Source: Streptomyces sp. NRRL S-118 (GTDB lineage Bacteria > Actinomycetota > Actinomycetes > Streptomycetales > Streptomycetaceae). Taken from it: a DNA stretch of 64,000 nt. The position numbers and the translations under genes were made by a program. The DNA lies in contig NZ_KL591003.1 of the NCBI RefSeq assembly GCF_000716335.1, positions 53,527-117,526 on the forward strand. The letters are read 5' to 3'. The notes below the pieces were generated by a model. The model was not told the DNA's origin. It made no database searches and saw nothing but the letters and a program-made list of their open reading frames with translations. Shown in pieces: positions 1-64,000 of this stretch. Within the stretch, counting starts at the first letter, position 1, and each line of letters starts with the position of its first letter.

Positions 1-48
1 GTCTCCGCAGCGCCGACCTGCTCGGGCGGTTCACACGTCGAACAGCAG

Positions 49-375
49 CTACGAGGCAGCGCCGCGGGTGCGCAGTTCTGCGTTGATGCGCTGGGCTTCT
101 TCGAGCTGGTCCTCGAGGATGACGATGCGACAGGCGGCTTCGATGGGGGTGCCCTGGTCGACCAGTTCGCGGGCCCGGGCAGCGATGCGCAGCTGGTAGC
201 GGGAGAAGCGGCGGTGGCCGCCTTCCGAGCGCAGAGGGGTGATCAGTCGGTGTTCGCCCAGGGCGCGGAGGAAGGCGGGGGTGGTGCCGAGCATGTCGGC
301 GGCTCGGCCCATCGTGTAAGCGGGGTAGTCGTCGTCGTCGAGGCTGTCGACGGGGCGGGTACTGCGAGGGGGCAT
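49..375 (-). CDS. MerR-family-like HTH regulator
   Basis: Encodes a 108-residue DNA-binding protein. Residues about 18-90 match a MerR-type winged helix-turn-helix: [32 protein letters not shown] followed by a [12 protein letters not shown] wing, then a short helix-rich tail. There is no effector domain, so it resembles the small single-domain MerR regulators (BldC/HspR size class) of actinomycetes. The ATG at 375 is preceded on its strand by a GGAAGAGG ribosome site at ideal spacing, which fixes the start. It sits alone at the window edge, and a long non-coding region lies upstream of its start. What it regulates cannot be seen. Confidence 0.85.
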
Positions 376-1593
376 AAACCTCTTCCTTCAAGGGACGCGC
401 CGAGGGGCTCGGGTGCCGTACGGCCCCCGAGCCCCGAGCTTTCAACACCATCTACGGCCGGCTTTGGGCCAGCCTCTCATTTTCCGCTGCGGTCCGCCTG
501 AAAGGACGGAGGAGCGGGGATCGCGGTTGCGTGACCGGGGACCACCTTCCAATCCGGGGCCTGCGGTACCCGAGCGGGTGTTCTTCTCGCCCGGGCGATC
601 CTGATGGCGTCTGCTCCTTACTGTTTCGATCAACCACTTGCACTGCTGGGTGTTGCGGTACTTCTGTGCGACCCCCAGGGCCGCTCGGCCCGGCTGCCAG
701 TGGAGAGGCCCACTACTTTTCGGCCCCGCCACTCCGCCGCCGTTCCGCACCTGCTTGCACGGCTTCGTCTCTGCCGCGCCATCCTCGACTTCTTGGCTAC
801 GGAGAAAACACTAACTCCGACGGGGCGGCATGTCTACCTTGGCCACAGCAGATTTTCCTCAGCTCGCGAGATGGTATTTCTATGGCGCTTACATCCAGCC
901 CGGCCGCAGGGCGCTCGGCTGACGCCGCGACCGGGTCCGGGAGACGGAGGAAGCGCTGCCTTGCCTCTACGACGTCCGCACACCCCCGCTGACGGGCCAG
1001 GCCTGGAAGGGCGACGGGGCTCAAGGGGAACGAGGCTGAAGGGGGACGGGCGGGTGGCAGCGGGCCTGGGCGCAACCTGCGGCAGCGGGGCGGACGTCCC
1101 GGGCCTGTACACCCGGGTGCGGCCCCGGGCCGGAACGCGAGCAGACGATCCGACGGCGCCCGGACACCCCCAGCGCAGGACCATGGGGCCGATCCGCGGT
1201 GACAGGGGGGAGGCTCCGGCACGGGAGGGCGGCGGCCGCCGCGTCCCGCCTGTGTCACGGGCGCAGGGACGTTGTCGCACCGTGTCTGTGCGTACGCGCC
1301 AGGATTCGCCGGAAGCCGGACTTCGGCGGTGCTGGGGCGCGCCTCGCCGCCTCGGTCGCGGTCCCGGCCACCGTACGCGTCGGGGCGGGCAGGGCGCGGC
1401 GCCGCGGCACGGTCGGCCGTAGTGCTGGTCCGCCCGTGCGAGGGCCGGCCATCATCCGGACGGCCGGCGCAGGAGCCCTGCTTCCGTGCCCCGCCGGAAA
1501 AACTTCACGGAGGGCGGCAACCACCCGCCCACTTGTGCGTCGTGCGGGATGAAGGGGCGTGATCCCGCGCCCCCGTACCCATGGAGAACCACC
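376..1593. other. Long intergenic region, no convincing gene
   Basis: About 1.2 kb separates the MerR-like gene from the sortase substrate gene. Open frames here lack coding character and recognisable motifs. Part of it (about 600-870) is less GC-rich than the surroundings, which fits regulatory or decayed sequence. The promoters of both flanking genes must lie inside it. I see no RNA gene or repeat. Confidence 0.5.
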
Positions 1594-1992
1594 GTGCCCA
1601 ACCTGAAGCGCGCAGTCGCCACCGCCGCCGCCACCGCCGCACTGGCTGCCGTCGCCGTGCCTGCCTGGGCGGCCTCCGGACCGAGCGCGACGCCCTCGGC
1701 CGCGCCGATGCCCGCGATCAGCAGCGTGCCGTCCGCCGCGCCGACGCCCGCGACCAGCGTGCCGCCGACCGCCGCCCCGTCGGCCGCCCCGACCGCCACC
1801 CCGTCGACCGCCCCGGCCCCGGCTCCGGCCACCAGCAGCGCCCCCGGCGCCCCGCGGCCTTCCGCCGAGCCGGAGCTCGCGCATACTGGTGCCTCCAGCA
1901 CCACCGGCATCGCCATGGGGGCCGGTGCCGCCGCGCTCATCGCACTCGGGGCGGGAACCCTGTTCGTCGTGCGGCGGCGCGCCCACCGCTGA
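1594..1992 (+). CDS. LAXTG-anchored surface protein (sortase E substrate)
   Basis: Secreted 132-residue protein. The GTG at 1594 follows a GGAG site at 1583-1586 and starts an export signal: KR, a hydrophobic Ala/Val stretch, then an AWA|A cleavage-like site. The middle is a low-complexity Ala/Pro/Ser/Thr region of about 60 residues, a typical wall-spanning stalk. The end is LAHTG, a hydrophobic segment (GIAMGAGAAALIALGAGTLFVV) and a basic RRRAHR tail. That is the class E sortase sorting signal known from Streptomyces chaplins and other surface proteins. There is no globular domain, so its role beyond wall display is unknown. An ECF sigma factor follows 22 bp downstream. Confidence 0.85.
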   Translation: MPNLKRAVATAAATAALAAVAVPAWAASGPSATPSAAPMPAISSVPSAAPTPATSVPPTAAPSAAPTATPSTAPAPAPATSSAPGAPRPSAEPELAHTGASSTTGIAMGAGAAALIALGAGTLFVVRRRAHR

Positions 1993-2014
1993 CGTGCTCG
2001 ACCCGAGGAACCCC

Positions 2015-2692
2015 GTGCTGCACCACGCGCTGCCGTTCCGCCCCGCCGCGCCCGGACCGTCCCGGGTGCGGCCGGTCGGCGGGCGGGGCCTGCGTGCCGC
2101 AATCCGCGTACTGCTGCGCCGTGACGGGTCGGCCCCGCCGGTCGACCAGCCGCGGCCGACGGGCCCGTACCTCCCCGCGGAGCCGTACGCCGCCGCAGTC
2201 TGCCCGCCGCCCACCGTCACGGAGCTCTACCACGCCCATCGTCTGGGCATGGTGCGTCTGGCCGTGCTGCTCGTCGACGACCTCGCCACCGCCGAGGACG
2301 TCGTCCAGGACGCCTTCACCGCCCTCTACCGGCGCCACGGCGAGCACATCACCGAGGTCGACAACGCCCTGGGATACCTGCGCACGGCTGTCGTCAACAC
2401 CTCGCGTTCGGTGTTGCGGCGCCGCCGGACCGCCCGTTCCTGGACGCCGCCCGCCCCCGCGGAGGTTCCGTCCGCCGAGGAGCACGTCGTGCTGGACGAG
2501 GCGCATCGCGAGGTGCTCGCCGCGCTCGGCCTGCTCACCCCGCGTCGCCGCCAGGTCCTGGTCCTGCGGTACTGGGCCGATCTGAGCGAGGCGGAGATCG
2601 CCCGGACCCTGGGGATCAGCCGGGGTGCGGTCAAGTCGAACGCCAGCCGCGCCCTGGACGCGCTGGAGCGGATCCTGGAGGGACGGATATGA
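2015..2692 (+). CDS. ECF RNA polymerase sigma factor (SigE-like)
   Basis: Sigma-70 family factor of 225 residues. Region 2 is recognisable as ELYHAHRLGMVRLAVLLVDDLATAEDVVQDAF, and region 4 as LTPRRRQVLVLRYWADLSEAEIARTLGISRGAVKSNASRALDALE. It has an N-terminal extension of about 65 residues rich in Pro and Arg. GTG 2015 is chosen because GAGGAA lies at 2005-2010; GTG 1994 is a possible alternative in frame. The next gene begins inside its stop codon (ATGA), so the two are translationally coupled, which is typical of an ECF sigma factor and its regulator or partner. The target regulon is unknown. Confidence 0.9.
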   Translation: MLHHALPFRPAAPGPSRVRPVGGRGLRAAIRVLLRRDGSAPPVDQPRPTGPYLPAEPYAAAVCPPPTVTELYHAHRLGMVRLAVLLVDDLATAEDVVQDAFTALYRRHGEHITEVDNALGYLRTAVVNTSRSVLRRRRTARSWTPPAPAEVPSAEEHVVLDEAHREVLAALGLLTPRRRQVLVLRYWADLSEAEIARTLGISRGAVKSNASRALDALERILEGRI

Positions 2693-3159
2693 CGGCCGAC
2701 GGCGAATCCGAGCGTCTCGTCGAGCGCCGGCTCCGGCAGGCGCTCGAGGCCCGTGCGGAGTCGGTGACCCTCCATGATCTGCGTCCGGCCGCGCCGCCGC
2801 GACGCCCGGCCCGTCGGCCGTCATGGCGGGAGCGGCGCCCGGCGTACCGGCTACGCCTCGCCGGCCTGACGGGGCTCGCGGCCGCGGCCGCGGTCGGCGT
2901 CGCCTACCTGACGGCCCAGGAACCGGCCGCCCCCCGTCCCGTTCCGCCGGCCAACCCTCCCGCGATCACCTCGCCGACCCCAACCCCGACCCCGACCCCG
3001 GCCCCGAACACGGACACGGACCGGAGCGTGACCCCGAACCCGGCCCCGAGCCCCAGCGCCGTGCCGACGGCCCAGCCGAGTGTCAGCGTGCCCGCGAACG
3101 GGCCCGCGCCGCCGCCCACCGCCCTCACTCCCGCCGCCCCTGCCCCGGGCGCCACCTAG
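2689..3159 (+). CDS. Putative membrane partner of the ECF sigma factor
   Basis: Encodes 156 residues and starts 4 bp inside the sigma gene (ATGA at 2689-2692). The N-terminal 60 residues are charged and contain ERLVERRLRQALEARAESVTLHDLRP. One transmembrane helix follows at about residues 58-75 (LAGLTGLAAAAAVGVAYLTA). The remaining 75 residues are a Pro/Thr/Ala-rich extracytoplasmic tail with TPTPTPTP repeats. Position and topology fit an anti-sigma factor or membrane anchor, but I do not see the zinc-binding HxxxCxxC motif of ZAS anti-sigmas. The anti-sigma role is inference. Confidence 0.75.
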   Translation: MTADGESERLVERRLRQALEARAESVTLHDLRPAAPPRRPARRPSWRERRPAYRLRLAGLTGLAAAAAVGVAYLTAQEPAAPRPVPPANPPAITSPTPTPTPTPAPNTDTDRSVTPNPAPSPSAVPTAQPSVSVPANGPAPPPTALTPAAPAPGAT

Positions 3160-3351
3160 CTTCCGGCGCCCCGGCTCCGGCATGGTCGGTGGCAGGGCGC
3201 CGGAACGAGGCACGAGGCGCGGCGCCGGGGCCGCGGCACGACGGCAGATGGCGGCCCGGCGGAAGGCCGGGTGCACCGGCCGGGGTGCGAGCGGACTCGT
3301 CAACGGCATGCCTGAGGCGGGGTCCTGAGCCGACGGCTGCGCCATTGTCCG

Positions 3352-3445
3352 GCACCGCGTTGAGCGTCACCGACGGCCGGATCACCGGTGTCCCGGTGGT
3401 CAGCGTCCCGGCCCGGCTCGCGGTGATGGACCTGCCTGATCGGCG
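3352..3445 (+). pseudogene. Possible C-terminal remnant of a SigJ-like ECF sigma factor
   Basis: One forward frame reads SVTDGRITGVPVVSVPARLAVMDL. This resembles the end of the SnoaL-like tail of SigJ-type ECF sigma factors (DGRI...I...PARLA.LDL). Nothing upstream continues the homology and no start or sigma regions 2 or 4 are present. It is read as a gene relic inside the 3160-3527 intergenic stretch, which otherwise holds nothing I recognise. The match is short and judged by eye only. Confidence 0.3.
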
Positions 3446-3527
3446 AGTGACGTGGCGGCCGGACGCCGGGGATGCCGAGGATGCACCCGCGCGGACGCCG
3501 GTACCTTCCGCGTCGGCGGACGGCCGG

Positions 3528-4130
3528 TCACCTGCCCAGCGGTGAAGCCCCCCGGCCCGGTCCTTCGTTGGGGGCCGCGTCCCCCGCCGTCTTTCGAGGA
3601 CGGGTTGTCCTCAACGCGAAGGCGCACCACAGTGCCGCCCAAGCGAGCGCAGCCGTGATCAACGCGGCCAGCACAAGGGCCTCGGGGCGCCAGCCCAGGG
3701 AGAGCCGTGTGCCCAGCGCGGTGAGCAGCATCGCGGTGCGTCCGGCGGCATAGAGAGGCACCTTTGCCGCGGTCGCTCTGAGCATCGCGGCCACCGTCAC
3801 TCCCGTGACGCCCCAGACGGTCAGGTACGGCCAGACGGGGCCAGGGAGGGCGGGGGGAAGCCCGTATTGGTCGGGGCCGATGCGGAAGAGAGCGGTGGCC
3901 CACCCCAGGGCGACCGCGAAGGCTGTGACACCGACGACCCACAAGGCATGGCGCCCGAACGAGCTGCGGCGCACCATCTCCTCGGCATCCTGGTCGGGTT
4001 CACCGTAATGGAAGGACTCGATCACACCCTCATGGACGGGCTCCGGGGCCCGGGCGTTGCTCCCGGGCGTGCGGTTCCGGGGTGGACGTCGGTGAACGGC
4101 GGCCGACTGTACAGGGTTCCGCCCGGGCAC
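3528..4130 (-). CDS. Hypothetical membrane protein
   Basis: Encodes about 200 residues with roughly three to four predicted membrane segments: HALWVVGVTAFAVALGWATALF, PYLTVWGVTGVTVAAML, the segment around TAMLLTALG, and LVLAALITAALAWAALWCAF. A polar N-terminus and a charged tail flank them. The GTG at 4130 directly abuts the stop of the upstream gene (TGAGTG), suggesting translational coupling with the formylglycine-generating-enzyme-like gene. A later start around 4025 is possible because the first 35 residues are low-complexity. I do not recognise the family. Confidence 0.6.
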   Translation of the reverse strand: MPGRNPVQSAAVHRRPPRNRTPGSNARAPEPVHEGVIESFHYGEPDQDAEEMVRRSSFGRHALWVVGVTAFAVALGWATALFRIGPDQYGLPPALPGPVWPYLTVWGVTGVTVAAMLRATAAKVPLYAAGRTAMLLTALGTRLSLGWRPEALVLAALITAALAWAALWCAFALRTTRPRKTAGDAAPNEGPGRGASPLGR

Positions 4131-4928
4131 TCAGAGCGGGAGCACAGGACGGGTCGAGAAGTCCTCGCAGAGGTCCTCCCCTTCGGGGCCGTGGACGAAC
4201 TCGGCCATCACGGGATTGCGGTTGGCCGTGGCCAGTGGCAACCACGCCAGCAAGGCGCCGTAACCGCCGCACACCGACTCCCCGCCGTCTCCGCCGTGGA
4301 CGGCAGTCGTGTCGCTCGACAGTTCCGAGCGGTAGGTGTCGTAGGCGATGCGCAGGCCGAAGGCGTTCGGCCGGTTCTGCGGGCCGGTGTCGTCCCCGTA
4401 CGGGATGCGGTCGAGCGGGCATGTGTCGCCCCAGCGGAAGAGGGTGCCGGCGCCGGCTCCGCAGGCGTGCTCCCATTCGTCGGCGCTGGGCATCCGCAGG
4501 CCACGGGCCGCGAGCGCCGCCGGCATGTCCGCGGGCCGTTCGGAGAGGTTCTCGTCCTCCACGGCCATGAGTACGGTCGCCAGGACGACGCTCCGGCGGG
4601 GACTGAGCACCTGCGCGAGGTGGGCTCGCAGATCGGAGCAGTAGCCGTACCCCTGCTCCACGCTCTGCGCGTAGTCGGCGGCCTGCTCGGCCGTGGGCTG
4701 CCAGGCGTCGAGGTCGAAGCCGACGGACACCGGCCCTCCCGGTATCAGCGCGAACTCGCACCCGTCCCTCTCGATCCGGGCGCGGTGCAGCGGGGCGCCC
4801 AGGTGCTCGATGGTGTCGACGCCCGTCACACGCCCCCCGACCAGATCAGCGGCCTGCTGGGTGACGCGGCGTGCGGTCGGGGCATCGAAGGACCGCCACT
4901 GGTCGAGAGTGAGATCAGCAAGAGACAT
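4131..4928 (-). CDS. Formylglycine-generating-enzyme-fold (SUMF1-like) protein
   Basis: Encodes 265 residues. The second half carries signatures of the FGE-sulfatase fold: a MPSADEWEHACGAGAGTLFRWGD block, then NAFGLRIAYDTYRSEL and a late Asn/Arg-rich segment (LATANRNPV). This fold occurs in formylglycine-generating enzymes, EgtB-type sulfoxide synthases and many proteins of unknown role. The Cys pair of true FGEs is not evident, so a sulfatase-activating role is not supported. The ATG at 4928 (MSLADLTLDQW) is where family-like sequence begins, although no strong ribosome site precedes it. The downstream membrane gene begins immediately after its stop. Confidence 0.65.
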   Translation of the reverse strand: MSLADLTLDQWRSFDAPTARRVTQQAADLVGGRVTGVDTIEHLGAPLHRARIERDGCEFALIPGGPVSVGFDLDAWQPTAEQAADYAQSVEQGYGYCSDLRAHLAQVLSPRRSVVLATVLMAVEDENLSERPADMPAALAARGLRMPSADEWEHACGAGAGTLFRWGDTCPLDRIPYGDDTGPQNRPNAFGLRIAYDTYRSELSSDTTAVHGGDGGESVCGGYGALLAWLPLATANRNPVMAEFVHGPEGEDLCEDFSTRPVLPL

Positions 4929-5506
4929 GGGCGGCAGTGTCGCACGCGGGTCCGACACTCCCGGCCCTTCCTTTCCTGCCGTCATCGCAGCCGGCCATCG
5001 GACGCCGTGCGGCCGCCGCCCCGGCCGGCGGCCGGCCAGCGGCCGCGCGGCCCCGTTCGGCCGAGCACGGCCCCGCACGGCCGGCCCCGCCCGGGCGACA
5101 GTCGTCATCCGGCCGACAGGACGGCGACGGCCCGCCCCTGCCGGACAGGCCGCACGTCGGTGGGCGGGGTCGGGCGGGGTACGGCGTCGAGTGGAGGTGT
5201 CCCAGGGGCGGCGGTGCCGGACGGCTCGGTGCGGCTGTCGGCAGGTTCGGCGGCCGCGGCGCGGATGTGGGAGGCGCCGCTGTCGGGGGCCGTGCCCCTC
5301 CCGTCGCCTCCCTGGCCCCGGGGCGGGCGGGCCGCGGCGGAGAGCCGCCGGTGGCGGGAGGGGTGCCGTGTCCGACGGTGCGGTGCCGGGGCGCGTCCGG
5401 TCGGCTGTGCCGTCGCTCACACCACCGAAGGGCGCATTTCCACGCTGCAACTCGTGGGTAATGTAGCCGTGTTGTGAACCACAACTTCTCACCCACGGAG
5501 GACGTC
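4929..5506. other. Intergenic region before the thiolase gene
   Basis: About 580 bp between divergently oriented genes. Most of it is extremely GC-rich and simple in composition (GGCCGG/GCCGCG runs around 5000-5110) with no coding signal. The last 75 bases hold a candidate promoter and a perfect dyad, listed separately. Confidence 0.5.
5437..5485 (+). promoter_or_regulatory. Candidate promoter and dyad operator of the thiolase gene
   Basis: A TTTCCA (5437-5442) and TAATGT (5459-5464) pair with a 16-bp spacer is a plausible weak sigma-70-type promoter. Just downstream lies a perfect inverted repeat, GTTGTG-AAC-CACAAC (5471-5485), between the likely transcription start and the ribosome site at 5497-5500. 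The placement suits a repressor operator. The binding protein is unknown. Confidence 0.35.
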
Positions 5507-6697
5507 GTGTCCGGATCCGTCATCCTGGCCGGGGCCCGTACCCCCACCGGCCGCCTGCTCGGCGCTCTGAAGGACTTCTCCGGGGCTCAGCTCGGGGGCA
5601 TCGCGATCAAGGCGGCCCTGGAGAAGGCCGGGGTGGCCCCCGAGCAGGTGGAGTACACGATCATGGGGCAGGTGCTCACCGCGGGCGCCGGGCAGATCCC
5701 GGCCCGTCAGGCCGCGGTGGCCGCGGGCATCCCGATGAGCGTTCCGGCGCTGACCGTCAACAAGGTGTGCCTCTCCGGGATCGACGCGATCGCGCTGGCC
5801 GACCAGCTGATCAGGGCCGGTGAGTTCGACCTGGTCGTGGCGGGTGGTCAGGAGTCCATGTCGCAGGCACCGCACGTGCTTCCCAAGTCGCGTGCGGGCT
5901 TCAAGGCCGGCGACGTACCGCTGATCGACCACATGGTCCACGACGGTTTGTTCTGCCCCTTCGACCAGCTGGGCATGGGCGTCTCGACCGAGAAGTACAA
6001 CAGCCGCTACCCCGGGCTGACCCGGGAGAAGCAGGACGCCTTCGCCGCGGCCTCGCACCAGCGGGCCGCCGCCGCGGCGGCCGCCGGGCGGTTCGCCGAG
6101 GAGATGGCGCCGGTGACGGTCCCGCAGCGCAAGGGCGAGCCGGTGGTGTGCGACACCGACGAGGGCGTGCGTCCCGACACCACGGCGGAGGTCCTGGCGA
6201 AGCTGCGCCCCGTGTACAGCGCCGACGGAACCATCACGGCGGGGACGGCGTCGCAGATCTCCGACGGCGCAGCCGCCGTGGTGGTGGCGAGCAAGGCCAA
6301 GGCCGAGGAGCTGGGTCTGTCCTGGATCGCCGAGATCGGCGCCCACGGCGTGGTGGCCGGGCCGGACGGAAGCCTGCACGAGCAGCCGTCGAACGCGATC
6401 AGGGCGGCGCTGGCCAATGCCAAGCTGGAGCCGTCCGACCTGGATCTGGTGGAGATCAACGAGGCGTTCTCCGCCGTCGGCATCGTCTCCACCGAGCAGC
6501 TGGGCATCAGCCCGGACATCGTCAACGTCGACGGCGGCGCCATCGCGCTCGGCCACCCGATCGGCGCCTCCGGCGCCCGGCTCGTCGTCCACCTGGCCTA
6601 TGAGCTGCGCCGCCGCGGTGGCGGTCTCGGCGCGGCGGCGCTGTGCGGCGGCGGCGGGCAGGGCGACGCCCTGCTGATCAGCGTGCCGTCCGCCTGA
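5507..6697 (+). CDS. Acetyl-CoA C-acetyltransferase (thiolase)
   Basis: Thiolase of 396 residues, the usual length for PhaA/AtoB-type biosynthetic thiolases that condense two acetyl-CoA to acetoacetyl-CoA (or cleave 3-ketoacyl-CoA). Catalytic signatures are intact: the nucleophilic Cys in NKVCLSG, the NEAF motif, the His in [12 protein letters not shown] and the C-terminal Cys in CGGGGQGDA. The GTG at 5507 is supported by GGAG at 5497-5500; an upstream GTG at 5474 falls inside a dyad and is less likely. It faces the MFS gene across a strong hairpin, so it is probably monocistronic. A role in supplying either biosynthetic locus is possible but unproven. Confidence 0.92.
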
Positions 6698-6748
6698 CCG
6701 CCCGACAACGGAGCAGCGCGGCCGGGAGCCGGAAGAACGACACGCCCC

Positions 6749-6781
6749 CCTGGGCGCGGGCACCTGGTGCCCGCGCCCAGG
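6749..6781. terminator. Bidirectional stem-loop terminator
   Basis: A perfect 13-bp inverted repeat (CCTGGGCGCGGGC at 6749-6761, complement at 6769-6781) with a 7-base loop lies between the convergent thiolase and MFS genes. There is no T-tract, which is common for streptomycete terminators. Its position suggests it ends transcription from both sides. Confidence 0.75.
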
Positions 6782-6859
6782 TGCCGTCCACAGCTCGCGC
6801 CGCGCCGGCGAGGGCTTGCCCATGAGTCGCCGGGCACGCGGTCACCGGGCTCCCCGCGC

Positions 6860-8329
6860 TCACTGGGTGGGCGTGGCCCGGTCCTGCGGCGCCTGCGCTG
6901 CGGACGCGGCCGCCGGTGCGGGTCCGGGCCGCAGCATGGCGAGCATCGTGCCCACCACGACCGCGCACAGGACGTTGACGACCATCGCGGCGACATAGAC
7001 GTGGTGGAAGGAGGCGATGCCGCCGGGGGCCGCGCCCGACGCCATGATCGAGGCGAACCCGGCGACGCCGACCGCACCGCCGACCTGGCGCACGGTCAGG
7101 GTCATGCCGAGGCCGCCCGCGAACTTCTGTGGCGGCACCGTTCCGGCCGCCAGGGACGACAGGCAGGTGATGGCGAGCCCCAGGCCGCCGCCGCCGAGGA
7201 TCGCGGCCGGCAGCCAGCCGCCCAGGAAATTGGGCGTGGGTCCGAAGAGGTCCGACGCCCAGATGGCGTTGCTGGCCGTGAAGGACAGCGCGCCCAGAAC
7301 CGTCACCTTCACCTGGGTCGCCGGCCGGGTGACCCGTCCGGCGGTCAGCGAACCGGCCATCGAGGAGACGGCTCCGACGCTCAGGGCGGCGGCCGTCTGC
7401 AGGACCGACCAGTGCCAGATCTCGGCGGCGAACAACGGGGCGGCCAGCATCCAGGCGAACATCGTCATGTTGAGCATGCCGAGGCCCAGGTTGGCGGTTC
7501 GGAAGACGGGGCTGCGCCACACCGTCATCTCCAGGGCCGGCGCCGGGTGCGTGCGCGAGCGCAGCACGGTCACGGCGACGAGGGCCAGCCCCGCCAGGCC
7601 GAGTCCGAGGGTGCGGACGTCCACCCAGCCCCAGGTGTCCCCCTCGGTGAGCGCGCTCACCACCCCGGCGATGCCCAGGGCGAGCGCGATGCTGCCCACC
7701 GCGTCCGGCAACCGGCCCCCGGTGCCGCGCAACCGCTGCCTCGGCAGCACCACCACGGCGGCGATCAGCATCGCGCCGCACAGCGGGAGGTTGACGTAGA
7801 ACACCGAGCGCCAGCCGAAGGCGCGCAGCAGCAGCCCGCCCGCGGCCGGTCCGACGACGGCGGAGAACCCCGCCACCGCGGACCAGGTGCCGACCGCTCT
7901 GGCGATCCGCTCGCGCGGTGTCGTGGCGAGGATCAGGCCGAGCGCGGCGGGGATCATGCCACCGGCCGCCGCGCCCTGGACGAACCGCGCGGCGATGAGC
8001 CACCAGATGGACGGCGCCACGGCGCAGACCAGGGAGGCGGCGGTGAAGGCGGCCAGGGACCAGAGGAAGACGGTGCGCCGGCCGACGCTGTCGGCGATCC
8101 TTCCGGCGGGCGTGAGCACGGCCGCCAGCAGGATCGTGTAGCCGCTGAGGACCCACGTCATGCTGTTGAGCGACGTGCCGGGGAAGTCGTCGAGAATGTC
8201 CGGGAAAGCGATGCTGACGATCGAGAGGTCGAGGAAGGCCATGAAGCTCGCGCCGCTGCACAGCGCCAGGACGCGGGCCGGGTTGACCTCCTTCGTCGTA
8301 CGGGTGCGCTCGGCCGGCTCGTCGGGCAT
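6860..8329 (-). CDS. MFS drug efflux transporter (DHA2, EmrB/QacA type)
   Basis: Integral membrane transporter of 489 residues with the hydrophobicity pattern of 14-helix DHA2 antiporters. Family motifs are visible: LDLSIVSIAFPDI in helix 1, the motif A loop GRIADSVGRRTVF, and the motif C-like region VGPAAGGLLLRAFGWRSVFYVNLP. The ATG at 8329 is supported by GAGGGG upstream; frames extending further upstream lack support. It is divergent from the NRPS-PKS gene and shares its 630-bp upstream region, so export of or resistance to the locus A product is a reasonable inference. Substrate specificity cannot be read from sequence. Confidence 0.88.
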   Translation of the reverse strand: MPDEPAERTRTTKEVNPARVLALCSGASFMAFLDLSIVSIAFPDILDDFPGTSLNSMTWVLSGYTILLAAVLTPAGRIADSVGRRTVFLWSLAAFTAASLVCAVAPSIWWLIAARFVQGAAAGGMIPAALGLILATTPRERIARAVGTWSAVAGFSAVVGPAAGGLLLRAFGWRSVFYVNLPLCGAMLIAAVVVLPRQRLRGTGGRLPDAVGSIALALGIAGVVSALTEGDTWGWVDVRTLGLGLAGLALVAVTVLRSRTHPAPALEMTVWRSPVFRTANLGLGMLNMTMFAWMLAAPLFAAEIWHWSVLQTAAALSVGAVSSMAGSLTAGRVTRPATQVKVTVLGALSFTASNAIWASDLFGPTPNFLGGWLPAAILGGGGLGLAITCLSSLAAGTVPPQKFAGGLGMTLTVRQVGGAVGVAGFASIMASGAAPGGIASFHHVYVAAMVVNVLCAVVVGTMLAMLRPGPAPAAASAAQAPQDRATPTQ

Positions 8330-8957
8330 GCCAGTCCCCTCAGCTCGTGTGCGTCGTCGAACTCGCCTGCGGGTCAACTCGGTGCGTGGGAACGGTGGTC
8401 GATGCAATACGACCGAAGCAAGTGTGCCCGTCCCCCGTCAGCGGCGGGCCGAAGTATGCGATCAGTACCTGTGATGACCATCACTCGGGATTCGCCCGAA
8501 GATCTTTGCCGCCATGCCTTGCGGTGGCTCTCGCGGCACGCCAATGATGGGGCGGGGCGTCCGGGAGGAACCGGCGTACCGGCAGGGGCAGTTACGCCCC
8601 ATTGCACGTCAGCGCACCTCCGTAGCGCAGTACTTCTGCACGACAGCGTTCCTGCACGACAGCACTTTCCGTACTTCGGCAGTTCAGCACTTCGGCAGTT
8701 CAGCACTTGGCGTACTGGCACTTCATTCCTGACAGCGCGAACGACTCACGGCGCAGCCGCTTGAACGACTGCTCATGTGGGACGGACGCCGCTCGATCAC
8801 GGGGGAAACGGCACGGGTGCACGGGGATCAGTCCTGTGCACGCGCTTGGATCCGGCACCTGGAGGCCCTCACAGGGCTGCCTCGGGTGCTGTTGCCCTGC
8901 CCCGGGACGGGCGGCGCTCACCGGACGCGCCGCGGGTGATCACGGGGAGACTTGTCG
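8330..8957. other. Divergent regulatory region between MFS gene and NRPS-PKS gene
   Basis: About 630 bp without a credible gene and less GC-rich than its flanks. It should hold both divergent promoters. Its main feature is a cluster of 16-bp-spaced direct repeats (8636-8712), listed separately. The megasynthase ribosome site GGGGAG is at 8944-8949. Confidence 0.55.
8636..8712 (+). repeat. 16-bp-period direct repeats upstream of the megasynthase
   Basis: CTGCACGACAGC occurs at 8636 and again at 8652. ACTTCGGCAGTTCAGC occurs at 8673-8688 and 8689-8704, and a partial copy (ACTTGGCG) starts at 8705. The spacing within each pair is 16 bp, about one and a half helical turns. Such arrays upstream of a biosynthetic gene are often activator-binding sites. 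They could also be simple slippage products. Confidence 0.55.
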
Positions 8958-11900
8958 ATGACTTCTTTGAGTTCCGTCCTGATCGGCAGCGGGAGCGTCC
9001 TCGCTCGCTGCGGCGAGGTACTCGTGGCGAAAGGGCACCGGATCGCAGCCGTGGTGACCGGTGACGCCACCGCCCGGTCCTGGGCGGTCAAGGCGGGGAT
9101 CCCGCACCATGAACTCGCCGAGGCCGTGGCGATCGCACCGCGTCTGTCCTGCGACCTCCTGCTGAGCGTCGGCAACTACGCGGTGGTGCCCGAAGCGCTG
9201 CTCGGCTGCGCGAGGCGGGCCGCCGTCAACTACCACTACGGTCCGCTCCCCGAGTACTCGGGCCTGCACACGCCGTCCTGGGCCATCGCGGACGGGGCGC
9301 GTGAGTACGGCATCACCTGGCACCGCATGGCCGAGGTGGTCGACAGCGGTGAGGTGCTGAGGCGGGTGCCGGTGGCGATCGGGCCGGAGGACACCGCGCT
9401 GTCACTGGGCCTGAAGTGCGACGAGGCGGCCGTCGCCGGCCTGGCCGGACTGATCGACGAGATAGCGGAGGGCCGCGAGACCGCGACCCCCCAGGACTCC
9501 GCGACACGCCGCTACTTCTCACGGCACACCCAATTCCCCGCCGAGGGACTGATCGACTGGAGCCTGCCGGCCGAGCGCATCGCGGCCATGGTCCGGGCCA
9601 CCGACTACGGCCCGTTCGCGAGCCCGCTGGTGTGGCCCAAGGTCGGCGTCGGCGGGCACTTCTACGCCGTCCGGGAAGCCCGATTCGAGACCGCCGCCGC
9701 TTGCGCCGGTTCGACTCCCTCCGCCCGTACCGCTCCTACCGCCGGGGCCGCCGCTTCGGCTGCCGATGGCGCGTCCGCCTCAGGTGACGCCGCCGCGCCC
9801 GGAACGGTCCTGTCCTGCGACGACGCGTCGGGCCTGCGGGTGGCCACGGCTTCCGGAAGCCTCACCCTGACCCGGCTGTGCACCCTGGAGGGCGAGGAAC
9901 GGCCCGCCGGCGCCATCGCGGCGGCGCACGGGGTCCGGCCCGGCACGGTTCTGGACGTCCCCGGCGAGGACGCGAGCGCGCGCCTGACCGAGGCGGGCGT
10001 CCGGGCCTCCAAGGCCGCCCACCGCTGGCGTGAGCGCCTGATCGCAGGTGGCGACGATCCCTATCGCCTTCCCTACCCGCAGCCCAGCCCGGGGTCCGGA
10101 ACCGACAGCGCGGCAGGCGAGCGGCGGGCGGCTCCCGTATCCGTGCGGTGTCCCGTCCCACTCGAGGACGGCGGCGACGGCGGCCTGGAAGCGTCCGCGG
10201 CGGCCGCCGCCCGCCTGGCCGGTGCGCTGGGGGTCTTCCTGGGCAGGGCGAGCGGCCGGCAGGACGTCCACCTCGCGATGGCGGCACCTCGCGAGGGCGT
10301 AGACGCCGCGTACCGGGACCTGTTCGCCGCCTGGCTGCCCCTGGTGTGCCGTGTCGACGCCGACGCGACGGTCTCGGACAACCTGCGGGCGGTGCGGCAG
10401 GAGTTCACCCTCGGCCAGGACCGGGGATGGATCCGTCGCGACGCCGTCGGCCGGGACGAAGCGCTCCGGGAGCGCTGGAACAGCGGCGCACTGACACCGG
10501 ACGTGCTGATCTCCTGGGGCCCCCGTGACGCCGCCGGCCAGGGCCCGGGTGGTCAGGGCGGCCGCCGTCCGAGACTGGAACTCCACGTCCGGCAGGACGG
10601 CTCCGAGGACGGTGCGCTCGTCACCTTCCACTACGACGCCGTGCGCCTGTCGGCCCGGGACGTCGTCCGGCTGGCCGACCAGTTCGCCGCGTGGTGCCGC
10701 CGTCTCCCCGCCGCCGCGGAGCAGCCTCCGGCCGCTGCCGACCTGCTCACCGCGGATGAACGCCTCCTCCTCATCGAGGAGTTCAACGACACGGCCCGGG
10801 CCACCGCGGACCTGCCCGAGCAGGGTCTGCACCAGCTCTTCGAGCAGGCCGCACGCGGCCATGCAGGGGCGACCGCACTGGTCTGCGGGGACACGAGCCT
10901 GACCTATGCCGAGCTCAACGCCCGCGCCAACCGGCTCGCCCACGCGCTGACCGGCCGGGGCGTGGGCCGGGGCGACCTGGTCGGCGTGGCCCTGGACCGC
11001 TCGATCGACCTGGTCGTGGCCCTGCTGGCGGTGATGAAGACGGGAGCCGCCTATGTGCCCGTCGACCCCCGGTTCCCCGCCGAACGCATCCGCCTGATGA
11101 TCGATGACGCCGATCCCAAGCTCATCGTCACCCCCGCCGCCGTGCCCGCCGCCCTCGCCGCCTGGGACACCCGCTGCGTGAGCGTCCACCTGGGTGGAGA
11201 GGCGGGCGCCGACGACAACCTCCAGGTCGAGGCGGACGCCGGCGACCTGGCCTACGTCATCTACACCTCGGGCTCGACCGGCCGCCCCAAGGGTGTCGAG
11301 ATCACCCACGGGGCCCTGTGCAACTTCCTGGCCGCCATGCGCGAGCGGCCCGGGTGTTCCGCCACCGACCGGCTGCTGGCGGTCACCACCGTGTCCTTCG
11401 ACATCTCCGTGCTGGAGCTGTTCCTGCCGCTGCTGTCCGGCGCGACCACGGTCATCGCCCAGGCGCGGGAGACCCTGGACGCCAAGGCCCTGAGCGGGCT
11501 GATGGAGCGGCACGCGATCACCGTGATGCAGGGCACCCCCTCCACCTGGCAGCTGCTGCTGGACGGCGGCTGGCGGGGCACCCCCACGCTGAGGAAGATC
11601 CTCTGTGGCGGTGAGGCGCTGTCCCGCGACCTGGCGGACCGGCTGCTCGCCGCCGGGGGCCCGGCGTCGGTGTGGAACATGTACGGCCCCACCGAGACCA
11701 CCGTGTGGTCCACGGTCTGGGAGGTGGCGGCCCGGGACGGGGAGGACGACATCCTCATCGGCAGCCCGATCGACCGCACCCAGGTCTACGTCCTCGACGA
11801 GAACCTGTCACCGGTACCGCTGGGCTTCCCCGGAGAACTGTGCATCGGCGGCGCCGGAGTGGCCCGCGGCTACCGCAACGACCCCGGGCAGACCCGGCTG

Positions 11901-14900
11901 CGCTTCGCGGACAACCCCTTCCACCCCGGCACCCTCTACCGCACCGGCGACCTGGCCCGCTTCGTCGAACCCGGCCGGCTGACGCTGCTGGGACGCAACG
12001 ACCGCCAGGTCAAACTGCGCGGCCACCGGATCGAGCCGGCCGACATCGAGGCGGCCATCAGCCGTCACGAGTCGGTCCGCCGCGCGGTGGTGGTCGGCCG
12101 TGACGAGCAGCTGGTCGCCTACTGCGTCCGCGACGCGGGTGCGGCCGGTGATCCGGCGCCCGCCCCGGCGGACCGGAGCGCCGCCCTGTCCGAGTGGGCC
12201 GCCGCCTGGGACCGCGCCTACGAAGCAGGCACGGACCCCGCTTCCCCCCACCCCGGCGCCGGCGCCGGTACCGCCGACGCCACGTTCAACCTGGCAGGCT
12301 GGCGGAACAGTTACGACGGTCTGCCCTTCTCAGGCGCGGAGATGCGTGACTGGCAGCAGAGTTCGCTCCGGCGCATCCTCTCGCACGCGCCGCGGAACGT
12401 CTTCGAGATCGGCTCCGGCAGCGGCCTGATGCTGTTCGGCCTGGCACCGCACTGCCGCACCTACCACGCCGTGGACGCCTCCGCCGCAGCCGTCGGGATG
12501 ATCCGGGAGCACGCCGCCTCCCTGCCGCACGTGACCTGCGAGCAGCGCGCCGCCCACGCGCTCCCCGAGGTGGCCGAGGGCTCGTTCGACACCGTGCTCA
12601 TCAACTCGGTGGCCCAGTACTTCCCCAGCGCCGACTACCTGACCTCGGTTCTGGAGTGGGCGACCCGGGCGGTCACCAGGGGACGCGTGTTCCTCGGTGA
12701 CGTACGCGACCTGTCGCTGCTGAGTGTCTTCCACGCCGACGTGGCGCACTTCCGCGCGGACGGGGAGGCCGGCGGAATCTCCGCCGAGGACCTGGCCCGC
12801 CGCGCCGAGCGCGGGATGCGCACGGAGCGCGAACTGGTGCTCAGCCGCGACTACTTCGCCGCCCTGCCACACCTGTTCCCGCAGATCACCCGCGTCGACA
12901 TCACCCTGCGCGACGGCCGCTGCGTCAACGAGATGACGCGCTACCGCTACGACGTCACCCTGCACATCGGCGAGGAGGCCCGGCCCGCCACCCCGGCGGC
13001 GGAGAAGGACTGGCAGGCCGACGGCCTCGACCTGGCGGCACTGCGCACCGAGCTGGGCTCGGTCGCCGACCGCCCGCTGCGCCTGAACGGCATCCCCAAC
13101 GGCCGGCTGGGCGAGGTGTGCGGCCGGGTCGGCGCAGCGCTGGAGGCCATGGGCGCGAGTGCCCCGGTGGTGCCCACGTCCTGGATCGACCCCGCCGACC
13201 TCGCCGACCTCGCCCGTGAGGCGGGCCTGGAACTGGCTCTGCTGCCCAGCCGCTCCGGCGGCATCTGGCAGTGCGACGCCCTGTTCTGGCGGCCGGGGCA
13301 GACTCCGGACCTCAGCCCGCTCCCCGCCGAAGCGCGGGACCGCGACGCCCTGGCCGGGTACGCCAACACGCCCTCGGCCGGCGAACCGCCCAGGCCCCCG
13401 CTGCACCGCGTGCTGCGTCCGTGGCTCGCCGAGCGGCTGCCGGAGTACATGGTGCCGGCGTTCATCGTGGAGCTGGACGAGCTTCCCCTGACCCCGAACG
13501 GCAAGATCGACGAGAACGCGCTGCCGGACCCGGTGGTGGAGGTCGACGCCACGGCCAGGCCCGCCACCGAGCTGGAGCGGGACATCATGGCCATCTGGTC
13601 GGACGTGCTCGGCCACGACCGGATCGGCGTCAACGAGAACTTCTTCGAGATCGGCGGCAACTCGCTGCGGGTCGTGAGGGTCCAGACGCGGCTGGAGGAA
13701 CTGCTGGGACGCCCCGTCCTGGGGGCCAAGCTCTTCGAGCACTTCACCGTCAAGACCCTGGCCGCCTACCTGGCCGGCAACACCGGCACCGCCACGGGCG
13801 CCGGTCGCGAGGTCGTGCCCGACCGCCGCCGTGCCGTCCTCGACGAGCCCATCGCCATCATCGGCATGGCCTGCCGCCTCCCCGGCGACGCCAACTCCCC
13901 GGAGGAGTACTGGGAGCTGCTGCAGCGCGGCGGAGACGGCATCGTCGAGGTGCCCAAGGACCGCTGGGACGCCGAGGCCCTGTACAACCCCGACCCGGAG
14001 GTCCCCGGGACCTCGTACTGCAGCCGGGGCGGGTTCGTCACCCCCATCGACCTCTTCGACGCCCCCTTCTTCGGTATCTCGCCGCGCGAGGCCCGCTCGC
14101 TCGACCCCATGCAGCGCATGGTGCTGGAGACCACCTGGGAGGCGTTCGAACGCGCCGGCTACACCCTGGATCAGCTGCGCGGCAGCCAGACCGGCGCGTT
14201 CATCGGTGTGGGCAAGAGCTCGGCGTACCACGAGTACGGCCTGACCATGGCCGGCGGGCTGACCGACCTCGACGGCTACGTGGGCCCGGGTTCCGCGGGC
14301 GGCACCATGTCCGGCCGGGTGTCGTACGTGTTCGGTCTGGAGGGCCCGACCCTCACCCTGGACACGGCGTGCTCCTCCTCCCTGGTCACCACCCACCTGG
14401 CCTGCAACGCGCTGCGCAACGGCGAATGCGATCTTGCGGTGTCGGCCGGTGTGAGCCTGATGCTCACCCCTGAACTGCACGTCGAGTTCAGCCGCCTGCG
14501 CGGCATGTCGGCGGACGGCCGCTGCCGGTCGTTCTCCTCCGACACCGACGGCACCGGCTGGAGCGAGGGGTCGGCCGCGGTCGTCCTCAAGCGGCTGTCC
14601 GACGCCCAGCGCGACGGCGACCCCATCCTGGCCGTACTGCGCGGCACCGCCGTCAACCACGACGGTCACAGCGCCAGCCTGACCACGCCCAGCGGCCCCG
14701 CCCAGCAGCGCGTCATCCGCGCCGCCCTGGCCGCGTCCGGTCTCCAGCCGGGCGACATCGACTACCTGGAGGCGCACGGCACCGGCACCAAGCTGGGCGA
14801 CCCGATCGAGGGCACCGCGCTCGCGGAGGTCTTCGGCGGCAGCCACGCCGACGGGGAACCGCTGTGGGTGGGTTCGGCCAAGTCCAACCTCGGTCACACC

Positions 14901-17900
14901 CAGGCCGCCGCCGGGCTGGCCGGCGTGATGAAGGTCGTGATGGCCATGCGCCACGACGCCCTTCCGCAGACCCTGCACGTCGCCGAGCCCACCCCCACCG
15001 TGGACTGGAAGGGCGCCGGCATGGCGCTGGTCCAGCAGCAGCGGCCGTGGCCGGCGAAGGACGTGCCGCGCCGTGCGGGCGTCAGCTCGTTCGGGATCGG
15101 CGGCACCAACGCCCACGTGATCGTCGAGGAGCCGCCGCGGACGGCCGTGAAGGAGACCGGGGAGGGCGCCTCCGCGCCGCTGCCGCCCACGGTGCCGTTC
15201 CTGGTGTCCGGTTACACCGACGCCGCCCTGCGCCAGCAGGTCGAGAAGCTGCACCTGCACATGGGCATGAACATCCAGGACCGTCTGGGTGATGTGGCGT
15301 TCTCGCTCGCGACCACGCGCAGCCACTTCCGGCGCCGGCTGGTGCTCCTGGTCAAGGACAAGGCCGAACTCCTCGACAAGCTGGCCTCCTTCGCCCGCAC
15401 CGGGGAGGTGCCCGCGGAGTCGGTGCGCAGCGGGAACCACACCGAGGAACCCCGCCTGGCCCTGCTGTTCACCGGCCAGGGCAGCCAGGTCGCGGGCATG
15501 GGCAGGGACATCCACGACGTCTACCCCGTCTTCCGTGAGGCGCTGGAGGAGGTCGCCGCCCGCTTCACCGAGCTGGAGAAGCCTCTCCTCGAGGTGATGT
15601 GGGCCGATCCGGGCAGTGAGGAGGCGGCCCTGCTGCACCGCACCGACTTCACCCAGCCGGCCCTGTTCGCCCTTCAGGTGGCGCTGTGGCGCCTGTGGGA
15701 GAGCTGGGGTGTGCGGCCGGAGGTGCTGCTGGGCCACAGCATCGGTGAACTCGCCGCGGCGCACGTGGCCGGGGTGTTCGATCTGGACGACGCCTGCCGG
15801 CTGGTCGCGGCCCGCGGCCGGCTGATGCAGGCCCTGCCCGCTCGCGGCGCCATGGTGTCGCTGGAAGCCGGCGGTGACGAGGCGGAAGCCGCCATCGACG
15901 CTCTCGGGCTGCGCGGCAAGCTGGACGTCGCCGGACTCAACACGCCCACGCAGACGGTGCTGTCCGGTGACGCCGAGGCCGTCGAGGCGATCACCGCCCA
16001 CTTCACGGAGCAGGGCCGCAAGGCCAAGCGGCTGACGGTGTCCCACGCCTTCCACTCGCACCACATGGACGGCATGCTCGCCGAGTTCCGGGCCGTGGCG
16101 GAGACCATACGCTTCCGTCCCGCGGCGATCCCCCTCGTCAGCAGCCTGACCGGCGAGCTCGCCGCGCCGGGCGAGCTGGAGCAGGCCGACTACTGGGTCC
16201 GCCAGGTGCGCCACGCCGTCCGTTTCAGCGACGGCATGCGGAGCCTGCACCGCCAGGGCGCGAACACCTTCCTGGAGCTCGGCCCGCAGCCCGTGCTGTC
16301 GGGCCTGGGCGCGACCTGCCTGGCCGACGAGGGGCCGGTGTCCTGGGTGCCGTCCTGCACCCCGGGCAGGAACGGCGCCTCGGTCATCCAGCGGAGCCTG
16401 GCCGAGCTGCACGTGCGGGGTGTCCCGGTCGCCTGGGACGGCTACTTCGCGCCCTTCGGCGGTGGCCGGGTGGCCCTGCCGACGTACGCCTTCCAGCGGG
16501 AGCGGTTCTGGTTCGAGCCGCCGCTCTCCCGCGAGGTCGGCGCCGGTCTGGACGCCACCGGCCACGCGCTCCTCGGCGGCGGTGTGGAGATCGCCGGCAC
16601 CGGGCTGTCGCTGTTCACCAACGTGGTGGCGGCGGACCAGCCGGTGTGGGTGCAGGAGCACCGGGTGATGGACGCCGTCCTGATGCCGGGCACGGCGTTC
16701 TTCGAGGCCATGCGGGCGGCGGGCGACGCGGCCCACGAGGGCGAGTGGGACCTGTCGGACGTGGTCATCGCCTCGCCGCTGGTGCTGGCCTCCGGTGTGC
16801 CGGTACGTATGCAGGTCACCGTGGGTCCGGCGGTCGGTGAGGCCCGTCCCGTCCAGGTCTACAGCGCCCCCGAGGGTGAGGACGGTGCCTGGCAGCTGCA
16901 CGCGGAGGGCCGGATCACGCCCGCGGAGGGAGCCGGTGCCGGCACCGCGGTGACGGTTCCGCCCCGGGGCGCCGAGCCCCTCGACGCGTCCGCCCTCTAC
17001 CGCGATCTCGACGCCCTCGGCTACGGCTACGGGCCGACCTTCCAGGGCATCAAGGAGGCCTGGCACGTGGGCGGGGAGGTGTGGGCCAGGGCCGCGCTGC
17101 CGGAGAGCGCGGAGCAGTCCGCCGCCGGCTACGTCCTGCACCCTGCCCTGCTGGACTCGGCCATGCACTCCCTGCTGCTGACCCAGCGGCTGCAGAACCG
17201 GACCGGTGACGACCTGTTCGTGCCGTTCGAGGCCGAGCGGCTGTCGCTGCGGGTGAAGGGCCTGTCGGAGATCTGGGTCAGGGTCGCCGACTTCGAGCTG
17301 GGCGACGGCGAGTTCTGGGCATCGCTCGACATCCACGACCGTGACGGCGCCCATGTCGGCCGGCTTCACCGCCTCCACGCACGGCGGGTGGACCGCGCGG
17401 TGCTGCGCCGCCTGGCCGCGGCCGGGGTGGACCGCTTCCAGTTCGACGTCGACTGGCGCCACGTCGACACCGAGACCGTCGAACTGGGCGGCTCCTGGGG
17501 CATGATGACCCCGGCCGGGGACGTGCCGTGGGCGCGGGAGGTCAAGACCCTCCTGGCCCGCGCCGGTATCCAGGTGATCAAGGTCCGGGAGCTGGAGGAC
17601 GCCGAGGACCTGGACGGCCTGGTCTGCCTGTGGGACTCCGACGCGGAGGTACCGTCCCAGGCCCACGCGTTCGCCGCCAGGGCCCTGGAGCAGCTCCAGG
17701 AAGCGGTCGGCACGGAGTTCCGCACCCCGCTGGTCTGGGTCACCCGCCGCGCGGTGGGCACCGGCGCCGACGACATGGTCTCCGGGCTGGGCGCCGGACC
17801 GCTGTGGGGCCTGATGCGCACCGCCCGCAACGAGCACCCCGAACTGAGCCTGCGCCTGATCGACCTCGGCGGGGAGGAGGCGGACCGCAAGGCGCTGCCT

Positions 17901-20900
17901 GCCGCGCTGATGCTGGAGGCCGAACCGGAGTGCGCCCTGCGCCACGGCGAGGTGCTGGTGCCGCAACTGCTGCGGGTCGGCTCGGCGCAGGATCTGCAGA
18001 TCCCGGCGGAGGGCCGCTGGCAGCTGGAGATCGCCGCCAAGGGCCGCCTGGACGAGCCGCTGACGGTCAAGTCCCTGCCGGAGAGGGCCCTCGCACCGGG
18101 CGAGATCCGCGCCGAGGTGCGGGCCGCCGGGGTGAACTTCCTCGACGTGCTCAATGCCCTGGGCATGGTCGAGATCCCCGCGTTCGGTCTGGAGTTCGCC
18201 GGTGTGGTCACCGAGGTCGGCGGCAGCGTCGACCAGGTGAAGGTGGGCGATGCCGTGCTGGGTCTGGCCCGCGGCTCCTTCGCCTCCGAGGTCGTCACGG
18301 ACGCGCGCCAGGTGGTGCGCATGCCGGAGCACCTCAGCTTCGAGGAGGCCGCCACCATCCCGATGACCTTCCTCACCGCCTGGTACGGGCTGCACGAACT
18401 GGGCGGTCTGCAAGCGGGCGAGCGGGTGCTGATCCACGCCGCGGCCGGTGGCGTGGGCATGGCGGCGGTGCAGCTGGCGCGGCTCACCGGTGCCGAGGTC
18501 TACGGCACGGCCAGCGAGCCCAAGTGGCCCGCGCTGCGGGAGCTCGGCCTGGACGACGCCCATCTCGCCTCGTCGCGCGACCTGGGCTTCGTGGAGCACT
18601 TCGGCAAGGGCGCCGGCGGTGAGTCCGGCGGCGGCTTCGACGTGGTGCTGAACTCCCTGGCCACCGAGTTCATCGACGCGAGCCTGGGCATGCTGGGCAG
18701 CGGCGGACGGTTCCTGGAGATGGGCAAGATCGATGTGCGGGAGCAGTCCGCCATCGACCGGAGCCACCCGGGCGTGACCTACACCGTCTACAACCTGCCC
18801 GAGGCGGGCCCGGACCTCATCCAGCGGATGCTGGTCTCCATCGCCGAGCTGTTCACGCAGGGCAAGCTGGCCCCGCTGCCGCTGCGGGCCTTCCCCATGA
18901 CACACGCCTCCGACGGCCTGCGTTTCATCGCCCAGGCCCGGCACGTGGGCAAGGTGGTGCTCGTCCCGGCCCAGCAGCGGGAGTTCGTCCGGCCGGACGG
19001 CGCGGTGCTCGTCTCGGGTGGCGTCGGCGACCTCGGCCGGCGCGTGGCCAGGTGGCTGGCCGGCACCCACGGCGTACGCGACCTGGTGCTGACCTCCCGC
19101 CGCGGGATGGAGACCCCGGGTGCGCAAGCCCTGGTGGAGGAGCTGTCCGAGCTGGGCGCCACGGCCACGGTGGTGGCCTGCGACGCGGCCGATCGCGACG
19201 ACGTCGCCGCGGTGATGGCCCTGTTCGGTGACGAACGCCCGCTGCGGGGCGTGGTCCACGCGGCCGGTGTGCTGGACGACGGCGCCCTGACGGCGCTGAC
19301 GCCGGATCGGTTCGACGCGGTCCTGCGGCCCAAGGTGGACGGCCTGTGGCATCTGCACGAGCTGACCCAGGACATGGAGCTGGACTTCTTCATGATGTTC
19401 TCCTCCATCGCGAGCGTCATGGGAGCCCCCGGCCAGGGCAACTACGCCGCTGCCAACGCCTTCCTGGACGCGCTCGCCCACCTGCGGCGGGCCGAGGGCC
19501 TGCCGGCCACCTCGGTGGCCTTCGGGCCCTGGGAGGGCGACGGCATGGCCGCCGGGCTCAGCGAGTTCGACCGGGCCCGCTTCGCCCAGCTCGGCCTGGA
19601 CCGGCTGGCCCCGGACGAGGGCCTGGAGCTCTTCGAGCTCGCCGTCAGGAGCGGCCGTGCGCTGACCATGGCCGCCGCGCTGGACCTGAACCGCGTGCAG
19701 CACTACTTCGAGAACCGTGGCGGCATACCGCCGCTGTTCCGCGCGCTGCTCAGCGGCAACGCCGGCGGACGCTCGAGGGCCGGCGGCGGGACGGATCTGC
19801 GCAAGCTGCTGGGCGAGGCCGCGCCGGAGGAGTACCCGGACGTGGTGCTGAGCGTGGTCCGCGAGGAGGTGGCGAAGACCCTGGGCTTTGCCTCGGCGGA
19901 GGCCGTGGACGTCGGCGTGCCGCTCCAGGACATCGGCATCGACTCCCTGACGGCGGTGCTGATGCGCAACCAGCTGGCGGACCTGACCGGGCTCGCCCTG
20001 CCCGCGAAGATCGCGTTCGATCACCCCAACCTCACCTCGCTGGCCGACTTCCTGCTGGCGCAGCTGCTGGAGGCGGGGCTGGACGCGGCCTCCCCGACCG
20101 CCACCGGGACGGCGGCCACCGGGCCGGCCGAGCCGGCGGAGGCCGTGGGCGTGGACCTGTCCCCGGCCCGCAAGGGCCTGCTCCACCCCGACCTGCGCTT
20201 CACCAACGCCACCGGGGCGCCGGTACGCCCGGAGGCGGTGTTCGTCACCGGCGCCACCGGATTCGTCGGCGCCTACCTGCTGCACGAGCTGCTCGCCTCC
20301 GAGGTGGTCGCCTACTGCCTGGTGCGGGCGGACGACACCCGCCAGGCCATGGAGCGCCTGGTCGGCGCCCTCGACGCCTACGGCCTGTGGAAGGAGGAGT
20401 TCGCGCCGCTGCTTAACCCGGTGGTGGGCGACCTCACGAGGCCGCTGTTCGGCCTGGACGAGGAGGGCTTCGACGAACTGGCCGACCAGGTGGACGCCAT
20501 CTGCCACTCCGGTGCCCTGGTGGACTGGATGCGGCCGCTGGAGGACTACATCGGTCCCAACGTGGTCGGTACGCACGAGGCGCTGCGCCTGGCCTCGCGC
20601 GGCCGCGGCAAGGCGTTCCACTTCGTGTCCACCTTCGCCACGCTGCCCAAGTACCTGGGGTACGAGGTCACCGAGGACGACCGGGAGTACGGCTACCTGA
20701 CCTCCAAGTGGCAGGCGGAGCAGATGGTGGCCGCCGCCCGCTGGCGCGGCGCGAAGGCGTCGACGTACCGGCTGCCGTTCGTGGGTGCCTCGACGCGTAC
20801 CGGGCACTTCCGGCTCGATCGCGGCGACTTCCTGCACAACCTGATCACCGGCGGCCTCGAGATGGGGAGCTTCCCGTCGCTGGCGGCGGACCTCACGGCG

Positions 20901-21311
20901 GTCCTGCCGGTCGACTACCTGTGCCGCACGATCGCCGAGGCGATGACCGGCGACCTGGCGCGCATCGGCAGGGACTACGACTTCGTCAACTCCGGGGCCC
21001 CGGCCTTCGACCGCTTCTTCGAGATGGTCGGCGCCGCCGGCGGCGGGGCGGAGATCGTGCCCTTCGACGAATGGCGGCAGCGGGCGCTGGCGTTCGCCGC
21101 CGGACACCCGGCGAGCCCCCTGGCCCGGATCGCCGCCCTGGTGGACGGCCTGACGGCGGAGGGCCTGGCGGACATGTTCGCCGCGCTCCCTGTGGGAGAC
21201 GCCGTCTTCGGCGCGGAGGACTACCCGTCCCCGCCCCTCGACGAGGACTTCGTCCGCACCTATGTGGACCGCATCAACACTACGGACCGAGCGGAGAACA
21301 CGACGTCATGA
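8958..21311 (+). CDS. Hybrid NRPS-PKS megasynthase with formyltransferase start and reductase release
   Basis: Single 4117-residue assembly line. Domains (approximate residues): formyltransferase 1-310 (N91, H93 and D129 in the N-x-H...VDSG pattern); C-terminal part of a condensation domain 385-600 without an HHxxxDG motif; adenylation 620-1050 (YTSGSTGRPKG at 769) interrupted between A8 and A9 by an N-methyltransferase at 1080-1460 (SAM motif EIGSGSG near 1150); A9-A10 to 1525; PCP (S1569); KS (C1805 in DTACSSS); AT (S2261, HAFH at 2363, malonyl type); DH (H2568, with D replacing the usual G of HxxxGxxxxP); ER 3028-3340; KR (Y3496, LDD motif, B type); ACP (S3663); thioester reductase 3758-4110 (GATGFVG; Y3913, K3917). 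Pocket residues by eye are D-I-L-Q-L-G-M-V-W-K, glycine-like. ATG 8958 has GGGGAG upstream. The next gene overlaps by ATGA. Confidence 0.95.
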   Translation: MTSLSSVLIGSGSVLARCGEVLVAKGHRIAAVVTGDATARSWAVKAGIPHHELAEAVAIAPRLSCDLLLSVGNYAVVPEALLGCARRAAVNYHYGPLPEYSGLHTPSWAIADGAREYGITWHRMAEVVDSGEVLRRVPVAIGPEDTALSLGLKCDEAAVAGLAGLIDEIAEGRETATPQDSATRRYFSRHTQFPAEGLIDWSLPAERIAAMVRATDYGPFASPLVWPKVGVGGHFYAVREARFETAAACAGSTPSARTAPTAGAAASAADGASASGDAAAPGTVLSCDDASGLRVATASGSLTLTRLCTLEGEERPAGAIAAAHGVRPGTVLDVPGEDASARLTEAGVRASKAAHRWRERLIAGGDDPYRLPYPQPSPGSGTDSAAGERRAAPVSVRCPVPLEDGGDGGLEASAAAAARLAGALGVFLGRASGRQDVHLAMAAPREGVDAAYRDLFAAWLPLVCRVDADATVSDNLRAVRQEFTLGQDRGWIRRDAVGRDEALRERWNSGALTPDVLISWGPRDAAGQGPGGQGGRRPRLELHVRQDGSEDGALVTFHYDAVRLSARDVVRLADQFAAWCRRLPAAAEQPPAAADLLTADERLLLIEEFNDTARATADLPEQGLHQLFEQAARGHAGATALVCGDTSLTYAELNARANRLAHALTGRGVGRGDLVGVALDRSIDLVVALLAVMKTGAAYVPVDPRFPAERIRLMIDDADPKLIVTPAAVPAALAAWDTRCVSVHLGGEAGADDNLQVEADAGDLAYVIYTSGSTGRPKGVEITHGALCNFLAAMRERPGCSATDRLLAVTTVSFDISVLELFLPLLSGATTVIAQARETLDAKALSGLMERHAITVMQGTPSTWQLLLDGGWRGTPTLRKILCGGEALSRDLADRLLAAGGPASVWNMYGPTETTVWSTVWEVAARDGEDDILIGSPIDRTQVYVLDENLSPVPLGFPGELCIGGAGVARGYRNDPGQTRLRFADNPFHPGTLYRTGDLARFVEPGRLTLLGRNDRQVKLRGHRIEPADIEAAISRHESVRRAVVVGRDEQLVAYCVRDAGAAGDPAPAPADRSAALSEWAAAWDRAYEAGTDPASPHPGAGAGTADATFNLAGWRNSYDGLPFSGAEMRDWQQSSLRRILSHAPRNVFEIGSGSGLMLFGLAPHCRTYHAVDASAAAVGMIREHAASLPHVTCEQRAAHALPEVAEGSFDTVLINSVAQYFPSADYLTSVLEWATRAVTRGRVFLGDVRDLSLLSVFHADVAHFRADGEAGGISAEDLARRAERGMRTERELVLSRDYFAALPHLFPQITRVDITLRDGRCVNEMTRYRYDVTLHIGEEARPATPAAEKDWQADGLDLAALRTELGSVADRPLRLNGIPNGRLGEVCGRVGAALEAMGASAPVVPTSWIDPADLADLAREAGLELALLPSRSGGIWQCDALFWRPGQTPDLSPLPAEARDRDALAGYANTPSAGEPPRPPLHRVLRPWLAERLPEYMVPAFIVELDELPLTPNGKIDENALPDPVVEVDATARPATELERDIMAIWSDVLGHDRIGVNENFFEIGGNSLRVVRVQTRLEELLGRPVLGAKLFEHFTVKTLAAYLAGNTGTATGAGREVVPDRRRAVLDEPIAIIGMACRLPGDANSPEEYWELLQRGGDGIVEVPKDRWDAEALYNPDPEVPGTSYCSRGGFVTPIDLFDAPFFGISPREARSLDPMQRMVLETTWEAFERAGYTLDQLRGSQTGAFIGVGKSSAYHEYGLTMAGGLTDLDGYVGPGSAGGTMSGRVSYVFGLEGPTLTLDTACSSSLVTTHLACNALRNGECDLAVSAGVSLMLTPELHVEFSRLRGMSADGRCRSFSSDTDGTGWSEGSAAVVLKRLSDAQRDGDPILAVLRGTAVNHDGHSASLTTPSGPAQQRVIRAALAASGLQPGDIDYLEAHGTGTKLGDPIEGTALAEVFGGSHADGEPLWVGSAKSNLGHTQAAAGLAGVMKVVMAMRHDALPQTLHVAEPTPTVDWKGAGMALVQQQRPWPAKDVPRRAGVSSFGIGGTNAHVIVEEPPRTAVKETGEGASAPLPPTVPFLVSGYTDAALRQQVEKLHLHMGMNIQDRLGDVAFSLATTRSHFRRRLVLLVKDKAELLDKLASFARTGEVPAESVRSGNHTEEPRLALLFTGQGSQVAGMGRDIHDVYPVFREALEEVAARFTELEKPLLEVMWADPGSEEAALLHRTDFTQPALFALQVALWRLWESWGVRPEVLLGHSIGELAAAHVAGVFDLDDACRLVAARGRLMQALPARGAMVSLEAGGDEAEAAIDALGLRGKLDVAGLNTPTQTVLSGDAEAVEAITAHFTEQGRKAKRLTVSHAFHSHHMDGMLAEFRAVAETIRFRPAAIPLVSSLTGELAAPGELEQADYWVRQVRHAVRFSDGMRSLHRQGANTFLELGPQPVLSGLGATCLADEGPVSWVPSCTPGRNGASVIQRSLAELHVRGVPVAWDGYFAPFGGGRVALPTYAFQRERFWFEPPLSREVGAGLDATGHALLGGGVEIAGTGLSLFTNVVAADQPVWVQEHRVMDAVLMPGTAFFEAMRAAGDAAHEGEWDLSDVVIASPLVLASGVPVRMQVTVGPAVGEARPVQVYSAPEGEDGAWQLHAEGRITPAEGAGAGTAVTVPPRGAEPLDASALYRDLDALGYGYGPTFQGIKEAWHVGGEVWARAALPESAEQSAAGYVLHPALLDSAMHSLLLTQRLQNRTGDDLFVPFEAERLSLRVKGLSEIWVRVADFELGDGEFWASLDIHDRDGAHVGRLHRLHARRVDRAVLRRLAAAGVDRFQFDVDWRHVDTETVELGGSWGMMTPAGDVPWAREVKTLLARAGIQVIKVRELEDAEDLDGLVCLWDSDAEVPSQAHAFAARALEQLQEAVGTEFRTPLVWVTRRAVGTGADDMVSGLGAGPLWGLMRTARNEHPELSLRLIDLGGEEADRKALPAALMLEAEPECALRHGEVLVPQLLRVGSAQDLQIPAEGRWQLEIAAKGRLDEPLTVKSLPERALAPGEIRAEVRAAGVNFLDVLNALGMVEIPAFGLEFAGVVTEVGGSVDQVKVGDAVLGLARGSFASEVVTDARQVVRMPEHLSFEEAATIPMTFLTAWYGLHELGGLQAGERVLIHAAAGGVGMAAVQLARLTGAEVYGTASEPKWPALRELGLDDAHLASSRDLGFVEHFGKGAGGESGGGFDVVLNSLATEFIDASLGMLGSGGRFLEMGKIDVREQSAIDRSHPGVTYTVYNLPEAGPDLIQRMLVSIAELFTQGKLAPLPLRAFPMTHASDGLRFIAQARHVGKVVLVPAQQREFVRPDGAVLVSGGVGDLGRRVARWLAGTHGVRDLVLTSRRGMETPGAQALVEELSELGATATVVACDAADRDDVAAVMALFGDERPLRGVVHAAGVLDDGALTALTPDRFDAVLRPKVDGLWHLHELTQDMELDFFMMFSSIASVMGAPGQGNYAAANAFLDALAHLRRAEGLPATSVAFGPWEGDGMAAGLSEFDRARFAQLGLDRLAPDEGLELFELAVRSGRALTMAAALDLNRVQHYFENRGGIPPLFRALLSGNAGGRSRAGGGTDLRKLLGEAAPEEYPDVVLSVVREEVAKTLGFASAEAVDVGVPLQDIGIDSLTAVLMRNQLADLTGLALPAKIAFDHPNLTSLADFLLAQLLEAGLDAASPTATGTAATGPAEPAEAVGVDLSPARKGLLHPDLRFTNATGAPVRPEAVFVTGATGFVGAYLLHELLASEVVAYCLVRADDTRQAMERLVGALDAYGLWKEEFAPLLNPVVGDLTRPLFGLDEEGFDELADQVDAICHSGALVDWMRPLEDYIGPNVVGTHEALRLASRGRGKAFHFVSTFATLPKYLGYEVTEDDREYGYLTSKWQAEQMVAAARWRGAKASTYRLPFVGASTRTGHFRLDRGDFLHNLITGGLEMGSFPSLAADLTAVLPVDYLCRTIAEAMTGDLARIGRDYDFVNSGAPAFDRFFEMVGAAGGGAEIVPFDEWRQRALAFAAGHPASPLARIAALVDGLTAEGLADMFAALPVGDAVFGAEDYPSPPLDEDFVRTYVDRINTTDRAENTTS

Positions 21312-22651
21312 GCGACGCTACCCAGGCGGCAGACGCGACCGTGGACGACGACGCCACGGTCACCGGCACCTACCGGAAGACCGGCACCTTCCTGCACTCC
21401 TCGGCGGCGGCGCACGCCGAGCAGCTGTCCCCGGTGCTGGACAAGTACCAGGTCGACAAGGAGGAGATGGGGTCGAGGCTGCCTCCGCACCGGACGCTGA
21501 ACACCAGCTGCTTCCACCCGGAGGTGCTCCCCACCGAGGTCGTCCGGATGAATCTGGACGACGATCTCGCGGACAACCTGGCACGCCAGCTGCGCTGTCA
21601 GGCGGTGATCCAGGAGAGCTTCGCGGCCGCCTCGATCGGCAGCTACTTCCCGGTCTCCACCATGTTCGAGAACTGCGTGCTGTTCGTGCCCTCGGCGAAG
21701 CGCTTCTACGACCTGAACCAGGACATCGTCCACGAGCACTTCCCCGAGGTAGAGACCGCGGTGGTGAACGCGTTCATCGTGCCGGCGGAGAAGCGGCCGT
21801 ACGGCACCCATGCGGCCAGCTCGATCGCCCTGCAGATCCCGTCACTGGTGAAGAAGCAGCTCGGCTTCCCCACCGAGTACCGCAGCTTCCACACCGCGCT
21901 GACCCCGACGCCGCTGACCCGGCAGCCCTTCGTGATCTTCGAGGAGGCCGAGGTCGAGGCCCCGAACCTCCCTTACGTCTACGAGAAGATGCTGGAGCAC
22001 GGCCTGGAGGGCGAGGAGAAGGACGCCGTCGACAAGGCGCTGTACCTCTTCCTGGAAGGGAAGCTGTCCGAGATCGACCTGCCGTCGGTGCGGGACTACC
22101 TCATGGCGATGTACTGGGCGAAGACGTACGCCGACAAGCCGTCTCCCGGCTACTACTGCGACAGCCGGGTGGGCGACGCGCTGGTCTTCGACAACTACCG
22201 GGCCCACGCCGACAGCACCCTGCCCCGCACCACCAAGGACCGCCTCACCATCGACCTGCGGTGCTTCAACAAGGTCCACTACCCCAAGGGCATGACCAGT
22301 GGCCTGGACTTCATCGTCGACCCGGACGAGCGCGCCTACCAGGTCAAGCGCAAGTGGGCGTCGATCGAGTTCCTGCTCGCCACACTCGGTTACGAGAGCG
22401 TCGACGAGTTCCTGCGCCTGGTGTTCGGCGGGGCCCGGAGCGCGGCGGACATCGATCCGTTCGGCCTGATGACCGACCTGCAGTTCGGCATCTACAACAA
22501 GTCCGAGTACCACCTCCTGGACCAGAACCTCGACGACCACTACGAGCGGGTCGAGGCCCTGTACGACCGCATCGCCAAGGAGGGGGAGTACGTCCTGCCG
22601 GAGCGGGCCAGGCAGTGCCTGGCGGCGCTGAGCGAGCAGCCCGGCACCTGA
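21308..22651 (+). CDS. Fe(II)/2-oxoglutarate oxygenase-like protein with atypical iron motif
   Basis: Encodes 447 residues; the ATG lies in the megasynthase stop (ATGA), so the two are coupled. Residues about 286-320 read GDALVFDNYRAHADSTL then DRLTIDLRCF. This matches the distal part of the double-stranded beta-helix of Fe(II)/2OG oxygenases: GD-hydrophobic-FDN, the distal iron His (H300), then the 2OG-binding Arg (R312 or R318). I find no HxD/E motif upstream; the nearest candidates are H168-A-A and H195-T-A. A missing acid is known from 2OG halogenases (HxA/HxG) and from inactive members. The predicted role is oxidative or halogenating tailoring of the locus A product. The family call rests on one block read by eye. 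Confidence 0.5.
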   Translation: MSDATQAADATVDDDATVTGTYRKTGTFLHSSAAAHAEQLSPVLDKYQVDKEEMGSRLPPHRTLNTSCFHPEVLPTEVVRMNLDDDLADNLARQLRCQAVIQESFAAASIGSYFPVSTMFENCVLFVPSAKRFYDLNQDIVHEHFPEVETAVVNAFIVPAEKRPYGTHAASSIALQIPSLVKKQLGFPTEYRSFHTALTPTPLTRQPFVIFEEAEVEAPNLPYVYEKMLEHGLEGEEKDAVDKALYLFLEGKLSEIDLPSVRDYLMAMYWAKTYADKPSPGYYCDSRVGDALVFDNYRAHADSTLPRTTKDRLTIDLRCFNKVHYPKGMTSGLDFIVDPDERAYQVKRKWASIEFLLATLGYESVDEFLRLVFGGARSAADIDPFGLMTDLQFGIYNKSEYHLLDQNLDDHYERVEALYDRIAKEGEYVLPERARQCLAALSEQPGT

Positions 22652-22706
22652 GGTCCGGAAAGGGCACGGCTGAAGTGAGCCACCGACACCGATCGAGGAA
22701 TGCGCT

Positions 22707-23498
22707 GTGAGCCGAACCGAATCCGTGGACGACCTCGTGGAACGCTTCTACACGGTCGTGAAGCTGCCGCACGACCCGTTCACCAAGGTGTTCCTCAATC
22801 GGTGCCGTTCCCACACCGTCAAGGTCGACGGCCGTTTCTACAAGTACTACCAGAGCGGCAGCGGCCCCACCGTCCTGCTCGTCCACGGCCTGAACACCCA
22901 TCTGGGCAGCATGGTGGCCATCGCCGAAGAACTCCTGGCCCAGGGTTACCGGGTGGTGCTGTTCGACGTGCCGCCGCACGGGGAGGCGCTGGGCACCACG
23001 GGTGACCCCGCCGAGATCCGCGCCCTCCTGCGCGCCCTGTACGACCGGCTCACCGGCCTGTACGCGGTGGTCGGCCACTCGATGGGCGGCCTGTGGGCCC
23101 TCACCGCGTGGCACGCCGGGGTGGCCGCCCGGACCGTGATCTCGATCTCCTCCCCGCCCGCCAAGATGTTCCTGGTCGAGAGGTTCGCCGAGATGAACGC
23201 CCTCGACGACGACCGGGTCCGGGGGGTGGCCGGGGAGATCGAGAGAAGGTTCGGCGAGACGGTGTGGGACGAGTACTCGGCGCTCGAGGCCGCCCGAGCG
23301 ATCGACGTGCCGGGACTGGTCGTCCACGGCACGGCCGACGACTACGTGCCGCCCGTTCACGCCGGGGATCTGCATGCGAGCTGGCGGAACTCCACCGTGG
23401 AACTCGTCGAGGGCGCCGGACACTTCGACATCGTGGACTCACCCGAGGTACGGAAGATCATCTCCGCGCACCTGCGGAGCATGGAAGAAGCAAGGTAA
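22707..23498 (+). CDS. Alpha/beta hydrolase 1 of locus A
   Basis: Encodes 263 residues with the alpha/beta hydrolase core: oxyanion region LLVHGLNTH, nucleophile elbow GHSMGG, a late acid in HGTADDYVPP, and the catalytic His in GAGHFDIVD. There is no signal peptide, so it is cytoplasmic. The GTG at 22707 is preceded by GAGGAA. It lies 55 bp after the oxygenase-like gene in the same operon. It could act as a thioesterase, an amidase (for example removing the formyl group) or a cyclising or hydrolytic tailoring enzyme. The megasynthase already has a reductive release domain, so a plain type II editing role is also possible. Confidence 0.85.
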   Translation: MSRTESVDDLVERFYTVVKLPHDPFTKVFLNRCRSHTVKVDGRFYKYYQSGSGPTVLLVHGLNTHLGSMVAIAEELLAQGYRVVLFDVPPHGEALGTTGDPAEIRALLRALYDRLTGLYAVVGHSMGGLWALTAWHAGVAARTVISISSPPAKMFLVERFAEMNALDDDRVRGVAGEIERRFGETVWDEYSALEAARAIDVPGLVVHGTADDYVPPVHAGDLHASWRNSTVELVEGAGHFDIVDSPEVRKIISAHLRSMEEAR

Positions 23499-23509
23499 GG
23501 GGCGATCAA

Positions 23510-24340
23510 TTGGACACCGACATCACGGAAAAGCTGCGCCGGCTGGCCTTCACGCCGATGCGGACGCAGCCTCCGAACGCCACCCGGCCGATCCTGGAAC
23601 AGGCTGCCAAGGAGGTCGAGGTCGTCGACGGCGGCAAGGTGGTCCACTACCTCTGGGGCGAAGGCGAGCGGCGGATCCTGCTGGTCCACGGCTGGGCCGG
23701 CAACGCCGGGCACCTGACCGTCCTTGCGGACGCGCTCGCCCGGGCGGGCTGCGCGGTGGTCGTCGCCGATCTCCCCGGCCACGGCGAGTCCGAGGGAGGG
23801 GAGTCCTCCGTCATCCACTTCGCCAAGGCGGTCGAGGCGGCCCACGAGCGGTTCGGTCCCTTCCACGCCGTCGTCGCCCACTCGCTGGGCGCCGCGGCCA
23901 CGACCTACGCCATGTCGCGCGGGGTAACGCTGGAGCGGGCCGTGTTCGTCAACCCCATCAGCAGCTACACCAGCCTCTGGCGCCGCTCCGGCCAGGTGAT
24001 GCAGGTGTCGCCGGAGGCCATCGGGCTGGTTCGCGCGCGTGCGGAGGAGTGGCTCGGCATCTCCTTCGACGCCATCGAACCCGCACTCGCGGCACGGGAC
24101 TTCACCGGCCGGCTGCTCGTCGTCCACGACGAGAACGACCCGGAGTCGCCGATCACCGACAGCGAGGCGCTGGTGGCGGCCTGGGGACAGGCCGAGCTGA
24201 TGCGGGTGCGGGACCTGGGCCACACCAAGGTGCTGCGCGACGAGGCCGTGGTCCGTCGCGCCGTCGGCTTCCTGACGGCGGACGGCTCGGGCGACGGAGC
24301 GGACAGCGACGCGGCGGGGGATGGAGCGGCGGGCCGGTGA
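23510..24340 (+). CDS. Alpha/beta hydrolase 2 of locus A (TTG start)
   Basis: Encodes 276 residues with the alpha/beta hydrolase signature: LLVHGWAGN, nucleophile in AHSLGA (a variant elbow with Ala in place of the first Gly), acid near HDENDPE, and His in LGHTKVL. The proposed start is TTG at 23510, 11 bp after the previous stop, with AAGGGG upstream; ATG at 23557 would remove about 16 residues. The 3' end overlaps the antiporter gene by GTGA. The C-terminus is a Gly/Ala/Asp-rich tail. It is only loosely similar to hydrolase 1, so the two probably catalyse different steps. Confidence 0.82.
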   Translation: MDTDITEKLRRLAFTPMRTQPPNATRPILEQAAKEVEVVDGGKVVHYLWGEGERRILLVHGWAGNAGHLTVLADALARAGCAVVVADLPGHGESEGGESSVIHFAKAVEAAHERFGPFHAVVAHSLGAAATTYAMSRGVTLERAVFVNPISSYTSLWRRSGQVMQVSPEAIGLVRARAEEWLGISFDAIEPALAARDFTGRLLVVHDENDPESPITDSEALVAAWGQAELMRVRDLGHTKVLRDEAVVRRAVGFLTADGSGDGADSDAAGDGAAGR

Positions 24341-25602
24341 CACTTCCCGTGGCCGCGCACGCGATCGCCGCACTCGGCGCCTTCCTGGTCGTCGGCCACC
24401 TGGGACGCCGGCTGGCCCGCCGGATCGGGCAGCCCGGCGTCGTCGGCGAGATCGCGTTCGGCATGCTGCTCGGTCCGGCGGTACTCGGCTGGGCCTGGCC
24501 CGAGGCGCAGTCCGTGCTGTTACCGGCCGAGGTGCTGCAGCCGCTGCGCGACCTCGGGCATGCCGGACTGGTGCTGTTCCTCGTGGGCGTGGCCCACGAA
24601 CTGCGGTTGGACGCCTCCCGCCTGCGGGACCGGGCCATCGGCTGGACGGCACTGGGCACCCTCGTGCCCTCCCTGGCGGTCGGCGCTGCGTTCGGCGGCT
24701 GGCTCGTCTGGTACGACCAGCCCTCCTTGCGGGGGGCCGCGCCCACCCTGGCCTTCGTGCTGCTGCTGGCGACCACCATGGCGGTCTCGGCGGTGCCCGT
24801 GCTCGCCAGGATCCTCGCCGACCGCGGCCTGACCGCCACCCGCGCCGGGCGGCTCTCGCTGACCTCGGCCGCGCTCATCGACTCCGTCGCCTGGCTGCTG
24901 CTGGCCGTGGTGATCGGCATCGCCCAGCCCGGCTCGGGCGGTGTCGCGACCGCGGCCACCGTACTGGTGACCGGAGTGCTGGCGGCCACCCTGGGCCGCC
25001 GCCTGCTGAGGACCACTCAGGCCGAGCGCCTGTGCGCCCGGTGGCCCTGGCTGGTGGCCGTCGTCCTGGGCGTCTGCGTGCTCCTCGCGGCGGGCGTGGC
25101 GGAGTCCTGGGGACTCACAGCGATCTTCGGCGCGTTCGTGGTGGGGCTCATGGTCCCGCCCGACTCGCCTCGCTGGGACGCACCGGTCCGCTGGGTGTCC
25201 ACCCTGGGCCTGTGGCTGGTGCCCGTCTTCTTCATCGCCACGGGGCTGAGGATATGGACGGGCTCGGGCGGCATTCCGTGGCTGGTGACGATCCTGGCGA
25301 CGGTCCTGGCCGTGCTCGCCAAGATCGGTGGCGGTTACGCGGTCTCCCGTCTGGGCGGGGAGGAGCACGCCGAGGCGCTTCGCGTCGGCGTGATGCTCAA
25401 CACTCGGGGGCTCACCGAGATCGTCCTGCTCCAGGTCGGGTACAGCGCCGGAGTGCTCACCTCCGGCCTGTATCTGGCGCTGCTGGTGATGGCGGTGGTC
25501 ACCACCTCGATGACCGGCCCGCTCCTGTCGCTGATCGACCGCCGCCAGGCCAGGCGCACGCCCTCCGGGCCCCGGAAGAGTGAGCAGCTCACGGCAGGGT
25601 GA
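24337..25602 (+). CDS. CPA2-type cation/proton antiporter
   Basis: Integral membrane protein of 421 residues with about 12 hydrophobic segments and the KefB/NapA-like pattern: RRIGQPGVVGEIAFGMLLGPAVLG near the N-terminus, then TMAVSAVPVLARIL and LTSAALIDSVAW. There is no C-terminal TrkA/KefC nucleotide-binding domain. Antiporters of this type are sometimes found in natural-product loci as export or resistance proteins. Codon 62 (24520-24522) is TTA, the only such codon I noticed in the locus A operon, so its translation may depend on the bldA tRNA. It is translationally coupled to hydrolase 2. Confidence 0.85.
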   Translation: MTLPVAAHAIAALGAFLVVGHLGRRLARRIGQPGVVGEIAFGMLLGPAVLGWAWPEAQSVLLPAEVLQPLRDLGHAGLVLFLVGVAHELRLDASRLRDRAIGWTALGTLVPSLAVGAAFGGWLVWYDQPSLRGAAPTLAFVLLLATTMAVSAVPVLARILADRGLTATRAGRLSLTSAALIDSVAWLLLAVVIGIAQPGSGGVATAATVLVTGVLAATLGRRLLRTTQAERLCARWPWLVAVVLGVCVLLAAGVAESWGLTAIFGAFVVGLMVPPDSPRWDAPVRWVSTLGLWLVPVFFIATGLRIWTGSGGIPWLVTILATVLAVLAKIGGGYAVSRLGGEEHAEALRVGVMLNTRGLTEIVLLQVGYSAGVLTSGLYLALLVMAVVTTSMTGPLLSLIDRRQARRTPSGPRKSEQLTAG

Positions 25603-25622
25603 GCACCTCTCCCCCGCCCGCG

Positions 25623-25659
25623 GCCGCCCCGGCGGCGCACGACAGGCCGCCGGGGCGGC
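25623..25659 (+). terminator. Strong stem-loop ending the locus A operon
   Basis: A perfect 14-bp inverted repeat (GCCGCCCCGGCGGC at 25623-25636, complement at 25646-25659) with a 9-base loop, 20 bases after the antiporter stop. It marks the probable 3' boundary of locus A. The rest of the 378-bp gap up to 25981 shows nothing recognisable. Confidence 0.75.
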
Positions 25660-25980
25660 GGGCCCCGCACCCCGGCCGGACTCCGGACTCGGGGCTTCGC
25701 AGGACCGACCGGCGGCGGGCGGGCGCCGGGCCCGGCAACGGGAGTCCGGCGAGAAGACCACCAGCCGGCGAGCAGCCGCGCGGGGCCACGGACCGCGGGC
25801 CGGACAGCGGAGGAGCCACACGTCGTTCGGCGACGACGCCGAGGGACGCCTGGGAAATGCGCAGCTTCCACCGGGGGTCAGGGCCCGTCACCGGAAGCGC
25901 GCCCATGCGGGTCGCAACCTCTCGCATCGACCCCGGCCATCCCGATCACGGAGCCGCACGACCAGGGAGAAGGTGAGTGT

Positions 25981-26457
25981 TCACGCCCGGCTGCCGGCAG
26001 CGGAGTCGCTGGGTGTGTCGGCCAGGCTGATGCGGGCCGTGATGCGCTTGCCGACCGGTTCCTGCTCCACGAACAGGTCCTCGGTGACGGCCTTGACGAT
26101 CTCCAGGCCGTGCTGGCCGATTCTGCCGGCATCCGCGGCCCGGGCGACGGGGACCGCGGGGTCGCTGTCCCACACGACGACCTCCACGGCACGGGCGGTG
26201 ATGCGCAGGTCCATCAGCACCGGGCCGGGGGCGTACTTGCGGGCGTTGGTGACCAGTTCGCTGACCACCAGCCGGGTGAGGTCCTTCACACGTGCGGAGA
26301 CCGGCAGGTGATGTTCGTCGCCTGCCTGGTCGAGGAAGGCGGCGGCGTGGTGGCGGGCGTTCGCGATGCAGCCGTCGTCCCCGCCCAGGGCGTAGCCGGC
26401 CCGCATCAGGTACGCGTCCGGCGCCGTGCAGCCGTCACCGTCGGCTTGGGATCCCAC
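25981..26457 (-). CDS. Anti-sigma factor-type ATPase (SpoIIAB/RsbW-like)
   Basis: Encodes 158 residues with a GHKL ATPase fold: N-box LVVSELVTNARKYAPG, G1-like VVVWDSDPAVP and G2-like GRIGQHGLEIVKA. This is the small serine-kinase class that phosphorylates STAS antagonists or binds sigma factors. It is divergent from a STAS-domain gene 170 bp away, its natural partner type. No SigB-like sigma factor is visible nearby. The ATG at 26457 is used because family-like sequence begins soon after. Confidence 0.85.
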   Translation of the reverse strand: MGSQADGDGCTAPDAYLMRAGYALGGDDGCIANARHHAAAFLDQAGDEHHLPVSARVKDLTRLVVSELVTNARKYAPGPVLMDLRITARAVEVVVWDSDPAVPVARAADAGRIGQHGLEIVKAVTEDLFVEQEPVGKRITARISLADTPSDSAAGSRA

Positions 26458-26626
26458 CGGCCTCGCCTCACTCCCCGTTTACGCGCGCCTCTACCCCGAT
26501 CCATGCCATGCATGCCGTACGGGTTTCGCCGGGCGCAGCCGCCCGGGTGCATCCGGCGGCGGCAGTGGGGCAGAATCGTCCGCGCAAGCCCTGACCCGTG
26601 CAAGCCCGAGCGCAGTCGAGGAGATC

Positions 26627-26989
26627 GTGACCCACATCGAGAACGCGGACCGGCCGGCCCGGCTTTCTGCCGGGCACCGCATGGTCGAGGGTGTCCGGGT
26701 GGTTACTCTCCGGGGCGAGATCGACCACGATGTCAAGGACCAGCTGAGCGAAGCCCTGCGGTGCGAGGACGGTGCCCCTCCACGGATCGTGGCGGATCTC
26801 GGCGGTGTGACGTTCATGGACTCCAGCGGGATCAACGTCTTCGTCTCCACCCACCAGCAGGTGAGCGGCGCGGGCGGGTGGGTGCGCATCGCCGGCGCTC
26901 AGGAAGCCGTCCTGCGCGTGCTCCAGCTGGTCGGCGTCGACGCGGTCATTCCCTGCCATCCCACCATCGAGCAGGCCCTGACCAACTGA
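26627..26989 (+). CDS. STAS-domain anti-sigma factor antagonist
   Basis: Encodes 120 residues spanning a single STAS domain: RVVTLRGEIDHDVKDQL, then the phosphoacceptor block FMDSSGINVFV and a Leu-rich final helix. The two Ser of DSSG are the expected phosphorylation site of SpoIIAA/RsbV-type antagonists. The GTG at 26627 is preceded by GAGGAG. Paired divergently with the SpoIIAB-like gene, it probably forms a partner-switching module controlling a sigma factor encoded elsewhere. Confidence 0.88.
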   Translation: MTHIENADRPARLSAGHRMVEGVRVVTLRGEIDHDVKDQLSEALRCEDGAPPRIVADLGGVTFMDSSGINVFVSTHQQVSGAGGWVRIAGAQEAVLRVLQLVGVDAVIPCHPTIEQALTN

Positions 26990-27323
26990 CCGCGTCACCC
27001 GGGGCGGTCGGGTCGGCGCGCCGTGGACGCCCTTGGAGCGTCCGGTCACTCAGGAGAGGCAGACGCGGCGCCGTGCCGCCGTGGTGGCCGCCGCGCCGGC
27101 CTCGTTCCCCGGCGCGGTGGTCGTCGTCGGCCACGGCCGCCGGCTGTGCGCCGACCGGCGCGGCGAGCGCCTCGAACCGCGCGCCGCCGCGCCCGTCGCC
27201 ACCTCTGCCGACGCATGCGCCGTCACGTGCGCACAGCCTGGGCCACGATCGCGAGGACCGGGCCATGTGCGCCGGCCTCCCGCGCCGCGGCACGGCGCCG
27301 GACGAGCCGTCGCGGCCCGCCCG
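26990..27323. other. Gap between STAS and L,D-transpeptidase genes
   Basis: About 330 bp between convergent genes. Short open frames occur on both strands, but none carries a recognisable domain or a good ribosome site. No strong hairpin was identified. Confidence 0.4.
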
Positions 27324-28526
27324 TCAGCGCAGCGCGCTTCGCCGCTGCCAGTCGGCCCACGACAGGTTCCACTGGCCGAAGCCGTTGGCCGGCGCGACGA
27401 CGCCCTTGGTGTCCTTGCCGGTGATCTCGAACGGGTCGCCCGCCCGTACCTGGCTGTAGAACCAGGCCGCGTCGGCGTTGCTCATTCCTATGCAGCCCGA
27501 ACTGCGGTTGGCGTTGCCGAACCAGCGGGCGTTCCAGGGAGCGGCGTGCGCGTACATGCCCGACCAGGTGAGCCGCATCGAGTAGTCGACCATCTTGTCG
27601 TAGGCGTCACCGAGGCCGACCGTCTCGGAGTTCATGTTGATGGTGCCCTCCTTGGCCATCAGGACGGCGGTGCCGCGCCAGGAACGCTTGTCGCCGCCGG
27701 GCGTGCCGCCGGAGACCGGGATGCGCCGGACGGTCCTGCCGTCGCGCAGGAGCGTGAGCTGATGGCTGTCCAGGTCCACCTTGACGATCTGCTGGACGCC
27801 GATGGTGAAGGTGGTGGTGTAGTCGCGCACGAACCAGCCGCCGTCGCCGGAGTCGGTGCCGTTCAGCCGGGCGTCGAGGGTGACCTTGGTGCCGGGTTTC
27901 CAGTACTTCTCGGGTCGCCAGTCCACCCGGTCCTTGCCCGACCAGTCGCGCATCCAGCCCCATGATCCCCCGGTGCCGTTCGAAGTGATGATCTTCAGCT
28001 GTTTCTCGACCTCGGCGCGGTTCTCGACGGGGTTGTCGAAGACGAGCGAGATCGGCTGGGCTATGCCGACGGTGGCGCCGGCGCCCGGTCGCCAGTCGAC
28101 CTTGTTGACCTTGGCCGCCGGGGCGGTGGCGAAGGAGGCCCGGCTCGTGCCGGCGGTGCCGCCCCGGGTCCGGGTGGCCGCCGTGACCGCGTACGCCGTG
28201 CCGGGTACGGCCTTGCGCTCGGAGATCCACGAGCGGCCGTCGGCGGCGACCTTGCCGGCGAGTTCGCGGCCCTTGGCGTCGGTGACGGTCACCGAGGTGA
28301 GGCGTCCGTCCGCCGCGGTGACCTTCACCGGCTCGCCGGCCGCGGCCTGCCGGCCCGTGGGAGTGACCGTCACGGTGACGGGGCGGTCACCGTCCTTCCC
28401 GGCCGTGCCGGCGTCCGCCGTTGGCGGAGCGGGGTTCGCGGAACAGGCGGCCGCGAGCGAGGCGAACAGGGCCACGGCGACGGCGGAACGTACCGGGGCG
28501 TGGACGCGGACACGAATGCGGTGCAA
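27324..28526 (-). CDS. L,D-transpeptidase lipoprotein (YkuD family)
   Basis: Secreted lipoprotein of 400 residues. Its N-terminus has a basic-hydrophobic signal ending in a lipobox (SLAAACS). Two Ig-like beta domains span about residues 45-250, as in mycobacterial LdtMt2-type enzymes. The catalytic YkuD domain follows, with a His block (MYAHAAPWNARWFGNANRS) leading into SSGCIGMSNADA that holds the nucleophilic Cys. These enzymes form 3-3 cross-links in peptidoglycan and are carbapenem-sensitive. A divergent FemX-like gene lies 230 bp away, so this is a cell-wall neighbourhood. Confidence 0.93.
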   Translation of the reverse strand: MHRIRVRVHAPVRSAVAVALFASLAAACSANPAPPTADAGTAGKDGDRPVTVTVTPTGRQAAAGEPVKVTAADGRLTSVTVTDAKGRELAGKVAADGRSWISERKAVPGTAYAVTAATRTRGGTAGTSRASFATAPAAKVNKVDWRPGAGATVGIAQPISLVFDNPVENRAEVEKQLKIITSNGTGGSWGWMRDWSGKDRVDWRPEKYWKPGTKVTLDARLNGTDSGDGGWFVRDYTTTFTIGVQQIVKVDLDSHQLTLLRDGRTVRRIPVSGGTPGGDKRSWRGTAVLMAKEGTINMNSETVGLGDAYDKMVDYSMRLTWSGMYAHAAPWNARWFGNANRSSGCIGMSNADAAWFYSQVRAGDPFEITGKDTKGVVAPANGFGQWNLSWADWQRRSALR

Positions 28527-28755
28527 CAGGACCTCCGGGGCGGAAGGGAGCGAGGGCCGGCAAGGAAGGGCCGGGCAGCCGATGTCGTGACTGTAGATGC
28601 GGAGAAGCGCAGGTCAGCGGTGGCGGAGCAATGTGACGGCGACTGGTGAGGAACGGTCATGGTCCGGTCACATTCGCCGCGCGGGACGGTCACGGGCGGC
28701 TGTGAGCATCTCGTGCAACCCCGCGACCGTCCGGGGAGAAGGAGAGGCCCAGTCC

Positions 28756-29952
28756 GTGTCAGCGCTGCTCGTACCGCCCCGACGCCCTCACGACGAGGGC
28801 AACCGGTCCCTCAGGCTGGAATGCGTCACCGCCGAGACCTACCGGGCCTTTCTCGCCTCCCGCGACGGCGCGGCGCTCGGCGCCGGATTCCTGCAGTGCC
28901 CGTCCTGGGCCGACGTCAAGGAGGGCTGGCGTGCCCAGCTGGTCGGTTGGGGTCCTGATCCGCAGGCCGGCCGGCTGACGGGAGTGGCGCTGGTGCTGCT
29001 GCGTCCATTGCCGGGTACGCGCAAGTACTTCGCCTACCTTCCCGAGGGACCCGTCGCCGACTGGGCGGACCCGGACATCGACGGCTGGCTCGGCCCGCTG
29101 CTCGAGCACCTGCGCGGCGCGGGCGCCTTCGCCGTGCGCATCGGTCCCTCGCCTGCCTACCGGCGCTGGGACGCGGCCCTGCTGAAGTCGCTCGGCGGAC
29201 CGGACAGGCGTCTGGGCGACGTCCTCGCCAGCGAGGTCGACCCGCTCGGCACCGCGGTGGCCGATCGGCTGCGCGCCCGCGGCTGGCGCCGCTGCGGCGG
29301 TGACGGATCGGGGGACGACGGGGACGCCCAGCCGCGCCATGTCTTCCACGTGCCCCTCGCCGGGCGCAGCACCGAGGATCTGTGGTCCGGGCTGAACCAG
29401 GAGTGGCGGCGCAACGTCCGGCGCGCCCGGAAGGAAGGCGTGGAGGTGGTCGTGGGCAGTGCGGCCGACCTGCCCGAGTTCTACCGGCTGCTGCGCATCA
29501 CCGAGGAGCGCGACGGTTTCCGGCTCGGCCGCTCGCTCAGCTACTACGAACGCCAGTACGCGGCGCTCAACGCCGAGGAGCCGGGCCGGATGAAGCTCTA
29601 CCTGGCCCGCCACCGCGGGGAGGTCCTCGCCGCGCACACCATGATCACGGTGGGCCACAGGGTCTGGTACCAGACCGGCGCCTCCGCCGACCACCGCCGG
29701 GAGGTACGGCCGTCGAACGCCCTGCAATGGCGCATGCTGCTGGACGCCCACGCGCTGGGCGCTGACGTCTACGACATGCGCGGGGTACCCTCCACCCTTG
29801 ACCCTGGCGAACGTGCGTACGGACTGTTGCGGTGGAAGCTCGGCACCGGCGGACAGGTCGTCGAGACGTTGGGGGAATGGGAGAGAGCCTTGGGCGGCAC
29901 CGCCAATCAGACGCTTCACCGCGCCTTCCAGGCGTACCTGAACCGCCGGTGA
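28756..29952 (+). CDS. FemX/FemAB-type peptidyltransferase
   Basis: Encodes 398 residues related to the Fem ligases that add amino acids from aminoacyl-tRNA to the lipid II stem peptide. Visible family features are GFLQCPSWADVKEGW near the N-terminus, the LNQEWRRNVRRARKEGVEV block, and YDMRGVPSTLDPGERAYGLLRWKLGTGGQVVETLGEWERAL at the end. In Streptomyces, FemX adds the first glycine to the stem. The GTG at 28756 has GGAGAGG upstream. Its stop overlaps a GTG that could start the MurJ-like gene, and the two are surely co-transcribed. Pairing a lipid II modifier with a flippase fits one pathway. Confidence 0.9.
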   Translation: MSALLVPPRRPHDEGNRSLRLECVTAETYRAFLASRDGAALGAGFLQCPSWADVKEGWRAQLVGWGPDPQAGRLTGVALVLLRPLPGTRKYFAYLPEGPVADWADPDIDGWLGPLLEHLRGAGAFAVRIGPSPAYRRWDAALLKSLGGPDRRLGDVLASEVDPLGTAVADRLRARGWRRCGGDGSGDDGDAQPRHVFHVPLAGRSTEDLWSGLNQEWRRNVRRARKEGVEVVVGSAADLPEFYRLLRITEERDGFRLGRSLSYYERQYAALNAEEPGRMKLYLARHRGEVLAAHTMITVGHRVWYQTGASADHRREVRPSNALQWRMLLDAHALGADVYDMRGVPSTLDPGERAYGLLRWKLGTGGQVVETLGEWERALGGTANQTLHRAFQAYLNRR

Positions 29953-29960
29953 GGCCGCCG

Positions 29961-31661
29961 ATGTCGCAGACGGGCACAGCGCCGGACGGCGGCTCCGGTA
30001 CGGAGGCGAGCACGGCGCCGGACGGCGGCTCCGGTACGGGCAGTCGCGCGGGAGCCGTACCCGGCGACGCCCGCAAGGCGGTCTCCGCAGCGCGCAGCAG
30101 TGCGGTCATGGCCGCCGGCTCCCTGGTGTCCAGGGGTACCGGTTTCGTCCGTTCCGCCGTGGTCGCCGCGGCGCTCGGCACGATCGGACCCACGGCGGAC
30201 GGTTACGCGGTCGGCAACTCACTGCCCACCATCGTCTACATGCTGCTCCTCGGCGGCGCACTGAACGCCGTCTTCGTGCCCGAGCTGGTCAAGGCGGCCA
30301 AGGAGCACGACGACGGCGGGGCCGCGTACACCGACCGGCTCGTCACGGTCTGCGTCGTAGCCCTGCTGGCGATCACCGCGACCGCGGTGTGGGCGGCCCC
30401 CGCGATCGTCGACGCCTACACCGACTACAGCGGTCCGCAGGCGGCGATGACGACGGCGTTCGCGCGCTACTGCCTGCCTCAGATCTTCTTCCTCGGACTG
30501 TTCACACTGCTGGGGCAGGTGCTCAACGCACGCGGCCGGTTCGGCGCCATGATGTGGGCCCCGGTCCTCAACAACGTGGTCGTCATCAGCGTCTTCGGTC
30601 TGTTTCTGGCGCTGGCCATGGGTGGCGGGGACACGCTCACCGCGACCGAGACCGCGCTGCTCGGCTGGGGGACCACCGCCGGGATCGCCGTCCAGGCACT
30701 CGCCCTCGTCCCGGGGCTGCGCGCGGCCCGCTTCCGCTGGCGGCCGCGCTTCGACTGGCGGGGCAGCGGACTGACGCGCCCCCTGCGGTCCGCCGGCTGG
30801 CTGGTGCTGCTGGTCCTGGCCAACCAGGCCGCCTACTGGGTCACGACCCGGCTGGCCACCACCGCGGGCCTGCAGGGAGGCCCCGGCTACAGCGCCTACA
30901 ACAACGCCTATGCCCTGTGGGTCGTGCCGCACGGCATCATCACGGTCTCCCTGGTGACCGCGCTGCTGCCCCGGATGAGCGCGGCGGCCGCCGACGCGGA
31001 CACCGCGGCCCTGCGGCGGGACGTCTCGCACGCCCTGCGCGCCTCGGCGGCCGCGGTCGTTCCCGCCGCCTGCATGCTGTTCGCTCTCGCGCACCCGGTG
31101 ATGGCCCTCGTCTTCGGTCACGGCAGGACGAGCGCGGGCGACACGGCCGCGATGGCCGGGATCCTGATGGCGTTCGCGCCCGGACTCGTCGCCATGTCGG
31201 GCCAGTACGTGCTCTCCCGCACCTTCTACGCGCTCGGCGACACCCGTACGCCTTTCCTGCTCAACCTGGTGATCGTCACCCTCAACGCGGGGCTGTCCGT
31301 GTCCGCCGCCCAGCTGTTGCCGGCCCGCTGGGCGGTGACGGGGATGGCGGCGGCGTACTCCCTGGCACTGTTCGCGGGTTGGGCGGTCACGGGCCGGGTG
31401 CTGAGCCGTCGGCTGGTCGTGGCCCGGCCGTGGCGGTCGTCCGCCGTCGTGGCACACGCACGGCTGCTCCTCGCCGCCGTTCCCGCCGCCGCGCTGGGTC
31501 ATCTGGCGGCGACCGGGGCCGCACGGGCCGGGGTTCCGGCCGCGACGGCCGCCGGAGCGGCCGTCATCGTGCTCACCTTCGCGCTGCTCGCCCGTCCGCT
31601 GCGGCTGACCGAACTCGACGCGCTGATCACCGGCGTACGCCGACGACTGGCCCGGCGCTGA
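29961..31661 (+). CDS. MurJ/MviN-type lipid II flippase
   Basis: Polytopic membrane protein of about 566 residues with 13-14 predicted helices and MviN motifs: GFVRSAVVAAALGTIG...GYAVGNSLPTIVYMLLLGGALNAVFVPEL near the N-terminus and SRTFYALGDTRTPF later. MurJ proteins flip lipid II across the membrane for peptidoglycan assembly. ATG 29961 (GAGG at 29951-29954) is preferred; GTG 29949 overlapping the FemX stop is an alternative. The cytosolic N-terminus carries a 36-bp tandem duplication (about 29981-30040) encoding two APDGGSGT units. It is probably a paralogue rather than the essential housekeeping copy, judging by context only. Confidence 0.9.
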   Translation: MSQTGTAPDGGSGTEASTAPDGGSGTGSRAGAVPGDARKAVSAARSSAVMAAGSLVSRGTGFVRSAVVAAALGTIGPTADGYAVGNSLPTIVYMLLLGGALNAVFVPELVKAAKEHDDGGAAYTDRLVTVCVVALLAITATAVWAAPAIVDAYTDYSGPQAAMTTAFARYCLPQIFFLGLFTLLGQVLNARGRFGAMMWAPVLNNVVVISVFGLFLALAMGGGDTLTATETALLGWGTTAGIAVQALALVPGLRAARFRWRPRFDWRGSGLTRPLRSAGWLVLLVLANQAAYWVTTRLATTAGLQGGPGYSAYNNAYALWVVPHGIITVSLVTALLPRMSAAAADADTAALRRDVSHALRASAAAVVPAACMLFALAHPVMALVFGHGRTSAGDTAAMAGILMAFAPGLVAMSGQYVLSRTFYALGDTRTPFLLNLVIVTLNAGLSVSAAQLLPARWAVTGMAAAYSLALFAGWAVTGRVLSRRLVVARPWRSSAVVAHARLLLAAVPAAALGHLAATGAARAGVPAATAAGAAVIVLTFALLARPLRLTELDALITGVRRRLARR

Positions 31662-31683
31662 ATCATCATCGAGGAGACTGTTG

Positions 31684-32367
31684 ATGCCCCGCGTACTGCT
31701 CATCGAGGACGACCCCGCCGTGCGGGAAGGCGTCGAACTCGGTCTGCGCCGCCGCGGCCACGAGGTGCGGTCGGCCGCCACCGGCGAGGCCGGACTCGCC
31801 GCGCTGGGCGAGTTCCGCCCCGATCTGCTGCTGCTGGACCTGATGCTGCCCGGCATGAACGGCGTGCAGATCTGCCGGCGCGTCCGCGAGGACAGCCAGC
31901 TGCCCATCATCATGCTCACCGCACGCGGCGACGACTTCGACATGATCGTGGGACTGGAGGCGGGCGCCGACGACTACATCGTCAAGCCCGCCCGCCCCGA
32001 CGTGATCGAGGCGCGCATCCGTGCCGTGCTGCGCCGTATCGAGGACACCGGCCCGGGACGGCCGGCCACGGAGATCCACGGCGACCTCACCATCGACCGG
32101 GCCGGACTGACCGTCACCAAGGCCGGCCGGCACCTGGCGCTGGCTCCCTCCGAGCTGAAACTGCTGCTCCACCTCTCCGCCGCCCCGGAGCAGGTCTTCA
32201 GCCGTCAGCAACTGCTGGAGCACGTGTGGGAGCACAGCTACCACGCCGACGCGCGCCTGGTCGACGCGTGCGTCCGCCGCCTGCGCAACAAGATCGAGGA
32301 CGATTCCGGCACCCCCCGGTACGTCCAGACGCTGCGGGGCTTCGGCTACCGCTTCGGGCCGCTGTGA
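31684..32367 (+). CDS. OmpR-family response regulator
   Basis: Encodes 227 residues. The receiver domain (1-120) has the acidic pair EDD, the phospho-acceptor Asp in LLLLDLMLPGMNG, Thr in MLTARGDD and Lys in YIVKPA. The winged-helix DNA-binding domain (about 130-225) has the typical LALAPSELKLLLHL start and VRRLRNKIEDD...VQTLRGFGYRF end. ATG 31684 has GAGGAG upstream. The stop overlaps the kinase start (GTGA), making a classic two-component operon. It follows MurJ by only 22 bp and could be part of that transcript. Confidence 0.93.
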   Translation: MPRVLLIEDDPAVREGVELGLRRRGHEVRSAATGEAGLAALGEFRPDLLLLDLMLPGMNGVQICRRVREDSQLPIIMLTARGDDFDMIVGLEAGADDYIVKPARPDVIEARIRAVLRRIEDTGPGRPATEIHGDLTIDRAGLTVTKAGRHLALAPSELKLLLHLSAAPEQVFSRQQLLEHVWEHSYHADARLVDACVRRLRNKIEDDSGTPRYVQTLRGFGYRFGPL

Positions 32368-34076
32368 CCGGGACGCCCATCCTCGGCCGGGGGCGCCGCG
32401 GCAGGAACGGCGGCAGGAACGGGAACGGGGACGCAAGCGGGCACGGCCTCGGCGCGGTGCCCGGCGCCGGGGCGTACAGCGGTCCGGCCGACGGAAGCGC
32501 CGAGGCCGGCGGCGGCCCGGCCCGCGACGGCGATGTGCCGGGATGCGACGGCGCGGAGCACCCCGGGGGCGGACGTCCCGCCGGCCGGCGAAGGCGCTCC
32601 GGCGCCGGCGGGCGGTGGCCGGCGCGGCGGGCGTGGGCGTTCGGTCTGCGCACGCGCCTGGTTCTGGCGTTCTTGCTGGTCGCGGTCGTCAGCGCCGGTA
32701 CCACCGCGGCGCTGACCTACCGCGAGGCTCGCAGCGCCCTGCTGAAGACCGCGCAGGACACGGCCGTCTCGTCGTTCCGCGATCAGGTCCAGCAGACCGG
32801 TTTCCCCCTGCCCGTACGGGGCGAGGGCATGGAGGAGGTCCTGCGCGACATCGCCCGCAAGGGCAAGCCGCACCCCTGGGTCGTCTTCGCCGAATACGGC
32901 TCGATCCGTGCCTCCTCCGGCACCAGCCCCGTCTCCGGCGTCATCACCCCGCAGCTGCGGCGGGCCGCGCGGGCCGATCCCCACGGCAGCTTCCAGCGGG
33001 TCGTCAAGGACGGGGTCCCGTATCTGACCATCGCCATGCCCACGGTCTTCCGGACCGGTCCCCAGGGTGTGCTGCCCACCGGGCTGATCCTGTACGCCGT
33101 CATGCGGATGACGGACGAGCAGATCAACGTGGACGCGCTCATGACCGCCGCCCGCGACGGTGCACTGCCCGGACTCGCCGTCGCCCTGCTGCCCGGCCTG
33201 CTCGCCGCCCGCAGCGTGCTGCGGCCGGTGCGGGAACTGCGCCAGGCCGCCCGGAGCATGGGCAGCGGCAGGCTCGACACCCGTATCCGCGTGCGGGGCA
33301 GGGACGAACTGGCCGACCTCGCCCGCACCTTCAACGAGTCCGCGGGCAAGCTCGAGCACTCCGTGCGGGAACTGCGCCAGGCCGAGGCGCGCGCCCGCCG
33401 TTTCGCGTCCGACGTCTCGCACGAGCTGCGCACGCCGCTCGCCGGCATGCTCGCGGTCACCGAGGTCCTCGACGAGGACGCGGGCCTGCTGGACCCCGAC
33501 ACCGCCCGGGCGGTGCGGCTGATCAGCTCGGAGACCGGAAAGCTCGCCGTCCTCGTCGAGGACCTGATGGAGATATCCCGCTTCGACGCGCGGGCGGCGG
33601 AGCTGAACACCGACGAACTCGACGCGGCGGAGGCCATCCGCAAGACGCTGCACAACCGGCACTGGACGGACGGCCGGGTCCGCGCCGAACTGCCCGACGG
33701 GATCCGTGTACGGCTCGACCCGCGCCGCTTCGACATCGTCATCGCCAACCTCGTCGGCAACGCGTTGCGGCACGGCGGTGCGCCCGTCACCGTACGGCTG
33801 CGCAGCGAGATGAGCTCCGGCGGGGTGCCCGTGCTGGTCACCGAGGTCGCCGACAGCGGCCCCGGCATCCGGCCCGAAGTACTGCCGCACATTTTCGACC
33901 GCTTCTACAAAGCCGACGCGGCCCGTACCCGCTCCGCGGGCAGCGGTCTGGGGCTCGCGATCACTCTGGAGAACGTCAGGCTGCACGGTGGGACGGTCCG
34001 CGCGGGGAACCTGCCGGGGGGAGGCTCCGTCTTCACCGTGGAGATACCGCTGCGCACGGGAGGGGACGGCGCGTGA
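32364..34076 (+). CDS. Membrane sensor histidine kinase
   Basis: Encodes 570 residues. GTG 32364 overlaps the regulator stop. A disordered basic N-terminus of about 90 residues precedes a membrane helix (LVLAFLLVAVVSAGTTAALTY), an extracytoplasmic sensor of about 150 residues, a second helix (LPGLAVALLPGLLAA), a HAMP linker, the dimerisation block with the phospho-His (FASDVSHELRTPL) and an ATPase domain with N-box NLVGNALRHGG, DSGPGI and SGLGLAI. The partner is surely the adjacent response regulator. A GerMN lipoprotein follows, a layout reminiscent of MtrAB-LpqB and CseABC systems. The signal is unknown. Confidence 0.92.
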   Translation: MTGTPILGRGRRGRNGGRNGNGDASGHGLGAVPGAGAYSGPADGSAEAGGGPARDGDVPGCDGAEHPGGGRPAGRRRRSGAGGRWPARRAWAFGLRTRLVLAFLLVAVVSAGTTAALTYREARSALLKTAQDTAVSSFRDQVQQTGFPLPVRGEGMEEVLRDIARKGKPHPWVVFAEYGSIRASSGTSPVSGVITPQLRRAARADPHGSFQRVVKDGVPYLTIAMPTVFRTGPQGVLPTGLILYAVMRMTDEQINVDALMTAARDGALPGLAVALLPGLLAARSVLRPVRELRQAARSMGSGRLDTRIRVRGRDELADLARTFNESAGKLEHSVRELRQAEARARRFASDVSHELRTPLAGMLAVTEVLDEDAGLLDPDTARAVRLISSETGKLAVLVEDLMEISRFDARAAELNTDELDAAEAIRKTLHNRHWTDGRVRAELPDGIRVRLDPRRFDIVIANLVGNALRHGGAPVTVRLRSEMSSGGVPVLVTEVADSGPGIRPEVLPHIFDRFYKADAARTRSAGSGLGLAITLENVRLHGGTVRAGNLPGGGSVFTVEIPLRTGGDGA

Positions 34077-34140
34077 GTCAGGGGACGCACGGGAGGGGAC
34101 GGCGCGTGAGTCAGGGAGGCACGGGAGGGGGCGGCGCGTG
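34054..34140 (+). repeat. Three tandem copies of a 32-33-bp unit carrying RBS and GTG
   Basis: Copies begin at 34054, 34087 and 34119. Each contains GGGAGGGG followed by GGCGCGTGAG, a ribosome-binding site and a GTG start. The first copy ends the kinase gene, and the third provides the ribosome site and GTG (34138) of the lipoprotein. Copy 2 is nearly identical to copy 1. Confidence 0.85.
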
Positions 34141-34141
34141 A
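34073..34141 (+). CDS. Possible 22-codon coupling peptide inside the tandem repeat
   Basis: An open frame from GTG 34073 to the stop at 34139-34141 would encode 22 residues rich in Gly and Arg. Its start overlaps the kinase stop by GTGA and its stop overlaps the lipoprotein start by GTGA. A ribosome could therefore pass from kinase to lipoprotein through it. The peptide itself has no recognisable function and may exist only because the unit was duplicated. Confidence 0.3.
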   Translation: MSQGTHGRGRRVSQGGTGGGGA

Positions 34142-34764
34142 GGCGGTGGCACACACGCCGTCCGGTGCTCGCCGCCGCGCCGATGGCAGCAGCCCTGCTG
34201 CTCGCCGGATGCGGAATCCAGGAGACCGACGTCATCGAGGCGGGCGGTCCGGCCAGTGTGCAGGCCTTCGTCGAACCCGGCTACGACGCGCTGCTGTTCT
34301 TCCGGATGCCGCACGGCAAGCTGACGCCCGTGATCCGGTCGTTCCCACCCCGGAACCCTTTCGGCGACGAGTATCGGCAGGCCGACGGGGCGGCTCCGCC
34401 GGCGGTGCCGGAGAGCGCGATGTCCGCGCTGCTCAGTGGCCCGGGAGAGGCCGACAAGGCCGCCGGGCTCGGCACCTCCCTGCCCCGGGTCACGGCCGAC
34501 GGCGTCCGGGTCCGGCTCTCCGGGGATGGAAAGGTCATGGTGAACCTTCCCCTCGCCCTCGGCGGGCTGGACGCGACGGCTGTGCGCCAATTGATCTGCA
34601 CCGCCGCCTACAGCAAGGACCGCGACGGCCGGGCCACGGTGCTGCTCACCGGCCAGGACGGCGTGACGGCGACCGGTACCTGCGGTCTCGACCTCAACAC
34701 CGACGCCACTCCCGTGGCCGTCGAAACCGGCAGCCGGACGACGCCGCCCGGCCGGGCCGGCTAG
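34138..34764 (+). CDS. GerMN-domain lipoprotein
   Basis: Encodes 208 residues with a lipoprotein signal (basic start, AAALLLAGCG lipobox). A GerMN-like domain follows: SALLSGPGEADKAAGLGTSLP, then VMVNLPLALGGLDATAVRQLICTAAY. In actinobacteria such domains occur in LpqB and in small lipoproteins next to two-component systems, where they tune the sensor kinase. The GTG at 34138 lies in the third copy of the tandem repeat. It is probably the accessory protein of the preceding kinase. Confidence 0.85.
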   Translation: MRRWHTRRPVLAAAPMAAALLLAGCGIQETDVIEAGGPASVQAFVEPGYDALLFFRMPHGKLTPVIRSFPPRNPFGDEYRQADGAAPPAVPESAMSALLSGPGEADKAAGLGTSLPRVTADGVRVRLSGDGKVMVNLPLALGGLDATAVRQLICTAAYSKDRDGRATVLLTGQDGVTATGTCGLDLNTDATPVAVETGSRTTPPGRAG

Positions 34765-35307
34765 GCCGTGCATCGGAAGTTGATCTCGGGCCGTGAATGA
34801 TCACGGTTCATGGGTCGGAGAGATCCCACGGACGAGCAGTGGGCGATGCTGGAGCCGCTATTTCCGGAGGGTGCCAAGGTGGGGCGGCCGCCCCGTCCGG
34901 CCTCGGCGGCAGCTGATCGACGGCATGGGGTTCCGGGTCCGGACCGGTGTTCCGTGGTGGGACGTCCCCGTCGAATGCGGACCGTGGAACCGGTCGACAG
35001 CCTGTTCCGTCAGTGGCCGGAACGGTGGTGAATCCTCACCCGGCTCCAGTCCCTGGCCGACGGCAGGTCCTGAAGAACGTCGAGGACCTGGTAGAGGGTC
35101 AGGCCGGTGTCCGGACTTCTGGTCGAGCCGCCTGAGGGTGAAGCCACCATCAGCATCAACATGCTCACAAGCGACCCCTGGCAGCCCAGCCCCACGCCTG
35201 ACTGAACGGCGTCGCCCCTAGAGGGGTGCCCGCGCCCCTCAACCACCTGGCCCAGGGGGCGGCGCCACGGCCGGTTCAGGGGTGCGAGGGCTGCCGGACG
35301 GCGCGGG
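34765..35307. other. Non-coding gap with IS remnant and inverted repeat
   Basis: About 540 bp between the lipoprotein and the ABC permease gene. It contains a broken IS5-type transposase (34810-35100) and one arm of a 23-bp inverted repeat (35204-35226), both listed separately. Confidence 0.6.
34810..35100 (+). pseudogene. Truncated, frameshifted IS5-family transposase
   Basis: The ATG at 34810 begins MGRRDPTDEQWAMLEPLFP...GRPPR, the characteristic start of IS5-type (IS1647/IS112-like) transposases of Streptomyces. The family sequence then continues in another frame (QLIDGMGFRVRTGVPWWDVP), and WNR and SLFRQWPERW again fall in different frames. Only about the first third of a transposase is present and the catalytic DDE core is missing. 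It is an inactive relic. Confidence 0.8.
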
Positions 35308-37167
35308 TCACGCGGCCACCGCCTGGCCGCGGCTCTTCTCGGCGCGGTAGAGCCCGTAGGCGGCCCAGAAGCCAGAGACGCCGATGAGGACCATGGCGGC
35401 GATCACCGGCCACTGCCACGGGTCGGAGACGTGCAGCGCGAGGAACCACACCTTGTCCGGGGAGCCGCTGAGTTTGATGCCCAGGGGCACCAGGCCCTGC
35501 GGGAGCAGCCCGATGAGGCCGACGGCCATCGCCGTCCACATCAGCGTCTGGCGCTGGGCGGACATCGTCTCGAACGGGGACTTGCCGACCCCCTCCTCGG
35601 GGGTGGCCGTCGACGACGGTGCGCCCGAGCGCATCAGGTGCAGCAGCTCCGGCCCCTGGTCCCGGAGCTTCCGTGCCGCCACCGAGCCGAGCAGCACATG
35701 GCTGAGCACACCCGTGAGCAAGGCGACCGGGAGGCTCGCCCACAGCAGCGCGGGCCGCTCCAGGGCGTGGCCCGCCCAGGCGACCCCGAGGGTGGGGCCC
35801 ACGGCCAGCGCGACCAGGAAGAACATCAGGAAGGACTGGCCGGTGACATCGCCGTGGTCCATCGGCGAGTTCTTGCTCTTGCGCGGGTCCGGGCCGGGCA
35901 CCAGGACCGCGACGGAGGCCCAGATCAGCAGGCCGGAACCGCCGCCGAGGGCGGCGATGTTGCCCGCGAGCGCCCAGGGCAGCAGGTCGGGGTCGCCGTG
36001 GACGAGTGTTCCGGCGAGCGTCAGCAGCAGGGTGAGCGGGCCGAAGACGATCAGCCAGGCGAGCTGGCGTGCGCGGACGTCGGCCCTCTCCTTCCCGGGC
36101 ACCGTCAGGGTCAGCCAGAGCGCGGTGCCGTCCTGTCCGTAGAGGTTGGCGCAGGTCGCCGCGGCCATGAGCGCGCCAGCCGCGCCGACGAACGGGAACG
36201 CGGCGGTGAAGTCGAAGATCAGCGGGAACAGCGCGGTGATGACCGCGAAGGCCGGGCCGAGCACGATGCTCTGGGTGCGTATCGGATCGCGCCACCAGGT
36301 GCGCAGCTCCTTGAGGCAGATCGTCCCCACGTCGCCGCGGAACAGCCGCGGACGCCGTGCGGCGGCCTGCGCGCAGGAGCCGCGGACGACGGGACGGGCC
36401 AGCCGCTGCGGTCCGATGAGCGCGCTCCACGCGGCGAACAGCGCCGCCACGAGCACGGCCAGGGCGGCCAGCGGCCCCACCGCCCAGAGCCAGTCGCCGC
36501 GGCCCGCCGCCTCGACGGCGAGCAGGCCCCAGCTGGAGGGCAGCGCTCGCACCACGGTGGAGAAGGCGGGCGGGAAACCGTACTCGAGGAGCAGGTAGAC
36601 CCCGATGAACAGCACCCAGGAGAAGGAGCACAGGGAGACGATCGCGGCGGTGACGGTCGCGGTGATGGCGCCGCCGATACGGGACCGGGCCAGTGCCCGG
36701 AACAGCAGGGTGACCACCCGGGACAGGATCACCATGAAGAGCAGGGGCAGCACCACGGCGGGCACCGACACCACGACGGCCTGCCAGCTCAGCCGGGCCG
36801 CGAAGGCGATCGTCGCTCCGAGCGCCAGCACGGTGATCGCCGTGGTGACGGAGACCAGCGCGGCGGCCAGCAGCCCCGTGGTGAGGGTGCGGCGCGGGAT
36901 CGGCTGCCGGTGGAAGTGCTCCCCGTTGAGGGCGGGTTCGCCTGCGAAGATCGGGCCGACGATCCAGCCCAGTGCCCACAGCGCGAAGGTGACCGCGAGC
37001 ACGTCCGTCAGCATCCGCGGCTGGGAGAAGTCGAGGAACGCCAGGATGACGGTGGTGACGGCGAGGCAGCTCCCGGCGGCCCAGCCGAGGCCGCTCAGCG
37101 CCATCTTCGTGTCGGACGTGCTGTGGCGCAGCACGGCCAGTTTCATCCGGATCAGGACGCCAACCAC
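35308..37167 (-). CDS. ABC-2-type transporter permease
   Basis: Membrane protein of 619 residues with about 12-14 hydrophobic segments arranged in pairs and a long cytoplasmic loop (about residues 255-290). It has no ATPase motifs. GTG 37167 lies inside the end of the ATPase gene (16-bp overlap), so the two form one operon. The size and the partner suit large ABC-2 exporters, whose substrates are often antimicrobial peptides or lipids. The actual substrate cannot be inferred. Confidence 0.82.
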   Translation of the reverse strand: MVGVLIRMKLAVLRHSTSDTKMALSGLGWAAGSCLAVTTVILAFLDFSQPRMLTDVLAVTFALWALGWIVGPIFAGEPALNGEHFHRQPIPRRTLTTGLLAAALVSVTTAITVLALGATIAFAARLSWQAVVVSVPAVVLPLLFMVILSRVVTLLFRALARSRIGGAITATVTAAIVSLCSFSWVLFIGVYLLLEYGFPPAFSTVVRALPSSWGLLAVEAAGRGDWLWAVGPLAALAVLVAALFAAWSALIGPQRLARPVVRGSCAQAAARRPRLFRGDVGTICLKELRTWWRDPIRTQSIVLGPAFAVITALFPLIFDFTAAFPFVGAAGALMAAATCANLYGQDGTALWLTLTVPGKERADVRARQLAWLIVFGPLTLLLTLAGTLVHGDPDLLPWALAGNIAALGGGSGLLIWASVAVLVPGPDPRKSKNSPMDHGDVTGQSFLMFFLVALAVGPTLGVAWAGHALERPALLWASLPVALLTGVLSHVLLGSVAARKLRDQGPELLHLMRSGAPSSTATPEEGVGKSPFETMSAQRQTLMWTAMAVGLIGLLPQGLVPLGIKLSGSPDKVWFLALHVSDPWQWPVIAAMVLIGVSGFWAAYGLYRAEKSRGQAVAA

Positions 37168-37970
37168 GACAGTCCCTCCCCGCCGCCGATGGTCACGCCG
37201 ACCAGCTCGACGAAGGTCTCCTCCAGCGAGCGGCTGCCCCGCACGTCGTCCAGCGGTCCCTCGGCGACGACGCGGCCGCGGGCCATCACGCCGACGGTGT
37301 CGCAGAGTTGTTCGACGAGTGCCATGACGTGGCTGGAGATCAGAACGGAGCCGCCGCCGTCGACGAACCGCCGCAGGATCTGCTTGATGGTGGCGGCGGA
37401 GACCGGGTCGACCGCCTCGAACGGCTCGTCGAGCACCAGCATCCTGGGTGCGTGCAGCAGGGCCGTGGCGAGGCCGATCTTCTTGCGCATGCCGGTGGAG
37501 TAGTCGACCACCAGGGTGCGTTCGGCGGAGCCGTCGAGTTCCATCACGGCGAGCAGCTCGTCGGCGCGCCGGTCCGCCTCGATGGCGTCGATGCCGTGTA
37601 ACTGGCCGAGGTGGGTGAGCAGTTCCCGGCCGGTGAGCCGCTCGGGCATGGCCAGCCCGTCGGGCAGGACGCCCAGCAGGCGGCGCGCCTTCAGCGGCTC
37701 CCCCCAGACGTCGACGCCGTGGACCCTGGCCGTGCCCGCGTCGGGCCGGAGCAGGCCGACGGCCATCGAGAGGGTGGTGGTCTTGCCCGCTCCGTTCGGT
37801 CCCACCAGTCCGTAGAAGGAGCCGGGCCGGACGGCGAGTTCCACGTGGTCCGCCGCCGTGTAGTCACCGAAGACCTTGTGCAGGCCGTCGAGGCGGAACG
37901 CGGGTTCCTCTCTACCGGAGTCCCTGGAGGTCGTGTCGGTCGTGGTCGTGTGCTGAGTTACGTCGTCCAC
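37152..37970 (-). CDS. ABC transporter ATP-binding protein
   Basis: Encodes 272 residues with all nucleotide-binding motifs: Walker A GPNGAGKTT, signature YSTGMRKK (a variant LSGGQ, common in ABC-2 exporters), Walker B MLVLDEP with the catalytic Glu, and the switch His in SSHVM. The GTG at 37970 is preceded by GAGGAA. The 25-residue start is Thr/Asp-rich. It partners the overlapping permease gene; the exporter has no recognisable regulator beside it. Confidence 0.93.
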   Translation of the reverse strand: MDDVTQHTTTTDTTSRDSGREEPAFRLDGLHKVFGDYTAADHVELAVRPGSFYGLVGPNGAGKTTTLSMAVGLLRPDAGTARVHGVDVWGEPLKARRLLGVLPDGLAMPERLTGRELLTHLGQLHGIDAIEADRRADELLAVMELDGSAERTLVVDYSTGMRKKIGLATALLHAPRMLVLDEPFEAVDPVSAATIKQILRRFVDGGGSVLISSHVMALVEQLCDTVGVMARGRVVAEGPLDDVRGSRSLEETFVELVGVTIGGGEGLSWLAS

Positions 37971-38638
37971 CGCATTCCTCTGGGTGAGACACAGGGTGGC
38001 CCCGCGGGGTGCGGGCCTCTCGGTCCTGCCTGCCATCCTGCCAACGTCCCGTCACGCTTGCGAGTTCGTTCACGTGGCAGGCCGGAACGCAGCGGTCGCG
38101 ATCCGCGCGTACCGAGTGAGGGTGTTGAGGGGGCTCAGCTCGGACGGCTCCTCCGATGGTCCCCGCACCGGTTCGCGGTCAACACCCCCCAACCCCGGAA
38201 CGTGCCCCTCTAGGGGCAACGCCGTTCGGTTCGCCGGCGGGGAGGGCGGCCGTCATCGCGTGCCGCCGTTCTCCCCGGAGTCGATCAGGCCACCTATGCC
38301 GCCGGGACGGGCAGCCGCTGCGACTCAGCGGCCGGACGCAGTAAGAACCTGGCACGGTATTGCGGTCCGAGCAGAAGAAGGCCACGGGCGCCGGCGAGGC
38401 TGACGCGGAGGCCTTCGATTCTCCGAGTCAGCCTCCCGCTGGGCCTCGGTGATGCGGTCGAGAAGGTTGTCGTGGATCTCCACGAGCCGACCGGGTTGGT
38501 CCGGAGGAGGGAGTAACGGACGGTGGAGGAAGTCGGGCCGGGGCCCGGCCCGCGCCCCTGGGCGGCCCGTCGGTCGGCCCGCGGCCCTGGGCGGCCGGGC
38601 GGTCGGCCGAGCGGCGTCGCCGCGCCGGCCGGCGCCCG
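37971..38638. other. Intergenic region upstream of the ABC genes
   Basis: About 670 bp. It holds one arm of the flanking inverted repeat (38205-38227) and a possible short relic near 38426-38500. The segment 38523-38640 is very GC-rich simple sequence. No intact gene is seen. Confidence 0.5.
38426..38500 (-). pseudogene. Possible fragment of a phage-type integrase C-terminus
   Basis: One minus-strand frame reads RLVEIHDNLLDRITEAQREAD. This resembles the coiled C-terminal segment of a common streptomycete recombinase/integrase family (HDNL..RI.EAEREGW). Nothing of the catalytic domain is present. The match is short and judged by memory, so it may be chance. Confidence 0.25.
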
Positions 38639-39844
38639 TTACGGAGTCCGCGCCGCCGCCTGCTCCAGCGCCTGTTCCAGGTCCGCCCACAGGTCCTCGA
38701 CGTGCTCGATGCCCACGGACATCCGTACCGTCCCGGGGCCGATGCCGGCCGCGTCGAGGGCGGCGGGGTCGAGCTGGCGGTGGGAGGTGGAGGCCGAGTG
38801 CATCACCAGGGTCTTCACGTCGCCGAGCGAGGCGGTCAGGGATGCCAGGCGGACCGCCTCGATGAAGGCGCGGCCCGCCTCGCGCCCGCCCGCGAGGTCG
38901 AAGGAGATGACTCCGCCGCCGCCCTTCGGCAGCAACCGGCGTGCGATGGCGTGGTCGGGGTGCGCCGCCAGCGCCGGGTGGCGGACAGCCGCGACCGCCG
39001 GGTGCGCGGCCAGCCGGCCGGCCAGGTCGAGGGCACTCGCGCTCTGCCGCTCGATGCGCAGCGGCATCGTCTGCAGGCCCCGCAGGGTCAGCCAGGCGGC
39101 GAACGGGTCGGTGATGGCGCCCTGTTCGATGGCGTGGTGGCGGATGCGGCCGTACAGCTCGGCGTCCTTGAAGACCGCGATCCCGCCGAGGACGTCGGCA
39201 TGTCCGGCCATGTACTTGGTCGCCGAGTGGATCACGACGTCCGCGCCGTGCTCGATCGGCCTGCACAGCAGTGGCGAGGCGAAGGTGTTGTCGACGGCGC
39301 TGGGAATGCCGGCTTCGGCGGCGACGGCGATCAGGGCGGGCAGGTCGGAGACCCGGGTGGTGGGGTTGGCGATGGTCTCCAGGTAGAGCAGCCGCGTCTC
39401 GGGCCGCACGGCTCGCCGTGTCTCCTCGGGGTCGGTCCCGGAAACGTACGTGACCTCGATGCCCCAGCGCGCGGCGAGGTCGGTGAGTGTCGCGTAGGTG
39501 CCGCCGTAGAGGCAGCGCTGCGCGATGACATGGTCCCCGGCGGAGAGCAGTCCGAGCAGGAGGCCGCTGATGGCGCCCATGCCGGAGGCGTAGGAGAGGG
39601 CGGCGGCTCCCCCTTCGAGGCGGGTGACGGCGTCCTCCAGGGCGCGGACGGTGGGGTTGCCGAGGCGGCTGTAGACGAAGGTGTCGGGCGAGTGGAAGGC
39701 GTCGGCCATCGCGTCGGCGCTGTCGAAGGCGAAGACGTGCCCCTGGTGGAGGGGGACGCCCAGGGGTGTGCTGCCGGTGATCCGTACCTGGGGAGGGTGG
39801 ACGGCGAGGGTCTCGGGTCGCAGTGCTGCGGTGTCGTCGCTCAT
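38639..39844 (-). CDS. Cys/Met-metabolism PLP enzyme (cystathionine gamma-synthase/lyase type)
   Basis: Encodes 401 residues, the usual size for trans-sulfuration enzymes. Features are YSRLGNPTVRALEDAV, the glycine-rich SYASGMGAISGLLLGLL, the Asp that contacts the PLP ring in PSAVDNTFASP, and the PLP-binding Lys in SATKYMAGH. This fold covers cystathionine gamma-synthase, cystathionine gamma-lyase, methionine gamma-lyase and homocysteine-forming enzymes, and I cannot separate them by eye. It is divergent from a MocR regulator with only 64 bp between starts, so that regulator probably controls it. Confidence 0.88.
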   Translation of the reverse strand: MSDDTAALRPETLAVHPPQVRITGSTPLGVPLHQGHVFAFDSADAMADAFHSPDTFVYSRLGNPTVRALEDAVTRLEGGAAALSYASGMGAISGLLLGLLSAGDHVIAQRCLYGGTYATLTDLAARWGIEVTYVSGTDPEETRRAVRPETRLLYLETIANPTTRVSDLPALIAVAAEAGIPSAVDNTFASPLLCRPIEHGADVVIHSATKYMAGHADVLGGIAVFKDAELYGRIRHHAIEQGAITDPFAAWLTLRGLQTMPLRIERQSASALDLAGRLAAHPAVAAVRHPALAAHPDHAIARRLLPKGGGGVISFDLAGGREAGRAFIEAVRLASLTASLGDVKTLVMHSASTSHRQLDPAALDAAGIGPGTVRMSVGIEHVEDLWADLEQALEQAAARTP

Positions 39845-39880
39845 GGATCCCAGTGAACGGGCGGTCCGCTTGCGGTCACA

Positions 39881-39919
39881 GGACCAATCGCGGCAGATTG
39901 GTCCGGCGATGAAACCAAT
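39881..39919. promoter_or_regulatory. Inverted-repeat operator between PLP enzyme and MocR genes
   Basis: GGACCAAT (39881-39888) and ATTGGTCC (39897-39904) form a perfect 8-bp inverted repeat with an 8-bp spacer. A third ACCAAT half-site lies at 39914-39919, inside the first codons of the MocR gene. MocR/PdxR regulators typically bind several such half-sites in divergent promoters. This is a strong operator candidate for both genes. Confidence 0.65.
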
Positions 39920-41375
39920 TCCTCTGCCTCTGGACGAACTCGTCGCCCGTCTCGGCCGCTGGTCGGCCGGGCGGGGACCGCTGTATCTCCTGCTCGCCGC
40001 CCGTTTCCGGCAGTTGATCGACGAGGGGCTGCTGGCTCCGGGTGTCCTGCTGCCGCCCGACCGGCGGCTCGCCGCTGCCCTCGCGGTGGGCCGGACGACG
40101 GTCGTGGCGGCGTACGACACACTGCGTCAGGAAGGCCGGCTGGTACGGCGGCAGGGCAGCGGGACGCGCGTCGCGCCCGCCGCGCTCCCACCCGGACCTC
40201 GCGTGCGGGAGACGTCCAACCCTCTCTTCCTGCATCTGCTGGAGACACCCGACGACGTGATCCTGATGAGCTGCGCGGCCCCGCTGGACCCGCCGCCCGA
40301 ACTCACGGAGGCGTACCGCACGATGACCCTCCCGGCCGGGGACCTGGGCTACCACCCGGCGGGGCTTCCTGCTCTGCGGGAGGCGATCGCGCAACGGTAC
40401 GCCGCCCGGGGCGTCCCGACCGGTCCCGAGCAGGTCCTGGTCACCACGGGTGCGCAGCAGGGCCTTTCGCTCGTGACCCGGCTGCTGGTCGCGCCCGGGG
40501 ACGGGGTACTGGTCGAGGCGCCGACGTATCCGGGGGCGCTGGACCTGTTCCGGGAGGCGGCGGCCGTCGCGCACCCGGTGGCGGTGGGGCCGGACGGGGT
40601 GGACGTGGCGGAGGCGGTCACGGTGATGGAGGATCACCGGCCCGCTCTGGCCTATGTGGTCCCCCGGTTCCACAACCCGACCGGATCGGTGCTTCCCCCG
40701 CTGGCCGGCCGGCGGCTCGTCGAGGCGGCGAACAGGCTCGGTGTGCCGCTGGTGGACGACGAGGTGCTGGCCGACCTCGCGTTCGAGCCCCGGATGCCGC
40801 CGCCGTCGCTGTCCTGCTACGGGGACGTGATCGGGATCGGCTCACTCAGCAAGGCCGTGTGGGGCGGACTGCGGATCGGTTGGGTGCGTGGCACGGCACC
40901 GCTGATCGCGCGGCTGGCCCGGCTGAAGGCCATCCACGACCTCGGGTCGGACGTGGCGGCGCAGCACGTGGCCACACGGCTGCTGGACGGTTTCGCGCCG
41001 ATCGTGGCGGCCCGGGCGCGGATGCTGCGCGCCGGCCACGACCACCTGCGGGCCGAGCTGGCGCGGCTGCTCCCCTCGTGGAGCTGCCCGCCGGCCGAGG
41101 GCGGCCAGACGATCTGGGTGAGCCTCCCGTACGGCGACGGCGTCGCCTTCGCCCAGGTGGCGCTCCGGCATGGTGTGGCGGTGCTGCCGGGCGCCACGAT
41201 GGACGCACTGGGCGGGAGCACGCGCTGCCTGCGGCTGCACTTCCTGCTGCCTCCGGACCTGTTGTCGGAGGCGGTGGGCAGACTGGCGCGGGCCTGGGCC
41301 GAGTACGGGGCCCAGGCCGCGCCGACGACCTCTCCGACGGTCTCACCGGCAGCGCTGAACGCGATCGCGGTCTGA
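39909..41375 (+). CDS. MocR-family regulator (GntR HTH plus aminotransferase domain)
   Basis: Encodes 488 residues. Residues about 20-85 form a GntR winged helix (YLLLAARFRQLIDEGLLAPGVLLPPDRRLAAALAVGRTTVVAAYDTLRQEGRLVRRQGSGTRV). The rest is a type I aminotransferase fold with GYHPAGLPALREAIAQRY, PRFHNPTG, DDEVLADL and the PLP Lys in GSLSKAVWGGLRIGW. Such proteins sense PLP or amino-acid adducts. The ATG at 39909 lies just after the palindromic operator and has no clear ribosome site, so the transcript may be leaderless. The adjacent divergent gene is its likely target. Confidence 0.92.
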   Translation: MKPIPLPLDELVARLGRWSAGRGPLYLLLAARFRQLIDEGLLAPGVLLPPDRRLAAALAVGRTTVVAAYDTLRQEGRLVRRQGSGTRVAPAALPPGPRVRETSNPLFLHLLETPDDVILMSCAAPLDPPPELTEAYRTMTLPAGDLGYHPAGLPALREAIAQRYAARGVPTGPEQVLVTTGAQQGLSLVTRLLVAPGDGVLVEAPTYPGALDLFREAAAVAHPVAVGPDGVDVAEAVTVMEDHRPALAYVVPRFHNPTGSVLPPLAGRRLVEAANRLGVPLVDDEVLADLAFEPRMPPPSLSCYGDVIGIGSLSKAVWGGLRIGWVRGTAPLIARLARLKAIHDLGSDVAAQHVATRLLDGFAPIVAARARMLRAGHDHLRAELARLLPSWSCPPAEGGQTIWVSLPYGDGVAFAQVALRHGVAVLPGATMDALGGSTRCLRLHFLLPPDLLSEAVGRLARAWAEYGAQAAPTTSPTVSPAALNAIAV

Positions 41376-41384
41376 GAAGCGGGG

Positions 41385-41411
41385 CCCGGACCGGCCAGGT
41401 ACGGGTCCGGG
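41385..41411 (+). terminator. Candidate terminator after the MocR gene
   Basis: CCCGGACC at 41385-41392 pairs perfectly with GGTCCGGG at 41404-41411 across an 11-base loop, 9 bases after the stop codon. A second GGTCCGGG-like repeat follows immediately. There is no T-tract. Confidence 0.45.
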
Positions 41412-41616
41412 TCCGGGGCGGGTGCCGCGTACGCATGCGGCGTCGGTTCCGGGCCCGGGTCCGCGGCATCACGAAAGGCCGGGGCCGACGGACCCACCCC
41501 CATACGGGGAAGTGCTCGACGGGCGACGGACCTTCGCACGGAAGCCGGCGCGCAGAAGAACAGTCGCCCGACCGCAACAGCTCCGGCCCGCGGTGGGACG
41601 TAGCCGGTGTCGACCG

Positions 41617-42183
41617 TCACTCCTCGCCCAGGGCGGCTGCCCATAACACCTGTGTGGTGGCGGCTGCGCGCAGGGCGGCCTCGAGGTCGTCGGACGAGTG
41701 CAGAGTTCCCTTGCCGTCCGGCGGGATGATCCATTCCAGGTGTCCCGCTTCCCGGTAGGGGGGCGGCACGGCCACCCAGCTGCTGCTGCTGGCGTACCGC
41801 AGGCCGGACCCGAACCATTCGTCGTTGTCCGGTGGCAGGAAGAACCCGATTCTCCGTGCCTTGCGGTCCAGCAGGGTGGGGCCGGGCGGTGTTGTCCGGT
41901 CGCACCACAGGGCCTCGAGGGCGAGCCAGCCCCGGTCCTCGGGCGTACTGAGGACGTTCCAGTAGCGTCCGGCCTCCAGCAGCGCCGTTCCGGGGTCTCC
42001 CCGCCACTGCTTCCTGCACGCCACGGGGTCGGCCGCCGCCGCCGCCAGCCATTCGACGCTCCGCATCCACACTGGATTCCACACAAGAACCTCCTGCGAC
42101 AGGGCGGCGCGCGGCCGCTCGCGTGCGGGCGCGCCGAGCCGGTAGGCCGGCACGAACGATCCGGCCCGGGAACGCTGGATCAT
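41617..42183 (-). CDS. Hypothetical protein
   Basis: Encodes 188 residues, soluble and Trp/Arg/Pro-rich, with coherent coding character. It starts MIQRSRAGSFVPAYRLG and includes WMRSVEWLAAAAADPVACRKQW, RKARRIGFFLPPDNDEWFGSGLRYA and HLEWIIPPDGKGTLH. The ATG at 42183 has GAGG close upstream. It lacks a signal peptide or membrane helix. I cannot name the family with certainty; similar short proteins seem widespread in Streptomyces. Neighbours give no functional hint. Confidence 0.65.
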   Translation of the reverse strand: MIQRSRAGSFVPAYRLGAPARERPRAALSQEVLVWNPVWMRSVEWLAAAAADPVACRKQWRGDPGTALLEAGRYWNVLSTPEDRGWLALEALWCDRTTPPGPTLLDRKARRIGFFLPPDNDEWFGSGLRYASSSSWVAVPPPYREAGHLEWIIPPDGKGTLHSSDDLEAALRAAATTQVLWAAALGEE

Positions 42184-42383
42184 CCTCGTGAGCCGCGGGG
42201 TCCGTCCGGAAGGGTGGCGAACGGTGGCGATAGAGGTCAGAGGTTCGACGGTGGCATGCGTGCTCGGACCCCTCCGCCCGGCGGTGGGCGGTGCCGCGGT
42301 TCGGTCGTCGCACCGTCCCTCTCCGCGGTTGCCGCCGACGCCGGGCGGCCGAGGCGCCCGTGCAAGGTGGGGCCGACGGCCGT

Positions 42384-42960
<577 letters not shown>

Positions 42961-43111
42961 GGACTGCCCGTGGCTCGGCCTCGAAGGTTCCCGAGGAGAA
43001 GGACCCGCCGGTGAGGCCCCCGGAACTGCGCGACCGCACCGGCGGTTCGGCGGCGTTCAGGCCCGGCGAGCGCCGTCGATGCTCACCGTCGGCGCCGGCG
43101 GGCCGTCCGGC

Positions 43112-44317
43112 TCAGAGCCCCAGCGCTCCGGCTTCCGTGATGCTGGCCCAGTCGTTCTCGGGGTTCGCCCAGAACGAGATCTTGAGGTGGCGGGCGTCCA
43201 GGGAGCCCGCGGTGAACAGCACGGTCTCGGGCGCCGTCGTCGTGCCCGAGCTGCGGCCTTCCCACACCTTGGTGTAGGAGACGCCGTCCTGCGACGCGTG
43301 GATGGTGTAGTCGTTCCAGCGGAGGTTGCCCCGGTGCCAGGCCACCGTCGCGCCGCACAGCTGGCGGACCGCACCGGTGTCCAGGATCAGTGCGGCGCCG
43401 AAGCCCTGTCCGGACCAGCGGGTGGTCAGGTCGCCGTCGATGGCGTTGGCCGGCGGGCTGGACGGCTCGTACGTCGTGGCGGACGCCGAGGCCACCGCCG
43501 CCGCGCGCGTGCAGGTCCGCTGAGGTGCGACGTCCTTGTAGGTGGCGCGTTCGTCACCGAGGCGCAGGGCGTCGTGGTGCAGCACTCGCTGGGTGACGCT
43601 GGAGGGAGCTCCGGTGTTCCAGTCCCACTTGTAGATGCCGAACTTGAAGTACGGGGATTTCGGTCCCCCGCCGTGGGTGGCGACGCCCGCCCGGTGGACG
43701 ACTCGCTCGCCGTTCTTCCACACCTGCAGCAGACCGGTGCTGTCCGTACGCCAGGTCACATGGAAGACCCAGTCGACCCAGACACCGGTGGTGTACGGAC
43801 CCAGATCGATGAACTGGCCACGGAAGTCGATCTTCCAGCGCCCTTCGTCGGTGAGCAGGGCCAAGGGAGGTGAACCTCCGGGGCAGCCGACGTCGCATTG
43901 ATGCCACTGGCTCACGATCTCGGCCGACGTGTCGTGGGCCCACGTCGTCGCCAGATTGATGCTGAATCCGTACCACCGCTCCGCGCCCACGGGTTGCTCG
44001 TCGCGCTGCGATATCTCCGCGCGCTTGCTGCTGGAGACGACCGGATCGGTCTTGCGTAACTCGAAGCGTGCCGCGTAGGAGCCGTCCCGCGCGGGACCGG
44101 TGGCGTTCGTCGCCCCGTACTCCGTTGCCCACTGCTTGATGAACTGGGGAGGGGCCGCGCTGGGGAGCGTCCGGTCGGACGACTGCTCCCAGTCGAGGGT
44201 GCGTTGTACCCCCGCGGGGTCTGCCGCGGCCGGCTGCCCCGGGCCCAGTGTCACTCCCGCGGCCAGGACCGTCGAGGCCACCGCCACGAGCCATGCTCTG
44301 AGGCGTGATCGTCGCAT
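43112..44317 (-). CDS. Secreted polysaccharide lyase-like enzyme with discoidin domain
   Basis: Encodes 401 residues. A Tat/Sec-like signal ([23 protein letters not shown]...AAA) precedes a jelly-roll domain (about 40-270) with [36 protein letters not shown] and [15 protein letters not shown]. This pattern matches the heparin lyase I-like (Polysacc_lyase) family. A C-terminal F5/8 type C (discoidin) domain spans about 275-400 ([16 protein letters not shown]...[18 protein letters not shown]). ATG 44317 has GGAAGG upstream. It should degrade a uronic-acid polysaccharide outside the cell, with the discoidin domain binding sugar. It is divergent from locus B. Confidence 0.85.
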
Positions 44318-45089
44318 GCTTGCCTTCCCTTCCGGGACGCCTGTCGCCCCGATGCCGCACCTGTCCGGTGCCGGGCGCCGACTCTTCCCGCCACCGAGGG
44401 GTAGGGCAAGGCGGACGACCCGGCGCGCGGTGGTGCATCGGGCTCCTCGCCGCACCACCGACAGATGGCCCATGCGGCCCGGTGCGGCGGCCGTATCCGT
44501 ACACCGCACAGGCGCCGGACGGACCGGCCGTGCGTGACCGGTACAGCCGGACGGGACGAGGCGGCGACGGCGGGGGGCGGTCGGGCCCGCCGCTTCTCGG
44601 GCACCGGAAGGAACGCGCGGGGCGCGGTGCGGGCTGCGTCGAGCACCGCGCCGGCCCGTGCGGCCGGGGCGGCCCGTTCCGCGTTCGGCCTGAAATGTGC
44701 GTGACTCGAATCGGACACCGGGGGGCCGGCACGCGGCAGCCACAACGGGCATTCATGACGCTACTGACCAGTACTTTCCGGCTCTTCCGCGCCCGCTCCG
44801 GGACAGCGAATTCACGCCGTTCATTACCTGGGAAGCCGTACGCGACATTCCCCCGCTGAGCGTCCGCTTTTCCGGCTCGGGATCCGCACCCCGGGCGGCC
44901 ACTTCCGCACCGCCACCCTCGGATCAGGAACGTAGCGTTGACCCCTCAGTAACTTCCCGCTACTTTCGCTACGTTCACCGAAAGGCCCGAATTCCCGTTC
45001 CGGGCCCGCGCGACCTTGTGCTTCCCGCGGCCTTTGTTATGGCCGGAATACCCCCCCTCCGGGCAACGCCATCGCACATTCGGAGAATT
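44318..45089. other. Divergent region upstream of locus B
   Basis: About 770 bp. The segment 44690-45090 is less GC-rich than its surroundings, as expected of promoter DNA. It contains the candidate promoter and dyad half-sites at 44931-44973. Forward frames reach through it in phase with the synthase gene but lack family sequence before 45090. Confidence 0.5.
44931..44973 (+). promoter_or_regulatory. Candidate promoter of locus B framed by an inverted repeat
   Basis: TTGACC (44938-44943) and TACTTT (44961-44966) are separated by 17 bp, a good sigma-70 arrangement. CGTAGCG (44931-44937) and CGCTACG (44967-44973) are exact reverse complements that bracket the promoter, and another CGCTAC lies at 44958-44963. 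This predicts a leader of about 115 nt and a repressor or activator bound at the half-sites. Confidence 0.5.
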
Positions 45090-48000
45090 ATGACGTCGGC
45101 AGCGCACGTCCTGAATCCTGTCATCGGACTGACCCCCTTCGGCGAGCCCGACGCCCGCCTCGCGGCCGCCGTCACCCGCGGCGGCGGACTCGGCGTCCTG
45201 GACCTCGGGTCCGGTGACCGGGCCGCCCGAGAAGCCCTCCGCGACCTGCGTCGGTGGCTGCCCGGGCGGTACGGCGTGCGGATCGGTCCGCGGTGCCGAT
45301 TACGCGCCGGGGACGCGGCCGGCCTGCTCGGCGGGCCCGGCGGGCCCCGCACCGTACTCCTGGCCGGGGACGGATTGCGGGCCGGTGACCTGCCGCCCGG
45401 TGTGCAGGTGCTGGCCGAGATCACCGACCTGGCGGAAGCGCGGGACGCCCTGCGCGACGGCGCGCACGGCCTCGTCGCCCGGGGCAGCGAATGCGGCGGC
45501 CGGATCGGGGACCTGAGTACGTTCGTGCTGCTGCAGCGGATCCTCGACGCCACCGGCCCCGACGGGCCCCCCGTGTGGGCCTGCGGGGGCATCGCGCCGG
45601 GCACGGCCGCCGCCGCCGTCGTCGGCGGCGCCGCTGGAGTGGTGCTCGACACCCAGCTGGCCCTCCTCGCGGAGTCGGCGCTCCCCGCGTCCGTCGCCGC
45701 CGTCCTGCGGTCCATGGACGGCTCCGAGACCACGGTGCTCGGCGGCCACCGCTTCCTGCGCCGCCGTGGCCCCGGCGCCCCGCCGGTCACCGACCCGGCC
45801 GCGGACCAGGTCGCCGGCCTGCTCGGCGGGCGCGACCCGGACACCCAGTTGCTGCCGGCCGGCCAGGACGCCTTCCTCGCCGCGCACTTCGCCGACCGCC
45901 ACCGGGACGCGGCCGGTGCCGTCCGCGCCGTCACCGAAGCGATCCGGGCGGCGACCGAGGACGACACCGCCGCCCGGAGTCTTGGTGCCGGGTCGCCCAT
46001 GAGCCGGGCGCTCGGCACCCCGCTGCCGGTCGCCCAGGGCCCGATGACCCGGGTCAGCGACGGGGCTGACTTCGCCCGCGCCGTCTCCGACGGCGGAGCC
46101 CTGCCCTTCCTCGCCCTGGCGCTCGCCGGCCGGGAACAGGCCGGGACCCTGCTCACCGAGGCGGCCACGACACTCGAGGGCCGCCCCTGGGGGGTGGGCA
46201 TCCTCGGCTTCGCGCCGGAGGAGACCCGTGCGGCACAGCTCGACGCGGTGCGCGCGCACCGGCCCAGCCACGCCGTCATCGCCGGGGGCCGGCCCTCGCA
46301 GGCCCGCGCCCTGGAGGCGGACGGCATCCGCACCTTCCTGCACGTACCCTCCCCCGGGCTGTTGCGCCAGTACCTCGGGCAGGGCGCGCGCCGGTTCGTC
46401 TTCGAGGGCGCCGAGTGCGGGGGCCACGTCGGGCCGCGCAACAGCTTCCCCCTGTGGGAGGCGCAGACCGGCGTCCTGCTCGACCACCTGCATGAGGATC
46501 CCGGCGCCGCGCCGGACATCGAGGTGTTCTTCGCGGGCGGCGTGCACGACGCCCGCTCCGCCGCCATGGTGGCGGCCCTGGCCGCGCCGCTCACCGCCCG
46601 AGGGTGCGCGGTCGGCATGCTGATGGGCACCGCCTACCTGTTCACCCGGGAGGCCGTCGCCCACGGCGCCGTACGGCCCCTGTTCCAGCGGCAGGTGCTG
46701 GCGGCCGACGGCACGGCGTTGCTGCGCACGGCCCCCGGGCATGCCACGCGGTGCGTACCGAGCCCGTTCAGCGAGGGCTTCCGGGACCTGGCGGCGGGCC
46801 TGCGCGCGCAGGGCGTTCCCGACCGGGAGGTCTGGGAGCGGCTGGAGCGCCTCAACGTGGGCCGGCTGAGGCTGGCGAGCAAGGGCGTCGAGCGTACCGG
46901 TGCCGGCGCCCTGGTCCCGGTGGACGAGGAACGGCAGTACGCCGAGGGGATGTTCATGGCCGGCCAGGTGGCGGTGCTGCGCGATGCCACCACCACCGTC
47001 GCCGCGCTGCACGCGTCCGTCACCGAGGGGGCAGCCGCCTTCCTGGACCGGCGGCGCGCCGCCCTGCGGGCCCGGCAGGACCCGGCCGGTGCCGGGCCCT
47101 CCACCCGGGCGGCCGCACCGCTGGACGTGGCCGTCGTCGGCATGGCCTGCATGTTCCCGCAGGCTCCGGACCTGGCTTCCTTCTGGGCGCAGGTGCTGGA
47201 CGGCCGCGACGCCGTCACCGAAGTGGCCCCGGAGCGCTGGGACCCCTCCGTGCACTGCTCCCCCGGCCCGGACGGCACGGGCGCGGCCAGCGCGTCCAGA
47301 TGGGGCGGGTTCCTGCCGCGCATCCCCTTCGATCCGCTGCGGTACGGCATTCCGCCGGCGTCCCTGGGCAGCATCGAGCCGGTGCAGTTGCTCGCGCTCG
47401 AAGCGTCCCGGCGCGCCCTGGAGGACGCCGGCTACGGCGAGGACGGCCGCGCCTTCGACCGCGCGCGGACCGGGGTGGTGTTCGGCACCGAGGCCGGCAG
47501 CGACCTGTCCAACGCCACCACGCTGCGGGCCGTGCTGCCCTCCTACTACGGGCAGGTGCCCACCGGGCTGGACGAGCAGCTTCCCCGGCTCACCGAGGAC
47601 ACCTTCCCCGGCATGCTCGCCAACGTCGTCGCCGGCCGCGTGGCCAACCGGCTGGACCTCCGTGGCCCCAATTACACGGTGGACGCCGCCTGCGCCTCCT
47701 CGCTGGCCGCCCTGGACGTGGCATGCAAGGAGCTCGTCCTCGGCACCAGCGACATGATGCTGTGCGGCGGCGCGGACCTGCACAACGGCATCAACGACTA
47801 CGCGCTCTTCACCTCCGTGCACGCGCTGTCCCCGACCGGCCGGTCCCGCGCCTTCGACGAGGCCGCCGACGGCATCGCCCTCGGGGAGGGAGTCGCCTGC
47901 GTCGTCCTCAAACGTCTCGCCGACGCCGAGCGCGACGGGGACCGGGTGTACGCGGTGATCAAGGCAGTCGGGGCGTCCAGCGACGGCCGCTCCCTGGGGC

Positions 48001-51000
48001 TGACCGCGCCCCGGCCGGAGGGCCAGCGCGCGGCCCTGGAACGTGCCTACCGGGGCGCCGGGGTCTCCCCCGCCGAGGTCGGTCTGGTGGAGGCGCACGG
48101 CACCGGGACGGTCGTCGGCGACCGCACCGAACTGGGCGTGCTCACGGCCGTCTTCACCGAAGCGGGTGCCCGCGGCGGGAGTTGCGTGCTGGGCTCGGTG
48201 AAGTCCCAGATCGGGCACACGAAGTGCGCGGCGGGGCTGGCCGGGCTGATCAAGACCGCACTCGCCCTGTACACCGGGGTCCGGCCGCCCACCCTGCACC
48301 TGGAGCGGCCGAACGCCGCCTGGGGGGCCGGCGCCGGGCCCTTCGTCTTCCACCGGGAGGCGCTGCCGTGGCCGGCGGCCCCGGAGCGGCGGTACGCGGG
48401 GCTGAGCGCGTTCGGCTTCGGCGGCACCAACTTCCACGCGGTGCTCGCCGCCCATGCCGGGGACGGGCCGCCGCCGGCGCACGCCCGGGACGCGTGGCCT
48501 GCTGAGCTGTTCCTGTTCCGCGGGACCGATCCGGCGGCCGCCCGGCGCGCCGCCGCGGGACTGCTGGACCTGGCCACCGCGGCCGCCGCCGGTGAGGCCC
48601 CGTGGCGGCTGCGCGACCTGGCCGCCACCGCGTCCCACCGCGCCGCGCGGGCCCGCGGGTCCGTCCGGATCGCCTTGGTGGCCTCGGACACCGAGGAACT
48701 GTGCCGGCTGCTGCGGGCCGCGGTCGAGGCGGACGGCGGGGCGGATCCGGGCACGGGGGTGAGCTCCGGGGCGGGGGTGAGTTCCGGGGCGGGCGCCGGC
48801 CCGGGTGCGGGGGCCGGTCGCGGGGCGGGCGCCGGCCCGGGTCCGGGCACCTCCACGGGTGCCGGCGGCAGGCTGCACCGGGCGGCCGAAGGGGACGAGG
48901 GCGCCGGGCGTACCGCGTTCCTCTTCCCCGGACAGGGCAGTCAGCGGCCCGGGATGTCCGCCCACCTCTTCACCACCTTTCCCGGACTCGGCCGGCTGCT
49001 CGCTGCCGACGCGGACGGCCGGGCGGTCGGGGCGCTGTACCCGCCCGCCGCCTTCGACGAGGCCGCCCGGGAGGAGGCGCGGCGGGCGCTCACCGACACG
49101 CGGGCCGCGCAGCCCGCCCTGGGCATGGTGGAGCTTGCGGCGTACGAACTGCTCACCCGCTGCGGGATCCGGCCCGACATGGCCGGCGGCCACAGCTACG
49201 GCGAGCTGGTCGCCCTGTGCGCCGCAGGTGTCATCGAGGCCGAGGCGCTGCCGCGGCTGAGTTCCGCCCGCGCCGCGGCCATCCTGGACGCGGCCGGTGA
49301 CGACCCCGGCGCGATGGCGGCGGTGGCCGCCCCGCCGGAGGACATCGGGTGCGTGCTGGGCGGTCCGCCGCTGCCGGACGGGGTGGTGGTCGCCAACCAC
49401 AACGCGCCGCGGCAGAGCGTCCTGTCGGGACCGACGCTCGCGGTCGAGGCAGCGGTGCGACGGCTGCGGGAGGCCGGGCTGGGTGTGAAGCGGCTGCCGG
49501 TGGCGTGCGCCTTCCACAGTCCGGTAGTGGCCGCGGCCGGGCCGGCCTTCGGCCGGGTCCTGGCGCGACAGCCGTTACGGGAAGCGGAGTTCGAGGTGTG
49601 GGCCAACCGCACCGCCCGCCCCTACGGGGCCGGTCCCCGGGCGGTGCGCGAGGAACTCGCCGCGCAGATAGGAGCGCCGGTGCGGTTCGCGGCGCAGATC
49701 GAGGCGATGTACGGCGCCGGGGCCCGGACCTTCGTCGAGGTGGGTCCCGGACGGGTGCTGACCCGGCTCGTCGCGGACGTCCTGGGCGACCGGCCGCACC
49801 GGGTCGTCGCCTGCGAACCGCACGCCGGGAGCGGTCTGGCTGGTTTCCTCGACGCACTGGCCCGGCTGGCGGTCGCCGGACTTCCGGTGGTCTGCGACTG
49901 GATGTTCCGCGGGCGGGACGCCGTGGACATCGACCTCGCGGCCGCCCCGCGCACGCCCGGCTGGACGGTGGACGGACACATCGTCCGTACCGCGTCCGGC
50001 GAGCCGCTTCCCGGCGCCCTCGCGCCGGCCCGACGAGTCGTGGAGGCACCCGTGACGACGAACCCCGATGAGGCGCCCTCCGGCGCGCAGGACGCGCTGA
50101 TCGCCGAGTTCCTGCGCAGCAGCCGGGAGATGATCGCCGCACAGCGCGACGTGCTGCTCGCGTACTTCGGCGGCGTACCGGGCGCAGCGGTTCCCGGCGG
50201 TCCCGTGCCGGTGCCCGAGTACGGGCCTGGGCTGGCGGCCGCCGGCGCCGGCACAGCGGGCCTCGCGGCGCCGGCGGCGTACGGTGCGCCCGCGGTGAGC
50301 GCCCAGCCGGCGGGCACCGGCCGGAACGGCGTGCATGAGGACCATGAGGACGACGTGCATGAGGGCAGTGCGCATCCGGACCGTGAACCGCCGCACGCTC
50401 GCGCGGAGCCCGTCCCGGGAGGCGATGCGCCGGAGGCGTCCGCGCCGGCGCCGCACCCCTCCGCGAGGACGGAGTTCACCGAGGAAACGGTGGTGCGGGC
50501 GGTCCTGGAGCTGATCAGCGAACGGACCGGCTACCCCCTGGACATGGTGGAGCCGGGGCTCGACCTGGAAGCCGACCTGAGCGTGGACTCCATCAAACGC
50601 GCCGAGATCGCGGGCGAACTCGCGCGTCGCCTCGGCGGCTCGGGCGGCCCCGTGCCGGCGGCACTGGACGATGCGGAGCTGGAGGAACTGACGCGGGCGC
50701 GAACCGCGTCCGAGATCGCCCGGTGGCTGGTGGACCGGGCGTCGGGCCCCGGCGCGGCGGTGCACCCGGCCCTTCCCGACGTCCCGGCCGCCCCGCCCGC
50801 CACGCCTCAGGGCCACGTCCCACCCTCCTTCGAGAGCAATGCCTTCCCCGCTCCGGACGCCTCGGACCCCGTCGGCAGCCGGGCCCCAGGGCCCGAAGGG
50901 ACGGCGACCGAAAGGACGGGTACCGAAGCGACGGAGACCGGATCGACCGGGCCGGCACCCCGCACGGACGCGGCCGGTACTCCGGACCCCTCGGCCGGCG

Positions 51001-52607
51001 GCACCCCCGGTGCTGCCACCGACGCAGGGCGCGGTGGAACCCCCGCGCCGGCGGCCCCGGCAGTGGAACCCGACGGGCCGGTGGAGCCGGTCGTGGCCGC
51101 CCCCCGGCGGTACCGGGTGGTGCGGGCGGCGCTGGCGCGCACGGCCGGTTCGGCAGCGGACCTCGCCGGCACACGGTGGGTGCTGCTCGGCGACGGTGCC
51201 GGGGCCTGGCGCGGGACCGCCGCGCACCTGCGGGCGCTGCTGCTCGCGCGCGGCGCGCAGGCGGTGATGGCGGAAACGGGGCTCCCACCGGTGACGGCCA
51301 CGGACCGCACGACGGTGGCGGACGGCCCGCCGGACGGTGTCGTCGTGCTGAGCGCACTGGGCGACGACGGCGGGCCGCCGTTCCTGCCCGCCGGCTTCGC
51401 CGTCGTACGAGCCGCCCTGCGGGGTGCCCCGCGGCGCCTGCTGGTCGTCCGGGAGGCGGGGTACGGGGCGCGGGCGGCCGGCACGGACGGGCTGCTGCGT
51501 TCCGCCGCCCGCGAGTACCCCGACGTCACCGTGCGCTGCGTCGCGCTGGATCCGGGTGGTGCGCCCGGGCCGGCCCGTGCCGCGGACGCGCTGCTGGAGG
51601 AACTGGCCGCGGGCGGCACCGAACCCGTCGTCGTGCGTACGCCCGCCGGACGGTTCGCGCCGGCGCTCGCCGAGGCGCCGCTCGGCCCGCTCGCCGCGGC
51701 CGGGGCCGGGCCGGCCGGCGAAGGCGCCGCCGAGGCGGAGGCCATGGGGCTGGACCGCGACAGCGTCGTGGTCGTCGTCGGCGGGGCCCGTGGGATCACC
51801 GCACGGTGCGTGGCCGTGCTGGCGGCCGCCGCCCGTTGCCGGATCGAGCTCCTCGGCCGTACCCCCGTGCCCACCGGTCCCGAGGACCCGGCGACCGCCG
51901 CCGCGCGCGACCGCGCCGCCCTGCGGGGCGTGCTGGCCCGTACCGGCCGCCGTTCCTCAGCCGCCGCGGTCGACCGTGCCGCCGGCCTGGTCCTGGCCCA
52001 GCGCGAGGTCGCCGCGACGCTCGACGCCGTACGGGCCGCCGGCGGCCGGGCCGGGTACCGCAGCACCGACTGCCGGGACGCGGCCGCCGTACTTCAGGCC
52101 GTCAAGGAGATCCACGCGGAACACGGCCGCGTCGACGGGGTGATCCACGCGGCCGGAGTCATCGAGGACCGGCTGATCGAGGACAAGCCGGAGGCCTCCT
52201 TCCGCCGCGTCCACGGCACCAAGACGGAGAGCGCGGCCGCGCTGCTCGCGGCGGTGGACCAGCTGCCGGAGGGCGAACGCCCCTCCTTCGTCGTCCTGTT
52301 CGGCAGCATCGCGGCGGTTCTCGGCAACCGGGGCCAGTCCGACTACGCGGCGGCCAACGACGCGCTGGAGGCGTACGGCGCCGCCTGGGCCGCCCGCACA
52401 GGACGGCGGGCGCTGACCGTGCACTGGGGACCGTGGGCCCCCTCCGCGGCCCACGGCGGCATGGTCGGCCCGGAGCTGGCCCGGCACTATGCCCGTCGCG
52501 GCGTCCGTCTCATCGATCCGGAGGAAGGAGCCCTGGCCCTGCTGCGGGAACTGGCCTGGGGCGATCCGGCGGAGCGGGCCGTCGTCCTGACCGCCTCGGA
52601 GTGGTGA
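45090..52607 (+). CDS. PUFA-synthase-like PKS subunit 1 (ER-ER-KS-AT-ACP-KR)
   Basis: Encodes 2505 residues; ATG 45090 has GGAG at 45082. Domains (approximate): two nitronate-monooxygenase/PfaD-type FMN barrels, 1-215 (SECGGRIG) and 300-650 (AECGGHVGPRNSF), which act as enoyl reductases in PUFA synthases; KS 680-1125 (C868 in DAACASS, EAHGTGT, KSQIGHTKCAAG); a Gly/Ala-rich linker; AT 1270-1600 (GQGSQ, S1369 in GHSYGE); ACP about 1800-1870 with the PUFA-type DSIKRAEI motif (S1834); KR 2215-2490 (Y2419). Codons 71 (45300) and 1496 (49575) are TTA. It is coupled to subunit 2 by GTGA. The product is predicted to be an iteratively built acyl chain, the exact lipid unknown. Confidence 0.92.
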   Translation: MTSAAHVLNPVIGLTPFGEPDARLAAAVTRGGGLGVLDLGSGDRAAREALRDLRRWLPGRYGVRIGPRCRLRAGDAAGLLGGPGGPRTVLLAGDGLRAGDLPPGVQVLAEITDLAEARDALRDGAHGLVARGSECGGRIGDLSTFVLLQRILDATGPDGPPVWACGGIAPGTAAAAVVGGAAGVVLDTQLALLAESALPASVAAVLRSMDGSETTVLGGHRFLRRRGPGAPPVTDPAADQVAGLLGGRDPDTQLLPAGQDAFLAAHFADRHRDAAGAVRAVTEAIRAATEDDTAARSLGAGSPMSRALGTPLPVAQGPMTRVSDGADFARAVSDGGALPFLALALAGREQAGTLLTEAATTLEGRPWGVGILGFAPEETRAAQLDAVRAHRPSHAVIAGGRPSQARALEADGIRTFLHVPSPGLLRQYLGQGARRFVFEGAECGGHVGPRNSFPLWEAQTGVLLDHLHEDPGAAPDIEVFFAGGVHDARSAAMVAALAAPLTARGCAVGMLMGTAYLFTREAVAHGAVRPLFQRQVLAADGTALLRTAPGHATRCVPSPFSEGFRDLAAGLRAQGVPDREVWERLERLNVGRLRLASKGVERTGAGALVPVDEERQYAEGMFMAGQVAVLRDATTTVAALHASVTEGAAAFLDRRRAALRARQDPAGAGPSTRAAAPLDVAVVGMACMFPQAPDLASFWAQVLDGRDAVTEVAPERWDPSVHCSPGPDGTGAASASRWGGFLPRIPFDPLRYGIPPASLGSIEPVQLLALEASRRALEDAGYGEDGRAFDRARTGVVFGTEAGSDLSNATTLRAVLPSYYGQVPTGLDEQLPRLTEDTFPGMLANVVAGRVANRLDLRGPNYTVDAACASSLAALDVACKELVLGTSDMMLCGGADLHNGINDYALFTSVHALSPTGRSRAFDEAADGIALGEGVACVVLKRLADAERDGDRVYAVIKAVGASSDGRSLGLTAPRPEGQRAALERAYRGAGVSPAEVGLVEAHGTGTVVGDRTELGVLTAVFTEAGARGGSCVLGSVKSQIGHTKCAAGLAGLIKTALALYTGVRPPTLHLERPNAAWGAGAGPFVFHREALPWPAAPERRYAGLSAFGFGGTNFHAVLAAHAGDGPPPAHARDAWPAELFLFRGTDPAAARRAAAGLLDLATAAAAGEAPWRLRDLAATASHRAARARGSVRIALVASDTEELCRLLRAAVEADGGADPGTGVSSGAGVSSGAGAGPGAGAGRGAGAGPGPGTSTGAGGRLHRAAEGDEGAGRTAFLFPGQGSQRPGMSAHLFTTFPGLGRLLAADADGRAVGALYPPAAFDEAAREEARRALTDTRAAQPALGMVELAAYELLTRCGIRPDMAGGHSYGELVALCAAGVIEAEALPRLSSARAAAILDAAGDDPGAMAAVAAPPEDIGCVLGGPPLPDGVVVANHNAPRQSVLSGPTLAVEAAVRRLREAGLGVKRLPVACAFHSPVVAAAGPAFGRVLARQPLREAEFEVWANRTARPYGAGPRAVREELAAQIGAPVRFAAQIEAMYGAGARTFVEVGPGRVLTRLVADVLGDRPHRVVACEPHAGSGLAGFLDALARLAVAGLPVVCDWMFRGRDAVDIDLAAAPRTPGWTVDGHIVRTASGEPLPGALAPARRVVEAPVTTNPDEAPSGAQDALIAEFLRSSREMIAAQRDVLLAYFGGVPGAAVPGGPVPVPEYGPGLAAAGAGTAGLAAPAAYGAPAVSAQPAGTGRNGVHEDHEDDVHEGSAHPDREPPHARAEPVPGGDAPEASAPAPHPSARTEFTEETVVRAVLELISERTGYPLDMVEPGLDLEADLSVDSIKRAEIAGELARRLGGSGGPVPAALDDAELEELTRARTASEIARWLVDRASGPGAAVHPALPDVPAAPPATPQGHVPPSFESNAFPAPDASDPVGSRAPGPEGTATERTGTEATETGSTGPAPRTDAAGTPDPSAGGTPGAATDAGRGGTPAPAAPAVEPDGPVEPVVAAPRRYRVVRAALARTAGSAADLAGTRWVLLGDGAGAWRGTAAHLRALLLARGAQAVMAETGLPPVTATDRTTVADGPPDGVVVLSALGDDGGPPFLPAGFAVVRAALRGAPRRLLVVREAGYGARAAGTDGLLRSAAREYPDVTVRCVALDPGGAPGPARAADALLEELAAGGTEPVVVRTPAGRFAPALAEAPLGPLAAAGAGPAGEGAAEAEAMGLDRDSVVVVVGGARGITARCVAVLAAAARCRIELLGRTPVPTGPEDPATAAARDRAALRGVLARTGRRSSAAAVDRAAGLVLAQREVAATLDAVRAAGGRAGYRSTDCRDAAAVLQAVKEIHAEHGRVDGVIHAAGVIEDRLIEDKPEASFRRVHGTKTESAAALLAAVDQLPEGERPSFVVLFGSIAAVLGNRGQSDYAAANDALEAYGAAWAARTGRRALTVHWGPWAPSAAHGGMVGPELARHYARRGVRLIDPEEGALALLRELAWGDPAERAVVLTASEW

Positions 52608-55600
52608 GGGTGACCCGCCCCCCGTACGGCGGTGGCGCCCCCTCCGTACCCGTCGCGATCACCGGTATGGCCGTGCTGCTGCCGGGCGCGCCCGACCTCG
52701 CCTCGTACTGGCGCAACCTGTGCGCGGGCGTGGACGTCATCGGCGAGGTCCCACCGGGACGCTGGGACGCCGCGTACTACCACCCCGGCAGCGCCCCGGA
52801 GCCGGCGGTGGCCGACCGCGTCTACTGCCGGCGCGGCGGGTTCGTGGACGCCGTCGCGGAGGTGGACGTCACCGGACTGGGCGTCATGCCCCGCTCCGTG
52901 CCCGGCACCGAGCCGGACCAGCTGATCGCGCTCCACGTGGCTGCGAACGCGCTGGCCGACGCGGGCGGCACCGGCCGGCTGCCCGAGCGCGACCGCATCG
53001 GGATCGTCCTCGGGCGCGGCGGTTACCTCACCCCCGGCCTGGTCCGCCTCGACCAGCGGGTCCGCACCGCCCGTCAGCTGGTGCACACCCTCGGCGAGCT
53101 GGTGCCCGGCCTGGATCCGGAGCAACTGGAACGGGTCCGGGCGGCGTTCACCGAACGCCTGGGCCCCGACCGGCCGGAGGACGCCATCGGGCTGGTGCCC
53201 AACCTCGCCGCCTCCCGGGTCGCCAACCGCCTGGACCTCCGGGGTCCCGCCTACACGGTCGACGCCGCATGCGCGTCGTCGCTGCTGGCCGTGGACCAGG
53301 CGGTCGCCGCGCTGGCGTCCGGGCGGTGCGATCTGATGCTGGCGGGAGGTGTGCACCACTGCCACGACATCACGCTGTGGAGCGTCTTCTCGCAGTTGCG
53401 CGCCCTCTCCCCCACCGAGCGGATCCGCCCTTTCCACCGCGGCGCCGACGGACTCCTCATCGGCGAGGGCACCGGTGTGGTGGTGCTCAAGCGCCTCGCC
53501 GACGCGGAACGCGACGGCGACCGGGTGTACGCCGTGATCCGTGGTACCGGGGTCAGCAGCGACGGCCGTACGTCCGGCCTGGTGAACCCCGACCCGGCCG
53601 GGCAGACACGAGCGGTACGGGCGGCCTGGCGTGCCGCCGGCCTGGATCCCGCGGCGCCCGGCTCCCTGGGGATGCTGGAGGCCCACGGCACGGCCACCCC
53701 GGCCGGCGACGCCGCCGAACTGGCCACCGTACGGGAGGTGTTCGGGCCGGCGGACACCGGATCGCCGGCGCACCGGGCCGTGATCGGGTCGGTGAAGTCC
53801 ATGATCGGGCATGCCATGCCCGCGGCGGGGGTCGCCGGGCTCGTCAAGGCGGCGCTGGCCGTCCACCACGGTGTGCTGCTGCCGACCCTGCACTGCGAGG
53901 ACCCGCATCCCGCGCTGGCGGGGACCCGCTTCCGTCCGCTCGCGCAGGCGGCTTCCTGGGAGTCCGGGGCGGACGGCGGGCCGCGCCGGGCGGCGGTCAA
54001 CGCGTTCGGATTCGGCGGGATCAACGCGCACGTCGTCCTCGAACAGGCCCCGCGGGTCCCGGGCGACGCACCGGCCGCCGTCCCCGCTGCGCCTCCGCCG
54101 CCCGCACCACGGGCGGCGGAGGCGCGGGCGGTGGAGGCGCGGGCGGTGGTCGACGAGCCGGAGCGGGTCCTGCTGCTGGCCGCGTCGACGCCCGACTCCC
54201 TTGTCGGCCTTCTCGACGAGCACGCAGCGTCGGGGGCCCCGGGCCCGGCAGGCGGGGGCCCCGCCGACGGCGCGGGCGCCGGGCCGGTACGGCTGGGCAT
54301 CGTCGGCCCCACCCCCAAGCGGCTCGCCCTCGCCCGGCGGGCCGTCGCCAAGGGCGAGCCCTGGCACGGGCGCGGGGATGTGTGGTTCCGGCCGTACCCG
54401 CTGCTCGGCGAGGGTGCGCCCGAGGCCGGCAGGACGGTCTTCCTGTTCCCCGGTCTGGAGGCCGAGTTCGCGCCCCGGGTCGACGACGTCGCCGACCGGT
54501 TCGGCCTGCCCCGGCCGCCTGACGCGTCCGCCCCGGCTCCGGGCGGCGGGCGGCCGGGCGGTCGCGGTCCCGGCGGTCCGAGTGATCCCGGCGGCCCCGA
54601 TGGCCCGGCCGGCCCCCGCGGGCCGGGCGGGGGTCCCGGCGGGCTGGGCCGGCACGGGCTCGGTGTCGTCGCCGTCGGCCGCCTGATGGACGCCGCGCTG
54701 CGCCGCATCGGCGTCGTCCCGGACGCGGTCGCCGGACACAGCGTCGGCGAGTGGACGGCGATGGCCGCCGGCGGGCTGTACGAGGAGGAGGCGGTGGACG
54801 CCTTCATGGCCGCCCTCGACCCCGAGACGGTCCGGGCGGCCGACCTCGCGTACGCGGCGGTCGGCGCGCACGCCGACCGGGTGGCCGGGCGGCTGGCCGC
54901 CGGAGACCACCCGGGTGTGGTGGTTTCGCACGACAACGCGCCTCACCAGTCCATGGTGTGCGGGCCGCCCGCGGCGGTGGAACGGTTCGCCGCCGCGCTG
55001 CGCGCCGAAGGCGTGCTGGTCCGCACGCTGCCGTTCCGCTCCGGCTTCCACACCCCGATGCTCGCCCCGTGTCTCGGGCCGTTCCGGGACGCCGCCGAAC
55101 GGCTGCCGCTGCGCGCCCCGCACACCCCGGTCTGGTCGGGGACCACCGGGGCGCCGTTCCCGGCCGACGAGGCGGGGATCCGGGAGCTGTTCGTACGCCA
55201 CCTGCTCGAACCCGTCCGGTTCCGCGTGCTGACCGGGGCGCTGTACGAGGCGGGGTTCCGCGTCTTCGTCCAGGCGGGGCCCGGGCAGCTCGGCTCGCTG
55301 GTGGGTGATGCGCTGGCCGGGCGGGACCACCTGGTGGTCGCCGCCAACTCCCCTCAGCGCGGTGGGCTCGACCAGCTCCGCCGAGCGGCCACCGCCCTGT
55401 GGACGGCCGGCGCCACCACCGACCCCGGGGCCGTCGACGGGCCGGCCGCGTCCGGGCGCGTCGCCGAGCACGCCGGCCCCGCCGGGCGTCGGCCCGGGCG
55501 ACCGGTCCGGCTGGACCTCGGCGGCGCGCTGGTGACCCTGCCGCCATCGGCCCGTCCCTCCCTGACCCCGCACCCCTCCCCCACCGCTGTGGACACCACG

Positions 55601-57853
55601 CCGGGCACCGCGATGCCCGTGGCTGCTCACCCGGTCGCCGAGGGAACCTCGGCCGACGTCACTCCGGCCGGCATCACTCCGGCCGGCATCACTCCGGATG
55701 ACGCTCGTACGGGCGATGTCCGTGCGGCCGACGCCCTTGCGGCCGGCGTCGCTTCGGCCGGACCCGGGCAGGTACCGGCGGCCGCCGGACCCGTGGCAGT
55801 GGAGTTGTCGGCTCTTCTGAAGGAGGCCGCACAGGCCGCGCACACCGCCGCCGCACTGCTCGCCGCCGCCCGCCCGGCCCGGCCCGTACGCCCTCCGGCG
55901 CACGCACCCGCCCCACGGCCTGCACGGGCCCCTGTGCCCGCCGCGCACGGACGACTGCCGGGAGCACCGCCCTCGCCCGGGCAGCCGTCCTTTCCGGCCG
56001 CACCGCCATCCGGTACCAGTGCACCGGGCGCGCCCGTACGACCGCCCGCGCGTCCACCGGCGTCACTGCCGGGGACACCGCCGGAGCCGGAACCGGGGCG
56101 TGGGCTCACCGTCCGTCCGGAGTGCGGGCCGCGGCAGCCGGGAGCCGACCCCGGCGGCCCCGCGCGGCACGAGACGGTGCGGGTCTCGGTGGAACACATG
56201 CCCTACCTGCTGGACCACTGCTTCTTCCCGCAGCGGCCGGACTGGCCGGATGTCGCGGACCGGTGGCCGGTGGTGCCGGCCACGACGATCGTGGCGCACC
56301 TGATGGCGGCGGCGGAGCGTGCCGTACCCGGGCAGGTGGCCGTGGCGGTGCACGACGCGTGCTTCGACCGGTGGCTGACGGCGTCCGAACCGGTGGACGT
56401 CCCGGTCACCGTCACCCCGCGAGGGCCGGACCGGGTGGGGGTGTCGTTCGGTCCGCAGGCGCGTGCCGTCGTGGAACTGGCCGCCCGCCACCCCACGGCC
56501 CCGCTGCCGCCCGCACCACCGGACCACGCTTCCGAGCGGGTGCCGGACCACACCGCCGAGCAGATCTACCGCGAGCGCTGGATGTTCCACGGCCCCGCCT
56601 TCCAGGGCATCAGCCGGCTCACCGCGATCGGGGAACGGCACGTGCGCGCCACCCTCACCGCACCGCCCGCGCCGGGTGCGCTGCTGGACAACGTCGGCCA
56701 GGTCCTCGGTTACTGGATCATGGCGACCCGCACCGACCGGACCGTGGTCTTCCCGGTGCGGATGCGGCGCATGCGGTTCTTCGGCCCGGCCCCGCTGCCC
56801 GGCACACCGGTGGACTGCCTGGTGCGGATCGTCTCCCTCACGGACACGGCTCTGGAGGCCGACGCGGTGCTCACCGTGTCCGGCCGGGTGTGGGCGGAGG
56901 TGACCGGCTGGCAGGACCGCCGCTTCGACAACGACCCGCACACCCGGCCGGTGGAACGCTTCCCCGAGCGCAACACCCATTCGGTGCCCGGGCCGGGCGG
57001 TTGGTCGCTGGTGTTCGAGCGCTGGCCCGATCTGGCCTCCCGGGAGCTGATCATGCGCAACGCGCTGGGCGGACCCGAGCGTGCCGCCTACGCCGCGAGG
57101 CCGCCGCGCGGCCGCCGGCAGTGGCTGCTGGGCCGGATCGCCGCCAAGGACGCCGTGCGCCGTCTGCTGTGGGATGCCGGGGAGGGGCCCGTCTTCCCCG
57201 CCGAACTCCTCGTGGACAACGAGCCGTCGGGACGGCCCCGGGTCACCGGGCGGCACGGTCGTACGCTGCCGCCGCTGGAGGTGTCGCTGGCGCACCGCGC
57301 CGAGGCGGGTGTCGCGCTGGCCCGCACTGCGCGTCCACCGGCGCGGCCGGGCGGGGAGGGTGCGCAGACGGGCCGGCCCGGGCCGGGCATCGACATCGAG
57401 GAGATCACCGTGCCGGCGGAGGCGACCGTGGCCACCGCGCTCGGCCCGGCAGAGCGCGAACTGCTGACGGCTTGCCGGGCACGCTCCGGCGAGGCGCCGG
57501 AGCTGTGGTTCACCCGGTTCTGGGCGGCCAAGGAAGCCGTCGCCAAGGCGGAGGGCACAGGCTTCGGTGGCCGCCCGAGGGACATCGCGGTGACGGCCGC
57601 GGACGCGGGCCGGCTGACGGTCCACGTCCACCGGCCGGGCACACCGCAGTCCCCCGATCCACCGGACGCCCGGGACAGCCGGGACTCCCCGGTTCCTCCG
57701 GGCACCCCGGTCCGCGTGTACCGGGTCGACTGCGTGGAGGTCGCCAACCCGCCGGGACTGCCACCGCGCGCGTACGTCGTGGCGTGGACGACCGGCCCGG
57801 ACCCGGAACCGCCGGGTCGGGGCTCCGACCGTGACGAGGGGGACCTGTTGTGA
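52604..57853 (+). CDS. PUFA-synthase-like PKS subunit 2 (KS-AT-DH-PPTase)
   Basis: Encodes about 1749 residues from GTG 52604 (overlapping the previous stop; GTG 52610 is possible). KS 10-480 keeps its Cys (C223, DAACASS) and has EAHGTAT. AT about 605-960 begins with a variant FPGLEAEF in place of GQGSQ but keeps GHSVGEW (S713) and GFHTP. A 200-residue Pro/Ala-rich linker follows. A hot-dog DH spans 1195-1500, with LLDHCFFPQ (H1205), a spaced VVPATT and the DNVGQ acid motif. A Sfp-type phosphopantetheinyl transferase lies at about 1500-1740 (GIDIEEI, FWAAKEAVAKAEGTG). The fused PPTase suggests that the system primes its own ACPs. Confidence 0.9.
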   Translation: MRVTRPPYGGGAPSVPVAITGMAVLLPGAPDLASYWRNLCAGVDVIGEVPPGRWDAAYYHPGSAPEPAVADRVYCRRGGFVDAVAEVDVTGLGVMPRSVPGTEPDQLIALHVAANALADAGGTGRLPERDRIGIVLGRGGYLTPGLVRLDQRVRTARQLVHTLGELVPGLDPEQLERVRAAFTERLGPDRPEDAIGLVPNLAASRVANRLDLRGPAYTVDAACASSLLAVDQAVAALASGRCDLMLAGGVHHCHDITLWSVFSQLRALSPTERIRPFHRGADGLLIGEGTGVVVLKRLADAERDGDRVYAVIRGTGVSSDGRTSGLVNPDPAGQTRAVRAAWRAAGLDPAAPGSLGMLEAHGTATPAGDAAELATVREVFGPADTGSPAHRAVIGSVKSMIGHAMPAAGVAGLVKAALAVHHGVLLPTLHCEDPHPALAGTRFRPLAQAASWESGADGGPRRAAVNAFGFGGINAHVVLEQAPRVPGDAPAAVPAAPPPPAPRAAEARAVEARAVVDEPERVLLLAASTPDSLVGLLDEHAASGAPGPAGGGPADGAGAGPVRLGIVGPTPKRLALARRAVAKGEPWHGRGDVWFRPYPLLGEGAPEAGRTVFLFPGLEAEFAPRVDDVADRFGLPRPPDASAPAPGGGRPGGRGPGGPSDPGGPDGPAGPRGPGGGPGGLGRHGLGVVAVGRLMDAALRRIGVVPDAVAGHSVGEWTAMAAGGLYEEEAVDAFMAALDPETVRAADLAYAAVGAHADRVAGRLAAGDHPGVVVSHDNAPHQSMVCGPPAAVERFAAALRAEGVLVRTLPFRSGFHTPMLAPCLGPFRDAAERLPLRAPHTPVWSGTTGAPFPADEAGIRELFVRHLLEPVRFRVLTGALYEAGFRVFVQAGPGQLGSLVGDALAGRDHLVVAANSPQRGGLDQLRRAATALWTAGATTDPGAVDGPAASGRVAEHAGPAGRRPGRPVRLDLGGALVTLPPSARPSLTPHPSPTAVDTTPGTAMPVAAHPVAEGTSADVTPAGITPAGITPDDARTGDVRAADALAAGVASAGPGQVPAAAGPVAVELSALLKEAAQAAHTAAALLAAARPARPVRPPAHAPAPRPARAPVPAAHGRLPGAPPSPGQPSFPAAPPSGTSAPGAPVRPPARPPASLPGTPPEPEPGRGLTVRPECGPRQPGADPGGPARHETVRVSVEHMPYLLDHCFFPQRPDWPDVADRWPVVPATTIVAHLMAAAERAVPGQVAVAVHDACFDRWLTASEPVDVPVTVTPRGPDRVGVSFGPQARAVVELAARHPTAPLPPAPPDHASERVPDHTAEQIYRERWMFHGPAFQGISRLTAIGERHVRATLTAPPAPGALLDNVGQVLGYWIMATRTDRTVVFPVRMRRMRFFGPAPLPGTPVDCLVRIVSLTDTALEADAVLTVSGRVWAEVTGWQDRRFDNDPHTRPVERFPERNTHSVPGPGGWSLVFERWPDLASRELIMRNALGGPERAAYAARPPRGRRQWLLGRIAAKDAVRRLLWDAGEGPVFPAELLVDNEPSGRPRVTGRHGRTLPPLEVSLAHRAEAGVALARTARPPARPGGEGAQTGRPGPGIDIEEITVPAEATVATALGPAERELLTACRARSGEAPELWFTRFWAAKEAVAKAEGTGFGGRPRDIAVTAADAGRLTVHVHRPGTPQSPDPPDARDSRDSPVPPGTPVRVYRVDCVEVANPPGLPPRAYVVAWTTGPDPEPPGRGSDRDEGDLL

Positions 57854-58179
57854 CGACCAGCCGGCCCGCAGGCTGCGAAGGCACCGACGAGGCGGAGGTG
57901 CTCGCCGACCTGACCGCCATGATCCGCCAGGTGCTGGAGGGATACGAAGGGGAGGAGGGCGAGGTCACGATGCGGACCCGCTTCGGGAGCGACCTCGAAC
58001 TCGAGAGCATCGACCTGGTGGCGCTCGCCGGGCTGCTGGAGGAACGCTACGGCCGTGCGGTGAACTTCGCCGAGTTCGTGGCCGGCATGGACCTGGAGGA
58101 GATCATCGAGCTGGACGTGGGCCGGCTGGTCGAGCACATCTGCGTGTGCCTGAAGGCCGCGGACGGGAGCCGGCCGTGA
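57850..58179 (+). CDS. Discrete acyl carrier protein
   Basis: Encodes 109 residues. The phosphopantetheine site lies in GSDLELESIDLVAL, with Glu rather than the usual Asp before the Ser, as in some discrete PKS/PUFA carriers. The flanking helices are acidic, and the C-terminal helix EEIIELDVGRLVEHI is typical. Its start overlaps the subunit 2 stop (GTGA) and its stop overlaps the hydrolase start. It may carry the finished chain to release or decoration enzymes, or act as a second elongation carrier, since subunit 1 has only one ACP. Confidence 0.88.
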   Translation: MTTSRPAGCEGTDEAEVLADLTAMIRQVLEGYEGEEGEVTMRTRFGSDLELESIDLVALAGLLEERYGRAVNFAEFVAGMDLEEIIELDVGRLVEHICVCLKAADGSRP

Positions 58180-59021
58180 GCGTCCTCGACACCGGCCGGA
58201 TCCGGCTGCACGTGCAGCGTCTCGCACCCGCGGGCGGCGGTCCGGCACCAGCCACCGTGGTACTGGTCCACGGGCTGCTCACCGACAGCCTCGCCAGCTA
58301 CTACTTCACCGTGGCCCCGGCCTTCGCCGCCGCCGGGCTGGACGTGGTGATGTACGACCACCGGGGCCACGGCCGCAGCGGGCGTCCCGCATCCGGATAC
58401 GGCCTCGACGCCTTCACCGACGACCTGGACGCGGTGCTCGCCGGTCTCGGTGTGACCGGACCGGTGCACCTGGTGGGCAATTCGTACGGCGGGACGGTCG
58501 CCTTCGCGTACGCCCGCCGGCACCCGGAGAGGGTGGCGAGCCTCGTGGTCGTCGAGTCGGAACCCGCCACCGCCGCCTGGGCGGTCAAGCTCGCCCGGCT
58601 GCTGGAGCGGGTCCGCCACGAGATGAGCGTCAACGAGAGCGCCGCCCTCGACTGGATCGCCACCCATCACGGCGGCCACACCGCCCGCCTGGCGAAGTCC
58701 GCCGGGCGGCTGGTGCGGGACACCACCCTGGCCCGGGACATCCCGGCGAGCCCCGTGCTCGACGACGCGCAGATCCGCTCCATCCGCTGCCCCGTCCTCG
58801 CGCTCTACGGCGCCGAGTCCGACCTGGCCGAACAGGCTCCGCGGCTGCGTGAACTCCTGCCGCGCTGCACCACCGAGCTGGTGCCGGGCCTGCGGCACTC
58901 GGTGCTGGTGGAGGCGCCCGGGCGGGTGCGGGAAGCGGTCCTGGACTGGGTCGCCCGTGTGGTCCCGCCGCAACCGGCGAGGACACCGGTCGCGGCCGGG
59001 CCGGAGGTGCGCTCCCGGTGA
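58176..59021 (+). CDS. Alpha/beta hydrolase (candidate chain-releasing thioesterase)
   Basis: Encodes 281 residues with VVLVHGLLTD, DHRGHGRSGRP, the nucleophile elbow GNSYGG, the acid in LYGAESDLAE and His in GLRHSVLVEAP. There is no export signal. It lies between the ACP and glycosyltransferase genes with 4-bp overlaps on both sides. Locus B has no integrated thioesterase or reductase, so this is the best candidate for releasing or transferring the acyl chain. Confidence 0.88.
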   Translation: MSVLDTGRIRLHVQRLAPAGGGPAPATVVLVHGLLTDSLASYYFTVAPAFAAAGLDVVMYDHRGHGRSGRPASGYGLDAFTDDLDAVLAGLGVTGPVHLVGNSYGGTVAFAYARRHPERVASLVVVESEPATAAWAVKLARLLERVRHEMSVNESAALDWIATHHGGHTARLAKSAGRLVRDTTLARDIPASPVLDDAQIRSIRCPVLALYGAESDLAEQAPRLRELLPRCTTELVPGLRHSVLVEAPGRVREAVLDWVARVVPPQPARTPVAAGPEVRSR

Positions 59022-60259
59022 GCTCCTTCCTGTTCGTCGTGCCGCCGCTGGTCGGACACGTCAACCCGCTCGTCGGAGTGGCGTCCGCGCTCACCGTCCG
59101 CGGGCACCGCGTGGCCTGGGCGGGCGAACCCGCGCTGGTACGCCGCCTGGCCGGACCGGATGCCGTGGTCCATCCGTGCCCGCCGGGCGGGATGGGCGTT
59201 CCAGGCGGGACGGGCGTTCCAGGCGGGCTCGGCGAGGCCGGTCCCGGCGAGGGTGCGCCGCGCGCCGTCCGGCCGCCGGACCTGCGCGGCCCCGAGGCCC
59301 TGCGCTTCCTGTGGGAACGCTTCCTGGTCCCGCTCGCCGAGGCGATGGCGCCGGGAGTGGGACAGGCGATCGGCGCCTTCCGGCCGGACGTCGTCGTCGC
59401 CGACCAGCAGGCGCTCGCCGGAGCTCTGGTGGCCGAGGATCTGGGGCTGCCGTGGGTGACGTCGGCGACGACCTCCGCGGAGTTCGCGGATGCGCTCGCC
59501 TCGATGCCGCGGGTCGCCGCCTGGAACGACATGCTGCTGAGCGACCTGCGGAAACGGATAGGACGCCCGGGCGGCACCTGCGACCCACGGTTCTCCCCGC
59601 ACCTCGTACTCGCCTTCAGCACCCCCGAACTGGCCGGGCCCGCCCTGCGCGGTGGCGACCGGATCCGCTGGATCGGCCCCTCACTGGCCGCCCGGCCCCG
59701 CCCCGCCGCGTTCCCCTGGCACCGGCTCGATCCCCGCCGGTCCCTGGTGCTGGTGACGCTCGGGACCGCGAACGCCGGCGTCGGCGGCCGATTCCTCACC
59801 GAGGCGGCGGGCGCGGTACGGGCCCGGGCCGGGCGGGTGCAGGCGGTGGTGGCCGACCCGGAGGGGGTGCTCGGCGAACGGACCGGCGATCCGGACGTCA
59901 TCGCGCTGCCCGTGATTCCGCAACTCGACCTCCTGGAGCATGCCGCCGCGGTGGTCTGCCACGGGGGCCACAACACCGTGTGCGAGGCGCTGTGGCACGG
60001 GGTGCCCCTGGTGGTGGCGCCCATCCGGGACGACCAACCGGTGATCGCCGCACAGGTGGCGGGCGCCGGAGCGGGCGTCCGGATCCGCTTCGGGCGGGCC
60101 GGTGCCGCGGCCATCGGGGCGGCGCTGGACACCGTACTGGGCGAGCAGCAGGTACGGGCCGCGGCGGCCACGATCTCCGCCGCCTTCCGTGCGGCCGGTG
60201 GCGCGACCGCGGCGGCGGACCATCTCGAACGGCTGGCACGGCAGGAGGACCACGTATGA
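59018..60259 (+). CDS. UDP-glycosyltransferase (GT1/MGT family)
   Basis: Encodes 413 residues. The N-terminal half starts FLFVVPPLVGHVNPLVGVASAL, whose His is the expected catalytic base. The C-terminal half has the nucleotide-sugar signature VVCHGGHNTVCEALWHGVPLVVAPIRDDQP. A short 15-16-bp tandem repeat near 59190-59225 encodes two GVPGG units in a surface loop. GT1 enzymes of this kind glycosylate lipids, macrolides and carotenoids. In this operon it should transfer one sugar to a hydroxyl or carboxyl of the PKS product. Confidence 0.92.
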   Translation: MSSFLFVVPPLVGHVNPLVGVASALTVRGHRVAWAGEPALVRRLAGPDAVVHPCPPGGMGVPGGTGVPGGLGEAGPGEGAPRAVRPPDLRGPEALRFLWERFLVPLAEAMAPGVGQAIGAFRPDVVVADQQALAGALVAEDLGLPWVTSATTSAEFADALASMPRVAAWNDMLLSDLRKRIGRPGGTCDPRFSPHLVLAFSTPELAGPALRGGDRIRWIGPSLAARPRPAAFPWHRLDPRRSLVLVTLGTANAGVGGRFLTEAAGAVRARAGRVQAVVADPEGVLGERTGDPDVIALPVIPQLDLLEHAAAVVCHGGHNTVCEALWHGVPLVVAPIRDDQPVIAAQVAGAGAGVRIRFGRAGAAAIGAALDTVLGEQQVRAAAATISAAFRAAGGATAAADHLERLARQEDHV

Positions 60260-61554
60260 GCTCCGCACCGCACGCCGACCTCGGCGACCCCGGGGACACC
60301 GAAAGCACCAGGGACACCGAAAACACCAGGGACGCAGCGGACACAGGGAACCTCGAGAACGCCAGGCACGCCGAGCACGCCGACGAGGTCGGGGTCGCCG
60401 ACCGCCAGGGGGATGGGCCGCGCGGCACCCCCGGTAGCAGCTCCTCCCCCGCCGCCGGCCGTACGGGGCGCAGGGAGCGCGCCGCACGGGTGGCCGAGCT
60501 GCGCGCCGCCTACCGGCGGGAACTCGCGGACGGCACCAGGGTCTTCTTCGAGGCCCGGCAGCACCGGTGCCCCTGGTGCGGCTCGGCCCGGCTCGGCGGG
60601 CGGCTGCGCACCACCGACCTCTTGCAGCACAAGCCGGGCGAGTTCAGCCTGGACCGTTGCCATGACTGCGGGCACATCTTCCAGAATCCCCGGCTCAGCG
60701 AACGGGGACTCGCCTTCTACTACCGGGACTTCTACGACGGTCTGGGCGAGGAGCGCCTCGGCGGGATGTTCGCGGGCGGCACCGCGACCTACCGCAGGCG
60801 GGCCGAGTCGGTGCGCCCGCACCTGGCCGGCCCGGCCGAGTGGCTGGACGTGGGGACCGGGCACGGGCACTTCTGCGCGAGTGCCGGTGAGGTTCTGCCC
60901 GAGGTGGTCTTCGACGGCCTCGACCGCTCCGACGGCGCGGAGCTCGCCCAGCGGGCCGGACGGGTGCGCCACGGGCACCGCGGGACGTTCCCGGAGCTGG
61001 CGGCGGAGAGGCCGGGGTCGTACGACGTGGTGAGCATGTTCCACTACCTGGAGCACGCGCCCGACCCGCAGGACGAGTTGGAGGCGGCACGCGCCGTACT
61101 GCGGCCGGGCGGGCTGCTGGTGATCGACGTACCGGATCCGGAGAGCCGCTTCGCCCGGCTGCTGGGCCGCTGGTGGCTGCCGTGGCTCCAGCCGCAGCAC
61201 CTGCACCTGGCGCCGGTGGCCAACCTGCGCCGGCGGCTGGGCGAGACCGGCTTCACCGTACTGGCGGAGGAACACGCCCAGGCGCACGACACGGTGGACC
61301 TGGTCGCGGCGGCGTGGCTGGCCCTGGACGCGCTGGCGCCGCGCGAGGACCTGCCCTGGCTGCCGGAGCCGCCCGGGCGGGTGCGCAGGGCGGCGCGCGG
61401 CGCCACCCTGATGGCCGGTGTGCCGCTGCTGCTGGCGGCCACCCTGCTGGACCGGACGGTGGCGGCGCCCCTCGCCGGGCGGTGGGGACTGACCAACGCC
61501 TACCGGCTGGTCGCGCGGCGGGAGGTGCGGCCCGGGACGAGCCGGCAGGCGTAG
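60256..61554 (+). CDS. SAM-dependent methyltransferase with zinc ribbon
   Basis: Encodes 432 residues; ATG 60256 lies in the glycosyltransferase stop and GGAGGA is upstream. The first 75 residues are acidic low-complexity, including an 18-bp tandem repeat (about 60295-60330). Then come a four-Cys zinc-ribbon-like motif (CPWCGS...RCHDCGHIFQNP), the Rossmann methyltransferase core (WLDVGTGHGHFCASAG, MFHYLEHAPDP, LRPGGLLVIDVPDPES), and a hydrophobic C-terminal region (MAGVPLLLAATLL). This layout is seen in methyltransferases acting on sugars and lipids. It is the last gene of the locus B operon and presumably methylates the glycolipid. Confidence 0.88.
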   Translation: MSSAPHADLGDPGDTESTRDTENTRDAADTGNLENARHAEHADEVGVADRQGDGPRGTPGSSSSPAAGRTGRRERAARVAELRAAYRRELADGTRVFFEARQHRCPWCGSARLGGRLRTTDLLQHKPGEFSLDRCHDCGHIFQNPRLSERGLAFYYRDFYDGLGEERLGGMFAGGTATYRRRAESVRPHLAGPAEWLDVGTGHGHFCASAGEVLPEVVFDGLDRSDGAELAQRAGRVRHGHRGTFPELAAERPGSYDVVSMFHYLEHAPDPQDELEAARAVLRPGGLLVIDVPDPESRFARLLGRWWLPWLQPQHLHLAPVANLRRRLGETGFTVLAEEHAQAHDTVDLVAAAWLALDALAPREDLPWLPEPPGRVRRAARGATLMAGVPLLLAATLLDRTVAAPLAGRWGLTNAYRLVARREVRPGTSRQA

Positions 61555-62216
61555 GCCGCCCGGTACCCGGCCCGGCGGAGTGCCGGAGGTCCACCGGCTC
61601 GTCCCGAGCCACTTCCTTCAGGCCTACCTGCGCCGCTCCCGTCACGCGGCCGGCAGGCGATGCCCGTCCGTCGTCCGGTCGCTCAGGCGCTCACGAACCC
61701 ACGCCGGGGTTGCTGCGCTCTCCGCCCGGTGGACGCCCCGCCGACTCAGGTGCCCGCGCTTGCGAACGCGCAGCGCTCGGTCCGCCCGGCAGCGCGTCCG
61801 CCCGTCCTGCGGTGTCGTCCGCCTGGACACCTCCGCCGGTGGTGACAGCACGTGAGCCGTCTCCACGGCCAGTGACATGGGCGCCCCGGGACGCGCCATG
61901 GCTGTGATGCCTCGCATAGGGGCTGCGTCACGTCCTAAGGGAGGTAGTACACAGCAGTCCGTTCCACCCGCATCCTTGTGGCTTTCGGCAGGCCCGCGGC
62001 GGACGTTGCTATGCGGTCGGGTAGTACGTCACATCCTTGCGTGGCGCTCGAAGCGCCCCTAACCATGGCTGTCGTTCCGGGGAGCCCCGCGCCGGACCCG
62101 ACGCAGCAGCCGGGTCCGCACGACCGCTCGGGGCCCACGCGGAGCGCTGCTCCGCTCCGCCGCACCGCATGCGGTCGGCCTTCCCCACGTTGTCTCAGAT
62201 GGAGAGTCACCCACGT
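61555..62216. other. Intergenic region after locus B and leader of the transglycosylase gene
   Basis: About 660 bp with no credible gene. The last 300 bases form the upstream region of the secreted protein gene. I checked it for a c-di-AMP (ydaO) riboswitch, known upstream of some streptomycete wall hydrolase genes, and did not find convincing conserved blocks. No clear terminator follows the methyltransferase gene. Confidence 0.45.
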
Positions 62217-62744
62217 ATGACCGCGCCCACGCACCGCACCACCAGCCGTATCGCCCGCTTCCGCAAGTTCTCCGTGACCGGCATGGCCACCGCGGGTGCG
62301 GCGGCAGCGGCGCTGATGCTGACCCCGTCGGCCGCCCAGGCGGCACCGGTGTCGGCGAATCTCCCTGCGGCCCAGGTGACGGCGGCGGACGCCCCGGCGG
62401 CGAAGAAGGCGAAGAAGCAGTACGCCGACAACCTCGACGGCTGGATCAAGGAAGCGCTGGACATCATGAAGTCCCACAACATCCCCGGCACCTACGAGGG
62501 CCTGCACCGCAACATCATGCGTGAGTCCTCCGGCAACCCGGACGCCCAGAACAACTGGGACGTGAACGCGCAGAACGGCACGCCGTCCAAGGGCCTGCTC
62601 CAGGTCATCCAGCCGACCTTCGACGCCTACCACGTCCCCGGCACCCCTCATGACCTGACCGACCCGGTCGCCAACATCACCGCGGCCGCCAACTACGCGG
62701 CCGACAAGTACGGCTCGATCGACAACGTCGACTCCGCCTACTGA
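62217..62744 (+). CDS. Secreted lytic transglycosylase-like protein (SLT domain)
   Basis: Encodes 175 residues. A signal peptide (RIARFRKFSVTGMATAGAAAAALMLTPSAAQA) is followed by a Lys-rich linker and a small SLT/lysozyme-like domain with the catalytic Glu in IMRESSGNPDAQN and the family block TPSKGLLQVIQPTFDAY. Such proteins cleave peptidoglycan glycan strands and are widespread in Streptomyces, often as resuscitation-promoting or sporulation hydrolases. ATG 62217 has GGAGAG about 11 bases upstream. Confidence 0.9.
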   Translation: MTAPTHRTTSRIARFRKFSVTGMATAGAAAAALMLTPSAAQAAPVSANLPAAQVTAADAPAAKKAKKQYADNLDGWIKEALDIMKSHNIPGTYEGLHRNIMRESSGNPDAQNNWDVNAQNGTPSKGLLQVIQPTFDAYHVPGTPHDLTDPVANITAAANYAADKYGSIDNVDSAY

Positions 62745-63124
62745 TCCTCCCCGCCAAACCCCACGCCACCAGCCCCCGCCCGACCCAGCCCGACCCGACA
62801 GCGGCGCACCACGGCGCCGGACGGTCGGCGGGTCAGGCCTGGCGGGATTCGCCCGGGCGGTCGCCTTCTGGTGGGGCACGCCCGGAAGGCTCCTCACCGG
62901 GTTGTCCCGCCTGGGCGAGCGCGTCGACGCCGGCGCCCCTGGGACGTCGCCCCGCGTTCACGCGGCCGGCGCCGGTCACCGCTGCCCCTCTCCCCGGATG
63001 GCGAGCCGGGAGGCCACCGCCGAGGTGCTGCTCCCGGGCGGCGGCTCGCACGAACGTACCAACGCTGAGATGCTGGGAAAAGCAGCATTGCCCGACTCAG
63101 GACGGGACGGCGGTGGTGGGCACC
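62745..63124. other. Intergenic region before the LuxR-type ATPase gene
   Basis: About 380 bp, mostly GC-rich without coding signal. An ATGCTG/CAGCAT dyad with a 7-base spacer (63070-63088) lies about 37 bases before the next start and could be an operator. A weak CGGCGC/GCGCCG stem near 62805 may terminate the upstream gene. Confidence 0.4.
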
Positions 63125-64000
63125 ATGGTCGGTATCGAGGAGAGCGACACGAGCTCGACTTGGCCGTACGCCGATCCGCAAGGAGAGCCGTTCCTGCTCA
63201 CCCGGTTCGCCATACCGACGCTTCCGGTGACCTACTTGCCCAGGAAACGGCTGATCAGGCATCTCGACCACGCCATGGAGACCTCGCTGACGATGGTCAA
63301 TGGCGCCGCCGGCGCGGGCAAGACGCTGCTCGTCGCCCACTGGGCCTCGGAACGGGACGAACCCGTCGCCTGGCTCACGACCGACGCCGCGGAGCCGGCC
63401 CCCGGCATGCTGTGGGCCTACCTGCTCCAAGCGCTGCGGTTCTCGGGAGTCCCACTGCCCGCGGGGATCGGCTGCCCGGCGGACGCGAGCCGCGTGGACC
63501 ATGGGCTGCTGGTGCGCCTGGCGTCTCATCTGAGCACCCGCGACCAGCCGGTGATCGTGGTTCTGGACGAATTCGATCGGGTGACCGACCCCGAGTTCGC
63601 GCAGCAGCTGGAGTTCGTACTGCACCACGCGGGCAGAGGCATGCGACTTGTCCTGGTCACCCGTACCGAACCGCTTCTGCCGCTGCACCGCTACCGGGCG
63701 GCCGGCGACATGACCGAGATCCGGGGCGCGGAGCTGGCCTTCACTCCCGACGAGGCATCCGCGCTGCTGGAGACGCATGGTGTGAGTCTTCCGGCGGATG
63801 CCGTACGGGCCCTGGTGCAGCGCACGCAGGGGTGGGCGGCCGGTCTGCGGCTGAGCGCCCTGGCGGCGAGCGAGAGCCCGGCCCCCCAGACGTACCTGAA
63901 GGAGTTCGAGGCCGGCGAGTCCAGCGTTGCGGACTTCCTGCTCGCGGAGGTACTCAGACGGCAGTCCCCGGCGAAGCAGGACCTCCTTCTGAGGGTCAGC
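63125..64000 (+). CDS. MalT/LuxR-family (LAL-like) ATPase regulator, partial
   Basis: The reading frame is open to the window end: 292 codons of what should be a protein of 800-900 residues. Visible are a TRFAIPTLPVTYLPRKRLIRHLD entry typical of MalT-like regulators, Walker A GAAGAGKTLLVAHWA, Walker B VIVVLDEFDRV, and sensor-like motifs LVLVTRTEPLLPLHRYR, AFTPDEA and TQGWAAGLRLSALA. The C-terminal TPR-like repeats and LuxR HTH lie beyond the window. ATG 63125 is used; in-frame GTGs at 63113 and 63116 are alternatives. Such regulators often activate secondary metabolism, but a link to locus B is only positional. Confidence 0.85.
   Translation, partial: MVGIEESDTSSTWPYADPQGEPFLLTRFAIPTLPVTYLPRKRLIRHLDHAMETSLTMVNGAAGAGKTLLVAHWASERDEPVAWLTTDAAEPAPGMLWAYLLQALRFSGVPLPAGIGCPADASRVDHGLLVRLASHLSTRDQPVIVVLDEFDRVTDPEFAQQLEFVLHHAGRGMRLVLVTRTEPLLPLHRYRAAGDMTEIRGAELAFTPDEASALLETHGVSLPADAVRALVQRTQGWAAGLRLSALAASESPAPQTYLKEFEAGESSVADFLLAEVLRRQSPAKQDLLLRVS

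Follow-up and report, generated by a model that had tools for sequence, protein, structure and literature searches.

The window analysed here, the whole stretch of 64,000 nucleotides from Streptomyces sp. NRRL S-118, carries a compact, mobile natural-product cluster made up of a thiolase, an MFS exporter, a hybrid NRPS-PKS megasynthase, a protein that we call OXY and two alpha/beta hydrolases (Table 1). The same six genes lie next to one another, flanked on either side by unrelated genes, on a 335-kb linear plasmid of Streptomyces sp. Caat 7-52, where they are annotated, in order, as acetyl-CoA C-acetyltransferase, MFS transporter, polyketide synthase, hypothetical protein and two alpha/beta hydrolases; gene set, order and orientation are identical to those of the window. 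Of 24 loci, 20 have hydrolase 1 and 18 a separate hydrolase 2, the hydrolase 2 matches of loci L016 and L029 falling on hydrolase 1. Among the loci examined, only one from Pseudovibrio and one from Achromobacter have a Rieske oxygenase (by Pfam) between the hydrolases, and the Achromobacter one was also the only locus with a LysE-type exporter. The clusters of Actinospica and of genome G058 contain OXY, the MFS exporter and an HTH_67 regulator, and hydrolase 1 was not found in them.

Table 1. Cluster genes and megasynthase domains, with positions in the window
Feature	Position	Strand	Basis and remarks
Acetyl-CoA acetyltransferase (thiolase)	5474..6697	+	Pfam Thiolase_N/C; catalytic Cys, His, Cys motifs kept; proposed self-resistance copy
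DHA2-type MFS exporter	6863..8407	-	Predicted, start codon uncertain; in other loci, too, next to synthase and thiolase
NRPS-PKS megasynthase, FT-(C-lobe)-A-MT-PCP-KS-AT-DH-ER-KR-ACP-TR	8958..21311	+	One protein, 4117 aa
Formyltransferase (FT)	8958..9887	+	NxH and D motifs kept; Pfam FT_N 61-161, FT_C 194-308
C-terminal lobe of condensation (C) domain	10122..10841	+	Profile search
Adenylation (A) domain	10839..12146	+	Pocket DILQLGMVW(K) by alignment with AB3403 (4zxh); Pfam AMP-binding 628-972, AMP-binding_C 1473-1516
Methyltransferase (MT) inside A domain, N-MT position	12150..13364	+	Pfam methyltransferase 1148-1242; 5wmm match
Peptidyl carrier protein (PCP)	13581..13772	+	Pfam PP-binding 1542-1605
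Ketosynthase (KS) with C-terminal extension	13845..15332	+	Cys-His-His kept; Pfam KS 1630-2008
Acyltransferase (AT)	15465..16424	+	GHSIG and HAFH; Pfam AT 2170-2489
Dehydratase (DH)	16563..17405	+	Pfam DH 2536-2816
Enoyl reductase (ER)	18054..18962	+	Pfam ER 3047-3335; missing from 8/67 aligned members
Ketoreductase (KR)	18999..19535	+	LDD motif; Pfam KR 3348-3526
Acyl carrier protein (ACP)	19830..20042	+	GIDSL; second Pfam PP-binding stretch, bounds approximate
Thioester reductase (TR)	20238..21158	+	GxxGxxG and YxxxK; NAD_binding_4 3763-3992; TIGR01746 above cut-off
OXY	21308..22651	+	447 aa; ATGA overlap with synthase stop; invariant H195-x-A197, H300, R312
Alpha/beta hydrolase 1	22707..23498	+	Pfam
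Alpha/beta hydrolase 2	23558..24340	+	Start approximate; read from translation, annotated so in plasmid copy

Two candidate genes, at 21262-22710 and 6767-8764, were dropped on codon-bias and homology checks as being in the wrong frame, and the long start of the ORF at 23374-25602 was dropped on the same checks. The Na+/H+ exchanger at 24334-25602 was not kept as a cluster gene either: it lies downstream in some loci only and is absent from the plasmid cluster.

Elsewhere in the window, at 44697-59021, a pair of large ORFs whose PKS domains resemble those of PUFA synthases (NMO, KS, AT, ACP, KR; KS, AT, DH, PPTase) and a following alpha/beta hydrolase form a separate, probably iterative PKS locus, which ends in a glycosyltransferase (UDPGT/EryCIII-like, 59018-60259) that shares 4 bases with the gene before it. 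A FemAB-family protein, an overlapping MurJ-type flippase and a response regulator at 27324-32367, preceded by a minus-strand L,D-transpeptidase-like gene, look like a cell-wall set, and at 38639-41375 a minus-strand gene for a PLP enzyme of Cys/Met metabolism overlaps a MocR-type (GntR-aminotransferase) regulator gene at its start. In the same genome, a formyltransferase-N match of 34.9 bits inside a 905-aa frame (L005, G000:C9:58305-58625) perhaps marks a second FT-bearing synthetase.

Anatomy and distribution of the megasynthase

The megasynthase frame, which has a GC3 of 0.93, is open over 8952-21311 if a TTG start is used and over 8958-21311 from an ATG start. An earlier note, made from the sequence alone, had read it as one 4117-residue protein running from FT to TR, and Pfam and NCBIfam agree with that order, with the motifs intact; the FT start and the reductive release that it proposed are borne out by FT_N and FT_C and by NAD_binding_4 and TIGR01746, respectively. 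Its partial C domain is recovered as well. The interval between FT and A gave no Pfam match and no meaningful PDB match by single-sequence search; a nine-row profile of residues 389-628 finds the C-terminal lobe of C domains in solved NRPSs (best E 1.2e-7, for microcystin synthetase B, and also the Txo and linear gramicidin synthetases), and we therefore regard the interval as a C-lobe remnant. With A-PCP followed by KS-AT-ACP on one chain, catalytic residues included, the protein is a type I NRPS-PKS hybrid, and its N-terminal FT with NxH...D places it among FT-initiated NRPSs; the FT is predicted to formylate the carrier-bound amino acid.

Relatives with the same layout (56-91% identity) occur, among the matches listed, in Streptomyces, Kitasatospora, Nocardia, Actinoplanes, Actinospica, Achromobacter, Ramlibacter and metagenomes, so the synthase is neither a chance product nor an assembly artefact. 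The search scored 1642 candidates, and among the best 120 of 852 matches at least 67, the query included, are this synthase. The alignment of 67 rows (the first 70 minus three modular PKSs of more than 5000 aa; three rows are truncated) shows how strongly the catalytic residues are conserved: the PCP Ser, KS Cys-His-His, AT Ser/His, DH His/Asp and KR Tyr are kept in all 67, the KR Ser in 66 (one Thr), the ACP Ser and TR Tyr/Lys in 66 (one truncated row), and the FT N, H and D in 65, two rows being truncated there. The ER is present in 59 of the aligned synthases and missing from eight; the ER-lacking branch includes L008, L011 and L012 (no ER by tblastn), as well as L041 and L045-L047.

Predicted product and the coupled OXY protein

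The A-domain pocket, D-I-L-Q-L-G-M-V-W when read against AB3403 (4zxh, the best structure match of this stretch) with the Lys taken from motif A10, is nearly identical to that of AB3403 itself (D-I-L-Q-L-G-V-V-W), which we take to be a glycine-specific A domain. Over the 67 rows, eight of the ten pocket positions are fixed (residues 235, 236, 239, 278, 299, 301, 331 and 517), while M is replaced by L in four rows and V by I in two, and the window's pocket falls within the glycine code DILQLG[M/L/V][I/V]WK. Glycine is also the substrate of four A domains with DILQLGMIWK in an excerpt of a recent survey (PMC12283262) and the one assigned to DILQLGVI in a passage of the nocamycin paper (PMC5466765). 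Because its pocket is nearly identical to those of glycine domains, the A domain is predicted to activate glycine, which fits the likeness to formyl-glycine starts drawn in the earlier note. The alignment to 5wmm, which we take to be a TioS-type interrupted A-MT domain, runs through A and MT as one continuous match. An MT inside the A domain signifies N-methylation, GHSIG/HAFH motifs are of the malonyl type and LDD marks B-type KRs; by these rules the AT should be malonyl-type.

These assignments suggest a short assembly. The A domain would load glycine, the inserted MT would convert it to sarcosine and the FT would cap the nitrogen with a formyl group; the PKS module would add a single malonyl unit and reduce it fully, and the TR would release 4-(N-methylformamido)butanal (that is, N-formyl-N-methyl-4-aminobutanal). 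With its nitrogen capped by formyl, the enzyme-bound gamma-amino thioester may be prevented from cyclising to a lactam. FT domains do not usually formylate secondary amines, and we counted this against our main explanation. Alternatively, the PKS module could iterate, giving a longer N-formyl-N-methyl-amino fatty aldehyde or alcohol, as the combination of a single fully reducing module with a TR might suggest and as would fit the best NCBIfam matches, PKS_plus_SDR and mycobacterial long-chain synthases, both of which fall below cut-off. However, a KS that takes its starter from an aminoacyl-PCP, as this one would, is suited to a hybrid modular role, and we consider iteration unlikely.

OXY adjoins the synthase in all 24 loci; the locus scan used two peptide patterns and may miss distant OXY relatives. 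Pairwise identities of KS and OXY are closely correlated (r = 0.93, 12 loci), and OXY relatives occur in eight of 392 same-genus genomes, counting the window's own, and in seven of 43 Achromobacter genomes. The protein belongs to no Pfam or NCBIfam family and had no sequence match in NCBIfam or the PDB and none above chance in Pfam. Its fold is predicted to be that of an Fe(II)/2-oxoglutarate oxygenase: the predicted model (mean pLDDT 89.2) gives Foldseek and VIA matches to the double-stranded beta-helix, a fold seen here in the model only and at low TM-scores (query 0.23-0.30). Read as motifs, H300 and R312 fit a metal/2-oxoglutarate site, while H195-x-A197 is without a carboxylate, and the spacing suggests H195 as a metal ligand. 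H195 and A197 are invariant in all 98 aligned rows, as is H168; these rows, the first being the window protein, were drawn from 103 proteins and leave out six, namely the short P0188, P0219, P0220, P0222 and P0223 and the full-length P0129. An hhalign comparison with EctD aligned the H300 segment alone, not significantly, and placed no first metal ligand, nor was one placed by MAFFT. In Fe(II)/2-oxoglutarate halogenases, HxG or HxA replaces HxD/E at the metal site. OXY may oxidise the chain or its product, or halogenate it if the HxA motif is genuine.

Linkage and origin of the cluster thiolase

The gene at the upstream end of the cluster encodes a thiolase that shares 72% identity with its genome's housekeeping copy, and its kept catalytic motifs fit a resistance role and a biosynthetic one alike. 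All nine other ER-bearing Streptomyces examined have a copy 90-97% identical to it some 2-3 kb from the synthase start, plus a 70-72% copy elsewhere, so that a dedicated thiolase accompanies all ten of the main ER-bearing Streptomyces clusters, the window's included. Cluster thiolases were also found in G058, Nocardia crassostreae, Streptacidiphilus and Pseudovibrio, on the same contig as the cluster in Actinospica and, internally shortened, in a Solirubrobacter-family MAG (L015); none was seen on the Ramlibacter contigs L017 and L026, which are too short to tell. A near-identical thiolase occurs in three of the 392 same-genus genomes, each with the cluster, in a scan that scored four candidates per genome in the rows shown. 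In Achromobacter, the thiolase is present (E ≤ 1e-200, 91-100% identity) in exactly the seven of 43 genomes that have OXY and in none of the 36 without it, a count not controlled for shared ancestry of the seven. There its distance to OXY is about 20 kb in the six genomes in which the two share a contig, whereas in G432 they are on different contigs. Thiolase and synthase are about 8 kb apart, separated by an acyl-CoA ligase, another thiolase-like gene and a transporter operon. In Achromobacter pestifer, a 4'-phosphopantetheinyl transferase gene (L048:4972-5733) adjoins the cluster-linked thiolase.

This strict linkage of a second copy of a housekeeping enzyme is confined to ER-bearing clusters. 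For the four ER-lacking Streptomyces clusters (G055, G176, G357 and G372), the 10-12 kb of upstream sequence read (12 kb in G055) contain no thiolase, and the genomes have no near-identical one elsewhere. In three of the four (loci L008, L011 and L012), the 71-72% copy is the only one present, and the downstream sequence, read at length, shows no hydrolase. Since clusters of this branch do without either, thiolase and hydrolase are not essential to the synthase, and the branch perhaps has a different product and target. That ER-lacking clusters manage without a thiolase might also indicate that the gene is incidental throughout, in which case the thiolase would give no clue to the product or the target of what would be an orphan hybrid of the ordinary kind; we consider this very unlikely given the Achromobacter co-occurrence, the ten of ten in the main Streptomyces group and the recurrence of the linkage in several separate lineages.

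The cluster thiolases do not share a single origin. In a tree of 39 rows, for which 20 of 34 thiolase places were fetched and some loci, L015 among them, were left out, the cluster label has to change five times, and well-supported branches force four of these changes. AU tests, run without seven deep paralogues of the 39 rows and on groups named after the first tree, rejected a single clade for the 13 cluster thiolases at a cost of 290 log-likelihood units (p-AU 7e-10). They likewise rejected the joining of Streptomyces with Achromobacter (p 7e-9) and of the Nocardia group with Achromobacter (p 3e-27), and also of the Pseudovibrio thiolase, a single row on a long branch, with Streptomyces (p 1.7e-6), the Nocardia group (p 9e-7) and Achromobacter (p 0.0045). 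Because the tests did not reject a clade of Streptomyces and the Nocardia group (p 0.149) or one of Streptomyces and G058 (p 0.18), the firm count is three: the tree supports separate recruitments in Actinobacteria, Achromobacter and Pseudovibrio, with up to five possible. The Achromobacter cluster thiolase shares 68% identity with the housekeeping copy of Achromobacter and 43% with that of the window. Thiolase and OXY identities correlate at r = 0.78 (12 loci) and those of OXY and the TR stretch at r = 0.68, so identity correlations alone do not separate the cases. No clear convergent active-site change emerged among the seven columns compared; a K to A change at residue 250, present in three lineages, was discarded as it varies in distant paralogues too.

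The origin of the thiolases bears directly on a biosynthetic role for the enzyme. The formyl group could be a protecting group that a hydrolase removes, leaving N-methyl-4-aminobutanal to close to N-methyl-pyrrolinium, while acetoacetyl-CoA made by the thiolase enters a Mannich addition towards a hygrine- or tropane-like alkaloid. Such a route would make use of the predicted gamma-amino aldehyde, and thiolase and hydrolases do tend to accompany ER-bearing synthases together. On the other hand, a biosynthetic thiolase should be co-inherited with its synthase, which the lack of a single clade argues against; the Actinospica and G058 clusters have the thiolase while hydrolase 1 was not seen there; and at least one further thiolase (E ≤ 1e-80) was present in 15 of 18 searched genomes. 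An alkaloid product is therefore unlikely in our view. Lineages that separately recruit local housekeeping copies are better explained by self-resistance, with each copy standing in for the target, since a pathway enzyme would travel with the synthase.

A proposed thiolase-directed product and its precedents

In our best reading, this widespread orphan cluster makes a small electrophile directed at thiolases. We infer such a compound from the separately recruited thiolases together with the precedent of MasL, which excerpts of the massilin paper describe as an acetyl-CoA acetyltransferase encoded in the polyyne cluster that is both target and self-resistance gene, the polyyne binding Cys90 covalently (PMC9098870). 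Together with the short assembly proposed above, the whole explanation would be that the cluster makes a small electrophile that inhibits acetyl-CoA acetyltransferase and that the cluster thiolase is a resistant spare copy of this target; it remains tentative, with somewhat less than an even chance of being right in full. Thiolases of different origin offer a genomic argument for a target, here acetyl-CoA acetyltransferase, which can be made without having the compound. The breadth of the family and its recurring neighbours, OXY and the dedicated thiolase, lay outside the earlier note and change the likeliest purpose of the cluster, whose six-gene layout is kept across Actinobacteria and Proteobacteria and is plasmid-borne too. 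Its start module would pair formyl capping with N-methylation, and OXY would represent a tailoring enzyme family that has no name.

A bolder version specifies how the product could act. Given the C4 skeleton predicted for it and the link of the thiolase to the ER, the synthase product might be a carba analogue of an acyl-cysteamine thioester and hence a CoA-mimic thiolase inhibitor, with OXY as a new-family tailoring enzyme, possibly a halogenase. The predicted formamide-N(CH3)-CH2-CH2-CH2-CHO would have a CH2 at the sulfur position of amide-N-CH2-CH2-S-CO-, the acyl-pantetheine end, and its aldehyde would trap the thiolase cysteine. We regard this as distinctly unlikely as a complete account; if true, it would explain glycine, formyl, one reduced malonyl and reductive release together, as well as the presence of a spare thiolase in ER-bearing clusters only, and a bacterial pathway would be building a CoA-mimic inhibitor from scratch.

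The earlier note knew of no described pathway with this combination of domains, and this stands as far as the open-access PMC literature goes, where we found none with the domain order or product, although it does not prove the pathway undescribed; the accessible parts of a GNP paper (PMC4598715) and an Entotheonella paper (PMC12858407) do not show the architecture either. Several systems nonetheless share parts of it. The linear gramicidin synthetase LgrA, among the solved relatives of both domains, likewise has an FT ahead of its A domain, even if the FT match to it is weak (4e-5); to our knowledge, its start module has no methyltransferase and no PKS, and the peptide continues. The loading modules of oxazolomycin and conglobatin (FT-A(Gly)-PCP) hand formyl-glycine to a PKS, a step shared with the start predicted for the window's synthase. 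Those pathways are, as far as we know, multimodular, form an oxazole with a cyclising enzyme, have no N-methyltransferase and do not release the chain reductively after one module; with an MT in its A domain and a single PKS module ending in a TR, the window's synthase falls outside the oxazole-forming group, and N-methylation would block oxazole formation in the start module. TioS-type A-MT domains (5wmm) share the methyltransferase within the A domain but come without an FT and from another pathway. OXY, with 447 aa and extra elements, has no sequence match to GriE, EctD, WelO5 or SyrB2 and carries H-x-A where most PhyH-like and halogenating Fe(II)/2-oxoglutarate enzymes have H-x-D/E. Finally, while the MasL cluster is one of polyyne chemistry with no NRPS-PKS, and the evidence for the window thiolase is genomic, both systems place an acetyl-CoA acetyltransferase gene inside a biosynthetic cluster.
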